A model generated the notes under the pieces. That model was not told the origin of the DNA. It saw only the letters and a list, made by a program, of their open reading frames with translations, and made no database searches. From Agaricus subrufescens (lineage: Eukaryota; Basidiomycota; Agaricomycetes; Agaricales; Agaricaceae), in assembly GCA_029945375.1 (NCBI GenBank), contig CM057062.1, forward strand, positions 310,001-374,000: a DNA stretch of 64,000 nucleotides. Reading direction: 5' to 3'. Within the stretch, counting starts at the first letter, position 1. Every line of letters starts with the position of its first letter. A program made the translations under genes and the position numbers. This document shows positions 1-64,000 of the stretch, in pieces.

Positions 1-511
1 TACTACGTGTTTTCCGTCCAGAAAATCGCATTTTGCTGTGGTGACGAAGAACTGGAGATAAGTTTGTTGAGTTGCGATGACATAGGAAACGTAGTTGTGA
101 AATTTTTTGTACCTGGCAACCGTTTGTGTCGGGACCGGAATTGGCCTGGGATTCCGCCTAGTCAACGACAAGGGTAGAGGGAATGATATGTTTGGATACC
201 ATAGATAAAAGACCCGGGCCGACGTGCTTCTCAACGAAATTTTCGTCCTGAGAAAGATCAAGGTTGTGTGAATGGAATATATATCAAGGAGGCTGGGAAG
301 CGTACTGGAAACTTTTCTCCATATATCGAAAAAGAACCTGTCCCATCGCCTTTGAGAAAATCTCCACCTTCATAATGATGAACTCAGGAAATCGTTAGAA
401 CGAGTCGAGGCAGTGACTACCTTGGCACATGAATCCCTGGACACTGTTCGAAATTTTGTTCAGAATGTCGCGCAACAGGAAGGTGTTATCGAGGGACATC
501 AATCTTACACT
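1..511. other. No confident gene; possible coding remnant
   Basis: No intact gene is visible. On the plus strand about 365-540 reads openly as a hydrophilic, helix-prone peptide (ELRKSLERVEAV, then HESLDTVRNFVQNVAQQEGV), which could be the relic of a coiled-coil protein. It has no clean start, no continuation and runs antisense into the cyclophilin fragment next to it, so I do not call it a gene. Confidence 0.3.
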
Positions 512-873
512 CTGAAACATGAGAATAGATTAACATCGAAGTCGGATGATGAGTGGAAAAACTCTACCTGTGGAAAGTGGCGTTCTTATAGCCTTGTGGT
601 CGCGAGTTCACTCTTCAGGATGACAAGAATGGGGCTGAGACTCAGGATAAGCAATAAGATAAGAGCATACCTGTATTCTCCGGTACACAGTTGCCTGAAA
701 TTCTCTGCAGTTCTGCACGAAAACCCCCGTCACATAAGTGTAGTCTGTACTTTCTGGAATCAAACGCACTTTGGAACAACATCACTGAATAGCTCAAACT
801 TCATCCTACCTGCCGGTGTTTCTCCAATCTGAATGTCCATGAACACCACCGGGCGCTGGGGGCTTGTGGCCAT
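512..873 (-). pseudogene. Cyclophilin (peptidyl-prolyl isomerase) 5' fragment
   Basis: The minus strand starts at ATG 873 and reads [20 protein letters not shown], the N-terminal strand of a cyclophilin, close to the PPIH type. Exons 873-770, 712-671 and 612-568 join in phase to give VVPKTAENFRQLCTGEYR, then GYKNATFHR, all classic cyclophilin motifs. The next expected segment (VIKDFMIQGGDF, holding most of the active site) cannot be found: after the acceptor at 512 the reading frame meets a stop and homology ends. The fragment lacks about two thirds of the roughly 170-residue fold, so it cannot be an active isomerase. It is most simply a truncated duplicate left by a rearrangement. Confidence 0.75.
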
Positions 874-1436
874 TGCTGATGAATTACGATCGAAGCAAGT
901 GGCTGGATCTCGGCATCCGAAGTTATTGTTTGGCAGGGGCAATCAAAACAAACATACATTTGCATTCCCCTCGTCATGAGTAAGTTATGAGTATCCTCCA
1001 CAACCAATCCAATGCAAAAGCTAAAGCCTTTCAAAATAGATTCAATCGCAAGCTGGATATTTCCAGGCGCTTTTTCCATGTTATCTGAGCCCGCCGCTAG
1101 GTCAGCTTGCACTCTGTGATTGTCTCAGCGCCGTTACTGGGGTCGTTCTTATATATTGCATTATTTTATATCAACCGATCAATTCCCTTGGGAACGGGAC
1201 GGGCCAAACTTATATTTGTTCTTCAAGCGCACTCACAATTGTTTCCTGTAAAATCACCGGAAGACCTCGTTAAACGGCTAATTGGCAGCTAGATTGGAAG
1301 TAGTCAATGGTAACAAAATGTGAATGCCCAAGCGGAATCAATTTTTACTCTCGCATGCAATCACAAGTCCGTATACTGATAGGACAGGGCAGATTGGTGT
1401 ATCAACTACTGTAATTGTGAGTAGCACCTTTTGTAA
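874..1436. other. Gap without recognised gene
   Basis: AT-rich sequence with only short, unconvincing open frames between the cyclophilin fragment and the methyltransferase pseudogene. I see no repeat, RNA gene or motif that I can support. Confidence 0.4.
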
Positions 1437-2412
1437 TCACAACTGGGGCTTTTGCGCCACAAATATCCAAAGCTCATAAAACGTCGCTGGTGTTGCTTCG
1501 CAAAGCTGCATAAAGTCATCAACAGCCGCGTCATACTCATCTTCAGCTCCAAATCTCCCTTCCAGAATCATCGGCTGCTTCATACTTCCACCCTCCGATA
1601 CCAATCTCGCCTCCCCATGAACCCAAAGGTAGACCTCGCTTCTCAAGAACTTTCACATTTACAAAACCTGCCTCTTGAAGCCAACACTCCAGGAAAGAGA
1701 AAGCGTTGATAACGATTTTGTTCTTGAAGCAATGATCGTTTCTCGCCTTGAACAACTTGTGGTTCTGTATGGCTTCGGACGGGGATTGCAAAATATCATG
1801 CGGTTCGAGGAATTGGATCCATCCTCCTGGAATTAACGTCCGATGAATCTCTGATAAAGAAATACGCCATTGCTCGGGATTGTGGCTACCAGCCATGAGG
1901 CGTTGATGCACAAGCGAGAATTTATGGGTCCAGTCACTTGGGAGGGAAGTGATTGAGGACGTTAGGAATTTGACATTGGGTGGTAAGGTTCGAGGTTGAG
2001 GAAACATATGTGAGGAGATGTCGATTCCGTAAATCTTGATAGTTGCTGAGACGTCCTTTAAAACGGAGAGGATCCAATTCCCTGAGATCGAAATTATGAG
2101 AATCTTTTTTCGATCAGCACTCGGAAAGAAAGACACGGAATCACCAGCACCCGTTCCACTATCAAGAATTGAATCACCATCTTTCAAAAACACGGGAACC
2201 AATATTATCTTGTCGTCGAGTAACTTGTTGATCACTTCATTTTGGAAAGTCAACCTGTTCAGAGGACAAGATTTTTCTCAACTTGAACGCTAGTGGGTAG
2301 CATCAGCTTAAACGCACCGTTCCCGTTCCCCTTCATCAGAGGGCATGAAATACTTGGAATTCGAGACTTGAGATATATAGAATCGTTGGGTATTATTCGA
2401 TGTAGACTCCAT
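1437..2412 (-). pseudogene. SAM-dependent methyltransferase, frameshifted
   Basis: Class I methyltransferase of the same family as the genes at 42-48 kb. Exon 1 (2412-2318) gives YISQVSNSKYFMPSDEGER. An intron with donor GTGCGT ends at 2255, and exon 2 opens at 2254 with the SAM-binding motif I (ILDSGTGAG) followed by YGIDIS and a conserved RTLIPGGWIQFLEP block. The four relatives read on from GSWAGE through about 25 residues into the C-terminal EEYDA block. Here the frame breaks near 1580-1605: one frame ends soon after GSWGGEIGIGGWK, while the next frame carries GRFGAEDEYDAAVDDF and FVAQKPQL. About nine codons are also missing at the break and no intron fits there. The first two thirds look functional, so this is a recent pseudogene or possibly a sequencing error. 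Confidence 0.75.
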
Positions 2413-3008
2413 GATGAAGACGGCGTTAAGTCGCCCCATCCTTTCACTCCTTATGTAGGAGCGTAATAATTGTTGGTGCGTGTTTTGAGGAGTGGAAGCA
2501 TCATCAATGAGAGAGCCTATCGGATTGTGGACTGGCTCAAAGGAGCTCCACGATACCACAAACAGCCTTTCTCCCTGGTTGACGTGGCACTCTGGACCCC
2601 CGAAAGATGGCCGAAATCACACATATTTGCTGGCCTTGTCATTTCCTGCGCACTCGTTCGGAAGCGGCCGAGGTCAGCAACAAACAGAGAGGGACTTGGT
2701 AACACCCAAAATTTGCACCGCGTGTTACTAATGAGCGACCCAAAACACCCACCCACTACAACCTCTAGTGTCCTTTCAGAAGAAAAGGAGGCCAAAGCGA
2801 AATTGTGAAGGCAACTTCGCGCGTTTGTAGCTGTGCAATTTCCGATCTGTGTATATTGTAATGTACCCTCACTCCTACACCTGCCGTAAATATTAGCTGT
2901 TTCGACCAAGCGTTGTAAGACGGGTGACAGGACTCACCGTGACTTTGCGAATAGGGCCGGTCTGCTTGTGACATGGATTATTATTAGAACATTGGCTGTG
3001 GCAACATA
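2413..3008. other. Gap without recognised gene
   Basis: Only short overlapping frames on both strands; none shows a family motif. It probably includes the 5' flank of the methyltransferase pseudogene. Confidence 0.4.
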
Positions 3009-3223
3009 CACGGCGGGCAAAGTGCTGTCAAGTCTGTGCTGTCGCCAGCCCCTCACTTGGCCTTTCTCGCAAAAATTCTCAAACCCCTGTAAATCTATAT
3101 AATTATGTACTATTTAAAGCTCCGGGGTGGGCGATCAATAATTCGCGAGAAAGGTCAAGTGGTGGGCTGGTCACTTGACAACCCATTTGACAGCACAGAC
3201 TTGACAGCACTTTGCCCGCCGTG
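3009..3223. mobile_element. MITE, 215 bp, with 35-bp perfect inverted ends
   Basis: The ends 3009-3043 and 3189-3223 are perfect reverse complements (outer tip cacggcgggcaaag). Complementarity continues inward more loosely: a ccagcccctcacttgg block faces a caagtggtgggctgg block, so the whole element could fold as one long hairpin. The trinucleotide ata abuts both ends (3006-3008 and 3224-3226), which would fit a 3-bp target duplication of the PIF/Harbinger type. There is no coding capacity, so it is a non-autonomous element. Confidence 0.85.
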
Positions 3224-3755
3224 ATATGATATTTTTATATTGTTATATACATTCCCCTGTCCTGCATAACACGTCTAATTAATATGAGTGGACACCTCTC
3301 AAATGGAGATAGAAATGGATGTACAATAGGATATGGGCGCCCGTGCGATGCGCCGGTGACTTGGCGGCGTTTCCTTCGGTCTCACCACCTAGAAGATCCC
3401 TTCATTTTCTAGCCCCACCTCTTCATACATAGTTATTTATAGGTAACGCACACCTGTATTATTTAAGTGAGAGTCAAAGCAATATCGGACACAGCACTTG
3501 TCGTGCCCCACCCTTCCCTTTCATTAGTACGACCCTGGACCATGAAGATCGGATATTGAATTGCCGTCAGGCTTCGATTCAAGCTGTCAGGTTCTGAGCT
3601 CATTAATTCCGACAATCATGATGTGATATCGTCGTATCAGCTCCTACAAGATATCATGGGGTAATCGGAAGTAAATTAGCGATAACTGAACTCAATGAAT
3701 CGCCAATAGAACCTGTTTTATCCTGACACTCTTGCCATCTTTACTGACAGGAAAA
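3224..3755. other. Gap upstream of terpene synthase
   Basis: No gene is seen. The sequence is presumably intergenic and promoter-distal DNA of the first sesquiterpene synthase. Confidence 0.4.
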
Positions 3756-3926
3756 CAGTCCTCTTTTGGCTCCGGCTCCAAGAATCCCCGAAGAAAATCA
3801 AGATGATGTTTATCAAGTCTTCAACCATTCAATTATGGACGCCCATGAAGACGATAAAGGAGTTGTAATGTAGGACTTGAATCTCAGTAAAATCAACTCC
3901 CCAAGTCGCTTCATTGCTCTACTACA
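3756..3926 (+). promoter_or_regulatory. Duplicated 5' flank of terpene synthase A
   Basis: About 170 bp before the start codon is recognisably related to the 180 bp before terpene synthase B (8341-8521), sharing for example ggctccggctccaa near the outer end. The tandem duplication therefore carried the proximal promoter or 5' leader along with the gene. The common blocks are candidates for shared control sites; no specific factor can be named from sequence alone. Confidence 0.55.
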
Positions 3927-5211
3927 ATGACTCAACAAAACAACACTCAAGAACCTATTAGTTTCTTGTTGCCCGATTTTATGGATCACTGGCCCTACGA
4001 GCGGCGTCTGCACCCCGAATTCGGGAATGCGGATGTTGAGAGTGGCGGTTGGGTAAACGGGCACCGGTTCTTCAACGCGAGGGCGCAGCAATCCTTCGAT
4101 GCGTCTTTATTTGGTGCGTGTGGTTGTTCGGATAGGTACCTCACGAATCTGACCTACTTCAAAGGCCTTTTGGGATGCCTCATCTATCCAACAACTAGCA
4201 AAGGTAAGTTTCAATATCCGGTCTATAGACGTGAGTTTATATGAACGAGCATACACCAGAGTTCTCCCGCACAGGCTGCGACTTGGCACATCTTTACTTC
4301 GTCATTGATGAACACAACGACGTTGCTGAACCTGAGGTGGCCGCGCAGACTTGCGATGTTATTATGGACGTCCTCCGTAACCCATATAAAGAGAGAAAGC
4401 CAGGAGACAAGTTGGGAATTTTCATGCAAGAGTAAGTTTTTTTCCAGGTACATGTTTCAAAGCGTCTGATGATCCTTCGCAGATTCTGGCAGCGGGCTCT
4501 TAATCTCACCGAACCAGGAGCTCCATGCATCAAATTGTTCGTTGATGGATTTGAACTGTATATGAAGTCTATGGTTCAAGAAGCAAAAGATCGTGAAACA
4601 AAAGTCGTTCGACCTGTGGATGACTACCTACAGCTTCGCCGGCAGACCCATGCTACACAGGCTACCATTTCTCTTCTCGGGTTCGGGTTAGAGATACCAG
4701 AAGAAGTGCACTCCCATCCTGTGATGGAGAGTATCATACTGGCTGCCATGGACCTGTTGTGCATAAGCAACGTAAGTGAACGTTATGGATGTAACCGTCA
4801 ACTTGCGAATAACCCTTTTTACAGGATATGCATTCCTATCCAATGGAACTTGCTCGTGGAATTGCGTTCCACAACATAGTGTCTTCTATCATCCAGGAGT
4901 ACGGACTAAGTATTCCTGAGGCTATGCATTGGCTAGATAACTTTGGCAAAGACAGAGTCAAAGTATTCCTGGACGGCGTCGAGAACTTGTCATCTTGGGG
5001 CCCGGAGATTGACCGGAATGTGCGGCGATATATCGACTGTATTGGATATGTTGTCCGAGGTGCTGATGCATGGAGTTACGAGTCGGAGCGGTACTGGGGT
5101 AAGAAAGGCGAGGAGGTGCAACGAACCCGGAAGGTGACAATTTTCCCTGGGCAGAGTCAAGAGGGTTTGTTGACGAGAGAAGAGCTGAAGATGATGACAT
5201 TGAGATCTTAA
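3927..5211 (+). CDS. Sesquiterpene synthase A (class I terpene cyclase)
   Basis: Expected to ionise farnesyl diphosphate with Mg2+ and cyclise it to a sesquiterpene in the cytosol. Exons 3927-4113, 4165-4203 (39 bp), 4275-4431, 4483-4771 and 4825-5211 join in phase to 352 residues, the usual length for fungal enzymes. The aspartate-rich motif is D87-E-H-N-D91. The NSE metal motif is N224-D-M-H-S228-Y-P-M-E232, split by the last intron between N and D. RPVDDYLQLRR comes before it, and the C-terminal RY pair (WSYESERYWG) is at 313-314. All metal and diphosphate residues are present, so it should be active. It resembles the agaricomycete protoilludene/pentalenene-like clades, but the product cannot be told from sequence. 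A nearly parallel copy lies 4.6 kb downstream. Confidence 0.93.
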
Positions 5212-6095
5212 TTAGCTCAGTACTTAGTTAGATTGGACTACGAGAGAACCGTATGAGGAGAAGAGTTAGCCCATATCATTGCGACTACGCAGAAGAATAT
5301 CGACCACCTTTACGTTAATTTTCCATAGGGTCGATTTACTACCCTGCATATAAGTGTGAGCCCTATTATGTCGGTCATCAAAAACTCTAATCGCTGGGGC
5401 ATGCCACTGATGACTGAACATAAGAGATCAAGAAGTAAATCCGATGTTATTTGCTTTTGTGAATCAATACAAAACTATTTTCTCAAACATTTACTTACAT
5501 CTCTCCGCAACCCCGCTAATTGACTCTCAAATGGATCACTCACCAGGTTTGAAAAATTCTTCGAGCTGTCGTACTGGCTTCCGCACCTGACAATTGATCA
5601 AGACCCCATCTGAGATCCCTTATTTACACGAGGGACTAGGAATGTTCTTTACACAAGCCTGAAAGTTACTACTCTCATCGAAAAAAATTATGACCGAGGA
5701 ATTAGACAGGTGAAAATAACATTGTCACATTATTATCGCCGATCCAGAAAAAAAGCCTCTTATAAGCCTTGGCATCTTCTTCTATATCATGATGGAGCTG
5801 TCATCGTTCAACGTTCAAGCATCGGTTCGCATAAGACATTACCCTCTCCTCAACGACGAGGTACAAACAATCGTTTGCTTCATACACCTAAATTTAGTCT
5901 GACATCCAAGTGAATAACTTAGTTCGAATGGCCTGATTTCTATGCTTGTCTACTGAGAACTCTAGTTCTTCCTTTAAGGGCCAGAGGTCCCTGTTCTTTT
6001 ACTACCAATCGGGTTACTCCCACTCGCGAAGATTTAATTAGCTTTCTGTCTCACGGACCGCAACTTGATCTAGGTTTGTCCTGTCGCACCGATCC
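5212..6095. other. Spacer between terpene synthases
   Basis: No intact gene. Around 5790-5900 a short frame (FNVQASVRIRHYPLLND) might be the worn first exon of the terpene synthase pseudogene that follows, but the match is too weak to assert. Confidence 0.35.
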
Positions 6096-6723
6096 GTGAG
6101 TACAATGTCATTACCAAAGCAAGATTGTCCTCCCGAGTCTGTCATGAAGTCTGTCGTCCAAAATCCTTACAAGGGGAGAAAATCACGCGGTAAATTTGCT
6201 ATTTTGATTGGGCAGTGGCTACTAAGCATGGTAGATGGGTTTTACAAGCCTTTAGCAACATTTCATGGCTCTGACTATTCGTGAAGTGACATGCATAACT
6301 CTTTCTTTATTTTTTTGCTAAGCCATTTCGCTGGTGCTCGGAATAATGCGGTCGGATGACCGCGGCGATGCAAACAACGCTTGCCATCTTCAACCTCAAT
6401 TTAGAGCTTCCTCAAGAAAAGTCCACTAGTCAGGTAGCGCGAGCCATACTCCTGGCTACGGTAGATATAGTATCCCGAATCTCGGAGTTCAGTTATGCTA
6501 GACCTTGCTGATATTGTTTTTGTATCTACGCGAAGAGTTGGAATCAGATTCCCCTGAGATGGTTTCATATATTATTCGCAAGCATGTGCTATCGAGTGGT
6601 GAAGTTGTTGAGCATTGTTGCAAAGACCAGTTGAGAAGGTTTTTTAACACCTTCGAGAACTGCCCTCCTGAGGTCCGGATGTTGCATCTGTTCTTAGATC
6701 GCATTCTAGGACATGGTGCATGA
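6096..6723 (+). pseudogene. Degenerate third sesquiterpene synthase
   Basis: Scattered segments in different frames line up in order with the two intact neighbours. 6102-6200 gives VVQNPYKGRKSRGKFAILIG, against VLRNPYKERKPGDKLGIFMQ. About 6370-6480 gives TLAIFNLNLELPQEKS and ILLATVDI, against TISLLGFGLEIPEEVH and ILAAMDLL. About 6620-6720 gives CKDQLRRFFNTFENCPPEV, against GKDRVKVFLDGVENLSSWGPEI. The aspartate-rich motif, the NSE motif and the C-terminal RY motif are not readable, and stops and frame changes lie between the segments. The wear shows it was lost well before the two present copies diverged from each other, so the locus once held at least three genes. Confidence 0.75.
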
Positions 6724-8340
6724 AGTTTTGAATCAAATAGAAGAGATACTAGGGAAAACCGGGTTAATTAAAGCAGTCCTGGTCAGTTGCACTCCGTTGA
6801 AAATAGTCAAGAAGGGGTAGTTACTCATGATGAACTCTAAATTTGCCATGAAGAATTGACGTAGCAGTTCTCATATACGTACGTTCTCTTGTTATCTGTG
6901 CCACTTTGAAACACAGGTACGTACGTACGTACGCGTATAGCTCTTGGAAGTTCTTCCTCAACGACAGACCGGGCCGGATATGAAAAAGATAATCCCTGGG
7001 GTCCGGGGGGCTGGTTCAGCATTGAGCCGAAAGAACAGGATCGTTTAATTATGATCGGCGATCTATGATCCGGTACTTATACAGCCATGTTCACACCGCT
7101 GTCCCTTTCTTGGAATTTGTTGAAAGTTGCGAGGAACAACAAGGAAAGTTTACGATAGTATTTGTTTCGTATTGGCCGAGAAATCACCGACACCTTCGCT
7201 GGTGCTTCATGATGAAACGCGGGTTATCCGGACGCTGTGGGCACATAGCTAAAAGTACATGTTGAATCTATGTTGAATCCGGTCTGGGGCAGAAGTGCTG
7301 AGTCCTCCCAGGTGGAAGGGTCACAATGCAGATAGATTGCAGATTTCAATATGGAACCAGATACAATTCAGTGTTTCCCCAATTAACTTTGTTCGCTTGT
7401 GCAAGCTAAGAAAAGCGATAAAAAGCTGCCTTTCTCACCCCCAAGTTTGCAAACCTCTTGCCGACACCATAAGGAGAAAAGTCGAAAACGCAGTAGTGAA
7501 AAAGTAACTTCCCGGATAGCGGGTACATCATTAGAAGAGCTGTACTAGTATCTTGGGTTGTTGTTTCGACGTTTCCTTCCTTCAGAGAATGACGCATACT
7601 AAGTAAGTACCGTGTACTCCGCAGGCCGATATACCGGACTCGGCGTGAGGTTTCTTGTTTTCATGTTTGCAGTACAGGACTTCATAGGCGGATGTATAGC
7701 GATCTCCTGGCGATCTGAGTCTATCCTGGGACAACTACGTATATTATGTCTACGCAAGTTTTCCTTTGCACTGCCACTTTAATAGGTAAATACATTGGAT
7801 TATCCTTAATCCTCGCTGTTCTTCATACAAGAAATGTGTTTCATTGGCCTATTGTTCTTTAGTCGATGAAGGCAATGCGGGTGCAGTCATTAAAGTTAGC
7901 CGGGAACGTAATTCGGTGACATGAACTGGGTGAGAACGAAATTTTCGTGGGTGTTGAACCTAAATTACCGGTAGACCAAACCTTATTCCACTGCAAGACA
8001 TTACATCTCAGGGGAGCAGCTGTGGATAGGCGTTGGGGCTAAATTAACGCCCGACCTTGGACATCGGATGACATGCGCATTATGCTTCGTTTTGCCCATG
8101 TATGGCAACATTTGGCCATGCGCATCGGACATTGAATGATTCTTCCTGCCAAATCCAAGGTGTGCTTCTATTTAGACTCTGGCGTTCCGACCGCGTTCCG
8201 ACCATCATGATGTAATGACCCTGCCATCAATCTTGACTATTGTGGGGATTCGGAAGCGACTAGGCAACAATCTTGCACACGATTCCGCCGATATAGTTCG
8301 TTGTGCTATGACATCCGGTCCTTCTGTTGTAAATCGAAGG
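6724..8340. other. Spacer without recognised gene
   Basis: Only short frames with no family signature. A small alternating gtac tract lies near 6915-6935. Nothing here supports an oxidase, regulator or transporter that would turn the terpene synthases into a larger biosynthetic cluster. Confidence 0.4.
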
Positions 8341-8521
8341 CAGTCCACTTTTAGGCTCCGGCTCCAAAGATCTCCGAGGAACACCGGGATAAGTTTTATC
8401 TGACCTTTCAAGATTTATCTTGAGACGCTCGTGAAGAGGATAAATGGGCTGCAAAGCAGTGAGCTGAACTTCAGCAAACACAACTCCCAAGCCTCTTCAC
8501 TGCCATACCAGGTCTATCGAG
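8341..8521 (+). promoter_or_regulatory. Duplicated 5' flank of terpene synthase B
   Basis: Counterpart of 3756-3926: the same ordered blocks with scattered substitutions and small indels, ending directly at the start codon. Blocks kept in both copies, while the spacer beyond them differs, are where I would look for transcription-factor sites or a conserved leader. Confidence 0.55.
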
Positions 8522-9801
8522 ATGGTTCAACAGAACAACACCCAGAAGCCCATTAACTTTTTGTTGCCCGATTTCATGGCACATTGGCCTTTTGAGCGAC
8601 GTCTGCATCCCGATTTTGGGACTGTAGATGTTGCCAGTGCTGCTTGGGTCAACGAACACAAGTTCTTCAATGCGAAGGCGCAAAAATCCTTTGATGCGTC
8701 CTTGTTTGGTAGGCATTGCCGTTGAGACATGCGTTGCGCACATCTGATTCTCTTTGAAGGCCTTCTAGGATGCCTAATTTATCCGACGACATCCAAAGGT
8801 AAGCCTTAACGTTTGGATTATGGACGCTAGCAGATATGAATAGACATGCGACAGATTTTTCTCGCACAGGCTGCGATTTGGCGAACCTCTACTTTGTCAT
8901 TGATGAGCTCAATGACGTTGCTGAACCTGAGGTGGCCGCCCAAGTTTGCGACGTTGTGATGGACGTCCTCCGTAACCCGTACAAAGAGAGGAATCCGGGA
9001 GACAAGCTGGGTATTTTCATGCAGGAGTAGGTTTTATTTCAGCCTTGTGGTGGAAATCGTCTGATGACGTTTTGCAGATTCTGGCAGCGGGCTCTCAAGC
9101 TCACCAAACCAGGAGCATCTTGCATCAACATGTTCATCGAAGGGTTCGAGTTGTATATGAAGTCTATGGTCCAAGAGGCGAAGGATCGTGAGACGAAACT
9201 CGTTCGACCGGTAGATGACTACTTGCAGCTCCGCCGGGAGACCTTTGGCGCACAGGCAACTATTTCTCTTATTGGATTTGGGTTAGAAATCCCGGAAGAA
9301 GTGCACGCTCATCCTGTGATGCAAGAGATGGTCTTGGCCGCTATGGACCTGTTATGTATAACCAACGTAAGGAGCCGATTTCACGAGAATGCCGCTATTT
9401 CATAATAACGTATTTCACAGGACATGCATTCCTATCCGATTGAACTTGCTCGTGGAATTGCATTCCACAACATCGTATCCTCCATCATTCAAGAGCATAA
9501 ATTAAGCGTTCCTGCAGCTATGCGCTGGCTAGAGGACTTTGGCAAAGACAGAGTTCAAGTGTTCTTGGACGGCATCGAGAAATTGCCATCTTGGGGTCCG
9601 GAGATTGATTGGAATGTACAGCAGTACATCGACTGCATTGGGTATCTCGTTCGGGGTGCTGATTCCTGGAGCTACGAGTCGGAGAGATACTGGGGCAAGA
9701 AAGGCGAGGAGGTGCAGCGAACTCGGGTGGTGACGATTTTCCCCGAGGAAAGTCAGGAGGGCTTGGTGACCAAGGAAGAGCTGAAGACGATGATGCAATA
9801 A
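8522..9801 (+). CDS. Sesquiterpene synthase B (class I terpene cyclase)
   Basis: Tandem paralogue of synthase A. Exons 8522-8708, 8760-8798, 8870-9026, 9078-9366 and 9421-9801 encode 350 residues. The first four exons have exactly the same lengths as in A (187, 39, 157 and 289 bp). The metal-binding motif is D87-E-L-N-D91, the NSE motif is N224-D-M-H-S-Y-P-I-E232, and WSYESERYWG carries the RY pair. The whole catalytic set is therefore intact. Differences from A lie mostly at the N-terminus (HWPFERRLHPDFG), in the linker after the aspartate-rich motif and near residues 190-205, so the two may make different products from farnesyl diphosphate. Introns have diverged much more than exons, which suggests both copies have been kept under selection. 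Confidence 0.93.
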
Positions 9802-9878
9802 ATTAAAAATAGCATTGTATTTGTTTGTATTTTCCACCCGTCTCTATTCTACGTGTTCAAGTCAGTTGGCAATCTCCA

Positions 9879-12800
9879 ATGAGTTCACTTTCTTTTCTGG
9901 TGACTGAACTTCAGGTATTCTGGCCTTTGTGAGCCTTTTATTGTATTTGACATCCTCGGCAGTCGTTGGCGAGCGAGACGCGGCGAAAACATCCCGAAGT
10001 TCGCGAGGTCAGCTTTCCGGGCTTATGGAAAGGAGAACGGAGTTCAACGATTGTATAGGCTGCAGAAAAGTCCATAGCCATCTTGCGGGCATCTCCAGAG
10101 CAGGCGACAAGTCTTGCTACAGGTCCGTTTCTTACGCACTTTTAATGTTTAGCACTCATATCATGTGTTAGGTGTGTCTTTTCAGGGCTCTTTTAATCCT
10201 TTCGTGACCATTACTAGATGGTCCTCAATCGGATGATCTTCTACGCCCTGTATTTATGGGATGTGCGACCAAAAATGCGAAGGTCGTCGCGATATCACTG
10301 GGTTCGCTGCAGCGTCTGATATCCCTCCGAGCCGTTCCTCAATCCGCTGTCCCGCATCTCATCACAACCATGAGCGACGCGATGTCACAAGGCGTAGACA
10401 TCCAGCTTCGTATCCTTCAAACCCTGGTCTCTCTTATTCCCAACTTTCCTCACATCCATGGTGATCTTCTGGGTGACGTGAGTCGTGTTGATCCTGTATC
10501 AATCACGCACTAACGCGGGTTATAGGCATTGTTACTTTGTTTTAAGCTCCAAGAGTCGAGGATCGCGGTCGTATCGTCCACTGCTGCAGCGACCTTGCGT
10601 CAGTTAGTGATGTTTGTCGTAGATAAGATGGTCGTAGAGGATCGCCTGGAGGATAGAGACCCTAAACTATCCATCGACGTTCAACTGCCTAATGGAACAT
10701 CCAAAGCACTCGGTCCATCCGCTCACGATACTTTCTCCCTGTTCGAGGATCTTTGTCTGCTTGCGAATGGAGAGAAACCGAGCTTCTTACGCCTTGAGTT
10801 CCTTCACAGGACATTTGCACTAGAATTGATCGAGAGTGTGCTCGCGAATTACTATGAAGTATTTCGTCAGGTGCGTTATATTCACATCGTGTCTATTCTA
10901 TTGTTCCTGACCTGCTGAAGTAGCACAATGAACTCATCCTTCTCCTTCAACACCACCTCTGCCCTCTGTTACTGAAATCTTTGTCCGATAGACCTCTATT
11001 CCCTCTCATGTTGCGTTGTACACGCGTCGTTTTCCTGCTCCTCAAGCAGTTTTCATTCGAGTTGAAAACGGAAGGTGAAGTTTTCTTGATGAACCTAATC
11101 AGGATTGTATCCGAAGAGGGCGAATCCGAATCCTCTCATCCACCTAGACCGCCGTGGATGAGAGTTCTTGCTATGGAGATATTACGAGGGTGAGTCATCT
11201 TCAATCATTCAAATGTACTTTACTTATTTTTATGCAGGTTGTGCAGTGATGCAGAGCTTATGCGAAACATATGGGCTCGCTATGATGGTCAAGAGTCAGA
11301 ATCCAAGATCTTTACTGCTCTCATGACGGCGTTAAAGCGGCTCATTACGGAGAAGCCGGCCCTTTTAGGTGTCAGTCACAGTATCTTCGGGATCGGTGTG
11401 CAGCATGATAGTACAACATCACTGAGTTTAGATGGTGTTGCCGGGCGTGTGGCTACCGCTGCCAGTGCTACGGTATCCGGGGTTGTCGGGATGATTGGTT
11501 CGAGTGCCGGTTTGAGTCTCCAGGGTTCATCCATGAAACTACAATGGCAAGTGTCTACCTCCTCAATTCCTATCCACCTATTCATAGATCCATCCTATAG
11601 CATTGATCAACTTGATAAAGCGGACGCCCCTCCGATCCCGGAAGCCTACATCTATCTTTTGGCGTTGCAGTGTTTGACTTCCTTATGTGAAGGACTCGCT
11701 ACCTTCACCGGTCCCCTGTATACATCTCTCGTAATTCAACGGCCTCGTGCCCCTGGTGATGCCGCCATTCGCGCCCCTCCAGCCCTCGACATCTCGACAC
11801 TCTCTCCCAACGAACCTTCTACTCAACAACTCATCATTGTTCGTGACGTCATCGAGAGCGGGTGGCCCGCTCTTCTCGCGGCACTCTCCTTTGTCGTTAC
11901 AACGAATCTTTCTGATGAACTTTTCGTCGAAGTCTTAGCAAGCTATCAAGCTTTGACGAATGTTTCGGGTATGCTTGGACTCGTGACACCGCGCGATGCT
12001 TTCTTCAATAGTCTAGCGAAATTCGCTGTCCCCACACTCGTCGTCTCGAGTTTGGATTCTTATATCGAACCTCAGACGCCGCGCTCCGCCACGACTCAAT
12101 TGACGGATAGCGTTGGATGGACTTCACCCCTTCAACCTCCGGGACTTTCCGAGCGCAATCTAGCCTGCCTCAAAGTCTTCGTATCGAGTGCATTGTTCCT
12201 GGCTGGTACCCTTGGTCAGAGTTGGTTCAGTGTATTGGAGGTGCTGCAAAATGCCGATTACGTCCTGACGCATAAAGGGGCAAATCAAAGTGTTCAGATA
12301 AGGAAAAGTTCAGGGCCTTTGCCAGCTAACCGTTCTTCTTCGAACGTTGGGGGTATGACGCCGCCGGCTCGTCACCCCCTTCTATCAGACCTCGACCCTG
12401 ACACTATGCAGAATGGTATTCAGCGATTATTCGATGCGTCGAAGAACCTGGAAGACTTCGCTTTTAGGGATTTCGTGAATGCGCTGTGTAGGTTGAGTGG
12501 GGAGATGATTGGAATGCAGACTGCGAGTTTGTCTGTGGTTGAGTCGGAGGAGAGCTTGGAAGAGTCTGGCTTGACTACTCCGACGCCGAAGACTGAAGTG
12601 TCGAATAGACGAAGGGTTAGTGGGATACATATTCCGAGGACATTGGTGCGTGCTTGCATCTATCATTTTAGCAAAACGTTAACGATTTCATTGGTTCTAT
12701 CATTGTAGCGCACTGGAGACTTTGGTATTTCCAAACTCGCAGGGGTGGCCATGCTCAACATCCACCGATTAATCTATCGATCTCCGGATATTGCATGGGA

Positions 12801-15800
12801 TACTACTACGATGCATCTTCTTTCCGTGATACGCCTTCCTCTTGCCCCACAACCAATCCGAATACAAGCAGCTCATGCTTTGGACGAAATCCTCCTTGCC
12901 GTCCCACGTCACCTTGCCTCGACTACTGGGGAACTCCAAATTCAAGTTCAGAATCGCGTGTTGGGTGTTCTTTCACAACAGGTCGTGCCTGACCTATCGG
13001 TAGCTGCATCAAATTCAACAGCTAGCGTGGAACTACGCCGGATGGGTCTTGAAACGTTGCATCAGATCCTTCAGGCCTCAGTTTATTCGTTGGTTACTGG
13101 TTGGGAGACGATATTTTATATGTTGGAGAGCGTTTGCCGACCTTCTCCTCCTGCGCGTACTCAGTCTATGGACTCTATGCCGTCAGCTTCACCATCATCA
13201 CCGACCTTCAGGCTTAAATCATTTGGAGCGAGTTTGCCTAACGAGAAGAGTTATACCACTTTGGTTAAAATCGCCTTCCAATCGCTTACATTAGTCTGTG
13301 ATTCGGTTTCTACCCTTAGTCCCGATCATCTCCGACTCTGTATCAATACCCTTGGACAATTTGGTCGTCAAGCTGATACTAACATAGCGCTTACGGCTGC
13401 TACGAGTTTGTTGTGGAGTGTATCGGACGCTATTCAAGCGAAAAGGAAGGATGCGGAGTTGGAGCCACAGTATAGTGAACTGTGGATGTTCCTTCTCTTT
13501 GAGTTGCTGAATTTGGGTTCGGACGCGAGGCCGGAGGTGCGAGATGGGGCTATACAAACGTTGTATAGGACCATACAGCTGTATGGCTCGACATTGAGTT
13601 TGGAGACTTGGGATGAATGTATTTGGAAAGTGTCGTTCCCGCTTTTGGATTCACTTACGCTGGAGATTAGGAGATATGGGAGTGGGTTTGGGGAGGTTGA
13701 GGGAGGTGAGGAGCTGGCGGTGGTGGTGAAGGCTTGGGATGATTCGAAAGTATTGGCGATGAACTCGATTGGACTTATTTTCCAGGTGTTTCTGGCGTCA
13801 GCGATTATCAAGCTGGGGTCTTTTGTCAAGGCTTGGGATGTCTTTGTAGGACATGTGCAGGATTCTGTACTTTGTGACAACAGACCTGTGAGCGCTCCTG
13901 CTTTGAAATCTTTGGAGAAGGCTATCAAGGCTGTATCGACGGTTGAGGGGGAAGCGCAGAAGGCGAAGACTCCGGAGATTTTGCAGAGGGTATGGAAGCT
14001 TATTGATGTGTTGGGTGATGCTGTCGTAAAGAGGAAATCTAGTGGTGGCCTGAGTGCCTCACCAACTCTGGGGCCCGACTCGTCCAAAGTGTTTACCCAA
14101 GCCAGTCTGGTAGCGTTTGTCGAGATGATTCAGAGTGCGAGGGGGACGGGTCGGGGTTTGAGTGGGTCAGATTGGGAGATGGATAAGTTAGTGAGACTTG
14201 TAGCAATATTGAAAGGTATGTTATTCTTAATACTCTCATTGTCGGGTTTTACTTAGGCTCTGGTTAGGAGTGTTGACATACCCTAGTTCTCCGGATTATA
14301 GGCCTGACGTCGATGTTCTTTCTCCTGTGCAGGTTAGTCAGTCTCTTCCTGTATGAATCCAAGTACTAATCGTTGTTAGTCCCTCGTGTTAGATACCCTG
14401 ATGAGCATTGATCTCTCTGTTTCTGGATCCCCTTCTCTCGTTATGCGTGACCTTTCCGAATACGCGACCCTACCATTTATGGCTGCTTTCGATGTCCAAC
14501 CTCATTCCGACGCGCAAGCGATGCAAAAACGGGTTACGTATATTGCTATTGCAAAGAAGACAATGCCAATGCTGGTGGACCTTTTCCTACAGTTCAAAGG
14601 CTCGCGTGAGGTCTATATTGATGGGACGGTGGAAGCTATTCTTGGGGTCAGTAAATTTGGATGTCTTTCAAAAATTGGGCAAAAGCTGATTGATCCTGAT
14701 AAAGGCTTACTCGATACCTATGAAGCTCAAATATGATTGTCCTGCTCCGTCGAAGTTAGGAAGTGATCTGCCGTTGTGGAAGACGGCGACGCAGTGTTTT
14801 TTGAAGGTCGTGGCACCAATCGCGTCTAGCCTTACGGAAATGGGTCAAGGTGCGTTTGTATTACGTAAATCGCTGTCTCATGCTAAATCAATGAAAACGA
14901 ATCGAAGATATTCCCGATGATCGCGTCGAAGGAGTCTGGCGGCAGATTCTGGTTGGTTTCCGAGGCGCTATATTAGCTGACTGGTATGTTGATCACGTCC
15001 TTGATGAACATGACACTGATTTATAAACTATATCAAGTTCTGTGGCGCTTTCATATCCGCTGGATGTGCAAACCCAAGAAGAAGACTTTGATATGGCGTT
15101 ACTTAAGGAGCTAGAAGAAAACGTTGTCCTTCATTTGGGTCATCCCCGCGTCCCTGATGCGCTTGTCTCGCAACTGGCTCGTATATTGTATCGGGGGAGC
15201 GAAATTTATCCGCCCGAAGACGTGTCATCTCCTACACCTACGTTAGGATCAAAGAAGTCCTCCATATCAGATCCCGGGACGACGGAGCTGGCGCAACTGG
15301 TTCCAAGGGAACGATTTTCATATTGGTGTTTCGATCTGTTATTTAATATATGTTGTAGTTCACCGGAAGGTAAGTTTACGTTTAAAGTCAGTACAGGAGG
15401 ATTCTGACTACCTATTGAAGACCAGGATACCTCCCGGAAGCGATTGGCTGCTTTAAGTTTACCCTCACTGCTCGACCGCTGTCGTTCTACGTTAGTGGCG
15501 TACGTTGCAGATAGTTCCTTGCGCGGTAATCTACCTTTCCCAAGGTATGTTTTTCTTTCTCCTGAATGAAAAAACACGTAGCTAATGGTTCACGCATAGG
15601 GCCCGGGACGACGAGCTGCTTTATATCCTGCAGAAATTGTTAAATAAGCGTGTGTGGCCAGGGTCTGTATGGGCTGCTTTGTCAGATGACCCGACGAAGT
15701 ATGCTATTGAGCAACCTGGTAGGCAACTTGATTATGATACAGTAATCCTCTTGACAAATTTGACTAGCTCTCGACACATCTACTCTTACGACTCCTTCAG

Positions 15801-16078
15801 AAATTATGGCTGACACAGTCAAGCGTTCAGACGCTGCAATGTTGTTCTATTTTTATGCAGAAATTTCTGAGATAGCGTCAATCCCTCGCCGTACACCCTC
15901 GACTTGGACGCTGGTAAATGGGGACCACGGACAGAAATCGACCCAATCCCACCGGGACAGTAAATCGTTAATGAAACATCCTCAGGACATAGAGGAGGAT
16001 GTACTAAACTTGGACGCTAGAACCCTTGCTAGAGAGTGCTTGAAGATTCTAGGCCATGAAATGGGGGTGGCGCGGTGA
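9879..16078 (+). CDS. MON2: MON2-like Golgi/endosome trafficking scaffold
   Basis: Large HEAT-repeat protein related to BIG/GBF Arf-GEFs but without a Sec7 domain; in yeast and animals Mon2 acts with Dopey and the flippase Neo1/ATP9A at trans-Golgi and endosomes. Sixteen exons (9879-9914, 9963-10007, 10059-10122, 10218-10477, 10526-10870, 10924-11189, 11238-12645, 12709-14215, 14268-14332, 14380-14646, 14705-14849, 14908-14983, 15038-15369, 15421-15544, 15600-15718, 15768-16078) join in phase to 1789 residues. The start MSSLSFLVTELQ is followed by SLASETRRKHPEVRE and by ISLGSLQRLISLRAVPQSA, the signature of the N-terminal DCB domain. The HUS-like segment lies near residues 300-340, and KLKYDCPAPSKLG with VEGVWRQILVGFRGAILADC is typical of the C-terminal half. 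The 36-bp first exon would be easy to miss. The gene looks intact and conserved. Confidence 0.93.
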
Positions 16079-16361
16079 ATGCTTCGATTCAATTGTCTCC
16101 TCTGCTTGTCATTAGTGTGTGTCTATATGTCATCTCAGTATTGTATTAATACCATTCCTTTGTGGATTCCTTCACCAATATCATCCATCGTCAGAAATTA
16201 AATTTCCTGCTCAACTAGATTAGGAGTGCTTCAGGAGCTTGTTCCCGTCGATAGGGTTGGTACGATGTTGGAATATAACCCCAGCAGGAGGAAACAAGTC
16301 TTGTCGGCCCCGCTTCTACTTGTTGCCGTCACTCACAAGTTGTTACCAGCCGCTTGGAAGC

Positions 16362-17192
16362 ATGCCCACTCATGAATTATGTCATTTTGATTCCAAGTCA
16401 ACTCCACCCGCTTTCGTGTTCCCGAACCACCAACGAATTTCAAGTTACCGCCCTCTCGCTCGCATTTGCACTGCTTTCATTCAACAATTATTCCAACAAA
16501 CACCCAACTCTACTCCATTCTTTTCTTCAGAAATGTATTCCCCGCTACCTTTCCTCATCGCTCACGTTATATCCGAATCACCTCTCGATCCTTCCTCAAT
16601 CTTCGCTACTCTTAGCCTCCTATATCGGTATAGGTCGCGGTGTCCACATCGTCATATCAAACTTCGAGATCCTTCACGACTATTTACAACTGCTTATATC
16701 CTAACCGCCAAACTCCTGTCAGACAGGAGCTATTCCATGCGGACTTGGGCGTCCCTCGCACAGAATAATTATGACATTCACGAATTGATGAATATGGAGA
16801 GGGAATTTTGCTTGGCTTTGGATTGGCAGTTGGGTATCGATGTGGAGGCTCTGGGCCCATTGAAAATCATATTCGATGTATTCCTTTCGCCCGATATCGA
16901 AATCCAATTCCGAACTTCAATCACTTCTATGGTTTCAGACTCTTCCTCTACAGAAGAATCATCACAATCCTTATACGAACCCCGTGACGATGAATGGGTT
17001 TGGATGCGAGAGGATATCGAGCGGTATGGAGGGGACGTAACAGATCTAGGTGGGGAGTCTAGCGAAATTGAACATCAATTCGAGTATATCCAGGCTCTAT
17101 CATCAGTTGCACATCCTTCGACGGTATATAGTAGACCTGCAAAACCTGCGAAATTTGCGATAGCGAAGCGGCTGTCCAATATCTTCTCGTAA
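16362..17192 (+). CDS. PCL/PHO80-type cyclin
   Basis: Single-exon frame of 276 residues from ATG 16362; the frame is open farther upstream but without another ATG. Residues about 20-165 form a cyclin box: RICTAFIQQLFQQT, then FLIAHVISESPLDPSSIFATL, then RLFTTAYILTAKLLSDRSYS and the conserved MNMEREFCLALDWQLGI. That last motif is the hallmark of fungal cyclins that partner Pho85- or Cdk5-like kinases. The C-terminus from about residue 190 is acidic and Ser/Glu-rich, probably disordered. It starts 284 bp after the MON2 stop on the same strand. Which kinase it serves, and whether it acts in polarity, cell cycle or phosphate signalling, cannot be told from sequence. Confidence 0.8.
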   Translation: MPTHELCHFDSKSTPPAFVFPNHQRISSYRPLARICTAFIQQLFQQTPNSTPFFSSEMYSPLPFLIAHVISESPLDPSSIFATLSLLYRYRSRCPHRHIKLRDPSRLFTTAYILTAKLLSDRSYSMRTWASLAQNNYDIHELMNMEREFCLALDWQLGIDVEALGPLKIIFDVFLSPDIEIQFRTSITSMVSDSSSTEESSQSLYEPRDDEWVWMREDIERYGGDVTDLGGESSEIEHQFEYIQALSSVAHPSTVYSRPAKPAKFAIAKRLSNIFS

Positions 17193-18429
17193 CTCTTCTT
17201 GATGTTGTACTAGCGCGCAAACCAGATGATTCTTTGCGAAAGCGCACGTAACGGCGATGACCACCCCTAAGGAGTATACTATGATCATGAGTTGACATGT
17301 TTCACGCGCGTCGCTCAATTCCAACTATACTTCTGGTTTTCTAGATCAATTCTTTGTTAGTGCACTAAATTTCCGTTAGGTCTCGGTGATAATATCAATG
17401 TAGTCGAAACCGTGGCTAGTGTTTCGGCATAATGGTTTATAGCACCAGTCTCGGTTATAGCCCCTTCCCCTTTAGGCTGGCGGTGAGCGAGAGGCTCAAC
17501 AGGAGCCTGCCGACAAGAATGTTCACACCAGGCTCGGGCGCAGATGGGAAACATCACTTTCGCTCCTACAGAACCCCCGCCCCTCTGGCTTCTTCAAGAC
17601 GGGGATCAGCCTTCTATGCCCAAGCCATGGCATAAAGCTCCACCTAGGACATAATTGTGCAAAATTTTCGCCTTCAGGGGAGGCGAACACTTCAAGGTCA
17701 TCGCCTGTATGGTTTGTTACTCGGATGTCTCATTGCTATTCCTCGACTCCGACCTTGAAGAATTTCTAGTTTGGTGTTCACTCACTTGGTGTCAAAGATA
17801 CGAGAGAGGAATCGTCGGAGAGATTGAAAACAGAGGCGCCACTGAGGAGATGGACGAAGCAATGGAAAGTGGCGATGCGGCATCACTTCTGTGTCCGGCA
17901 TCCCCTCTGATTCTCATCATCGTTGATCCTTTCTCAGCTCTCCGCGTGTCAGCTGTCGTGAAGGTGACATATCACTGGGATTGGATGCTTCGAAATGGGT
18001 TTCTATGCGCACGGGGGAGATCGGTGCCAGGTGGCGATATTAGAAGAACAATGGGTGGATGGCCTTGTATTAAGTATTCTTCTTCTCTGCCGGATAGTGA
18101 CCGTTGCCATTAGAATCATTTCATCCTCGAGGCTATGTCTATCAAGAGCTCGGACTCAATCGCCAACAGTGGTCGCTTTGAGGTAGCTTGTACCTCTATT
18201 TCCCCTCGATCGAAAATTTCCATTCGTGCTTATGACTGGTTCAAGATTTATCGATGAGTGATCCATTAATTCCTTTGGAGAATGAAACGATTGTAAGGGA
18301 AAAATTAGATGAGTTTGGTTGCCGCCCCGAAATGAAAAAGAATGAGCTCGTCAGATGTCTAAACTCCGTTTCCTGTCCAGTCTCGCTTTGACGAGTCTAG
18401 CTGACTCTCGACAGTATCAAATTGTGTCG
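17193..18429. other. Gap between two converging genes
   Basis: Presumably the 3' regions of the cyclin (plus strand) and of the DUF6534 gene (minus strand). The plus strand has a 152-codon open frame (17655-18113) with no recognisable motif, no convincing start context and a composition rich in Cys and Trp. I see it as chance. Confidence 0.4.
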
Positions 18430-20052
18430 TCACATGACCTTGGACCTTGATTTGAATGCCATTACTTCGGTTATTCGAGCTCTAAAACCCATGTTGAGTT
18501 GGTTCGATTGTATCACCGCATAAAACTCAGTAAACTCAACGGAATTCAATTCGATGGTGTCTGATAGTTGCTCCTTCAAGTGTTCCCGTAAATTAAGTGT
18601 GTGCATCAAGGTCTGTCAATCATTCACGAGTTCAGAAAAAAGACCATGAAATAGTAAAAGACGAGCTCACGTTCGTGTATATACGGCCGAGGGGAATGGC
18701 AAACATTCCGTAAAAATTGGTCTCTGGGCTTACAACTAATATATATCAGTTTCCCAGCTTTCGACAGATACATCTTTGAAGTAGGGCTTACCGAAGCTTA
18801 TCAGGTCTCCAGCAGCAAAAAGCGTGGCGAAAACGCCCGTTTGGACTGCACCCCGGATAAGCTTATAAATCACGCTGTCCGTAGTCTTGAATCCGGTTCT
18901 TGACGTCCAGAGCACGTAGGCCATGACAGCTAGACGTTCAATCAATCTCCGTACTGCAGGCCCCAGACGATTAGGATAACGTACTTGCGATACCAGTGTC
19001 AAGCACCATCTGGAGGATAAGCCAAAACTCCACCAAGGTATTCAATTGGCTGAGCTTTGACAGACTGTTACAACGTTAATTGACGCATTCCCTTAATAGA
19101 GCATATTCAGGGCTTACTCCTTGATTAACCATGCTCTACAATGCAGAGTCAACAGGCCCGATCATAGCGGATTACGGAGTGCGTCCATACCTAGTCCCAG
19201 AAGCCACTCCAGTGGCAAACGACGCTGCCGCGAGAACCAAGAAAACGTAAAATAGCCAGCGTATCCCATTTAGACGGTAGATGCTAACCAGATATGTGAT
19301 GTCAATAGTTGTCGGGGTCAATATACGCTCATGAGCTTACCGATAGCTTAAAAATGCGTGCGTTATGATGGCGGCCATGGCGGTTCCGATTGGTGTGAAC
19401 GTATAAGGCCATAATGCCACTGGGAGAAGAGTATGTCAGATTTTTCTTATACCTGACCCAGAGTTCGACTTACCTCCGACAATAGCAGTGTTCGTAAAGT
19501 TTGCCACACTGGGGTGTTGGTAATGGCCGTAAGCCATATGGAAGAGTCATACGCCAGACTTGGGGTAACGTACAAGTATTCCCAGGCCATGTACACGATA
19601 CTGGTATCGTCGGTTGAGAGGGAGCGGTAGGTGAGAAGGATGGTTGGACGTACGCGGCGCTATGAAAAACGTCGATGGCAAGGAGGAATGCTACGGATAC
19701 TCTGGCGAGGGCATCAATATCAACATTCGACCAGCGTTGAAACAGGGCTCTAACCGAATCCACCACGGATCTTTGTAGCCTGCAGGATAGCTATAATCAA
19801 TTATCCTGTAGGTTGAGGTAGAAAGGGATGGCGACAGACCGGTAGCGTAGTATCTGATGAACTGAAAACTAACAATACCAAAGAGGTATGTATTGACTGT
19901 GTCAACCTCAACAACGGAATCCAACTGGACGACTTTGACCGAAACGTACAGAACATGCCCACTAAGAGGACTCCTGATAAAACAATGAGATCGCCACCCA
20001 TATTGAATGATTATGAAGAACGCTCACCGAGGCTTAGGTCGTACTGTCCCAT
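18430..20052 (-). CDS. DUF6534-type seven-helix membrane protein
   Basis: Member of a large agaricomycete family of predicted seven-transmembrane proteins of unknown function. Thirteen exons (20052-20028, 19973-19950, 19896-19840, 19779-19755, 19701-19654, 19600-19574, 19508-19474, 19419-19341, 19283-19191, 19064-18985, 18953-18792, 18735-18671, 18612-18430) join in phase to 300 residues. Family hallmarks appear in order: FFNTYLFGIVSFQFIRYYAT, KDPWWIRVSVAFLLAIDVFH, YFVANFTN, WPYTFTPIGTAMAA, WTSRTGFKTTDSVIYKLIR, and finally TNFYGMFAIPLGRIYTN, the diagnostic C-terminal motif. Five exons are 24-35 bp long, so automatic gene finders may well truncate it. The region after LISF looks at first like a stop-terminated end, but it splices on to the diagnostic motif. 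A receptor role is often supposed for the family; nothing here proves it. Confidence 0.88.
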
Positions 20053-23000
20053 GTTCAGTGCCCGTGAGAAGGAATCCAAGGATACTGGGCCGAAAAAATC
20101 CTAATTGCTTTATATACCACTAGTATGTCGTAAGTAGTTGTTGTTACATCGTGTGGCACCACTGTCGAATACATTGTCACAAATGGAACGAAAGGAAGCT
20201 GGAGAATTCCGATCAACTTCTGGAAGATCAATTCAAACCGATTTCAGATCACCCAGTCACCCGTTGGTTCCTTCGATTCGGTTGTCACACAGTACAAGGC
20301 GAACATATAAAGGGTACACTCTGAGAGTACGATGATCTTCGATTTAGAGGTTGCATAGATGTTGAAAGAGGCTGAATTTTGAAGGACAAAAATCTGAGGC
20401 TGTCCAAGGGTTCCGGCCGGAGGCTGTATAAAAACGGTTTTGGTATTTTTTTGTGTTTGTATTAATAGCAGATTGCACCTCCGATTCCTCGGATAAGTAC
20501 TCGGATCGCACTGCACCACGCGATTGGCCTCCACTGAAGCTCGATGGCTGGACTGTTAACATCGTCGAAAGTCAGTCATGCATGGGCATATGAGCCTCCC
20601 CGCGATTCTAAGCTTACTCAATTTGATAGCTCAATGTTTGTGTTTTTCAGGCCCTTGTACTTATGTGCTCACCGACTTGGCATCTCTGTGTACCTACTTC
20701 TTTGAAAAGCTATCTCGCACAACTCAACCGCGCAACAGTGATCATTAATTGATCACATATCGCTGTCTCGGTGTATACCAATCCGAGAGCTTTCTCACAC
20801 GCGGAGATATACCCGGTCATGCCGCTAGAAGCGCCGATATACAGGGCTCAAAGACAGTTCAAAGGTGACTAGTTTCCTGCCACAAGATGACAGAGCCTCT
20901 CCGAAATGTGAGAACTGTCCTACCTTTCACATCGGGGAATGTACGGTAAGCTGTTATTGAAAGGTCCCTTTTGTTATTCGCTTGTCGGTTTGAGGATATG
21001 ACAGGCTTATGCGATATCATTCTTTAGAGCTTATACGGGGGCTAGAACATTAGAAGTAGACTAAGGTGAGGGTCGAAGTATAGATAAGGGTAAATGTGTG
21101 GTCTTGTTCCGGTGGGGAATAGCTTTTGAGTAACTATTGATCCTGTACCGATCTTTTGAGACATAGGCGCTAACTCTCGGATCCGCAAACCTTGAACCCA
21201 ATGTTTTGTTCTTACGTTTTTTGTGTACGCTGTGGCGAAGAAGGATTTAAAGTAAAATTTCTAACTATCAGTGATCAAAATTTTCTTTGTCTACTAAAGC
21301 ATTTCAGGACGAGTGCTTCTTGAAGGGTTGCTTGGCCGCTCAAATCGGCCATGCGAACTTTCCAATGGTTTGGGTTATCGTTGGTGTTATAGTTATACAT
21401 TCGAGTGTTCTTTTTGCTCTAATTCATTCAATACCATGCCAACATGGGGGAACATCTGCTTCAGGCCTGCGTGGGTACTGAGTGCGTCAGAAGAGGTTTC
21501 AGTGGGGCACTGCCCAACCTGATTCAACCCTTTCTCTGGTAACTTCCTATCAGATCAAGTTACCCGTTAACACCATCCCCGCCAGTCCACGATGTTTAGC
21601 TATTGCGTTACCCAGCCTTTCTCCCATTAGGACGAGACCGAGACCGAGCATACTTAGTACTATCTGAAACTCGTGATTCAAACATCAATTAATTACATAT
21701 AGGTTAACGACATGAAACATGAAAAAGGACTGGCGAGAGAAAATAATTCAATCAAGGCCATCACCCTACTTGAAATGCAGGTTCCATCGGTGGTGGGAGT
21801 TTTTTTGAAAACTGGATTCGACGAACATGAAAATCGACGCTACGTGATTGAATAGGGCGTTTTCAATATGTGGGGGAGGGGAGTGGAGGGGTGGCGGGGA
21901 GTGTGAGATGTGCTTGCCAAGTTCTGCCAAGAGGTCTGTTTGGTTGCGAGCCTGTGATGGTTATCATATTAGCGACTTCGCCCTCGTGTTTGGAAAACAG
22001 GATGTTATGAAGGTGCGTTGTTCATGATTACTAAGCTATTAAACTCTCAAAAAAAAAATAATCGGGATAATCAAGTGTTATATTTAGAAATAGTTATCAC
22101 CTTTTACTCGTATTGACCGCTAAAGCTGCGGCTTTAGGTCTGAATGCAAGCTGTTTTCATCTATAGGACCATTGACAGGCTCAATATCAGCTGGTCGTGT
22201 GACAACTATAGTCAACGTTTGTCAGTTTCCATACAAGAGCGTAAAGACATATGTCACAAAATTTTCAATTAGGGAGTCCTGTCGTCGACTGGCAGCACGG
22301 AAAAAAAGAGGACTTCAGTGAGGGCATCAGGGTGGGGGTATCGTGTGTGGGCGGGTCTGGTTTAGATGTGTTGATGTCAGTTTGTTAAGATCAAGGGGTT
22401 AGAAGTCCTCGTCCCGATTTGAGTGAGGTGATTTAGGTGATCCGCTAATGTGACCATTGAGATCGGCCTTTCCGGAGATCTGGGTTTTATCTCTAGATTT
22501 CTAGACCCTACAGAACGGTCATATATTGATTTGGAGACCTATAAATCAACAGCAGATACATGTGATTTGGGCGTGAAAGGGTTTTATGCTTGGGTGACAA
22601 CAAATGCACGTCTCACTTGGAATTGGGTAGTCCGGTGTTGGCGGATGTCACTAGGCGACGCCCCGATTGGTGAGTACCAGCATTGAGTCCAGATAGAGGC
22701 CTTGCTCATTCAGCCCGGCACTGAAGATCAGGAGCTACAGCAATTACGAGATGCCCCCTGCACGGACAAGGGCCATTTCGGAAGCTTTGCTGTTCATGGC
22801 ATTCTATTGGACTCCCAGCTAAGACTATCGCTCTCCTGCAAGACGCTGTGAGGGTCCTAGAACTCTGAGCCTCGCAACCTCGCGCTTTCAAGGACATGTT
22901 ATACGATCGCATACTCGTTTGATCTCTATTACGATTCCCAAATTCTCGCGTACAGCCGAACGTCCCTCTCGGCTACGAGCGAGGTTTCGGATACGATCAT

Positions 23001-23326
23001 GACTGGGCTATACAGCTCAATTCGAAACCGGTGCCTGAGTAGCCATGGTATGAACCTCATTTGATGACGAAGATCGCGCGATGTATATCCCTCAACGCTA
23101 CAGATATGGGGGACCTGCTGCCAGCGGCAGATATAATGTGATTTGGACGTCAGACAATCGAGTAACGATGGTACGACGTCTCTGTTTGAAGGTGTAGTGA
23201 CAAGGCAGTTGAATTGATGTCTGGGTTCTATAGCTCGTCAATCACAGTATGAATCAGACAGATGTTTATGTTTTGAGTAAAATGGGAGTGTGATCGGATC
23301 GCGCAAAGGAGTAGATGCAACCGATA
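20053..23326. other. 3.3-kb gene-poor stretch
   Basis: I find no gene. Short frames at 20.1-20.5, 21.3-21.7 and 22.4-22.9 kb lack motifs, splice partners or conserved composition. The region includes pyrimidine-rich and A-rich tracts (a run of A near 22050). It may hold long non-coding transcripts or unrecognised orphan genes, but none can be supported from the sequence. Confidence 0.4.
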
Positions 23327-23923
23327 CTATGATTTTGTAGTCTCTGCCTGATTCTGTATCTTGGATTGAATTGCGGAAACAATGTAATTGAGATTCTCCC
23401 TCTTCTTCCCAATTGTCTCCTCCAGAGCATCAAGATTGGTTTTGATATAATCCACTTTGCTGTTGTAGTATTTCACAGCCTGGGGCCGTGTCTGTATCAA
23501 GAAATGAGTCGCGAAAAGGACGCTAAGGTAGGTAGACTTGCCTTTTTGACAAAGTAGCCGGTCCCAATGTCGACGATGACATTGTCAACATCGGAGAGCT
23601 TTCCAGGAACATACAATGAGTTTGTCAACGGAACAAGAATAACCTTGTCTGTCAACGGCGTCAACTGATACCCCTCTCTCCGAATACAACGGAAAACCGA
23701 CCTTTGTTTTGGGGTTTGATTTCGTTGATGTTATCGATGCAAGACTTGAATTTAGCCTGGGCCTGCCTCAGCTGCGCGAACGACGAGGTGAGGTGGCTGA
23801 GTTCCTGCATGAAAGGTCAGTCGCTGCACTGGTTTTGTGGACGAAACTCGCCTCGTCGAGCTGTTTCTTGACGTCGGCCAGCTGGGCGACATCGAGATCG
23901 TTGATGCTGACAGTCTGGGACAT
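23327..23923 (-). CDS. PFD5: Prefoldin subunit 5
   Basis: Alpha-class subunit of the hexameric prefoldin co-chaperone, which passes nascent actin and tubulin to the CCT chaperonin in the cytosol. Exons 23923-23852, 23804-23702, 23648-23542 and 23491-23327 give 148 residues, near the family norm of about 150-160. The layout is coiled coil, beta hairpin, coiled coil: residues 20-55 (SHLTSSFAQLRQAQAKFKSC), then KVILVPLTNSLYVPGKL and VIVDIGTGYFVKK, then TRPQAVKYYNSKVDYIKTNL. Introns 1 and 3 seem to begin with GC, not GT: GAG|GCGAGT and AAG|GCAAGT, the second being the textbook GC-donor sequence. With GT donors neither junction stays in frame and on-family. It is divergent from the DENND11-like gene across 83 bp. 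Confidence 0.92.
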
Positions 23924-24006
23924 GGCAGATCACCGCAGCGCATGTCACGCTCACGTCACGTATATGTCACCGGAAGCGTGACACTGGAGTCCTCCTCCGC
24001 CCACGG
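23924..24006. promoter_or_regulatory. Bidirectional promoter of prefoldin 5 and DENND11-like gene
   Basis: Only 83 bp separate the two divergent start codons, so the core promoter and both 5' leaders must lie within it or reach into the genes. It contains two close tcacgt copies (acgctcacgtcacg near 23946-23960), possible CRE/E-box-like sites. No TATA box is evident. Confidence 0.6.
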
Positions 24007-26079
24007 ATGTCTGTGCCCGCCGGTGGCGACTGTCCCCGCGATCTCGGTCGGTTTTTATTGCCTGTTTTTGGCCTGTACTCACCTGTTCTGCAGTGGCTAT
24101 CTTTCACGCCTCGTTCCATCCAACACAGGGTAATGTTGTCGACTGGTCGCTTAAAGCAAGTGATGGTGAGCTAAAAATCCAAACCCTTTTCCTGGACCTA
24201 CTCATCGCATTGGCTGCTAGATCTGAGTTTGGATCATCTCGAATTCAGCGCTTTGCCCAGTGGCCTACATCTGGTAGAACAGGACGTCGTGTATGGATTT
24301 CTCGTTCTCTGGTCCGTTCGGATTTTCTCTAACTTTCAAATATGTAAAGGTACTTTACAAAGGACGGCCAACACGGCGTATGTATATTTCGGCGACGGAA
24401 AACTACAGAAGAAGGCCACCGCGGTTTCAGGCTCACATCCCTCGGTATCCTCCTAGCCAAGTCCCGCAGACCCCGTCCATGGCGGCACGTTGCTGACTTG
24501 AAGCAACTCACGACCACGCTATACTCCCTCGTAGAGTCCTCTGGGAAACTACAACTCACCGGAAGCGATTGGGACCCAGCAAAGGCATTCTTTGAAGAAC
24601 GCCAAATTAGGGATGTTGACCTTGGAGGTGCCGGCGATTGGAACGGTTGGAGTCAGGAATTCGATCTTGCACGTGGTTCTTTCTGCTGTTCTTCGATAGC
24701 TCCCTGACCGTCGAGTTGTAGATGAAGGCCAGTCCCAATCTGTTGAACACCCCTACGGTCCACCTATCACATATGCTACGCATCCTCGGCCCCTCGTCAT
24801 TAACCCTATTCAAACACGTACTTGGACGGAAACGGATACTTATTTATACCCTGCCTCCTGTTGAGGCAGCGTGCATCTTATGCCAGGCCGCTGCCGACAT
24901 GTGCTACGAAGCACAGGTTACCGCGGATGGGAGCCAGCTGAGAGGCCGCAACAAAGAGCCTACTTCTGTGCTAGGAATGGTTACTCTAACCGATCTCGAC
25001 CGACTGAATGCCGAATCACAAACTGGTCGTGGATGGATTGCGTGTACAACAGACGCTATTTTTCTCGAAAAACCTTCGTATTACGACCTTATTATCGACT
25101 TGACGACTTCGACGCCCAACAAATACACAAGACCTACCTTTTATTCCTCAAAGCCTATCACACCGCAGCAAAGCAATCCAAAGGCGCCGACCCACCGCCT
25201 TTCAACTATCCGCTTCGCATGGAGCGACGTCCCATTGGTATGGAATCCCTTGACTTTCCGCTTCCAGTCCTCCATTCTGATTCACCATTTTCTTAGTGGA
25301 ACGAGATCGAGCGGATTCTTAACCTTGATGCGGATCAATCATCTCGTCATGCGTGCTGCGGCCCATCCCCTTTGGATTCGCCTACGAAATCGAAATTTGT
25401 ATCCACGTGGACGGATGCGTGGCGAGTGTACGAGGATGTTTGTATAGTCTGCGCCGGGCTTTGGATGGGTTCATGGCGTGGAAACTCTACGCAGTCGTAT
25501 TCATCTGCCAATGGACCAGAGAACTGGGGTGCCATTCATCTAGAAGGGGATGACGATTTGACTATGAGTGGAAGCTACGTTCGGAATGTGGGTATGGGTA
25601 TCGAAGGGGGACCGATACCGACGTCAAGTGGGGGTATTGGGAATACACCTTCCTCTCTCAAACCTCAGCATCATCGATTAAACTCGTCATCAAGGTCGAC
25701 TATCAAAAGTGCAAAACGTAGATCACGTCAAGCTTCGCAAGAAGATCAACCTCAGCAAAGACAAAATGACGACGACGACGATGATAGTAGTCGACTTTTA
25801 ACGATGATGTCACTACTTCAAGTATTCCGGGCGCATATATCTTTCCAGCTCGCTGTTCTTGAATCGTTTCTTCCGAAGGGGATATCGAATCTTGGATATG
25901 AGGCTGATCATACCTTGTATTTGACTCCGAAGGATATACTTGCGTTTGAGCTGGGGCCGTTGAGTGGATTTGATGCGAGGTATTTGGAGTGGTTGGTGGA
26001 GGAATATGCTAGTGGGACTAAACTCGTTGTTAAACGAAGTTGGAGGGATTTCTTTGGTGCGATTTTTGGATACAGTTGA
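24007..26079 (+). CDS. DENND11/LCHN-like protein (DUF2347 family)
   Basis: Member of the DENN-related LCHN family, relatives of Rab GEFs in membrane traffic; the exact role in fungi is unclear. Exons 24007-24046, 24094-24165, 24221-24290, 24350-24668, 24722-25237 and 25297-26079 would encode about 599 residues. Markers in order are HPTQGNVVDW, LEFSALPSGLHLVEQDVVYF, GHRGFRLTSLGILLAKSR, ILGPSSLTLFKHVLGRKRI with LIYTLPPVEAACILCQ, GRGWIACTTDAIFLEKPSYY with DLIIDLTTS, and a C-terminal YLEWLVEEYASGTKLVVKR. A disordered Ser/Asp-rich insert lies at about residues 440-480. The intron after exon 4 is a problem: the on-family frames on both sides join only if its donor is GC (CTT|GCACGT) or if there is a one-base error. 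The nearest GT donor gives the wrong phase. Confidence 0.85.
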
Positions 26080-26498
26080 TGATGATGATTACGATGATGA
26101 TGATAACGATTTCTTAAAACCGAGAGGAGGAAGGTAATTCTCAATGGTTTTTTTTTTTCTTGGTTTCAGTTTTTTTGTTTTCTTGCGATATCTTTCTTGA
26201 ACGTCTGTATTGTGTCACTCCTTTTTTCTTTCTTTCTTCTTTTTTTAATTTGCTGTTCGTAAGTGCGAAAGGACTTCGGGTAGTAGTGGTAGATGGTATG
26301 TATGTATCTGGGCGTAAAGTCCTGCGTTTTATGTATGTTGTAATTTATACCCGGAGTCTTTGACGTCAGCAGCAAATTTTTTGAGTTGAATAAATGAGAA
26401 GGTGGGAACCGTTTTCCGTGTTCATACCTTCAGATTGCACAACTAGTGATTTCGCATATCCACATTCGTTTGAATCAAATGATCAACTGTTTGTTATC
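26080..26498. other. 3' flank of DENND11-like gene
   Basis: Contains a GAT-rich stretch, then pyrimidine-rich DNA (26148-26250), consistent with a 3' untranslated region and terminator, ending at the transposon insertion site. No gene. Confidence 0.45.
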
Positions 26499-26506
26499 AA
26501 GTACGC
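26499..26506. repeat. Left target-site duplication of KDZ element (aagtacgc)
   Basis: The octamer aagtacgc occurs here and at 41271-41278, immediately outside the inverted termini. An 8-bp duplication is what I recall for Zisupton/KDZ-type insertions. The c before it also matches, so nine bases are shared. Confidence 0.75.
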
Positions 26507-26597
26507 GCATAGGTGATGGTTGAAATACGCATGAGCATCACACACCCGGTTGTCACAACTCCTCACGCGGGGTCGTGTGTCTGACTCTCACGGCCCC
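26507..26597 (+). repeat. Left terminal inverted repeat
   Basis: The inner 52 bp (from ccggttgtcacaactcct to ctctcacggcccc) is the reverse complement of 41178-41229 with one mismatch. The outer 40 bp aligns with gaps (for example tacgcatgagc against gacgcataagc). A conserved inner part with a looser tip may mean the inner block is the transposase binding site. Confidence 0.85.
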
Positions 26598-26639
26598 TAC
26601 ACATTGATAAGGATAATGTAATTAATTAATGGTACCAGA

Positions 26640-28990
26640 GTACTGTGGTACAGTACTCTTAACATAATCATACTCTCTCTGTGGTGGGGACAACAGTATC
26701 ATTGTACTGTATCTCTTCATGGGCAGAGAGTACAATGATACTCTCAGTGTAAGGATGTAATACCATTACTCTCAGTGCAAGGACATGACAGTACTATGAT
26801 ATTGTTATCCCTCAACTCAGAGAGTATGAGTATACTCTCTCTAGTAGGCAATGGCAGTATCATGGTACTATGTAACAGTACCATGATATTGTCACCTTGC
26901 AACACAGAGAGTCTCCCTGACAGGAGACAACAGTATTATTGTACTGTGTGTCGTCATAGGCAGAGAGTACAATTGTACTCTCAGTGCCACAATGTGACAG
27001 TATTATGATATTGTTGTCTTTCAATGCAGAGAGTATAATTATACTCTCCATAGCAGAAGACAGCAGTATTATTGTACTGCATCTTGTCATAGGCAGAGAG
27101 TACAATTGTACTCTCAGTGCCACAATGTGACAGTATTATGATATTGTTGTCTTTCAATGCAGAGAGTATAATTATACTCTCCGTAGCAGGAGACAACAGT
27201 ATTATTGTACTGTGTCTTGTCATAGGCAGAGAGTACAATTGTACTCTCAGTGCCACAATGTGACAGTATTATGATATTGTTGTCCTTCAACACAGAGAGT
27301 ATAATTATACTCTCCGTAGCAGGAGACAACAGTATTATTGTACTGTGTCTTGTCATAGGCAGAGAGTACAATTGTACTCTCAGTGCAACAATGTGAGAGT
27401 ATCATGATATTGTTGTCCTTCAACACAGAGAGTATAATTATACTCTCTGTAGTATGAGACAACAGTATTATTGTACTGTGTCTTGTCATAGGCAGGAAGT
27501 ACAATTGTACTCTCAGTGCCACAATGTGACAGTATTATGATATTGTTGTCTTTCAATGCAGAGAGTATAATTATACTCTCTGTGGTATGAGACAACAGTA
27601 TTACTATACTGTGTCTTGTCATAGGCAGAGAGTACAATTGTACTCTCAGTGCCACAGTGTGACAGTATTATGATATTATTGTCCTTCAATGCAGAGAGTA
27701 TAATTATACTCTCGATAGCAGGAGGCAACAGTATTATTGTACTGCATCTGGTCATAGGCAGAGAGTACAATTGTACTCTCAGTGCAACAATGTGAGAGTA
27801 TCATGATATTGTTGTCCTTCCACACAGAGAGTATAATTATACTCTCCATAGCTGGAGACAACAGTATTATTGTACTGCATCTTGTCATAGGCAGAGAGTA
27901 CAATTGTACTCTCAGTGCCACAATGTGACAGTATTATGATATTGTTGTCTTTCAATGCAGAGAGTATAATTATACTCTCCATAGCAGAAGACAGCAGTAT
28001 TATTGTACTGCATCTTGTCATAGGCAGAGAGTACAATTGTACTCTCAGTGCCACAATGTGACAGTATTATGATATTGTTGTCCTTCAACACAGAGAGTAT
28101 AATTATACTCTCCGTAGCAGGAGACAACAGTATTATTGTACTGTGTCTTGTCATAGGCAGAGAGTACAATTGTACTCTCAGTGCCACAATGTGACAGTAT
28201 TATGATATTGTTGTCTTTCAATGCAGAGAGTATAATTATACTCTCCGTAGCAGGAGACAACAGTATTATTGTACTGTGTCTTGTCATAGGCAGAGAGTAC
28301 AATTGTACTCTCAGTGCAACAATGTGAGAGTATCATGATATTGTTGTCCTTCAACACAGAGAGTATAATTATGCTCTCCATAGCAGGAGGCAACAGTATT
28401 ATTGTACTGCATCTTGTCATAGGCAGAGAGTACAATTGTACTCTCTGCGCAACAATGTGAGAGTATCATGATATTGTTGTCTTTCAATGCAGAGAGTATA
28501 ATTATACTCTCTGTGGTATGAGACAACAGTATTACTATACTGTGTCTTGTCATAGGCAGAGAGTACAATTGTACTCTCAGTGCCACAATGTGACAGTATT
28601 ATGATATTGTTGTCTTTCAATGCAGAGAGTATAATTATACTCTCCGTAGCAGAAGACAGCAGTATTACTGTACTGTGTCTTGTCATAGGCAGAGAGTACA
28701 ATTGTACTCTCAGTGCCACAATGTGACAGTATTATGATATTGTTGTCTTTCAATGCAGAGAGTATAATTATACTCTCCGTAGCAGGAGACAACAGTATTA
28801 TTGTACTGTGTCTTGTCATAGGCAGAGAGTACAACTGTACTCTCAGTGCAGCAATGTGAGAGTATCATGATATTGTTGTCCTTCAACACAGAGAGTATAA
28901 TTATACTCTCCATAGCTGGAGACAACATTATTACTATACTGTGTCTTGTCATAGGCAGGAAGTACAATTGTACTCTCAATGCAGTATCAT
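26640..28990. repeat. Left subterminal array of 133-bp palindrome-rich repeats
   Basis: From about 26990 to 28985 the sequence repeats every 133 bp, some 15 copies; 26640-26990 holds more diverged relatives. Each unit contains four dyads: the perfect palindromes agagtacaattgtactct and agagtataattatactct, plus imperfect ones at cagtattattgtactg and agtatcatgatattgt. A unit is not a multiple of three, and each yields a short minus-strand frame that ends in the next unit; these are by-products of repetition, not genes. Units differ by a few point changes and form sub-types, which suggests unequal crossing-over. Likely roles are transposase binding sites or a hairpin-forming, small-RNA-producing region. 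Confidence 0.93.
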
Positions 28991-29052
28991 GATATTGTCA
29001 CCATTCAAACTAACCAAAGACATAGAATACATATAACAAATGTGTATATATT

Positions 29053-32000
29053 TTACAACCTCAAGATTTTAAGGCGGTTCCAAATTGAAAGAAAGACTGA
29101 TGTATACAAAATTGCTCTATCTTGACCCATGTAACGAAGAGATTTACGAATTTTTGAGAGACCACCATTTCCACATTCTGCTGCACTTGAATTGATTCTA
29201 CCAAGCACTGGTTGTGTCTGAGCATGTGTTTTGAGAAAAAATGCAGTAGAACACCGTGTATGACCTAGTGCATGGAAGTCATCAATGAGGAAAGTGGTGT
29301 CTGCAAAGAACTCGGGTTCTCTTGCTCTGCAGTATGGTGCCAATTGACATGCAAAGTCATAAATCACATACTTTGGAGCCTTGGGCCAACGTGTAACAAG
29401 AGCTGAAAAAACATCATTGCGGCCCTCACTTTCAGGAATAAAATGAAAGCCATAGCAAACAGTGTGGGTGCACCATGCAGCCATTATCCCTCCTGTCAGC
29501 CTTTTCTCACCATATTCATTGTAAAACTTGTTACACAAACCACCTCGCTCCTTGGGCTCTCTTGAAACATCACTTGGCATATTTGGATATTGAGGTCGAT
29601 GTCGTATTTGTGGAAAGCTATACTTGCAGCCACTCTAATAACAAAAATCAGAATGCCAATATAGTCTCAAAACAGTAATAAAAAAACCTTTTTCCAACCA
29701 CCATCAACAATAACATCACAATCAACTTGAATTGGAAGGGGCCCATCATGATTGATAGAATTGTAGAGGACATCTTCAACTCTTTTCCTGATCCATTCGA
29801 AAGCCACCAGCAGTTCACTTGAGAACTGGTTATCGTGAGTCCACTGATAATTAGCTAGGTGATAGAGTGAAGGAATTGGTGAAAGTTTGTGCAAGGTAGC
29901 GTGAGATGGAGTGTCGAGAAAAGATTGTAGAGCTTTCAATCCTGGTTGATTAACCACCTGCAGGCATGACTCATTTGCTGCAATCTGATCATAAGTTAGA
30001 TAACATACATCACAAAAACTAAAATAGAAAACCTTACCTGCAAGAAAAACTTTCGAACCTCAACTGCAGGCTCACCCTTCATCTTAAGTTGCCAAGAACC
30101 ATAATAGTGGACCAAAAGATGCTTTAAACCTTCACATTTTTCACCAATCAGTTGAATTGCTTCTTCAACCTCACGAAGTTTTTGAATTGTTGTATCAATG
30201 ATACTCATATCGATCGTTGGATCAATTTCTGCCTATGTTTCATGTTCAAAACAAGCCCCAAAAATGAAATTAAAAGACTTACATTGTTATTCTTGGAGAG
30301 TACATTCTGAAGAGAAAGAGGTGCACCCATTACGGATGAAAGTAACTTCCTCAAATGAACAGTTTCAATAAAGGATTGGTTTTTCGGATAATGGCGGTCC
30401 CGAACAAGAGCATCGCGATGTTTCGAAGTGGGTGGGTAAATTGAATCTAGAACCTGCTTTTTGTTATAGGCCAACGTAACTCCATCCCAGATCACTGTCT
30501 CCGGAGTAGGCCCACATCGGGGGCATACCAAGTCATTAGAAAAATCAAGCAACTCCACATATCCAAACCACACACGCCGAAACACAGATTCCTCAACAAA
30601 TGAAGGTGCTGCAGGTCTGGACCATTTGTGGTATCTTCTAACGACGAGTTTGATCCATGCACTGAATGGGGTTTCTGATGAAGTGAAGGCAGAAGTATAC
30701 TCGTCGAGCAGATCATGGGAAAAGAGCAGTGTGTTGTTGTAGTTTAAAATACCAAGTTCACGGCAGTCGGGCCCTATAGCTTTGCTTGGATAACGAAGGG
30801 ATAGGCAATTAGGGCATTTCTGAAGTTGGATATGAGTCGAGAGAGGTCGGAGTAATGTAAATACAGTGCATGGTTTCACAAAGACATCCGAGCCTGGAAT
30901 AAACGGATGGCCACACTTGCAGCGACCGGCCTGTGTCAATGGAATAAGATTTGGTATGCTTTCGACTGGCGGAGGCTCCTGGTAAAGCACACGATCTGAT
31001 GGCAGGCGCGCCCAGTCGGACACCATCAGAGGTAAATGCGAGACACAAGTATGGCTGCCCTTAGTAGCCAACGAGTGAACGGGTTCTGACAACTTTCAGC
31101 ATACCATGTTTGACGAGTTATATCCTGAGTCTCACCTGTTACGACGATACTGTAGTCATGGCCTCCGTGGTTCGCCGTGAGAAGTTGGCCTAGGTAAACC
31201 TGGCACTTCGCTATATGCGCGCAGTGGTTGCTTCCATCTCGCGAGCATCTCCAGTTCCCAAACCCTGTATCGGCACCCACATAGGACACCACAGCTCTGT
31301 TCTTCGCTATGGAAGGCAAACCCTCAACACAAACTGAGAAGAGGTTGATCCAGCCGTCGTCGACAACATCCCTCCATAACAATATCACGGGTTCGATTGG
31401 ACCTTCGTATTCCAATAAGACATCGTAAGCCCAACAAGAAAACGGCACAAACCTTCTGGAATCAAGCTATTCAACGGTCCCTCTTCACTCAGGTAACGTT
31501 GGTGAACGCATTTCCCTTTTTCTTTTGCGGCGGGACAGTGACATACGGGAAAGACGTCCCCGCTCTCGCTTCGATCCATCTGAACATGATACCAGTATTG
31601 CTGGGGACTAGTCAGTATAAGGAACAGGATGCAGGTGTGCACACTCACCGTTCTCTTTGCCGATTTGGAATCCCAACCTGTAACCACATAGAGTTCCGGA
31701 GCCAGTTGGTAGAAGGGTATCGCCTCCGCCATTACAGCTTCGGCGAAAAGTTCGTAAGCATCCGTGGTGACGCTTTCGTCCGGTGGTGAGAGTATCCCCT
31801 CGGGACCCAACTCCCAACTTTCTATCTCATTGTCGGGAGAGTCCAGGAATAACGCCCCCCCAGCATCTTCATAGCTACCTTCCGTATGCGAATCAGGCAA
31901 CACTCTGGCTGGCCTCTGCACAACTTCCGCCACGATGGTCCGATTGGAGGGCTCCCGTGCGTCAGACGATGGCCTTGAACGAATGGAAACGTGTAGGCGC

Positions 32001-32137
32001 CGCTTCTTCTGAGGTGAAGGATTTGGCATGGTTTCTGGTGGCACTGCAGTACTGATTGGTACATCAGGAGGACGTTGAAGCGTTATATGAACGCTAGGAG
32101 GAGGCGTCATGAGGCGAGGAAGTTTTGAGCCAGGCAT
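29053..32137 (-). CDS. KDZ transposase with SWIM-like and Cys-cluster domains
   Basis: Catalyses cut-and-paste movement of the surrounding element. Seven exons (32137-31649, 31600-31453, 31402-31136, 31085-30283, 30232-30038, 29984-29688, 29634-29053) join in phase to 926 residues. The N-terminal 120 residues are basic, Pro/Ser-rich and disordered. A SWIM-like zinc motif follows (C183-H-C185 and C194-V-H196), then NWRCSRDGSNHCAHIAKC and GRCKCGHPF...CPNC, the cysteine clusters typical of basidiomycete KDZ proteins. CPRCGPTPETVIWDGVTLAY leads into the KDZ catalytic core at about 640-926. Candidate RNase H-fold acidic residues are D826 (IYDFACQL), D851/D852 (IDDFHALGHTRC) and E886 (NSSAAECGNGG). 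No stop or frameshift interrupts it. The start is the first in-frame ATG; the frame is open 17 codons farther upstream without an ATG. Confidence 0.92.
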
Positions 32138-32259
32138 ATCACTGAGGGAAGATGAGATGCTTCTACGTGGCAACCGTGCCGAAACCACAGTACTCAGATA
32201 CTCAACTCCTTTTACAGCTGACTATCTAATTCAAAGTTCTATACTTCACGTCACCTTGC
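32138..32259. promoter_or_regulatory. Divergent promoter between transposase and Cys-cluster gene
   Basis: 122 bp separate the minus-strand transposase start from the proposed plus-strand start at 32260, so one control region probably drives both genes. No TATA box or known site is obvious. Confidence 0.45.
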
Positions 32260-33484
32260 ATGGCACCCGCTCGGAACAAAAGATCGAGCCAACGTCCCAG
32301 ACCAACTCAAGTGGCACCGTTACCGTCAACTCGGGCGCCCTGACGATGCCACAAGTGCCCCGGTATGCCGTTAAAGTCGACGTGTGGCTGTTCGAAGCGA
32401 CACGTCATTGCCCCCGGTGCTGAGGTCCGTCGCATTAAATCTTGTTTGTAACCCCCCTGATTCCTTCCTCGCGTAATCAGAGCAATGGTGCGGTCAGTGT
32501 CAGCGCCCTGACCGTTCTGCCAGTTGGGACTGTGTCGATTCCTGTGCGTGGTAGCCCCTGAAATATTGTAACAATAGACTTATTCAGGTCGTAGGAAACC
32601 TTACCTACGAGTGTTGGTCCTCTGCCACCATCACTCGAGAATCCTCAAATTTGGAGGCATACCGCCACGGAACCCAACGCTGCCGCCACTAATCACCTGG
32701 ACGTCATCGATCCGGCTCTGTTGGAGCAATCAGATACATCGCGTGCCAGCCCGGTGGCTGAGGTGGGAGAGCTCGAGAATGAAAATGCAGATTGGGCAGA
32801 CGAAGGCCGCGAACAGGACGCAGTGCAGCAGGGCAGAGTTACCCGGCTTACCACTAGGGAGAAAGCCGCCAAGTTTGGTATTGTCGATGGTGTGATGAGA
32901 GGCAACACGGTTCACAGTGAGTTGTGGTATCTTTTCATCCGTATAGAAGGCTTATTATGTATTGTAGGAATAGTGCGACAGAACGAAAAACGACAACCTC
33001 TCACCGATGCTTCAGCCGCGACCACAAGATACAATCGCGAGTTACCTTTAATTATCTCCCGAGTTAGACTACATTTTCTTTGCATAGCATGATGCAACCT
33101 TTGACATACTTTGACGACCAGGCTGAAAGGCTGGCGCTTGAGACCGACGCTTACGTCCTGGTCCTGGCACAACAAGCAACGGGATCTTCGGCTGCCATCC
33201 ACTTTGCCTCCGACCGAATGAGGAGGGACGCGTTTGACCAATGCGGACACCTCGTGAATCAATTTCAATCCTTAATGACGCAACTGGTCATTGCCAAACG
33301 GACAACCGCATTTGCTCTCGCTCAGAACCTCAAAGCTGCGGAAAGGGCGCGGGCAGAGGCAGAGGAAAGGCTCGTGGAGAGGGAGAATGTTTTTGCGAAT
33401 ACTGAAGCGGTGTTGGTGGCATCGGAGAGCGCCAACCAGACATTACTGGCAGAGTTAGAGGCCCTTAAAAATAGTAAATCCTAG
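32260..33484 (+). CDS. Transposon-borne Cys-cluster/coiled-coil protein
   Basis: I do not recognise the family. A five-exon model (32260-32310, 32356-32424, 32483-32550, 32612-32926, 33088-33484) gives 299 residues. After a basic N-terminus (MAPARNKRSSQRPRP) comes a cysteine cluster: C18, C27-G-C29, W-C43-x2-C46, C57, C61 and C63, a likely zinc-binding fold. A Pro-rich linker, an acidic stretch (VGELENENADWADEG) and TTREKAAKFGIVDGVM follow. The C-terminal exon is a heptad-like coiled coil rich in Ala, Glu and Arg (LKAAERARAEAEERLVEREN). The C-terminal 240 residues are convincing; the first three short exons rest on splice phase and cysteine spacing alone. Its place inside the element and its divergent promoter with the transposase suggest a DNA- or transposase-binding partner. 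Confidence 0.6.
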
Positions 33485-33754
33485 AGCCCTCACCGTATCA
33501 ATTAGCATGATCTAATCACTTGGTATCTGATATTTATATACATCATGCTATTCGTGCCATTTCTAATCATGTGCTCTATCGACTATGTCTTTCTATTCTT
33601 GCTCATATGAACACTCAATGATATGGAATGCGCGATCAGTACTACTTAGGCTCTACCATATCATTGTTTACTTGAAATAACAATAGAATGTCTATTTTCG
33701 AGAAGGCAGACTTATCTTATTGATGGACATTGACTTGATCGCAAATGACAGTGA

Positions 33755-33954
33755 GAATGGGGTGTGTGATTGTGTATTTCATTGTCGTTTATTGAGATTA
33801 GTGATAGGGACTCAAGGAGATCCGTAAGATCTCGTGCGTGGTATTAGAAGTGATGAATGGGGTGTGTGATTGCGTACTTCATTGTTGTTGATTGAGATTA
33901 GTGATAGGAATTCAAGGAGATCCGTAAGATCTCGTGCGTGGTATTAGAAGTGAA
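33755..33954. repeat. 100-bp tandem duplication
   Basis: Two copies start at 33755 and 33855 (gaatggggtgtgtgattg), differing by only a few substitutions across 100 bp. Each contains the short dyad agatccgtaagatct. It is a recent local duplication inside the element. Confidence 0.85.
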
Positions 33955-34693
33955 GTCAGCAATCGACAAGCAGCACTTCAAACCCGGGTCAGTCGTCTAT
34001 GCTTAGAACAGCGATGGTAGGCGCACTGCACGACCTTTGCCAAGAGCCCGAGCAGATGCTCTAGCAACATACGGATGACTCGACATTTTTAAGGGAGCGA
34101 TCGGCGTTATATGGTCAATAATATAAGCAACCGACAGGGCGGCTGCCACTATAACTTGGTGGTTCAATCATCGAGTATGCGCTCACTAGTGTGTCGGTAC
34201 ACACGTGTATTGACCGATGGTATTTCTAGTCATGGTGTACTGTTGTGCGGCTGCTTCGGATAACGATAACTAGGAGGCTGTATATGGGAATAAGGGGTGA
34301 GGCTCGAAAAGATGGAACTTACGAACCGATGCGTAGTAGTAAATTCGTAGCAGGCAAAAACTTATCAGGGTGCGCCTACAAATGGCTGATCTGCGGTGCT
34401 TGTACACTGAAATTCAACGAAATAAATCTTCAAGGAAAGGAAGAGGAAAGGGTGTCGCTATCGGTGTATCAACATGACCTCGCGCGAGGACCGCGGAGTA
34501 ATAACGTGTATTGTTGGAGGGATAGTAGACCTTGCATAGTTATCATAACCCTAACCCATTGGCAAGAGAAAGTATCACAGTATCATAAAGACATGCGAAG
34601 TTACAGCACACGATACACATTGGTAGAAGATGACACATAATTATTTGACTTGATACAGGCAATCGTACTTATGAAATGATAACTATCTACAAA

Positions 34694-34744
34694 GACTTAG
34701 AATGTAGACTGGTGGGGATCCGCCACCAATCTACATTCTAAGTC
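34694..34744. repeat. 22-bp inverted repeat (hairpin)
   Basis: The arms 34694-34715 and 34723-34744 (outer gacttagaatgtaga) pair at 21 of 22 positions around a 7-bp ggatccg loop. It could be a cruciform or RNA hairpin, or the trace of a small palindromic insertion. Nothing around it is coding. Confidence 0.8.
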
Positions 34745-36790
34745 AAATTAAGAATAAATTACATAGGCAGCAATGTTACTACAGGAAGCAAAGGTAAACG
34801 GAAATGAATCATGCACAAGACGAACTATTTAAAATACTGCTGGTTAGCTTAAAATTGCTGACACAAATTAGTCTAACTTAGCTTGTGCGCGAGTTTGACC
34901 GCAGTCGATCCATTATCGTGAGGAATAGGACTACCAGAGAAAATTGGTCAAGTAATCAGTAAAGGGTGTATGGTTCGTAGATAACGGGAGACTCACCGGA
35001 GTTACAGACCGGAATAACTGAGCCTGGGGGATAAAATGACCAAACGTCTATACATTTGAATAAGTCAATCGAAACCCTTTCACGCGGCACATTGAAATAA
35101 GTCAATTGAGTACCTTTCACGCGGTATGGCAGGAAATAAAACTGCTCAAAGCGAAGGTAAGAGACCGGCCGCACGTGAGAAAATTGTCAAAGATCAGCTT
35201 ACCGTGTATAAACCGATGACGCGTAGAATCCCTGTACGCACAGTATTTTTAGTAGAAAAGGTCGCATCTAGTAATGAAAATAGCTTACCATACAAAAGCG
35301 CAGTATCAAGCGTGACTGACAAACGGTATAATAAAGAAACTGATGTGCAACGGTGATCAAGGAAAGGGATCGGAGCATGGAAATGACGAGAGGGTTACCG
35401 GTGACGAGGACTCTGCTTTGTGCGTTACCAACTGAAACGCTGTCATACAAAGTATTTCAAGATATTAATCTGAGCACGAGGATATTGAACGGCACACCTT
35501 TGAGGAAAGAATGAAAGGAAGGCCCCGTGAAGTCGCGCAAAAAGCCCCCAGTCCCCAAGTCTCACAATGAGACATATCCCTCCGGTGCAGCGCACGCATC
35601 GTTGCCGATGAAAGCGGTTGACAAGTGGAGGTAGGCGGCATATGCCAACCATGTACCTTCGCATCGTGCTTGAAAAAGCGGGATGGGTGAAGGGAGTTCC
35701 AAACCTCTTTGCCCGTGGCCGACCCGCGCGAGATCTCCGTGTCACTCGTTGCATACCGCGGGCACTTGGCAATGCGCTAAGTTCGACGTTGACCAAGGTT
35801 GAAGACGGCAGAGGAGAGGAAACTAAGCGTGAAAAAAAGGTCACAATCACCTTATATTCACTTGATGGCAACGCTGATAGGGGGACAAAGATCTTGAAAT
35901 TGAATACCTGCGGGGATATTATTTGATTTTCGAGTATATAGCGCGTTTTCACCTGTTAAACTCCTGGATACTTGAAGGGAGGATCTTGAGGGAGGATCTT
36001 GAGTTAGCGTTGACAGACACAACCTTGAGTGGTGGTGAGTTTTGCTAGAGGAAGGAAGGGAGAGGGAAGGATTCCTGTCGGTAGAGGATGGTGCTGGTCG
36101 AATCGTACGATGGCAAACGTTGGCCAAGCAATACCAAATATGACAATTGACACGGCACCCCTGTAGAACGTGCACACGGTCTCTACAACGTGCACATGGT
36201 ACCCCTACTCTCAGTTGCTCCTATCATAGCGAATATATAGGAACAAGGGTGCAGTACCATAGTACTGCCCCTACACCATTCCTCTCCCCGCCACTCAATC
36301 AGTTCTCTCCCCGCCGTTCAGTCGACTCTCAATGATCATGAAGAAGGATTATCAGCCCGCCTCCTTATGCTCCTCTGCCAGCGCCTCTAATCAACAAGTC
36401 CTTGATTCTTCATGACGTCTTGCACATGCCGATTCCTCTCGTATCCCCTGACCACAAGAGTATGGCAGCAACCTCAGTTCCACATGTATGAACGTTTCAG
36501 GTACCGTATGTCCCCTATCAAATTTTACAGATTCGGCTTACCGTTCTCAACAGCACCAGGACGGTTAGTGTATCATTGGCCGCCGTGGCTCTTAAAATTG
36601 GCTGCCGAATTCTAGATGACAAAATCGTTCCCGGCATCAGAATTGCAATACTATTCCTGTGGTCAGAATTGCAATATCGTGCCGGCCGCAGAACTGTGTT
36701 ATCGATCAGACACCTCCTACACAGTACGGAAAATGGTATATATACGAAGGGAACTTCATCTGGCATTTCTCAATCCCTTGATAGCCAAAT

Positions 36791-39267
36791 ATGGACGACG
36801 GTAAGTAAAGAAATTCGAGCAAAAATGATATATACTAATCTTACCGTAGAATTGAATTCTCTTCAGCAAAAGGTTGATCAGGCTTTGGCAGTCGTGGCAA
36901 AGCTCGAGGCGGAAAAAACTGGTCTCGAGCAAGGCACAGCTCGTCGAGGGGCCACAGGTAAATGACTTGTTTTCGTCAATTCTTCATTCTCTGACAAGCT
37001 CTTTCCTCTCCTCCACTCCACCTCCACCCTCCCAGCCAAAATAGCAAAATTGCAACGTCGTATTCAGATAGCGAAATTGAACCAGGGTAAAGCGGAGAAA
37101 AAGCTGAAGGATACCTTAGTAAGTATCTTTTGGGTTGTATCTTCAGTCACTAACCTTTTTAAATAATAGTCTTTGCACGGACAGACCCTGCCGCAGACTG
37201 CAGACGATGTTCAGTCGGAAGACACAAACGTTGCAGAGCCGACATCGATGGTATGTTGCTATTCTTTGATGTTTGCGACTGCACAACTAACTTCATTAAG
37301 ATCAATATACCTCCTTTGGACATGGTTGGCGAAGGAATGGACCCGTCTTCAACGGTGTCCAACGTGGCCGCTGATAGCGCTGCACCACCGGAGTCTGCGA
37401 TCGATCCTCAGCTCTTGTTCACAGTTAGCGAGCCTTCGTTACCCCTCGAGCCGCCCACTACATCACCTCAGGCAGTACCTGAAACAGTGGGTCCCCTGAA
37501 TGCTCAACTTATTGCTCCCGGTAACCCAACTGTTCCGGCGTCGCCGTCTCCGCGTCTCTCTGGGCAGCCCTCGAACACCTTCAAGCGTATTGACAGTGGC
37601 GAGGACGACGAGGGGTCCGCTCCCGATCCCCCAACTGTTCCGGCGTCGCCGTCTCCGCGTCTCTCTGGGCAGCCCTCGAACACCTTCAAGCGTATTGACA
37701 GTAGCGAGGACGACGAGGGGTCCGCTCCCGATCCCCCAACTGTTCCGGCGTTGCCGTCTCCGCGTCCCTCTGAGCAGCCTTCGAACACCTTCAAGCGTAT
37801 TGACCGTAGCGACAGCGAGGACGACGAGGGGTCCTTGGCCAAGAATGGAAATATGTCTCTGATAACAACAGAAGATAGTATGTAGTTTGAATACCTCGAA
37901 GTCTTATGATGACTCACCTTTGTGATAGAAACAGAACTTCAACAGCAACTATTTGAGAGAAGGTTTTCCGTGGCCCAACCGCCTAAGAAAAGTGAGTTCC
38001 TTATGGATCAGCTATATATGCTTCAATGCTAATGATGGACTTTAGGGACCAAATACGTCGAGGTGTCCAATGACACTGGTAGTGAAGGAGATCCGGATAT
38101 TTTCGTCGACGAGGATGATGTCAAAGGCTCAATGGAGAAGGCCGGTCCGGCCAAGCCCGAGAAACAGATCAAACCTCCTGTTGCGGCACAACCTATGCCT
38201 CGCCCGACTGCTAACGATGTACAAGGATCCAAGGAGGGTACTATCTCAAAGGGAAAAGGTCGTGATGCGGCGGAGGGTGGGAAAAGGATGCGCGGAACTG
38301 TCTCAAAAGGAAAGGAGGTCTTGAGGACCAAAGATGCGCCTGAGGTGTTGGGGCCGAAGCAGGGTGCCAAAGATAAAGGCACTAAGGAAGGTGAGATAGC
38401 AACAATCATCTGATCAGCTACAGCTATCTAATCTCTGACCTCCATTTATAGACTATCACGCCTCCGAATTTTCCGTCGCCAAGGCTGCTCGTGTATCTAA
38501 GACATTGGCCGACCAAAGAACCCGGTTGGCAAATGAAGGTACTGTGATATTTTCCCTAAAATCTATCTGCCACTGACGTGGCGAGTGCAGTTGCTCACAG
38601 GCAGTTCGCTAAGGATTGGGTGAATGCACGATCCAAGGCGGAACGTCCACCACTCCCTCCCGGTATTGACCTTGTTCGATTCGACCCGGACTATCTTCCC
38701 GACGTCGCAACTGCTGATTACGATCTTGCTATCGAGTTGCTGTTCAATAACAGCAACAATTACCTTTGCATTCCTCATGTCAGATTGGACCGCAAGCTCG
38801 TTTCACACATCGACAATCTTGAGGGGCCTGTCAAAATTCGGGGGATAGAATTACCCCAAAATCAGAACCCTAACATCAAATCGGAGATTCCTCGCCCCCC
38901 TAAACATTTCCATTGCGGTTGCCATGAGAAAGTCGCCCTTGCCGGTTTCGTCATGTGGAAGACATGGACGGCCAAAACTGTTATTAACGGGCAGATGGTC
39001 GAAGAAGGGCTCCATAAGGATAAACCGTTCTCACCTCGTCAAGTTCTATTTATCTTGCAATTTTTAAAATCAATGTTTGGTTTCACCGTCAAAGATATGT
39101 TTATAGGTTCCGCTGATGACGATGAGGGTAGGAGAAAGAGAGCTCAGTTAATGAGGAAGGTGTCGGATCACTGTAATTATTCTCACTATGAACTTATAGG
39201 AGAAATAATCCCTGCGGATGAACGCATTCCGGTATTGGAAGAAGAACTGGAGGATGAGTGGATTTGA
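36791..39267 (+). CDS. Transposon-borne 676-aa protein of unknown function
   Basis: I do not recognise the family. Nine exons (36791-36800, 36850-36957, 37036-37118, 37170-37250, 37301-37877, 37929-37991, 38046-38390, 38452-38538, 38591-39267) join in phase from MDDELNSLQQKVDQ. The order of parts is: N-terminal coiled coil (about 1-65); a Pro/Ser-rich disordered region with three 35-residue repeats (about 170-275, motif SNTFKRIDSGEDDEG); an acidic then Lys-rich tract (SKGKGRDAAEGGKR); and a globular C-terminal domain of 225 residues with FDPDYLPDVATADYDLAIEL, HFHCGCHEKVALAGFVMW and FSPRQVLFILQFLKSMFGFT. The globular domain is encoded by one large exon. All junctions keep frame, so the gene appears functional. 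Its constant company with the transposase would mark it as an accessory mobility or silencing factor, but this is inference. Confidence 0.8.
37528..37842 (+). repeat. Three in-frame 105-bp coding repeats
   Basis: Copies start at 37528, 37633 and 37738. The first two are nearly identical; the third has drifted and has a short DRSDSE-type insertion. Each encodes 35 residues with a Pro-rich half and an acidic half. Because the unit is a multiple of three, expansion keeps the frame. Confidence 0.92.
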
Positions 39268-39439
39268 TGCATGGGTATGTTTGTTCACCTACTAGTATTA
39301 CGTTTATCACTAACAATCCTTGACTGCAGTCATTTATCGTTAGTTTACGGTGAACTGAGGAGTATCATTATATACTGTTTCAGTACTTTTTTTGTTTGAA
39401 TTAAATGACTTTGACTTGTGTTTGCGACAACCAGCTTGA

Positions 39440-41160
39440 CTGTACATATTATTATTATGACAGTACTATTGTACTGCTAGTTGAACCTAGTGCGGTACTG
39501 CAGTACTCCGACAGGGACAGTGTTGATACTCTCTATTGAGTGCAGGACAATACTACAGTACTGTCATGTCCTCGAGAGTGAGAGTAATACTATTATTATT
39601 TATTATGACTCTCACTCTGTAGGACTGCAGTACTATGCTGCACTCAATGGAGAGTATCATGATACTCCCATGTGTAGTACTACAGTATCGTGGTGCCTCA
39701 ACATTAATACTCTACGTGCTGAGGCAAACGCAATATGATGATACTACTATGCACTCAACATGTTAAATATATACTTACTCATGTAGTACTGCAGTACTAT
39801 TGTGCGCTCAACAGTATCACAATATCCTACCTGCTTGAGAGGGAGAGTACGTTGATACTCTCGCCGCCAGTTCACCATAGTACTGTGGTACTGCGGAAGT
39901 AGAGTACCGAAGTACTCTCCTCTCCGATGCGCTATAGTACTGTGGTACTAAAGAGCGAGTATCAAAGTACTCCCTCAGCCATTGTGCATTAGTACCACAT
40001 TACTACCGCCAAGAGTACTTTGATACTCTCGCCTCTAGTGCACCATAGTACTGTGGTACTAGAGAGGCAGAGTATCAAAGTACTCCCTCTGCCATTGCAT
40101 GATAGTACCACATTACTACCACCAAGAGTACTTTGATACTCTTGCCTCCGGTGCGCCATAGTACTGTGGTACTAGAGGCAGAGTATCAAAGTACTCCCTC
40201 TGTCGTTGTATGATAGAACCGCGTTACTACCACCAAGAGTACCTTGATACTCTTGCCTCCAGTGCGCTATAGTACTATGGTACTAGAGAGGCAGAGTATC
40301 AATGTACTCCCTATGCCGTTGCATGATAGTACCACATTACCACCACCAAGAGTACTCTGATACTCTTGCCTCCAGTGCGCCATAGTACTGTGGTACTAGA
40401 GGCAGAGTATCAAAGTACTCCCTCTGTCGTTGTATGATAGAACCACATTACTACCACCAAGAGTACCTTGATACTCTTGCCTCCGGTGCGCCATAGTACT
40501 GTGGTACTAGAGGGAGAGTATCAAAGTACGCCCTCTGCCATTGTATGATAGTACCACATTACTACCACCAAGAGTACCTTGATACTCTCGCCTCCGGTGC
40601 GTCATAGTACTGTGGTACTAGAGAGGCAGAGTATCAAAGTACTCCCTCTGCCGTTGTATGATAGTACCACATTACTACCGCCAAGAGTACTTTGATACTC
40701 TCTCATTGGGTGCACCATAGTACTCTGGTACTATATGTGGAGAGTACATCGATATTCTCTCCGCAGGTGCATGGTAGTACTGTAGTACTACCGTAGAGAG
40801 TACCATAATGCTTCCCCCGCTGAGGGTGCCACTGTATCTTTTGACTACAATCACCTGAGCATATAGGATATCATGATACCGCACCAAGGGCGGGAGTACT
40901 ATAGTACCATTGTTGATTAATCGCCTACAGTATAATGATACTCCTCGCGTGTGTATGAGTATTATGATACTGTGGTGTCTCTCTCGTGACAGTAACATAA
41001 CTCTTCCTGCTCTTTGTGGGACAGTACCCTGATACTCTGCCGTACAGTATCACAATACTCTTTGCAGGAAACCTTTGAATATCAAGGTATATCAAGGTAC
41101 GTCGTGACACTCTCCACATATAGATTTTCGAGTACTACTATCCTGAATACTACAGTACCG
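39440..41160. repeat. Right subterminal array of about 112-bp palindromic repeats
   Basis: From about 40020 to 40700 a unit of 111-113 bp repeats (gtgcgccatagtactgtggt landmarks at 40151, 40262, 40375, 40486 and 40598), with more diverged copies on both sides. Each unit holds dyads of the type agtactgtggtact and agagtactttgatactct. The unit is unrelated in length and order to the 133-bp left array but uses the same building principle: densely packed palindromes centred on gtac or gatac. Confidence 0.9.
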
Positions 41161-41176
41161 TGCAGCATCCGTATAT

Positions 41177-41270
41177 GGGGGCCGTGAGATTCAGACACAC
41201 GACCCCGCGTGAGGAGTTGTGACAACCGGTCGTGCGAAGCTTATGCGTCATTCGACCGTCCCTTGCCCCC
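41177..41270 (-). repeat. Right terminal inverted repeat
   Basis: Mirror of 26507-26597; the core 41178-41229 matches the left core at 51 of 52 bases. The outer 40 bp runs to the target duplication with gapped similarity. Confidence 0.85.
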
Positions 41271-41278
41271 AAGTACGC
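41271..41278. repeat. Right target-site duplication of KDZ element (aagtacgc)
   Basis: Exact copy of 26499-26506, directly outside the right terminus. Confidence 0.75.
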
Positions 41279-41371
41279 TTAATCAGTATGTGTGCTGAAA
41301 GCTTCTGGATTACAAAATGGATTTGAATTTCAATCTACACCGTGACGTTTAATATATTTAAAAACGCTGAA

Positions 41372-41745
41372 TTAGGAAACAGGCTTCTGTGCGATGAATG
41401 CACAATATCCGATATAGGTTCCTGGTGTAGCTTCACACCGCTTTGTAAGGTCCTCGACAAGAGCATCGTATTCCTCTCCGCTTGACACCAAACCCAGTCC
41501 ACCCTCCTGCCAGGCCCTTTGATGGCGGGAAAGAAACCCATGGCAGCCTTCAATCCTCTGATGCCATGTTCACCTGCCCAAGAACCCATTGGAAAATCCC
41601 GTTTATAGACGGTAATGTTTATGAAACCAGTTTCCTTAAGCCAGGATTGAAGATGGTCGGTAATATCCACCACAACATGTCGGAATTGGTGGGAAAATCT
41701 ATCTCTGATCATCCATGCGGTGTGGTCCCGTACTTCATTCAATGA
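41372..41745 (-). pseudogene. Truncated, frameshifted methyltransferase copy
   Basis: Only the 3' third of a methyltransferase like those at 42-48 kb remains. It begins at VRDHTAWMIRDRFSHQF, runs through VVVDITDHLQSWLKETGFIN and FPMGSWAGEHGIRGLK, then loses frame after AIKGP. A 4-bp deletion relative to the relatives explains this: the next frame resumes with EGGLGLVSSGEEYDALV and ends CAFIAQKPVS. The SAM-binding half is absent. It lies about 100 bp from the right end of the KDZ element. Confidence 0.9.
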
Positions 41746-42326
41746 ACTTCAAAGATAATAGCAACTCAGGCTCTTGACCACAAAATTGCTAGTGTCTCAC
41801 TCTAATACGATGCCATTATCTGCATGATGTCGAATATCCGTGACTAAATCAGCATGAGTCTCGCAACTTCTACCTGACTTCTACGTCTTTATCTTCCTTT
41901 ATGATCGGATTTGTTGCAGGGCAATGTCAATTTGACAGCTCTCATGCTGGAGATGGGCAGTTTAAAGAAACGAAAAGCGACTATCATATGGATCCGATTC
42001 AAGTGCCGATAGGCAAAGTCGGAAGATTGCCTTTGAGTCGTCTGCCCCGAACGGCATTATTAGGGCAAAGCGCTAGAGGGCTCATTCGTAATAAGCGAGT
42101 CGCCGGGTCGCGCCGGAGCCAGAGCCAGGGGAAACGTTCACGGTTCATCGAGCAAAATAAAGTAAGCCAAGAGTTGTGCTAGGTACTATATGCTTTGTGT
42201 CCTCCTGCCAAGACTCCCACCAGACCCTCACTTCTTGTGTTTAAAGCGTCTAAGGCCTTCATTTCTCATAGAGCACGCTCGTTATTCAAAGGAAAAATTA
42301 TGCATATTTGAAAAGTAGTGGCTAGA
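41746..42326. other. Gap without recognised gene
   Basis: Only a short plus-strand frame (41901-42182) without motif. Probably worn-out DNA between duplicated methyltransferases. Confidence 0.4.
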
Positions 42327-43336
42327 CTAGACAATAGGCTTCTGTGCGATGAATAGGTAGTACTCAACATAGCTTTCGGGAGTCGTATTGCAACGCGTCG
42401 TAAGGTCATTTACTAGAGCATCGTACTCCTCTCCATTAGATACTAAACCTAATCCGCCTTCTTCTAAAACAGGACCTTTAATGGCAGGAAAAAAATCCAT
42501 CAGAGCCTTCAGTCCCATGGTGCCGAGTTCACCGGCCCAAGAGCCCATCGGCAATACCCGTTTATGAACCGTCACATTAATGAAACCACATTCTTCGAGC
42601 CATAATTGGAGGTGGTCGGTGATGTCTATGACAACATGTCGGACTTCATGGCAAAATTTATCCCGGATCATCCATACTGTGTGGTCCCGGACTGCTTTTG
42701 AGGGCGATTTGACTGCCTGAGCGAGTTCGAAGAGTTGGACATATCCTCCTGGGATGAGGGTCCGATACATTTCGGACAGTGCAGCTTTCCATTGAGGAGC
42801 CTGAAGTGCAACCACCAAGAGGCGTTGGTTGATGAGAGTAAACATATTACTCCAATCATTGGGAAGTGAGGTGATAGAGTTTTGGGTAAAGGTTATGTTG
42901 GAAGGTGGATTTGACGGGAGCATCCGAGTCGAGATATCAACCCCGCGAAGGTTGATCGTCGGACGAAGTTCCTTGGCAAGAGAGAGCAACCAATGGCCTA
43001 AATTTCATCTATTCGTTATTTACGACTTGCGCACTTGAATCGAACACATACCCGAACCCGAACCACTTTCAAGAATAGTATCTCCGTCCTTCAAAGTTAC
43101 GGGTGCCCATATGAGTTTATTACCAAAACTCTGGTTTATTGCACAACTTTGTCCATCGAGGCTTGGGACAACAGACGAAAGCGTAAGCTATTAACTTGTT
43201 ACCACCAAAAAGTGTCTCACCGTTGTCTTTCTTCATCATCAGCCGGAAGCAAGTATTTGTAGTCAGAATTCTCTGAGACATAGTATCTTGCCGAGTGGAT
43301 TTCGGTAGGCAGGATGGGGGAAGCAAGTTGTGACAT
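42327..43336 (-). CDS. SAM-dependent methyltransferase, copy 1
   Basis: Class I methyltransferase with a Rossmann-like fold, broadly related to fungal LaeA-like and small-molecule methyltransferases; the substrate is unknown. Exons 43336-43221 (116 bp), 43161-43052 (110 bp) and 42997-42327 (671 bp) give 298 residues. Motif I (DTILESGSGSG) closes exon 2 with its last Gly split by the intron. RGVDIST follows as the acidic loop that binds the ribose, then SNITFTQNSITSLP, and YRTLIPGGYVQLFE corresponds to post-motif III. The C-terminus is GPVLEEGGLGLVSNGEEYDA then LFIAQKPIV. The N-terminal ARYYVSENSDYKYLLPADDE is shared by all copies. It is one of three intact tandem copies, all on the same strand. 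Confidence 0.9.
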
Positions 43337-43899
43337 GACTATTGGATTCGACAGATGTTCAATACCACGACTTTATAAAGTAGGTTGAAGGGTCGGTTAG
43401 AAGTGGATGTAATTTCAGGACGGTGTATCCATCATTCAAGCCGCTCTACCTGTACATACGATTTCATGGATTACATCTCGCCCTGAAGACTACGGACATT
43501 CGAGCTGCTCTCCTCTTCAGAAAATGATATTGGTTTACATCATACCCTTGACGCTGGGCTATAACGTGGCGCGGGTGTGATACGGAAGGCCTGAGAACAG
43601 GGTGTGGATGCCAAGAAGTGTAGCGAGGCGGAAGTTATTATTAACGTTTGTGAGGGCATTGTCGGTGCAAAGCTCAAATCACATAATTAATGTCACAGCG
43701 ACTCGGCTATCTTTATGTAACATTATGTCGTGTCGGGGACGCCGACCGATTATCTGTTTGTTGTTACATACAGAATAAAATCACATACAAACCAATTTAC
43801 GCTCAAGATGACGTGCATTTGGACTTTGATTGAACCACAAAGAACAATCTCAATGTCGTTCTTAGCGCTTCATTAGTCAACGCTATATATAGTTTGAGG
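43337..43899. other. Gap up to hAT-like element
   Basis: Promoter side of methyltransferase copy 1 plus unassigned intergenic DNA. No gene seen. The last eight bases (gtttgagg, 43892-43899) are the left target duplication of the element that follows. Confidence 0.45.
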
Positions 43900-44573
43900 T
43901 AGTGTTGTGCCGTTCCTGAACGGTTGATGAACTTCGTACTAATATAGTTCATCAACAGTTCATGAACCGTTCATATGCGCATGAACTTGCCTATGGCAGC
44001 AGTGATTATGTACAAGTAGAAAAAGCCAATATAAAACACGCAACCTGGCAACAAAATAAAAGTTTTCGGGCCAGCTCATTGAGTAGAATAATGTGTCTGG
44101 CTTGTCATTCATATCAGCATATAGCCGGTCAGCTGAATGCGCCAATCACGAATAAGGATTAGGTCAAATACTAGTAATCTATAACCGCTTGCTTGGATTG
44201 TCGTTCCTTCCTGTGTTCAAGTCTACTCTTTTGTTACTCCTAACATAGCCATCAAAACATTCTTGGCGTCGTAGCGTATGGTTCGAGATTTTCACCGTTG
44301 CTTACATGCTATACAATACGCTTTGCAATAATACAGTAATTAATCAACATACTTTGCCTGTGGTATACAGCTGATGAAGAGACAATGGTCTACCCTTCTA
44401 GACAGTATTTTGTTCGTATTTTCATGCGTGAGACACTGACATCATATGGTTCACGATGGGACTGATGGTTCATCGAACGTTCATCGTTCATCACTAGTTG
44501 ATGAACGGTTGATGAACGGTTCACTAACAACCGTTCATGAACGCTCCTGAGGTTCATGGACCGCACATCACTG
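43900..44573. mobile_element. Non-autonomous hAT element, 674 bp
   Basis: The left end tagtgttgtgccgttcc and the reverse complement of the right end (cagtgatgtgcggtcc) match the hAT-type CAGTG terminal consensus. The flanks are gtttgagg (43892-43899) and atttgagg (44574-44581), an 8-bp target duplication with one change, as expected for hAT. Subterminal regions on both sides are crowded with direct and inverted copies of ttcatgaacgg and gttgatgaacgg, which look like transposase binding sites. There is no transposase frame, so it depends on a partner elsewhere in the genome. Confidence 0.85.
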
Positions 44574-44581
44574 ATTTGAGG

Positions 44582-44944
44582 CTAAACTGTTTGACGTAAT
44601 TGTCATGATCGTTTTTGAACTTAACGTGCCGACAACCCGTTTCCCAGTGCCGTAGGTGGTATAACATCATGGTGAAGGAGGTCTTGGAAACGAGTAACTG
44701 TTTTTAGTCTTAACAGACAGGAAAGACGCAAGGCAGCGTGATACCTACTACCACGAGGAGATGCACTTCTCCCAGATTTGGGCTGGATGTAAATGAAGGT
44801 AAGTGTCCTCTCAGATCGGCTGATATTGCAGGCGCATAGCGTATTGTACAGCTATATTATTCTTGCTTTGGGAACCCTTATTTTCTCCCAGAACATCTTT
44901 TTCGTTATCACAGACCTTACGTACAAGCAGTTTTACACAACCGA
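44582..44944. other. Gap without recognised gene
   Basis: About 360 bp of 3' flank of the next methyltransferase copy. Nothing identifiable. Confidence 0.4.
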
Positions 44945-45950
44945 TTAGACAATAGGCTTTTGCGCGATGAATGCACAGTACTCGATATAAGTCTCAGGTG
45001 TAGCTTCACAACGCTCTGTAAGCTCATCGACCAGACTATCCCATTCCTCTTCGCTAGACACCATACCCAATCCACCTTCCTGCATAATCGGCATTTTAAG
45101 GGCGTGGAAGAATTCCATGCATGACTTCAACGACCGAGCGCCGTTTTCACCTGCCCAAGACCCCATAGGCCATCCTCGCCTATGAATCTCCACATCAATG
45201 AATCCACATTCTTCGAGCCAGGCTTGAAGGTGGTCATTGATGTCCATGACTACATGTTTGACTTCGATAGTTAATTTATTTCTCATAAAAAATGCTTTGT
45301 GCTCTCGGACTTCTTTTGAAGGTGATTTGGTTTGATGAGAGAGTTCGAAGAGTTGTACGTATCCCCCTGGTTTTAGTGTTCGGTACATTTCGGACAATGC
45401 AGCTTTCCATTGAGGGGCTTGAAGCGCAACCACCAAGAGGCGTTGGTTAATTAGAGTGAATGTGTTACTCCAATCCTTGGGGAGAGATGCGATAGAGTTT
45501 TGGGTGAAGGTTATGTTGGAAGGTGGATTTGAAGGGAGCATTCGTGTAGAGATGTCGATGCCCCGAAAGTTGATTGTAGGAGGAAGTGCCTTCGCAAGAG
45601 AGAGTAGCCAGTGACCTAATTGTTTGCTTGTTATTCAAGACCTTAATGCCCTTAAATCAGATGCGCACCCGAGCCGGATCCACTGTCGAGTAGGATGTCA
45701 CCATCTTTCAAAGTGACTGGCGCCCATATAAATCTGTTGTCAAAAATCTCGTGAACCGTCCGACTCTGCATGTCGAGGCTGGGTACAAGAAAAGCGTAAA
45801 TTACGGACTTCTAAATCAGCGAAAGGTATCTCACCGCACTCTCTCCTCTTCATCAGCGGGAAGCATATATTTATGATCAGAGAATTCCGAGACATAGTAT
45901 CTTGCTGGGTAGGCTTCAGCAGGCAAGGTGGGGGATTCAACCCGTAACAT
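44945..45950 (-). CDS. SAM-dependent methyltransferase, copy 2
   Basis: Paralogue of copy 1 with the same exon lengths (45950-45835, 45778-45669 and 45615-44945: 116, 110 and 671 bp) and 298 residues. It reads ARYYVSEFSDHKYMLPADEE, then motif I as DILLDSGSGSG split by the second intron, FRGIDISTRMLPS, LVVALQAPQWKAALSEMYRT and LKPGGYVQLFE. It is closest to copy 1 through the middle but has changed in the part likely to form the substrate lid (HKAFFMRNKLTIEVKHVV and IHRRGWPMGSWAGENG). That pattern fits divergence in substrate after duplication. No disabling change is visible. Confidence 0.9.
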
Positions 45951-47099
45951 GACTGGGTTATTGGGTTCGACAGATGTTTAACAACCTGTCTTTATAAAGT
46001 GGGAAGAGTCAGGGCGGGAAATTTTAGTACCGGTACCACGTGGATTGAATATCATAGCTTTACTTGCGCACCAATGGCGAAGGGAACTTACGGGTCACTT
46101 CTTACTCTGGAGATCAAGAAGTACATTACATCACTGTAACACATCCAGATCTGTTTCACCGGCATCACCGATAATGTGGGTTTAAAGTTCAGACGTCCCC
46201 ACACTATCGATTCTTTTGAGACTGACAGTGCGGAGAAGGAAGACCAAGAGCCGAGCGTATCAACCATCTCTAAGTGCGAAGCATGCGAAGAGCTGCCGTT
46301 GTCTGAACAACGTATTGATTTACGTATTCTGGCCCAATTTGTCACTCAGAGACACCATGTACTACACGGCGTGTAGTTTCTGAAAATTGATCAGCCCGAG
46401 CGCTGGCTGCAAAGATAATCTCCGCTTACACCCACAATCATGCGGTTATTTAAGTGTTCCTGGAGAATATATCTTTTCTTTTTCCTCCTCGTTTGGTGTT
46501 GATGGACAACTGACAGATGGTGATTCAGTGGTATACTTTCCACAGCCCTGATAGCACATGACATGGACTCACTTTGATGATACCATATTCCTATACCGGA
46601 GATACGCCACTTCCACCTGAAGAAATCGGGAAGACGGTGGAGGAAGGGGTGCTTGCCAGGACTGTACTAGTCTTCAGGTCCTGACAGCAGCTCCCCCGGG
46701 GTATTCATAATAACCGTCTTAAGTACATAGTCGATCACTCGGATTGTGATTGACTGTCCTTCGTGTTTCTAGCAATGTCACGGTGCAGCCAGATAGTCTT
46801 CTCGAACGAAACACTGTCCTCGGAGTTGAACCGGCTTTAATTTTAACCGGATGGTAAAATTATTCCCACGGATTTGTATGTCACATACTCATGATCAATG
46901 AAAAGAAACAACGGGAGAAGTCTCGACCCCGTTTAGAACGTGGAGTGAAAGACAAATAAGATAAGATTCCTTGTTTACATAGTAATTCAAATTACTCGTG
47001 GGTGAGAAGAGATTTGAGGGCCAACCACCCGTGGTAGCGCAGTGACTAGTACATGATACCAACTTGAAATATCTATTAAAATTTGAACATACGGCGCAA
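45951..47099. other. Gap without recognised gene
   Basis: About 1.1 kb between methyltransferase copies. A 66-codon plus-strand frame (46176-46376; KCEACEELPLSEQR) shows no family match. No repeat or RNA gene recognised. Confidence 0.4.
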
Positions 47100-48116
47100 T
47101 TAAGCTAGAGGCTTCTGCGCAATGAAAGCCCAGTACGGCAGATAGGTCTCTGGTGTCGTCTCGCAAAGCCTCACAAAATCCCCAACAACAGTGTCGTACT
47201 CCTCTCCACTGGATACCAGACCCAAACCGCCTTCTTGCATGACAGGACTCTTGATAGCGGTGTAAAAATCAAGGGCAGTCTTCAAGCACCTTGAACCATG
47301 TTCACCTGCCCAAGGACCCATTGGAAATCCCCGTTCATAGGTTGTCACGTTTATGAAACCGCATTCCTCAAGCCAAGACTGAAGATGGTCGGTGACGTCA
47401 ACGACAACGTGCCTGGCTTGAGATAACCTATGTCTGAGCGTAAAAGCCTTGTGCTCTCGTAGTTCCTTCAAAGGCGACTTGAGTACGCTAGATGTTTCGA
47501 AGAGTTGTATGTATCCTCCTGGGATGAGTGCTCTATACATTTCGGACAGAGCAACTTTCCATTGAGAGGTTTGAAGTGCGAGTACCAAGAGGCGTTGATG
47601 GATCAGAGTTATTGTGTTACTCCAATCCTGAGGGAGAGATGTAACAGAATTGTGGGTGAATGTTATATTGGAAGGGTGATCGGGAGGGAACATTCGCGTA
47701 GAAATGTCAATACCACGAAGGTCAGTTGTTGGGGGAAGTTCCTTTGCGACAGAGAGCAGCCAGTGGCCTACTCATTTCAATTTGTTATATAAAATATGGA
47801 TCTGACCACTTGAACCAAATGCGTACCTGAGCCTGATCCATTGTCGAGTACGGTATCTCCGTCTTTCAAACTAATTGGTGCCCAGATCAGCTTGTTATCA
47901 AAAATCTGGTTAATCGCTTGACTCTGCTCGTTAAGCCTTATCACAAAAAAGAATTGTCAGTTGCAGGCTTCTAAAATATCAATGGTTATCTCACCTGTGT
48001 CTCTCGAGATCGTCGGCGGGGAGCATGTATTTGTAGTCAGAAAGATCTGATACGTAGTACCTTGCTACATCAGCCTCTGTAGATACTCTTGGAAAATCGA
48101 CCTGTGATAGCAACAT
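47100..48116 (-). CDS. SAM-dependent methyltransferase, copy 3
   Basis: Third intact paralogue, 299 residues from exons 48116-47995, 47936-47827 and 47767-47100 (122, 110 and 668 bp). Exon 1 gives ARYYVSDLSDYKYMLPADDL; motif I reads DTVLDNGSGSG and crosses the intron. YRALIPGGYIQLFE and LDFYTAIKSPVMQEGG follow. It is the most diverged of the three, with HQRLLVLALQTSQW and an LRHRLSQARHVVVDVTDH segment one residue shorter. Substrate unknown; all SAM-binding signatures are intact. Confidence 0.9.
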
Positions 48117-50258
48117 GAATTGTACAGGTGTCCAAGACGCAGTGGAAGGGAGAGCACCCAGTCCGGACGTATAAGTAGATGAGGCATGAGAATTTTAACA
48201 TCTCGATCATGTTCGTGCCTCAAGGAGAAATGTACTCTATATCCTGTCGGATCTTTAAATTTTGAGATCATTAAGAGAAAGCCCACATCACCGCGGACCA
48301 CAAGCAGATCTTTTTGAGCTGGATGCCAAAATTTTACCTACAGTAAAATCGGCCAAAGATAACCCAAGTAGAGGGATTTTACAAACATTTTCCCCCACAC
48401 TATCATTGATCCTGACACCTGGGAGAAGGGTGGCAAAGTGTTGCGCATGTCAACCAGCTGAGGCGATCACCTGGAGTCAAATATGGTGTATTTTCATCGC
48501 TAATCCTAACGGAGAACAAGAGCTGGCATGCTGTTCACGCACACGCGATGAGACGAATTCAGGGAAGTGATAGACATGAAGAAGGGACATCGTTCCACCA
48601 AGTGATTTTGTGAGCTATGATTCAACTGGTGACAAAGAAACACTCCTGCCAGTGCTATCCATTCCTGCTATCAGTTCATAATAGCAATCGACTGACATTT
48701 CCACTCTGACAATGGTTAGCCATCCCACATATCACCGAGGCAAAGGCAAGATCTCGACCTTACTACTGATTTGAATGGCCTGATACACTGATCACCATAC
48801 TTTGTTACCTCCCTCTGGAAATTTATTTCTGGCACACATTCAATGCCATTTGATCACTGATCATGAGCAATTTCCTAGACCGGAATTAGACGCAAACTTG
48901 TTGCCAAAAATAGCACCTTACCGTATAATTGACTTCTGGCCGAGATTTCGGCTCAAACGCATCAAGTTCGACTAAGGAATCATCTCCATCCAAGCACCCC
49001 TATCGGTAAATCCATGTATCAAGTTCGGCTAGGACGACATGAGAGTGAGACAGTTGAGGAGAGAGTAAGGAGAGGGTAAGGAGAGAGCCTTGATGTCTAT
49101 AAGATCATAAAAGTTGAGAACAGGAGAACAGTCGTTGTAATTCCGTGATGTGTGGTCCCCATTGAATACCGCTCGAACCCCCCTGGATGACCGTCTCACC
49201 CGCACCGAGTGTAACCGCACTGGGAAGGTCCCAAAAGGATTCTCATGTTGAATAGCTTATAATATCCAGAAATTGTGACAAAATTACTTCCCATCACGTA
49301 TGAAATGCGTTATCGTGCCTCACCAGGTGACTGGATTCTTTTCTTATTATATGTACATACATCACGGACATGCCGTCTAGACAGCATCTAGACCTTGACG
49401 CGCGAGGCGCGAGGCTCTCATCCTTAATATCCATGGCGTATGGCCCAACCTCGCAACTCATAATATCTCGCCAAAATCTCACATAGGTAGTAGTTGATTC
49501 TGCAACCTCTAGCCGCTAACCAGATTCGTCAGCGTCTTGAGAGATGGTTCGCTGTAAATACTCTATCGGGTGGATGCTACAGAGGAAATCTTACCAAACA
49601 TAGAGTACCCAGAGTGTTCATCCTCTCTTCTACCGGTCGTAGACATTGTTCCTGAGGAACAATGGGTAAATCAAACGTATGATGGTCCAAGCCACTGGGC
49701 TCTTGACTCTGGCGACCCGGAGCCACCATTCGTTGTGTCTCTTGATGTATCATATAACAGTATGCTCTAAGGCTGAGCTCATACTAGATTTATTGGAGCA
49801 CTCGCACTACATGCAAGCACCAGAATGCGTTTAAGATGGTCAATCGCGAGCAAATGGCACTCTCAAGGTCTTATCCTTGTAATTTCATGGCTCTAATTAT
49901 TTAATGAGCACATCGTGGCCGATGCCCCTTCAGGAGAAAGAGGGTAAACATGTATTGATCGTGTTATTTTACTAGTCGTTGGTAGAATCTGATAAGATGA
50001 TGTTTGTGTCATGGTCACAGTGCAAGGCCGTAGGCTGTTTTATCAGCGGACTCAACCTCATCATTAGAATTGTAAGCAATGATAGGGAAAACGTGACCGG
50101 AAGATGCCCACCCTAAATTTCCATTTGTGAACCTAAATTTTTGATACCCAAGAGCCGAGATCTCGTTGCTGACGACGACCAGCCCGAATCTGATTCTGTG
50201 AGCTCGCTGTCTGCGACGATGTCCCCTGCTCTCACTCACAACCTTGTTATCAGACGAT
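48117..50258. other. 2.1-kb gap before eIF3a
   Basis: No supported gene. A 66-codon acidic frame at 49570-49770 (ATEEILPNIEYPECSSS) is the best of several weak frames but has no partner exons that I can join. Purine-rich repeats lie near 49050-49085. The last few hundred bases must hold the eIF3a promoter. Confidence 0.4.
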
Positions 50259-53200
50259 ATGGCGCCGTTCTCAAAACCTGAAACGGTACTGCGCCAGGCA
50301 GAAGGCCTCGTATCTGTCGGCCAGTCCCATGCCGCCCTCCAGTCCCTCACCGAAATGTTCGCCTCAAAACGTTTCCGATCGACCCCGTTGGCGACTCTGG
50401 AGCCAATCATGAACCGCTTCATAGATCTTTGCGTAGAGATGCGCCGAGGTCGCACCGCCAAAGAAGGCCTGATGCAATACAAAAACATTGCGCAAAACTC
50501 GAGCGTGCAAAGCATCGAAGTGATCATCAGCCGATTTATACAACTGTCGGATGCAAAAGTAAAAGAGGCTCAACAACAAGCTGCAGTCGCTGTCGATGTA
50601 GACGACTTAGAGGCCAGTGAGACCCCGGAGAGCATTCTTCTCGGTGCTGTAAGCGGCGATCAGAGCAAGGACCGGACGGACCGAGCCCTCGTCACTCCTT
50701 GGCTCAAATTTCTGTGGGAGAGCTACCGCACTTCCCTTGAAACTCTCAAAAATAACGCCCGGTTAGAGGCCATATACCAGGTCCGTACCCCCTTTATGAC
50801 TCGGATCGCACCCTAACACAGCTTTTTAGCAAGTTGCCCAACATGCTTTCAAATTTTGTCTCAAATACAATCGAAAAGTCGAGTTTCGTCGCTTATGCGA
50901 GACTCTTCGCCTGCACCTTTCCAATGTAGCAAAATATTCGCATCAGCAGCATTCTATCAACCTGTCAGACCCTGATACCCTTCAACATCACCTTGATACT
51001 CGTTTTGCTCAACTCAACACTTCCGTCGAACTTGAGCTGTGGCAAGAGGCTTTCCGTTCCGTGGAGGATGTTCATAATCTGCTTACACTTGCCAAAAAGG
51101 CACCTCGCCCTGCGATGATGGCCAACTATTATGAAAAACTCACCAAAATCTTCCTCATGTCCGGGAATGCCCTTTACCATGCCGCCGCCTGGGGCAGGTA
51201 TTATGCCATCGTTACCAATATCGGTGGCAAGTCGGAAGAGGAAATGAGTCGGTTGGCCGGACAAGTTCTGGTTAGCACTCTCGCGGTACCGGTTGGACTA
51301 CATACCGAAGTACAGGATGAGCTCAAGGGCAAGAATGCTCGTTTGACTGCCCTCCTCGGTCTCACTCGTATGCCGACTCGCTCAGGTTTGCTCAAGGATG
51401 CGGTTAGTGTTTCTCCTTCCAACGCTCGTTAGGGTACTGATCTGTATTTTTAGCTTTCACGCGACGTCCTTAAACTTTCCCCACCTTCCATCAAGTCTCT
51501 CTACCAGATCCTTGAAGTCACCTTTGATCCTCTCTCTCTCTGTACCACCATAGCTCCTCTTCTACAGACGCTTTCCGCTGATGCCCCCTACGCTCCCTAT
51601 CTACCTTTACTTCAACGTGCCCTTCTTTCTCGTCTTCTCAACCAACTCTCTCAGGTTTATTCGACTGTCAAGGTTGATACTATCTTTGAACTCGTGGAAC
51701 CATTGAACATCAAAACTGAGGAAGGCCAAAAATCCATATTCAACCCGGAAGAAATCGAGGCATATATAATGGGTTGCGCACGCCGCGGTGAATTAGATAT
51801 TCGCGTCGATCACAAAGTTGGGAGCATCACTTTTGTTGACGATGCATACCGTATTGCGGATGAAGCATCTATCGCGTCTAGTTCTAAAACCCGTGAAACG
51901 ACGATTCAGCCTTCTCTTGCTGAAAATGTACGCACGCGACTTAGCAAGATTGCTACCTCGCTTCATCATACTATCCAAGTTCTTGATTGTGAGCCGGTCC
52001 GTTCTTCACGAGAAGAACAGGATGCTCGGTTTAAGGAAGTTGTGGCGGCTGTTGAGGCTGAACGTAAAGCTTTGCAGATTAAACGAGCGCTTGTAGCGAG
52101 GAGGAGAGAGTTAGTGAGTGAATTGACCGTGAGGAAGGAGAAGGAGGAAAGCAGTAGGCGGGCTGAGATTAGTAGAAGGGAGAAGGAAGAGGAGAGTAAA
52201 AGACAGAGAGAAGAGACACGAAGGAGGGAGGTTGAAAGGACTAAGAAAGAGATTGAGAGCATCAGGATTGACGAAGCGAAGAAATATGCTCAGTCGTTGG
52301 TGGATAAAGGCATTTTGAAGGCAAACGACGTTGATGTGAGTAGCTTCCGCTTTAAATTCAAGTAGCCGAATCCTGATCATATGTTCACAGAAATTGGATA
52401 ACTACGATACCGAGGGTTTGATTGGTATGCAGGTTGCGCAATTGGAGAAGGAGAAGAAGGAGATGAATGAACGTCTTCGTATCATCGCGAAACGGATTGA
52501 TCATACTGAGCGTGCAAAAAGGAAGGAAGAACGGCCTCTCTTGGCTAAAGATTATGATGAACAACAGAGGCTCGATCGCACAACGTTCGAGGCGGTGCAA
52601 CATCAACGGAAGGAGACGTCTAAGCAAGCTCATAAAGAGGATCTTGAGACGAAGGCGAGGTTGAAACGCATGATGGGCGAATATGAAACATGGAAACAGG
52701 TGTTAGTTGAGAAGAAGGGTGACGCTTACAAGAAGAAAGTGGAAGCTGCTAACAAGAAGATTGAGCAGGAGAAGGCGAAGAGGAAGGCTGCTGTTGTTAA
52801 AGCTTGGGAGGAGGAAAATGCCCGGAGGGAACAGGAGGAGGCGGAGATAAGGGCAAGAGAGGAAGAAGAGCGCAAGCAAGAAGAAGGTAGGTTGTTTCTG
52901 AAATACAGTACCAGTTTCTTTTCTAACCTCCTATGTTTTCTTCAGCCCGTCACGCAGAAGAAGAGCGCCTCCGCAGAGAAGAAGAAGAACGACTTGCTGC
53001 TGAAGAAGCTGCTCGTAAGAAGAAAGAAGACGAAGCTCTTGCTCAACGTGCCCAACGTGAGAAGGAGCGACAGGAAGCTATGGAAAAGGCGCGTCTCCAG
53101 CAACAACGAGAAGACGAAGCAGAGGAACGCAGACGACAACGTCGTGCAGAGGAGAAGGAAAGGGAGTCCGCCGACAGGAAATTTGGTTCGTCACGTGGGC

Positions 53201-53562
53201 CGCCGGCTATTCGTGCTGCAAATGGACAAGAACCTGCTTGGAGGAGGAGTGTTTCTGGGGCTGGTGTGGCTAGATCGGCAGCGGAGCCGTCGAGTAGACC
53301 TGAAAGTCCCGCGCCGGCTGCTGCCGCACCAGCCAGGTATAGGCCGGGCGGTTTGGGTGGTGGTAGTTCATGGCGAGATCGAGAAGCAGCCAAGGCAGCA
53401 GCTGCGTCCACAGGTGGTCCCGCCTCACCGAGGACTACACAGTCTGCTTTACCACCTGCGAGAGACGAAACAAAGAAAGACGATGATGGATTCCAAACTG
53501 TGGGTAGGAGCAGTGGAGGCACCTGGAAGTCGAAACGGGTACAAGCTAGCGGAGGGCGTTAA
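50259..53562 (+). CDS. TIF32: Translation initiation factor eIF3 subunit a
   Basis: Largest scaffold subunit of eIF3, which loads the 40S ribosome with initiator tRNA and mRNA. Exons 50259-50780, 50830-51402, 51454-52335, 52391-52886 and 52946-53562 join in phase to 1029 residues. The N-terminal MAPFSKPETVLRQAEGLVSV with LQSLTEMFASKRFRSTPLAT is a clear family signature; WQEAFRSVEDVHNLL follows. A PCI domain (about 320-530) ends in a winged-helix part (EAYIMGCARRGELDIRVDHK). From about 600 to 880 a long charged helix, rich in Arg, Glu and Lys, would form the spectrin-like eIF3b-binding region. The tail is Ser/Ala/Pro-rich and closes with DDGFQTVGRSSGGTWKSKR. The ATG at 50259 gives the conserved N-terminus. 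Highly conserved housekeeping gene. Confidence 0.97.
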
Positions 53563-54534
53563 GTTTTTTTCTTCTTTTTACCATTCGATACATTGTACTT
53601 TTCTGTATATCCTCTTGCCTACCGAGTCTGTGTTTGTTTTTTGTTCCTGTTTCTACTTCGTTACTGTCGACTCATCTTGACATGTTTTTCGCCGTTTTGT
53701 ATCATTTGCAAATATGCGTTGCATTGTGTAGGATTGGTTAGTGATTGGTTTTGACTTTTGGTTTTCTTTTCCGTCTCCCGTTCGTGGCGCAATGTATGAT
53801 ACGCATACTCGTTCTCACTAATATTTGTCTTTGTCATGGGGTTGGTGTGGGGCTGCGAGATGGAATAGTGTTTATCTAAATATCTACCACTCAAGGGCAT
53901 AGTTTCGACAGAAACTCTACGAGCGTCTCTATTCCAGCAAAACACTGATCACTGCTGTTTCACTAGGAACCAATTTTTTTTCTTCTCAACATCGGCCTTG
54001 AAAGCTTGAAGCCTGGCTAGTAACTCCTGAATACTCCTGCGGCCCGGTGATTGCGGTGTTTCAGTGTCTCGAAGCGGAACCGATGAAGATTCGAACTACG
54101 AGGGGGTAACTGGGTTGGCGAGTTGGCTTTATGAGCCTCAAGACCTCCGTTCGTACTACTGCTGGATATATCCCTGAAACTGTAGCCGCTTTCTTCTGCG
54201 AGCGCCGAGCATCGAGCAAGTCCCAAAAAGTCGTTTCAAGTGGTGTCACGTGGATTATGTGGCGTCAGTTCTTCTTTTCGAAAATCTTATTTATGTAACT
54301 CGAACTGCATTCGCGAGTCTTTATGGATCGAAAGACTCTTCTCCATACCGCTAGATCTTGAGATCTACACATGTAACTGGAGTCAGTCTGGTTGCGGTGG
54401 TCGGCTCATGTTGTGCCACGTGCATTATGTTGCGTCTTTCGTTCCTTTATTTGGAATAGGTGTTGTACATCTTTGTGTATGTGGGTACTTTTCTTTACTT
54501 ACTGTCCTTCCTAACAACGCGTCGTTTCCTAACC
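53563..54534. other. Gap between eIF3a and the 120-aa gene family
   Basis: T-rich 3' untranslated DNA of eIF3a followed by unassigned sequence. No gene. Confidence 0.45.
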
Positions 54535-54950
54535 ATGTACACTGTAGTCCATTACCGTTGCGGTGGCTTTGTTATCAGTCACAAAGCTGCCGCCGAATGG
54601 GCATCGCGTATTACAGGCAAAACATACACGGAACGCCAATCATGGAGTATTGAAACCGCCATTCGACCCAAGGCTCGCGCCTTTAATGCTGACTTTCAGA
54701 TCTTTAACCCGACTGAATGCGAGATGGCATATATAGTTATTACACAAACAGAGAAGCTCGTAGGTTATAAGATGGGCAACCCCATACCACCATTTCCAGA
54801 AGGCGAGAGGGAGGCTATGGCCAAACCATTGCTTGAGACCGAAGGTCAGTTGATCACGTTCAATGAACTAGACTACTGATCTGACTAGAGGTTGTAGGAG
54901 TGACTGATTACGTGTTTCAAACACTGCGTTCGAGCATCCGAATTGCTTGA
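54535..54950 (+). CDS. Orphan 120-aa protein family, copy 1
   Basis: I do not recognise the family, but six related sequences lie within 7 kb, so it is a real multicopy gene. Exons 54535-54844 and 54898-54950 give 120 residues. An open frame continues past the donor and stops in the intron, yet the same phase-1 donor and a downstream gag-tgac-gattac exon (VTDYVF) recur in the intact copies, which supports the splice. Sequence blocks are RCGGFVISHKAAAEWASRIT, GKTYTERQSWSIETAIRPKA, CEMAYIVITQTEKLVGYKMG and PPFPEGEREAMAKPLL. No signal peptide or membrane segment; a compact alpha/beta protein is likely. Confidence 0.72.
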
Positions 54951-55077
54951 TTGAGTTGGGGAGGTCAATATGTTTCTTAGTTGTCTCGTTATAAAAAGGT
55001 CATTCAAAAACCTCTATTCTAATTTGTATCTCCATCTTGTCTGCCACATACTCTTGGTTGCCCGTTACAAAAATACT

Positions 55078-55236
55078 GACACAGGATGCAAGAGAAGTAC
55101 GTACGATGTTGTAGCAAAAACGAGGCCCTGTCAATCACCTCTTTGTCGGGTATGCGTAATGGAACACATTTCCATAACATGGGTGTCCCTAACGCAACCC
55201 ATATGAAATGGGATGTCACTAAGCTCAGGACTAAGG
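55078..55236 (-). pseudogene. Fragment of the F-box protein gene
   Basis: About 160 bp is nearly the same as 62450-62605, inside the F-box gene (minus strand). Its minus strand reads LGTPMLWKCVPLRIPDKE, against LGTPKLWKYVPLCIPDQE. It sits downstream of orphan copy 1 just as the F-box gene sits downstream of orphan copy 3, with some 1.2 kb missing in between. It is a shrunken duplicate, not a gene. Confidence 0.85.
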
Positions 55237-55506
55237 AGATGCCATCTGATTTTTTTTGTTCCCTTTGATAATGTCGCGACGCGCCCCTCTCCTGTATGTC
55301 CCTCTATGGTAATTTCTATGACATGTGATCTAGGTTATTTACCTACTGAAACGTTGGTCCCCCCACCCGGTATATAACCGTAAATGACCATGTTTTTTTA
55401 CCGGGATAAAACCTCATGGGAAAAAACCTGAGGGTTTATCCGCAGCCCTAGTCTTTCCCTTCCGAACACCACTCCCCCCTGCGAGTTTACCCATCGTCTT
55501 CTAGGC

Positions 55507-55566
55507 ATGTTCACTGTAGTCCATCACCGTTGCGGTGGCTTTTTGATCAGTCCTAAAGTTGCCGCC
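55507..55566 (+). pseudogene. Orphan family relic, first exon only
   Basis: ATG 55507 opens FTVVHHRCGGFLISPKVAAA, matching the N-terminus of the orphan family, then breaks off at a MITE-derived sequence. The insertion or an associated deletion destroyed the copy. Confidence 0.75.
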
Positions 55567-55567
55567 G

Positions 55568-55645
55568 CAAACCTATACTTTGTTCGTGTTTGGTCGAGTC
55601 CGCTATAGGACGTACGCACGTGAGTCGGCTGGGAAGGAGCCTGAC
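55568..55645 (-). mobile_element. Truncated relative of the 117-bp MITE
   Basis: The minus strand from about 55645 reads caggctccttcccagccgac and then tcacgtgcgtacgtcctat, matching the first 50 bp of the element at 58929-59045 with a few changes. The other arm is missing. It interrupts an orphan-family copy. Confidence 0.7.
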
Positions 55646-55689
55646 CGAAACCTACAACACAGAAACGAAAAGTATCCAATATTGGTGAT

Positions 55690-56039
55690 GTCGGAGTGGT
55701 TTTGTCATCAGTCCAGAAACTGATACTGACTGGGCATCTCGTATTACTGGCAAACGATTGGATGTTAAAAGGTTAGGGGGCACCCTGTTTGCCATTCAAG
55801 ACAACTTGGTTCGACCATTCCACGTCGAATTTAACATGATTAGAGATAGCTTGGATGATATGACGTACATGTTGGTCACACAATCTGAGAGGCTTCTAAG
55901 GTACAAGAAGGACGGCCTTGTGCAACTGTTTGAAGAAGGCGAGAGGGAGGCTATGACTAAAGTATTGCTAGAGGATGACGGTCAGTCTGCTGGGATTAGC
56001 TTGTGGGAGTATCTGTTTGACGGATTATCACAGGAGTGA
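55690..56039 (+). pseudogene. Orphan family relic, diverged
   Basis: Recognisable by DWASRITGKRLDVKRLGG near the start, then MTYMLVTQSERLLRYKKDGL and FEEGEREAMTKVLLEDDG before the conserved phase-1 donor. The 5' end lies in another frame (FVISPETD is recoverable only by changing frame) and the second exon has an early stop (VTD followed by TAA). The central part has diverged far more than the ends. A shortened protein from ATG 55758 is conceivable but unlikely. Confidence 0.65.
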
Positions 56040-56103
56040 CCGACTAAATATTTAAGACAGTTCATGTAGGAGTCTGTCACACAGAAACGGAGAATGTTCA
56101 TCA

Positions 56104-56410
56104 TTAGCGATGGAGGGAGGGGTTTGTACTCAGCCCCGAAACGGCCGCTGACTGGGCATCTCGCATTACCGGCAAACCATTGAATGTTGAAAATTTGGGT
56201 GGGCACTTGATTTACTATTCAAGTCAAGCTCCGACCTTTCAAAAGTTGGATTCAACCTTATTGGAGATAGTTTGCAGGAAATGTAGTATTTATTGGTTAC
56301 GCAATCCGAGAGGCTCCTAGGATACAAGGACAGCCCTGGGCCAGATCTCGAAGAGGGCAAGAAGGAAGCTATGGCTAGACCATTACTAGGGAGCGAAGGG
56401 GTCAGTTTAC
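56104..56410 (+). pseudogene. Orphan family relic, decayed
   Basis: Begins like the previous relic (PETAADWASRITGKPLNVEN, allowing one frame change) and keeps RNPRGS and GQISKRARRKLWLDHY as out-of-frame echoes of the C-terminus. Several stops. The most decayed visible copy. Confidence 0.6.
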
Positions 56411-57462
56411 TGCTATACGCTACTTTATTTGACTTCTGGTGTCATATGAGTGACTGACTATATATTCAAGACAGTCCATATGGGAATCGTAGTTGCGTGA
56501 AACAGCTTATAAAACCGATAATTTATATGATTGTCTGGTCACTATAAGATAAACTGATAACAATAACAATCTTCAAGTTCGAGTTGATTTTACATCTACT
56601 AGAGTCTGGCGGAACTAAGAGTAGCCATGGAGCCTCTTTCATTCCCTCGAAAACCTTCGTTTTAAATCGTGAAATTCTCTTGAGCATCTTTGATCTATCA
56701 TCTCCAAAATCAATCTACCGACTAGTCTAATCAAGTCTAAACATGCTCCGCTCTCGCGCGGAAGATATGTCCCATCACGAAGTAAACATATGACATATCG
56801 GACGATTATAGTTCTTCAGTGGTACAAATAAGAAACCAATTCGAAGTCGCTGTTTATTAGCCGGTGGCAGTTGTACAAGCCTATGTCTGGTGTTTATCCG
56901 ATATTAACAAAATCATGCTACACAAAACATGCAAGAATCCAGGATTACAGCCGACAATGAAATTAAAATTTAGAGTTGAACAATAAATCTCATGCCGCTT
57001 TTTAACAATTTTCTCCGGCTCAAAAGTCTCTATCTGATCAGTTCGGCTTATCATCGAATAACAACCAGAAAGACAACCCATGAACCAAGGTAAACTGGCA
57101 TGTGCTTCCAACCCCTGCAGTGTCCTGAGGTCCCTCCTCCTCTTATCCTCCCAAATGTTTACACTTCAAGCAACGAAAAACCGTTTACTTCCCACCAAGA
57201 CTAATTCTTCTAGACATTTCTTTACTCACCTTGATCAGCTGCCTGAGTCTTTCGGCCCATAGCCCCAAATGCTGATGCTGTCCATTCAGGTTAGGACAGG
57301 CAAATGAAAAACAGTTTGGCGGAATCAGTGTAAGCAAGGACGACAGTACCGACATCACCAATCACTAATCCCCCACCATAAATAAAACATCCCTTACAGC
57401 GATTACGGGTTACCTTTTCCAAAACTCTCCTATATTTTGATTCTCTCTCTCTCTTATGGTGT
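56411..57462. other. Gap without recognised gene
   Basis: Intergenic DNA between the orphan relics and the nuclease-like gene; only short frames without motifs on either strand. Confidence 0.4.
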
Positions 57463-58360
57463 ATGCGTACCATAAACTTTTATCCTTCTCCGAGTGGAAT
57501 ATACGTTGTTCCTACGAGGTATCATGAGCGAGGCCCTGAGCTTACGAGTTCTCATCAGGGCTCAGTCTTCCTCAGACACGTGAACCTCGTGGTTGAAGGT
57601 TATTTAAGCACAAGAAACACCAGTGGCAAAATTATCAAGCTTGATCTGATGGACCGATCATACCTCCCTCCCCGGCTTCAAGTTGAGAATCCAACAGTCG
57701 ACGAAATTATTGAACAGATCGACCCATGGATCTTTTATCAACTTTGTTCAACAATTGATAATGTCCATTACGAACATCAACTATACGGGATCTTTAATGC
57801 ATACCTTGCATCTGTGTTTCCGCTGAGAAGACGTTTTATGATAGTTCCTCAATTCCTCCTCCGGCGGGTAGTTGAACCAGATGATATTGATAGTTATCTT
57901 TCCAACGTATCATTTGGGTCCACGGGTGGCTTTCATGAATCCAGAGATCTCTGTTTGTATCATTCTGCTCTGAACTACAATAGAATTGTGTGCTAATATA
58001 TCCACCGCAGCTGGCAGCGAGAACTCCAAGCTTTATCCTGATTTTGCGGTTGTCAAGGTCACGCCACATCCCAACGGTGTACGAGCTCATCGTATAGTTG
58101 CTCTCGTTGAGGTCAAGCGAGTTGATGAAACTACATCCTGGGCAACGCAACAGTGTACCGATTATCTACAACAAGCCCAGGAGCATCCATCTAGGAGGGA
58201 AGACCTTTGTTGCTATCTCATACAGGGGAGAAGCGTCCATGTCATGCAGACAGGAGCTGAAGATCCTGACAATCCGGAATGGTTTGATATCTTTAGTCAG
58301 GGTGATCCATTGACGAGGAAATTATGCACCATTGCCCGTGATGAGTGGAACGAGGTGTAA
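57463..58360 (+). CDS. PD-(D/E)XK nuclease-like protein
   Basis: Two exons (57463-57925 and 58011-58360) join in phase 1 to 270 residues. The C-terminal half has the pattern of the restriction-endonuclease fold: E104 in an amphipathic helix (HYEHQLYGIFNAYLASVF), D165 in KLYPDFAVVKV, then E188-V-K190 in IVALVEVKRV, followed by a helix with TQQCTDYLQQAQEH, the usual alpha-beta order. The spacing from D165 to E188 (23 residues) fits. The N-terminal 85 residues are unassigned. Similar orphan nuclease-fold proteins are scattered in agaricomycetes, sometimes near mobile DNA; function unknown. It might be a dead transposon nuclease or a host protein. The frame is intact and the second exon strongly protein-like. 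Confidence 0.7.
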
Positions 58361-58928
58361 ACCAGTTCGTAATTTTGTGGATCAATTGTTTGATAAGTAA
58401 GGATTATGATAAGAAGTTGTGATCAGAGGACTTTATTGTTCCCCTACATGCGTTGAGAACTTTGTTAAGCCAGTGCCGATGAATCATATGAAAGGACTAC
58501 TTGCTTGGTTTACCTAGAATCAGTACATTAAACAATGACAGACAACGGGTATCTGTGCCTGTCTTCCACGCCCACATAACAATATCTGGAAGGCCTCGTA
58601 GGTCCGTAGGAGCCATAATACCCAAATTATTGGCTCGTTCACACGGCGGACAATTAGCTGTCAAATGGAGTTGATGCTATGTCAAGCAGTTCTTTAGAAT
58701 CTTAGATCGTTGGCAATCGTTGATTCGCCATGTCACAGTTTTGACGGGACCTTCCTCACGTATATTAGACTACTTACCATGATTGTCTCGTTTGGAAGAC
58801 CTCGTAACAGCCATAATGCATACATAAGGCCCCATGGGACCCATCGTTCACATTGGCCAACTTACAAAGCGTGACATATGACATAATCGTCTCCTGATTG
58901 TACTAAACCCCAGCTAAACCCCCTACAC
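58361..58928. other. Gap up to MITE
   Basis: No gene seen. The last nine bases (cccctacac, 58920-58928) are the left target duplication of the next element. Confidence 0.4.
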
Positions 58929-59045
58929 CAGGCTCCTACCCAGCCGACTCATGTGCGTACGTCCTAGCACAAGGAGCACTTTACGCGGTGTTTGGCCCTA
59001 TATGCCAAACGTGCGAACTTGTGGAGTCGGCTGGGTAGGAGCCTG
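58929..59045. mobile_element. MITE, 117 bp, with 9-bp target duplication
   Basis: The 22-bp ends (outer caggctcctacc) are perfect reverse complements, and cccctacac directly flanks both sides (58920-58928 and 59046-59054). A 9-bp duplication is typical of Mutator-like elements. The interior can fold further (gtttggc against gccaaac). Identical arms and an exact duplication point to a recent insertion. A one-armed relative lies at 55568-55645. Confidence 0.9.
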
Positions 59046-59054
59046 CCCCTACAC

Positions 59055-60182
59055 CCATTTAACAACTATTTGTCCGCCGTGCCATGTAGTGACTTAATGT
59101 GACGGACATGGAAAATAAAAATACTCTGAACAGGGCTGGATAAAAAGCAATAAGGTTTTAGTGGGTAACCGTTTCTTTGAGTACTGGACACTCACCAAAT
59201 AACGGAGTCCCACATGCATAAAGAAAGCATTTCCCTATGGAGTAAAACAAGTCCACTCCACCCTCTTCTTTATCTCTTTGTCTCTTCTGCCCGCGAGTAA
59301 ATCGCGTGTCGATTGCTCGAATCGCGAAGCCACTAATGGCATAATTCTCGGCAAAAGAGATCGGAGGTAATTAAAATGACAAACCTTAGAATCGTCCTCC
59401 TGATCTGGGACAATGATTTGTCTATCAAACAACTTGTGCACCTTGCTGTTAGTGGCTCAATCGACTCACGATTCCAGCAATCGACACGACTCTGCCTCCG
59501 CAGACTCGTAATTCGCATCGCGTGACTTTTGGTCACATATTCAATTAGAAAACAACTAAACACTACGCCGATGAATCAATAAACATATGACATATGCCAC
59601 GTAAATGATTGGATAATAATCGATTTGGATTAAATAAATGAAAAAGATTTGATAATGATCCAATAATCCAGCCGCTTTATTGACTCACCGGTGCAGTGTA
59701 AATAAATGTCAGAAATAATGATTGCCCCACCCACTGGCCCCCGATAATTTCGCCGAGAATATTGCACAGTGTTATCTGGGGATTATCAGTACAATCGGTA
59801 GCGTCATCGCATTGATTCATCATGATCAGCAGTGACTGATGTTTTCTCAGCGTGATGCTCAACGTGATTCTCAGCGTGATGATAGAAATCGCAACAACCC
59901 CGTGAGATCCGTTTTAGGAAGTTTTGATGGACCACATTGTGAGGGTTGATTTAGCGAATTGCTCGACTGCTAGCCCCCTGCAAGCCCCACCAAAAGAAAA
60001 AAAGTGACTTAGCGTGACGGATCCGGGATGGAGCCTCCTGACTCCTGAGTCCTGGGTTTGCACAAAGTCATGTGATATCACATGCTGTGGTGCGGCCATT
60101 CAATTGCTGAGTTTTTGCTGTCTTACTGTCTTTCCTTTCCGAACACTATTCGCCCTGCAAGTTTACCCGTCGATTTCTAACC
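59055..60182. other. Gap before orphan copy 2
   Basis: No gene found. Short direct repeats of ctcagcgtgatg lie near 59845-59880. The last 80 bp resembles the leader of orphan copy 1. Confidence 0.4.
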
Positions 60183-60592
60183 ATGTACGCTGTAGTCCAT
60201 CATCGTTGCGGTGGCTTTATTATCAGTCACAAAGCTGCCGCCGAATGGGCATCTCGTATCACAGGCAAAACATACACGGAACGCCAATCATGGAGCATTG
60301 AAACCGCCATTCGACCCAAGGCTCGCGCCTTTAATGCTGACTTTCAGATTTTTAACCCAACTGAATGCGAGATGGCATATATAGTTATTACACAAACCGA
60401 GAAGCTCGTAGGTTATAAGATGGGCAACCCCATCCCACCATTTTCAGAAGGCGAGAGGGAGGCTATGGCCAAACCAATGCTCGAGGCCGAAGGTTAGTCA
60501 ATAACCTTGGACTAGACTACTGATCTGACTAGTGATCGCAGGAGTGACCGATTACGTGTTTGGGACAATACGTTCTACTACCCGAAAGTATT
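60183..60592 (+). CDS. Orphan 120-aa protein family, copy 2
   Basis: Exon 1 (60183-60492) has the same 310-bp length as in copy 1 and encodes a nearly identical protein (AVVHHRCGGFIISHKAAAEW, then the same GKTYTERQSWSIE block). The phase-1 donor GTTAGT and the acceptor at 60541 are kept, giving VTDYVFGTIRSTTRKY. The original stop is lost: the frame runs on toward copy 3, so the 3' end given here is a guess and a further intron near 60593 is possible. It could express a protein with an altered tail. Confidence 0.6.
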
Positions 60593-60634
60593 GTAAGTGT
60601 GCCTCTCCTTATTCTATAACCACAACAGTCATTA

Positions 60635-61077
60635 ATGTTGCATCTTCCGCTCTGGTCAGTCGAGTCCACTGTAGTTCATTCTCGTTGTGGCGGCTTTGTC
60701 ATCAGTCGTAAAGCTGCTGCCGAATGGGCATCTCGTATTACAGGCAAAACATACACGGAACGCCAATTATTGTCCATTGAAGCTGCCATTCGACCCAAGA
60801 CTCGCGCCTTTAATGCCGGCTTTCAGCTGATTGACGTATCTGAACACGAAATGGCGTTTATGGTTATTACACGAAGCGAGAGGCTCAGAGATTATAAGAT
60901 GGGCAACCCCATACCACCATTTCCAGAAGGCGAGAGGGAGGCTATGGCCAAACCATTGCTTGAGGCCGAAGGTCAGTTGATCACGCTCAATGAACTAGAC
61001 TACTGATCTGACTAGAGGTTGCAGGAGTGACTGATTACGTGTTTCAAACACTGCGTTCGAGCATCCGAGTTGCTTGA
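60635..61077 (+). CDS. Orphan 120-aa protein family, copy 3
   Basis: Exons 60635-60971 and 61025-61077 give 129 residues. The usual ATG of the family has become GAG, and an upstream ATG (MLHLPLWSVEST) would replace it, adding about ten residues. The body keeps VVHSRCGGFVISRKAAAEWA and the GKTYTERQ block but has changed in the middle (FQLIDVSEHEMAFMVI, TRSERLRDYK). The tail VTDYVFQTLRSSIRVA matches copy 1 almost exactly, and similarity to copy 1 continues some 100 bp downstream, so 3' ends may have been converted or duplicated recently. Confidence 0.62.
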
Positions 61078-61433
61078 TTGAGCTGGGGAGGCCAATATGT
61101 TTCTTAGTTGTCTTGTTACCAAAAGGACGTTCAACAACAAAACCTCCATTCTAATTTGTATCTCCATCTTGTTTGCCACACACTCTTGGGGTTCACGAGC
61201 ACCTTGGTCACTTTTGAGGGTGGTAATTATATTCATTCGCTTGAGGATGCATACTTCGAACTTAAACCCAGCTCTGATCATCTTCCCGTTCATTGGTCTC
61301 CTCAATTTTTGATGATGCATTGCTTTCGTGCCGCAGTCAGACCCACTACAAAGTAATGGTCGAACCAATGACGGCCGGGCGAGATTATATGGTAACATTG
61401 TATATCGACACTCTTGCATATTGCTCGAATTAT

Positions 61434-62930
61434 TTAAGCTCTCTCCCATATCTCACTATCGCCCCATGTAATGCTAACTCGACGCCAGCCGATCACCTCT
61501 TCCAACTTCTTTCGCATGTACGGGGACCAACTGCAATCGTTTGTCCCATCAGGTTCGACCCACACGTGGAAATCGAGTGCCTCGCCGATTCTCCATTTTT
61601 TCAACAATTTCACAAGAGAAGGGGGCTTCATGTCGCCGGAAAGATACAAGAATACAAAACGCAGAGCAGGCAAATGATGCGTATCAGATTCGCTGAGTTC
61701 ATTCTCGAGCAGTGCCAGCGCCCGAATGGCATTTACGAAGGATTGAAACCCGTTAAACCCAAAAAGCAGTTTTTCAAGTTTGGGGAGTGGCAATCTGCAC
61801 AATTGATACAGATCATTGAAGCCTACGGTTTCGGTAAACGACTTTATGTCGATTGTTGTAATAGTGGCTGAAAAGCCTTGGCATAGTGGGAAAAATCGAA
61901 GGAACGTGTTGCCCGAGCGGTATTCTATCTCGAGAGTCTCGAGTGAAGGTGGTATCATCCTCTCTACCAATTCGTTCGTTTGAATGTCCTCGCGTACACG
62001 AACACTCAGCTGCTTGAAATGGTTAAGGCGCACGGGCCCGGCGAACGGGGTATTGTCGCCTGAATCAAAATCAACTCTGCACTCTACAATGTTCGAACAC
62101 TGGTGAACGATGGAAAGGAACACCTGTGGTGTTACAGCTTGAATGTGCAGGTGTTGAATGGATGGAGGTACAATAATTGGATAGCTGAGGAGATGATTGG
62201 ATATGTGAAGCCGGGTCAATGTTTTGAGCGATCCAAAATCGTAAAGCGGATTTTCTTCATAAGCTGCCTCGATGCCCAGGGCATCAAGCAATGGAAAGGA
62301 AGACCTCCCGAGTTTCTCTCCCCACACGCATGCATGTCCAAATGTATACAACTCGAAGTTCTTGACTTTCCGAGTCACATCAGGAGTGAGGAGAAGGTCG
62401 AAAGGTGAGCCAGGCATGTCTCCTTTAATTCTGTCCATTACAGAAATGCTGACACAGGATGCAAGAGAAGTACAATGTTGTAGCAAGGACGAGGCCGTGT
62501 CAATCGCCTCTTGGTCGGGTATGCATAATGGAACATATTTCCATAACTTGGGTGTCCCTAAGGCAACCCGTCGGAAATGGGATGACACTGAGCTCAGGAC
62601 TAAGGCCCGAGCGAGACGTTCCTGATAGTAATAGAAATTTCCGCCAAAGGAGTCTCCGGAGCCAAAGGAGCCTTCGGAGCTGATGAGCTGTTGGAATATA
62701 TACGACAAGACTTCGACGGGAAAGACGCTAATTGGTGACAATGAGTTGTGTAGTTGGCACGAGCGACGATGTAGGTCTGCGCGTAATGCGTTTAGCTGGG
62801 ATATGTGCGCGTCAAGTGAGGTAACCTGCTCATTGATGTGGATGAGCTCGGCGCGCTCGCTGGCAAAAGCAGGTGGAAGTGAGTGTAGGCGGAGATAGTC
62901 GCATTGATGAGCATCTGCGAAGGATGTCAT
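61434..62930 (-). CDS. F-box/LRR-type protein
   Basis: Predicted substrate adaptor of an SCF ubiquitin ligase. Single-exon frame of 498 residues from ATG 62930; the open frame extends upstream without another ATG. Residues 20-60 form a short coiled coil (EQVTSLDAHISQLNALRADL) that comes before the F-box-like core LSPISVFPVEVLSYIFQQL and LSSVSSHFRRVALGTPKLW, the arrangement found in the big agaricomycete F-box expansions. The rest is a series of irregular leucine-rich repeats (SIQHLHIQAVTPQVFLSIV; PSLETLEIEYRSGNTFLRFF). It ends EVIGWRRVSITWGDSEIWER, also usual for the family. A related fragment lies at 55078-55236. Target unknown. Confidence 0.88.
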   Translation of the reverse strand: MTSFADAHQCDYLRLHSLPPAFASERAELIHINEQVTSLDAHISQLNALRADLHRRSCQLHNSLSPISVFPVEVLSYIFQQLISSEGSFGSGDSFGGNFYYYQERLARALVLSSVSSHFRRVALGTPKLWKYVPLCIPDQEAIDTASSLLQHCTSLASCVSISVMDRIKGDMPGSPFDLLLTPDVTRKVKNFELYTFGHACVWGEKLGRSSFPLLDALGIEAAYEENPLYDFGSLKTLTRLHISNHLLSYPIIVPPSIQHLHIQAVTPQVFLSIVHQCSNIVECRVDFDSGDNTPFAGPVRLNHFKQLSVRVREDIQTNELVERMIPPSLETLEIEYRSGNTFLRFFPLCQGFSATITTIDIKSFTETVGFNDLYQLCRLPLPKLEKLLFGFNGFQSFVNAIRALALLENELSESDTHHLPALRFVFLYLSGDMKPPSLVKLLKKWRIGEALDFHVWVEPDGTNDCSWSPYMRKKLEEVIGWRRVSITWGDSEIWERA

Positions 62931-63853
62931 GGAGTCGGTGATGGTGTGGTGGGTGTCGAGTACTGAGTTCCGAGGTGAAGGTTCGTTGTCGAAAACGATG
63001 GACACCCTCACTTCAACTGGCAGCTGGTACTTGCATACTAGTCGTGGCAGCCACACCTTTGATCGATCCCATCAAAAGTTGCCAGCTTCTGTTGACTGAA
63101 AGCCTGCAACGAGAGACGCAATATTATTATAGATAAAGTATCGTTCAATATCTATGCTTAACCTAGCGCCTGTCTATTACCAGAAACCCGGCCATATGTA
63201 TGGATTATTAGGTTATGTCTAGAAGAAAAAATAGCACACCGGATGGGCTACAAAGTACCGTATAGAAGTGGGTTAGCAACATTAAAGGGGCCTACGCGGA
63301 GAAGCGTCCAGGTGAGTGCCCGCATTTTTCGGCGAGCCCGAGTGAGAAGCTGCTGGTCCTACCCACTTTTCACAGTTCACTAGTGTTTCCATCATAAAGC
63401 AACTCTGGCAACGAGCTTCCGCTATGGTGGCCTAGCCAGAGAACGATGTTACTGTGATTGCCAAAAACACAAGGAGTTAGAGCATCAACAGGAACCGACA
63501 ATGAAACTCGGAAGGAACCTGTCGTAGAAATTCTCGGTAGATCGCTTGATCAAGCCTCAGTGCTCAGCGTCTATCAGTTTGGACCCTTAACGAAGTTCAA
63601 CCTCCGACTTGCACTGCCATCATATCCATCACTAACTCGCTGGCGATCCATTCACTTTCCATATGCCATTTTTCCAGCAATCCGAGAGAGCCACCATGAA
63701 CGGTGGTACCTTTATCGATATAAATGGATCCCACAATGCTCTTAATATCATCCCTGATGCCAGTGAGCACCTTCGCACCGAACAAGACTCCGAGTTTTGA
63801 CAAGGGTCCATGCATCCAAAGGGAAAGAGAAGAAGGGGAAGGGAATCAGGCTA
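62931..63853. other. Gap without recognised gene
   Basis: Opposed short frames at 63458-63815 have no family signature. Likely promoter of the F-box gene plus intergenic DNA. Confidence 0.4.
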
Positions 63854-64000
63854 TTACTTAGTTCCTATGTTCAACGCGAAGCGATCCACGATTCGGGTGC
63901 GCGAGGTACTCTTGGGTGTCACCCTGGCACTCGAGAGGAATACATTCGCAGCATCACTAGCTGGGGTAGTGGGGAATGGGAATCGGGGAAACGAGCGTTC
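63854..64000 (-). CDS. Possible C-terminus of a gene cut by the window edge
   Basis: The minus strand enters the window in an open frame of 48 codons, Ser/Pro/Arg-rich (FLSSARVTPKSTSRTRIVDR), and ends at a stop at 63856-63854. It might be the last exon of a gene beyond the window, or chance. No motif. Confidence 0.25.
   Translation of the reverse strand, partial: ERSFPRFPFPTTPASDAANVFLSSARVTPKSTSRTRIVDRFALNIGTK

Follow-up and report, generated by a model that had tools for sequence, protein, structure and literature searches.

KDZ elements are common in mushrooms and, to our knowledge, how they recognise their ends has not been studied. A stretch of 64,000 nucleotides of Agaricus subrufescens DNA (the window, below) raises this question in a concrete form. 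An earlier note, made from the letters of the sequence, described in it a complete KDZ transposon with inverted ends, two subterminal arrays and three genes. Is this element really bounded, and which of its proteins could read the repeats near its ends?

Boundaries and age of the element

That the window holds a complete, bounded KDZ transposon (Table 1) is well supported. The inverted ends of the earlier note were reproduced, with 51 of 52 bases identical between the cores at 26546-26597 and 41178-41229. At this insertion nine bases match at both sides (CAAGTACGC), which leaves the register of the target duplication ambiguous from the window alone. The register was set from three other elements, copy 2 (GATCTCAT), copy 3 (GGTTATAC) and the C3 element (AATCCATC), each with an 8-bp duplication of its own, a start that reads CGCATAGG or CGGATAGG and an end that reads CCCC or CCC. 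These ends fix the limits given in Table 1, with CAAGTACG as the duplication, so that the 8-bp duplication proposed in the earlier note stands while its exact ends were off by one base. Copies ending elsewhere had been named there among the observations that would speak against a bounded transposon; the three elements share the ends of the window element.

Altogether, an 8-bp duplication, within the 7-8 bp of the KDZ superfamily, was seen at four of the five end pairs examined. The fifth pair (C8), whose facing ends lie 3.3 kb apart, has no direct duplication: its flanks are inverted, not duplicated, and belong to a larger inverted repeat with arms of about 4 kb. This stretch was considered as a non-autonomous derivative and rejected as a bounded element.

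Table 1. Features of the KDZ element and its insertion site (positions in the window).
Feature	Position	Strand	Description
KDZ element	26506-41269		14,764 bp, between two copies of the 8-bp duplication CAAGTACG
Target duplication CAAGTACG, left copy	26498-26505		8 bp; register set from three other copies
Target duplication CAAGTACG, right copy	41270-41277		8 bp
Left terminal inverted repeat	26506-26598	+	outer 40 bases imperfect, then 52-base core
Right terminal inverted repeat	41177-41269	-	
Left subterminal array	26695-28974		49 exact AGTA-N6-TACT in all; the 133-bp unit has three of them and a fourth, near match
Right subterminal array	39462-41059		units near 111, 224 and 335 bp; 35 exact AGTA-N6-TACT from 39481 on, plus one at 39462
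KDZ transposase	29053-32137	-	7 exons, 926 aa; N-terminal SWIM-like region, CxC4, KDZ domain
Gene 2	32260-33484	+	5 exons (32260-32424, 32481-32543, 32595-32916, 32968-33062, 33122-33484); interrupted in the window copy
In-frame stop (TGA) of gene 2	32341-32343	+	just 5' of the cysteine cluster
Gene 3	36791-39267	+	9 exons, 676 aa spliced

The near-identical ends had also been taken as a sign of recent movement, a reading that we do not retain. The closest copy found is 79-92% identical to the window element by segment (dS 0.11 and 0.18), and the end cores are equally alike within other copies, which are 67-92% identical by segment; since the cores are just as alike in diverged copies, their identity is no evidence of recent movement. 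The search for an empty allele suggested in the earlier note was made with both flanks in this assembly and found none: the left flank is single-copy, so the assembly has no empty allele, and the right flank found only three local paralogous stretches.

The transposase and its companion genes

For the transposase, we recovered the same splice model as the earlier note, with six GT-AG introns. The Pfam profile search that it had proposed placed both the KDZ domain and the cysteine cluster above their cut-offs, with PF18758 reaching 28.4 bits for the whole protein and 32.7 bits for the exon (cut-off 26.6 bits) and CxC4 (PF18717) an E value of 2.4e-42. Judged by eye, the N-terminal region resembles a SWIM zinc finger. 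For the conserved residues of the catalytic domain, the columns that are invariant across 13 aligned relatives are also present in the last exon, among them the D in YDFAC and the E in ECGN, and reading frame and splice sites are preserved in three copies. In the test of the CxC cysteine cluster, 164 of 5055 candidates were relatives at E<=0.001; among the best 120 of these 164, two are unnamed and the names that we recognised are of Agaricomycetes. The element is a full-length KDZ-superfamily DNA transposon from a lineage with three genes, of which this genome holds many copies. Between copies, dN/dS is well below 1 for both the transposase (point estimates of 0.18, 0.17 and 0.10) and gene 3 (point estimates of 0.28, 0.26 and 0.23).

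The protein of gene 3 has an N-terminal coiled coil (by eye), a low-complexity middle with 35-aa repeats and a conserved C-terminal domain, whose predicted structure (mean pLDDT 37.8) was too poor for a fold search. That of gene 2 has a four-cysteine cluster with basic residues and a C-terminal region that looks like a coiled coil by eye. The gene 2 model was built from the copies, and one annotated A. bisporus protein matches it. Under this family model the three intact genes of the earlier note do not stand, as gene 2 has an in-frame TGA in the window; stops were found in two of seven first exons (window and copy 3), checked by eye or pattern. The window copy is probably unable to make the full-length gene 2 protein, which would have to be supplied by another copy.

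The earlier note spoke of genes 2 and 3 as cargo. Among 38 transposase loci, gene 2 lies within 8 kb at 36 and gene 3 within 20 kb at 35, with both present at 35; of 10,000 positions drawn at random from six contigs, 205 have the two genes nearby. This co-occurrence extends to a sister lineage in which the transposase exon is 73% identical and the gene order is different, and of the three relatives of gene 3 in A. bisporus, two are followed or preceded by a relative of gene 2 at the next locus tag. Genes 2 and 3 are therefore recurring partners of the transposase, not cargo. It would be consistent with captured host genes that no Pfam family scored above cut-off in the spliced gene 3 protein or in the copy-2 version of gene 2, that four sampled relatives each have one additional gene (F-box-like in the single one tested), and that passengers such as TET/JBP genes are possible on KDZ elements, according to the available part of PMC12730594. 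Against the recurrence at 35 of 38 loci, the sister lineage with its other gene order included, and the adjoining relatives at two A. bisporus loci, we regard a capture of host cargo as highly improbable.

Palindrome arrays at both ends

The two subterminal arrays were confirmed as distinct, with different repeat units. Both are built on one palindrome, AGTA-N6-TACT, which does not appear in the earlier note. The element contains 87 copies of it (49 left, 35 right and 3 between) and the other 49 kb of the window contain 0; Markov resampling gave a mean of 0.3 and a maximum of 2, and among all 256 four-base arms at spacers of 0-12 this palindrome ranks first. In the genome as a whole there are 3188 sites, many of them single, against 1278 in a reversed control. 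Sites of the left array mostly follow one another at steps of 33, 34 or 66 bp; the right array, whose steps are mainly 33 and 22-24 bp, does not keep the 34-bp step.

Across the family, clusters of sites were found within about 1.5 kb of the gene in 10 of 14 left flanks and 12 of 12 right flanks, counts that are not independent given that the sample contains near-duplicate loci (e.g. L026/L027 and L023/L024). The four left flanks with no site in the sampled 1.5 kb have an extra gene occupying that stretch. Of 498 steps sampled across relatives, 264 measure 33 or 34 bp and 63 more are near two or three times that. When repeat units were chosen by a repeat finder, without conditioning on the motif, the top unit contained it in each of the 10 left flanks that have an array, exactly in 8 of them and with a single mismatch in 2. 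On the right, the top unit contained it in 11 flanks out of 12, with L030 as the exception. Top units lacking the motif (L030, and the C10 and C6 79% stretches) are mostly located away from the arrays, and the second unit holds it in three of the four stretches whose top unit has none. Exact sites can be few (19 in the C6 79% element, 10 at the other end of the C10 element). The unit sequences differ by lineage, being a 133-bp AT-rich unit, a 34-bp unit with AGTACGGCGGTACT or a 34-bp unit with AGTAGAATTCTACT, and share the AGTA/TACT arms; in a distant sister element that has a different unit, one end shows a step of 34 bp in 33 cases out of 36.

What could read the arrays

We consider it fairly probable that this three-gene KDZ lineage encodes a dimer that binds the AGTA-N6-TACT arrays. 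The transposase would cut at the terminal inverted repeats and the element would insert into a staggered 8-bp target, while a second element-encoded protein would bind the arrays in the form of a homodimer, with each AGTA half-site contacted by one monomer and the half-sites lying about one helical turn apart. Such a protein would coat both ends and bring them together, and perhaps also regulate or shield the element. We infer that these putative binding sites would assemble or regulate the ends, by analogy with TnpA in plant En/Spm. Gene 2, with four cysteines in a basic cluster and what is probably a coiled coil, is the first candidate for the array-binding protein, although a tentative one; gene 3 and the transposase itself come next, each being a rather unlikely choice.

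Tandem repeats can expand without selection, for instance by slippage, and the arrays, which are tandem and variable in copy number and unit, could be passive minisatellites of an ordinary KDZ transposon, grown by slippage and gene conversion around a palindrome without function that goes back to an ancestral unit. However, lineages that differ in the remainder of the unit keep the arms, and often the step too, and even within the window the left and right arrays combine different units with the same arms, which makes this explanation unlikely. Base composition bears on it as well: CpG observed/expected is 0.11 in the left array, against 0.88-0.98 in the flanks, and left-array TpG/CpA is 1.57. 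Such depletion would be as natural in a repeat that is methylated or decaying as in a working site, and the pattern, seen in methylated repeats, would also suit arrays that are bound by a host factor or draw silencing by the host (DNA methylation, small RNA) instead of binding a protein of the element. The right array is less depleted (0.58), though, and one would not expect arms and spacing to be kept in a target of silencing, so that we find a host-directed role quite improbable.

Returning to an element-encoded dimer, we can offer one specific form of it, which is possible, though somewhat less likely than not: a two-component recognition in which the transposase would serve the tips, while gene 2, partnered by gene 3, would supply a dimeric zinc-cluster protein of its own to coat the dozens of phased palindromes near either tip. 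Selection would then act on the arms and, in most lineages, on the 33-34-bp step while the bases between turn over, giving a repeating protein-DNA scaffold independent of unit sequence. With a compact motif, fixed arms, a recurring step, many copies in one genome and three candidate proteins nearby, end recognition becomes testable.

Comparison with known elements

The kind of element is known, namely KDZ, and what appears to be new is the organisation of its ends. Among the titles listed in our literature search, none fitted KDZ elements with subterminal arrays. The earlier note held fully bounded copies to be seldom described, yet the bounded KDZ1, KDZ2 and KDZ3 of Cryptococcus neoformans have been observed to move (PMC12810828, available part). 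Like our element, these have a KDZ transposase with a cysteine cluster and terminal inverted repeats; they measure about 9-11 kb, with target duplications of 8 bp (4-8 bp in KDZ2/3). Their inverted repeats are 139-241 bp long and their cluster is CxC1, whereas here we find about 93 bp, CxC4 and two companion genes, and the available part of that paper makes no mention of subterminal arrays. The Zisupton, Dileera and Kyakuja families of fungi also have a KDZ transposase. In the excerpt available of PMC12730594, Dileera shares the 8-bp duplications, while Kyakuja differs by its 7-bp duplications, CA..TG ends and lack of inverted repeats (here 8 bp, CG..CCCC and about 93 bp). The TET-bearing KDZ families of the same excerpt carry a dioxygenase gene, which we did not see among the three proteins of our element: Pfam gave no TET/JBP match in the spliced transposase, gene 3, the copy-2 gene 2 or ten open frames. 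In other mushrooms, 14 Zisupton and 4 Kyakuja families are given for A. bisporus (PMC7473861, in part), and KDZ and Plavaka make up about half of the DNA elements of Marasmius oreades, in a paper whose available text refers to a supplementary figure characterising the inverted-repeat motif of its KDZ elements (PMC8290104).

In outline, the element may work like En/Spm and other CACTA elements of plants, which combine terminal and subterminal repeats and whose subterminal motifs also vary between families, as the array units do here (PMC2613891, available part). Their transposase belongs to an unrelated superfamily, CACTA ends and 3-bp duplications are absent from our element, and the sites here form long palindrome arrays. 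CACTA elements encode a transposase and a second DNA-binding protein, TnpA, according to the same source, whereas the counterpart here is a prediction from arrays and candidate genes. If it holds true, KDZ, like CACTA, would be a superfamily in which the subterminal arrays have a protein of their own, and this might be part of the reason for the length of such elements.

Boundaries of the element and related copies

The window corresponds to positions 310001-374000 of contig C6 in a genome of 44.65 Mb and 44 contigs. An earlier note had placed an 8-bp target duplication, aagtacgc, around the KDZ transposon. The duplication was found at both ends but its exact register did not hold, since nine bases match there (CAAGTACGC) and the register is thus ambiguous from the window alone. 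The same note had proposed looking for other copies with the same termini, and we found three, each with 8 bp duplicated. As these begin with CGCATAGG/CGGATAGG and end with CCCC or CCC, they fix the limits of the window element. Its inverted ends agree, as described, at 51 of 52 core bases, in an alignment that spans about 93 bases.

Positions of the element, its copies and related loci
Feature	Position	Details
Window element	window 26506-41269	14,764 bp; target duplication CAAGTACG
Copy 2	C5:2459243-2473740	perfect 8-bp duplication GATCTCAT
Copy 3	C5:1554384-1568752	opposite strand; perfect 8-bp duplication GGTTATAC
C3 element	C3:166242-180679	more distant; perfect 8-bp duplication AATCCATC
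Sister-lineage loci of identical score	C3:3506355, C4:51588, C6:740177, C8:1396255, C10:692262, C10:1433988, C36:192124, C38:38796	
Loci with an extra gene	C1:1826386 (L044), C2:413301 (L041), C1:1763164 (L043), C2:988245 (L046)	beside transposase, left-array side
Gene 3 relatives with a gene 2 relative at the next locus tag, A. bisporus	AGABI1DRAFT_130798/130799; Agabi119p4_10713/10714	

Direct duplications occurred at four of the five end pairs examined (window element, copy 2, copy 3 and C3 element). The fifth pair, two facing ends at locus L013 (C8:378000-384000), has inverted flanks and is part of an inverted repeat whose arms of about 4 kb are about 90% identical. The remaining genome matches to the element ends were observed as single ends.

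The transposase and its two partner genes

The spliced transposase reported previously (seven exons, 926 aa) was confirmed, and its product passed the Pfam cut-offs for both KDZ and CxC4. Among 5055 candidates, 164 relatives were found at E<=0.001, the best of the 120 listed being from Agaricus bisporus (73% over residues 150-926). In three other copies the internal GT-AG sites are all conserved and the reading frame is uninterrupted, with dN/dS point estimates of 0.18, 0.17 and 0.10, the C3 value being limited by a saturated dS (>1.6). Run against the whole genome, the KDZ Pfam model gave 94 matches, 87 of them above cut-off.

Genes 2 and 3 are part of the element. Genome matches number 38 for the last transposase exon, 40 for the gene 2 exon and 51 for the gene 3 domain, a portion of these 51 being halves of split matches. 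Gene 2 was found no further than 8 kb from the transposase at 36 of the 38 loci and gene 3 no further than 20 kb at 35, and both accompany it at 35; at C6:740177, one of the three misses, a gene 2 match falls slightly past the 8-kb limit. In a sister lineage, whose last transposase exon is 73% identical to that of the window, gene 3 stands on the opposite side of that gene, so that the order has changed while the company was kept. Three gene 3 relatives were found beyond this genome among 3288 candidates, all in A. bisporus, and two of them have a gene 2 relative at the next locus tag; for the third, AGABI2DRAFT_140058, there was no adjacent tag among four gene 2 hits. The extra gene seen at L044, L041, L043 and L046 is possibly a real cargo gene. 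The L046 product, the sole one scanned, weakly resembled an F-box (PF12937, E 5e-4) but fell short of the cut-off.

Gene 3 encodes 676 aa with a conserved C-terminal domain that matched no Pfam family. Its alignment over 13 sequences has 34 invariant columns, including C59, H105, C108 and C110, and the best relative, from A. bisporus, reaches 67% over residues 420-676. The dN/dS point estimates in three other copies are 0.28, 0.26 and 0.23, with dS again saturated (>1.6) in the C3 copy. The frame is open in copies 2 and 3, and automatic alignment of the C3 copy broke the frame and left one acceptor unmatched in a low-complexity part. At 607 and 640 aa, the gene 3 frames of copies 2 and 3 are shorter than that of the window element, and an in-frame 105-bp tandem repeat of 2.8 copies lies at 37514-37812.

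An alignment of six copies suggests that gene 2 has five exons, a putative model that we spliced for the window element, copy 2 and copy 3. Exon 1 codes for a cluster flanked by basic residues, C-x2-C-P-x2-P-L-K-S-x-C-x-C, and a pattern for this cluster was found in copy 2 as well as the C3, C1, C2 and C6 79% elements. The pattern contains a stop in copy 3; it was not found in the C10 element, nor in the window copy, where a stop falls inside it. Under the five-exon model this window copy carries TGA at 32341-32343, which an alternative start or splice form may avoid, and uninterrupted gene 2 copies are present elsewhere in the genome. The best relative of the copy 2 gene is from A. bisporus (49% over 96% of its length). 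With the best relatives of all three genes coming from this species, the host is probably an agaric, although transposons can pass from one species to another. The same cysteine cluster occurs in A. bisporus P0124, and is absent or different in three other models of that species.

A shared palindrome in the subterminal arrays

The two arrays are distinct, as first described, with a left unit of 133 bp and right units near 111 bp and multiples. Common to both is AGTA-N6-TACT, with six free bases between the arms, which occurs 87 times in the element (49 in the left array, 35 in the right and 3 in the interval, of which one sits at the right-array edge) versus 0 in the remaining 49 kb of the window. 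When all 256 possible four-base arms were counted in the element with 13 spacers each, this motif came out first, and first-order Markov resampling of the element yielded a mean of 0.3 sites and a maximum of 2. Genome-wide, the longer GAGAGTA-N6-TACTCTC occurs 180 times versus 0 for the reversed pattern, and the short palindrome 3188 versus 1278 times, which indicates a large background of single sites.

We sampled flanks of loci around 14 of the 38 transposase exons (left) and 12 of the 51 gene 3 matches (right). Clusters of 5-37 sites were present in 10/14 left and 12/12 right flanks; in the other four left flanks an extra gene lies within the sampled 1.5 kb. Among 498 successive steps, 187 were of 34 bp, 77 of 33 bp and 63 near two or three times that, counts that are not independent because some loci are near-duplicates. 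Repeat-finder consensus units were taken so that the motif was not conditioned on. The top unit carries it exactly in 8 of 10 left arrays, with one mismatch in the other two; among the right flanks the match is exact in 11 of 12. After shuffling, top units gave 0.003-0.15 near matches on average. Four longer stretches, taken from the C10 and C6 79% elements, have a top unit without the motif, and in three of them the second unit has it. The units vary in type, one being an AT-rich 133-mer, another a 34-mer that contains AGTACGGCGGTACT and a third a C10 34-mer that contains AGTAGAATTCTACT. At one end of the C10 element 33 of 36 steps are exactly 34 bp, the other end having 10 sites only, and in another sister element, on C1, among the matches listed, such steps number 18/25 and 25/36. 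Against conserved arms and step count the window right array, where steps alternate between 33 and 22-24 bp, the left units of two fetched loci (L038, L039), in which a single arm base is altered, and the low number of exact sites in the C6 79% element.

Age and spread

Compared with the nearest copy found, the window element is 90.5% identical across the left 7.4 kb and 79-92% across the other main segments, with synonymous divergence of 0.11 in the transposase and 0.18 in gene 3, which yields no insertion date for the window element. Eight sister-lineage loci score identically against the last-exon query; this suggests recent amplification of that lineage and is a better sign of recent spread than the data from the window element. 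The KDZ superfamily is strongly expanded in this genome, in several lineages. In the left array (26620-28990) CpG observed/expected is 0.11 and TpG/CpA 1.57, with CpG at 0.58 in the right array and 0.88-0.98 in the flanks, a depletion that would fit past CpG methylation followed by decay.

The intergenic middle holds a short inverted repeat (34684-34757), possibly a nested small element, with a 94.6% identical copy at positions 507-580 of locus L014. The right flank (41370-47471) starts a local host-sequence family with three further stretches at 71-74% identity.

Comparison with known elements and a proposed mechanism

In Cryptococcus, KDZ elements that are bounded, have 8-bp duplications and were observed to move are on record (PMC12810828). 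The window element resembles these in being bounded and in its 8-bp duplication, and as such is of an already known type. Among the literature titles listed, we could not find a published description of the palindrome arrays or of the gene pair.

A distance of 10 bases, roughly one turn of the helix, separates the palindrome half-sites, the spacing expected for a symmetric dimer. Judged by eye, the gene 2 protein, with its basic four-cysteine cluster, looks to have a C-terminal coiled coil and the gene 3 protein an N-terminal one in addition to its cysteine/histidine-bearing domain; the transposase has zinc-binding regions. We propose that the transposase would act at the element tips and that a dimer would coat the arrays. 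In En/Spm, TnpA binds subterminal repeats and is needed with TnpD for transposition (PMC2613891); the likeness would be a functional parallel, not evidence of kinship.
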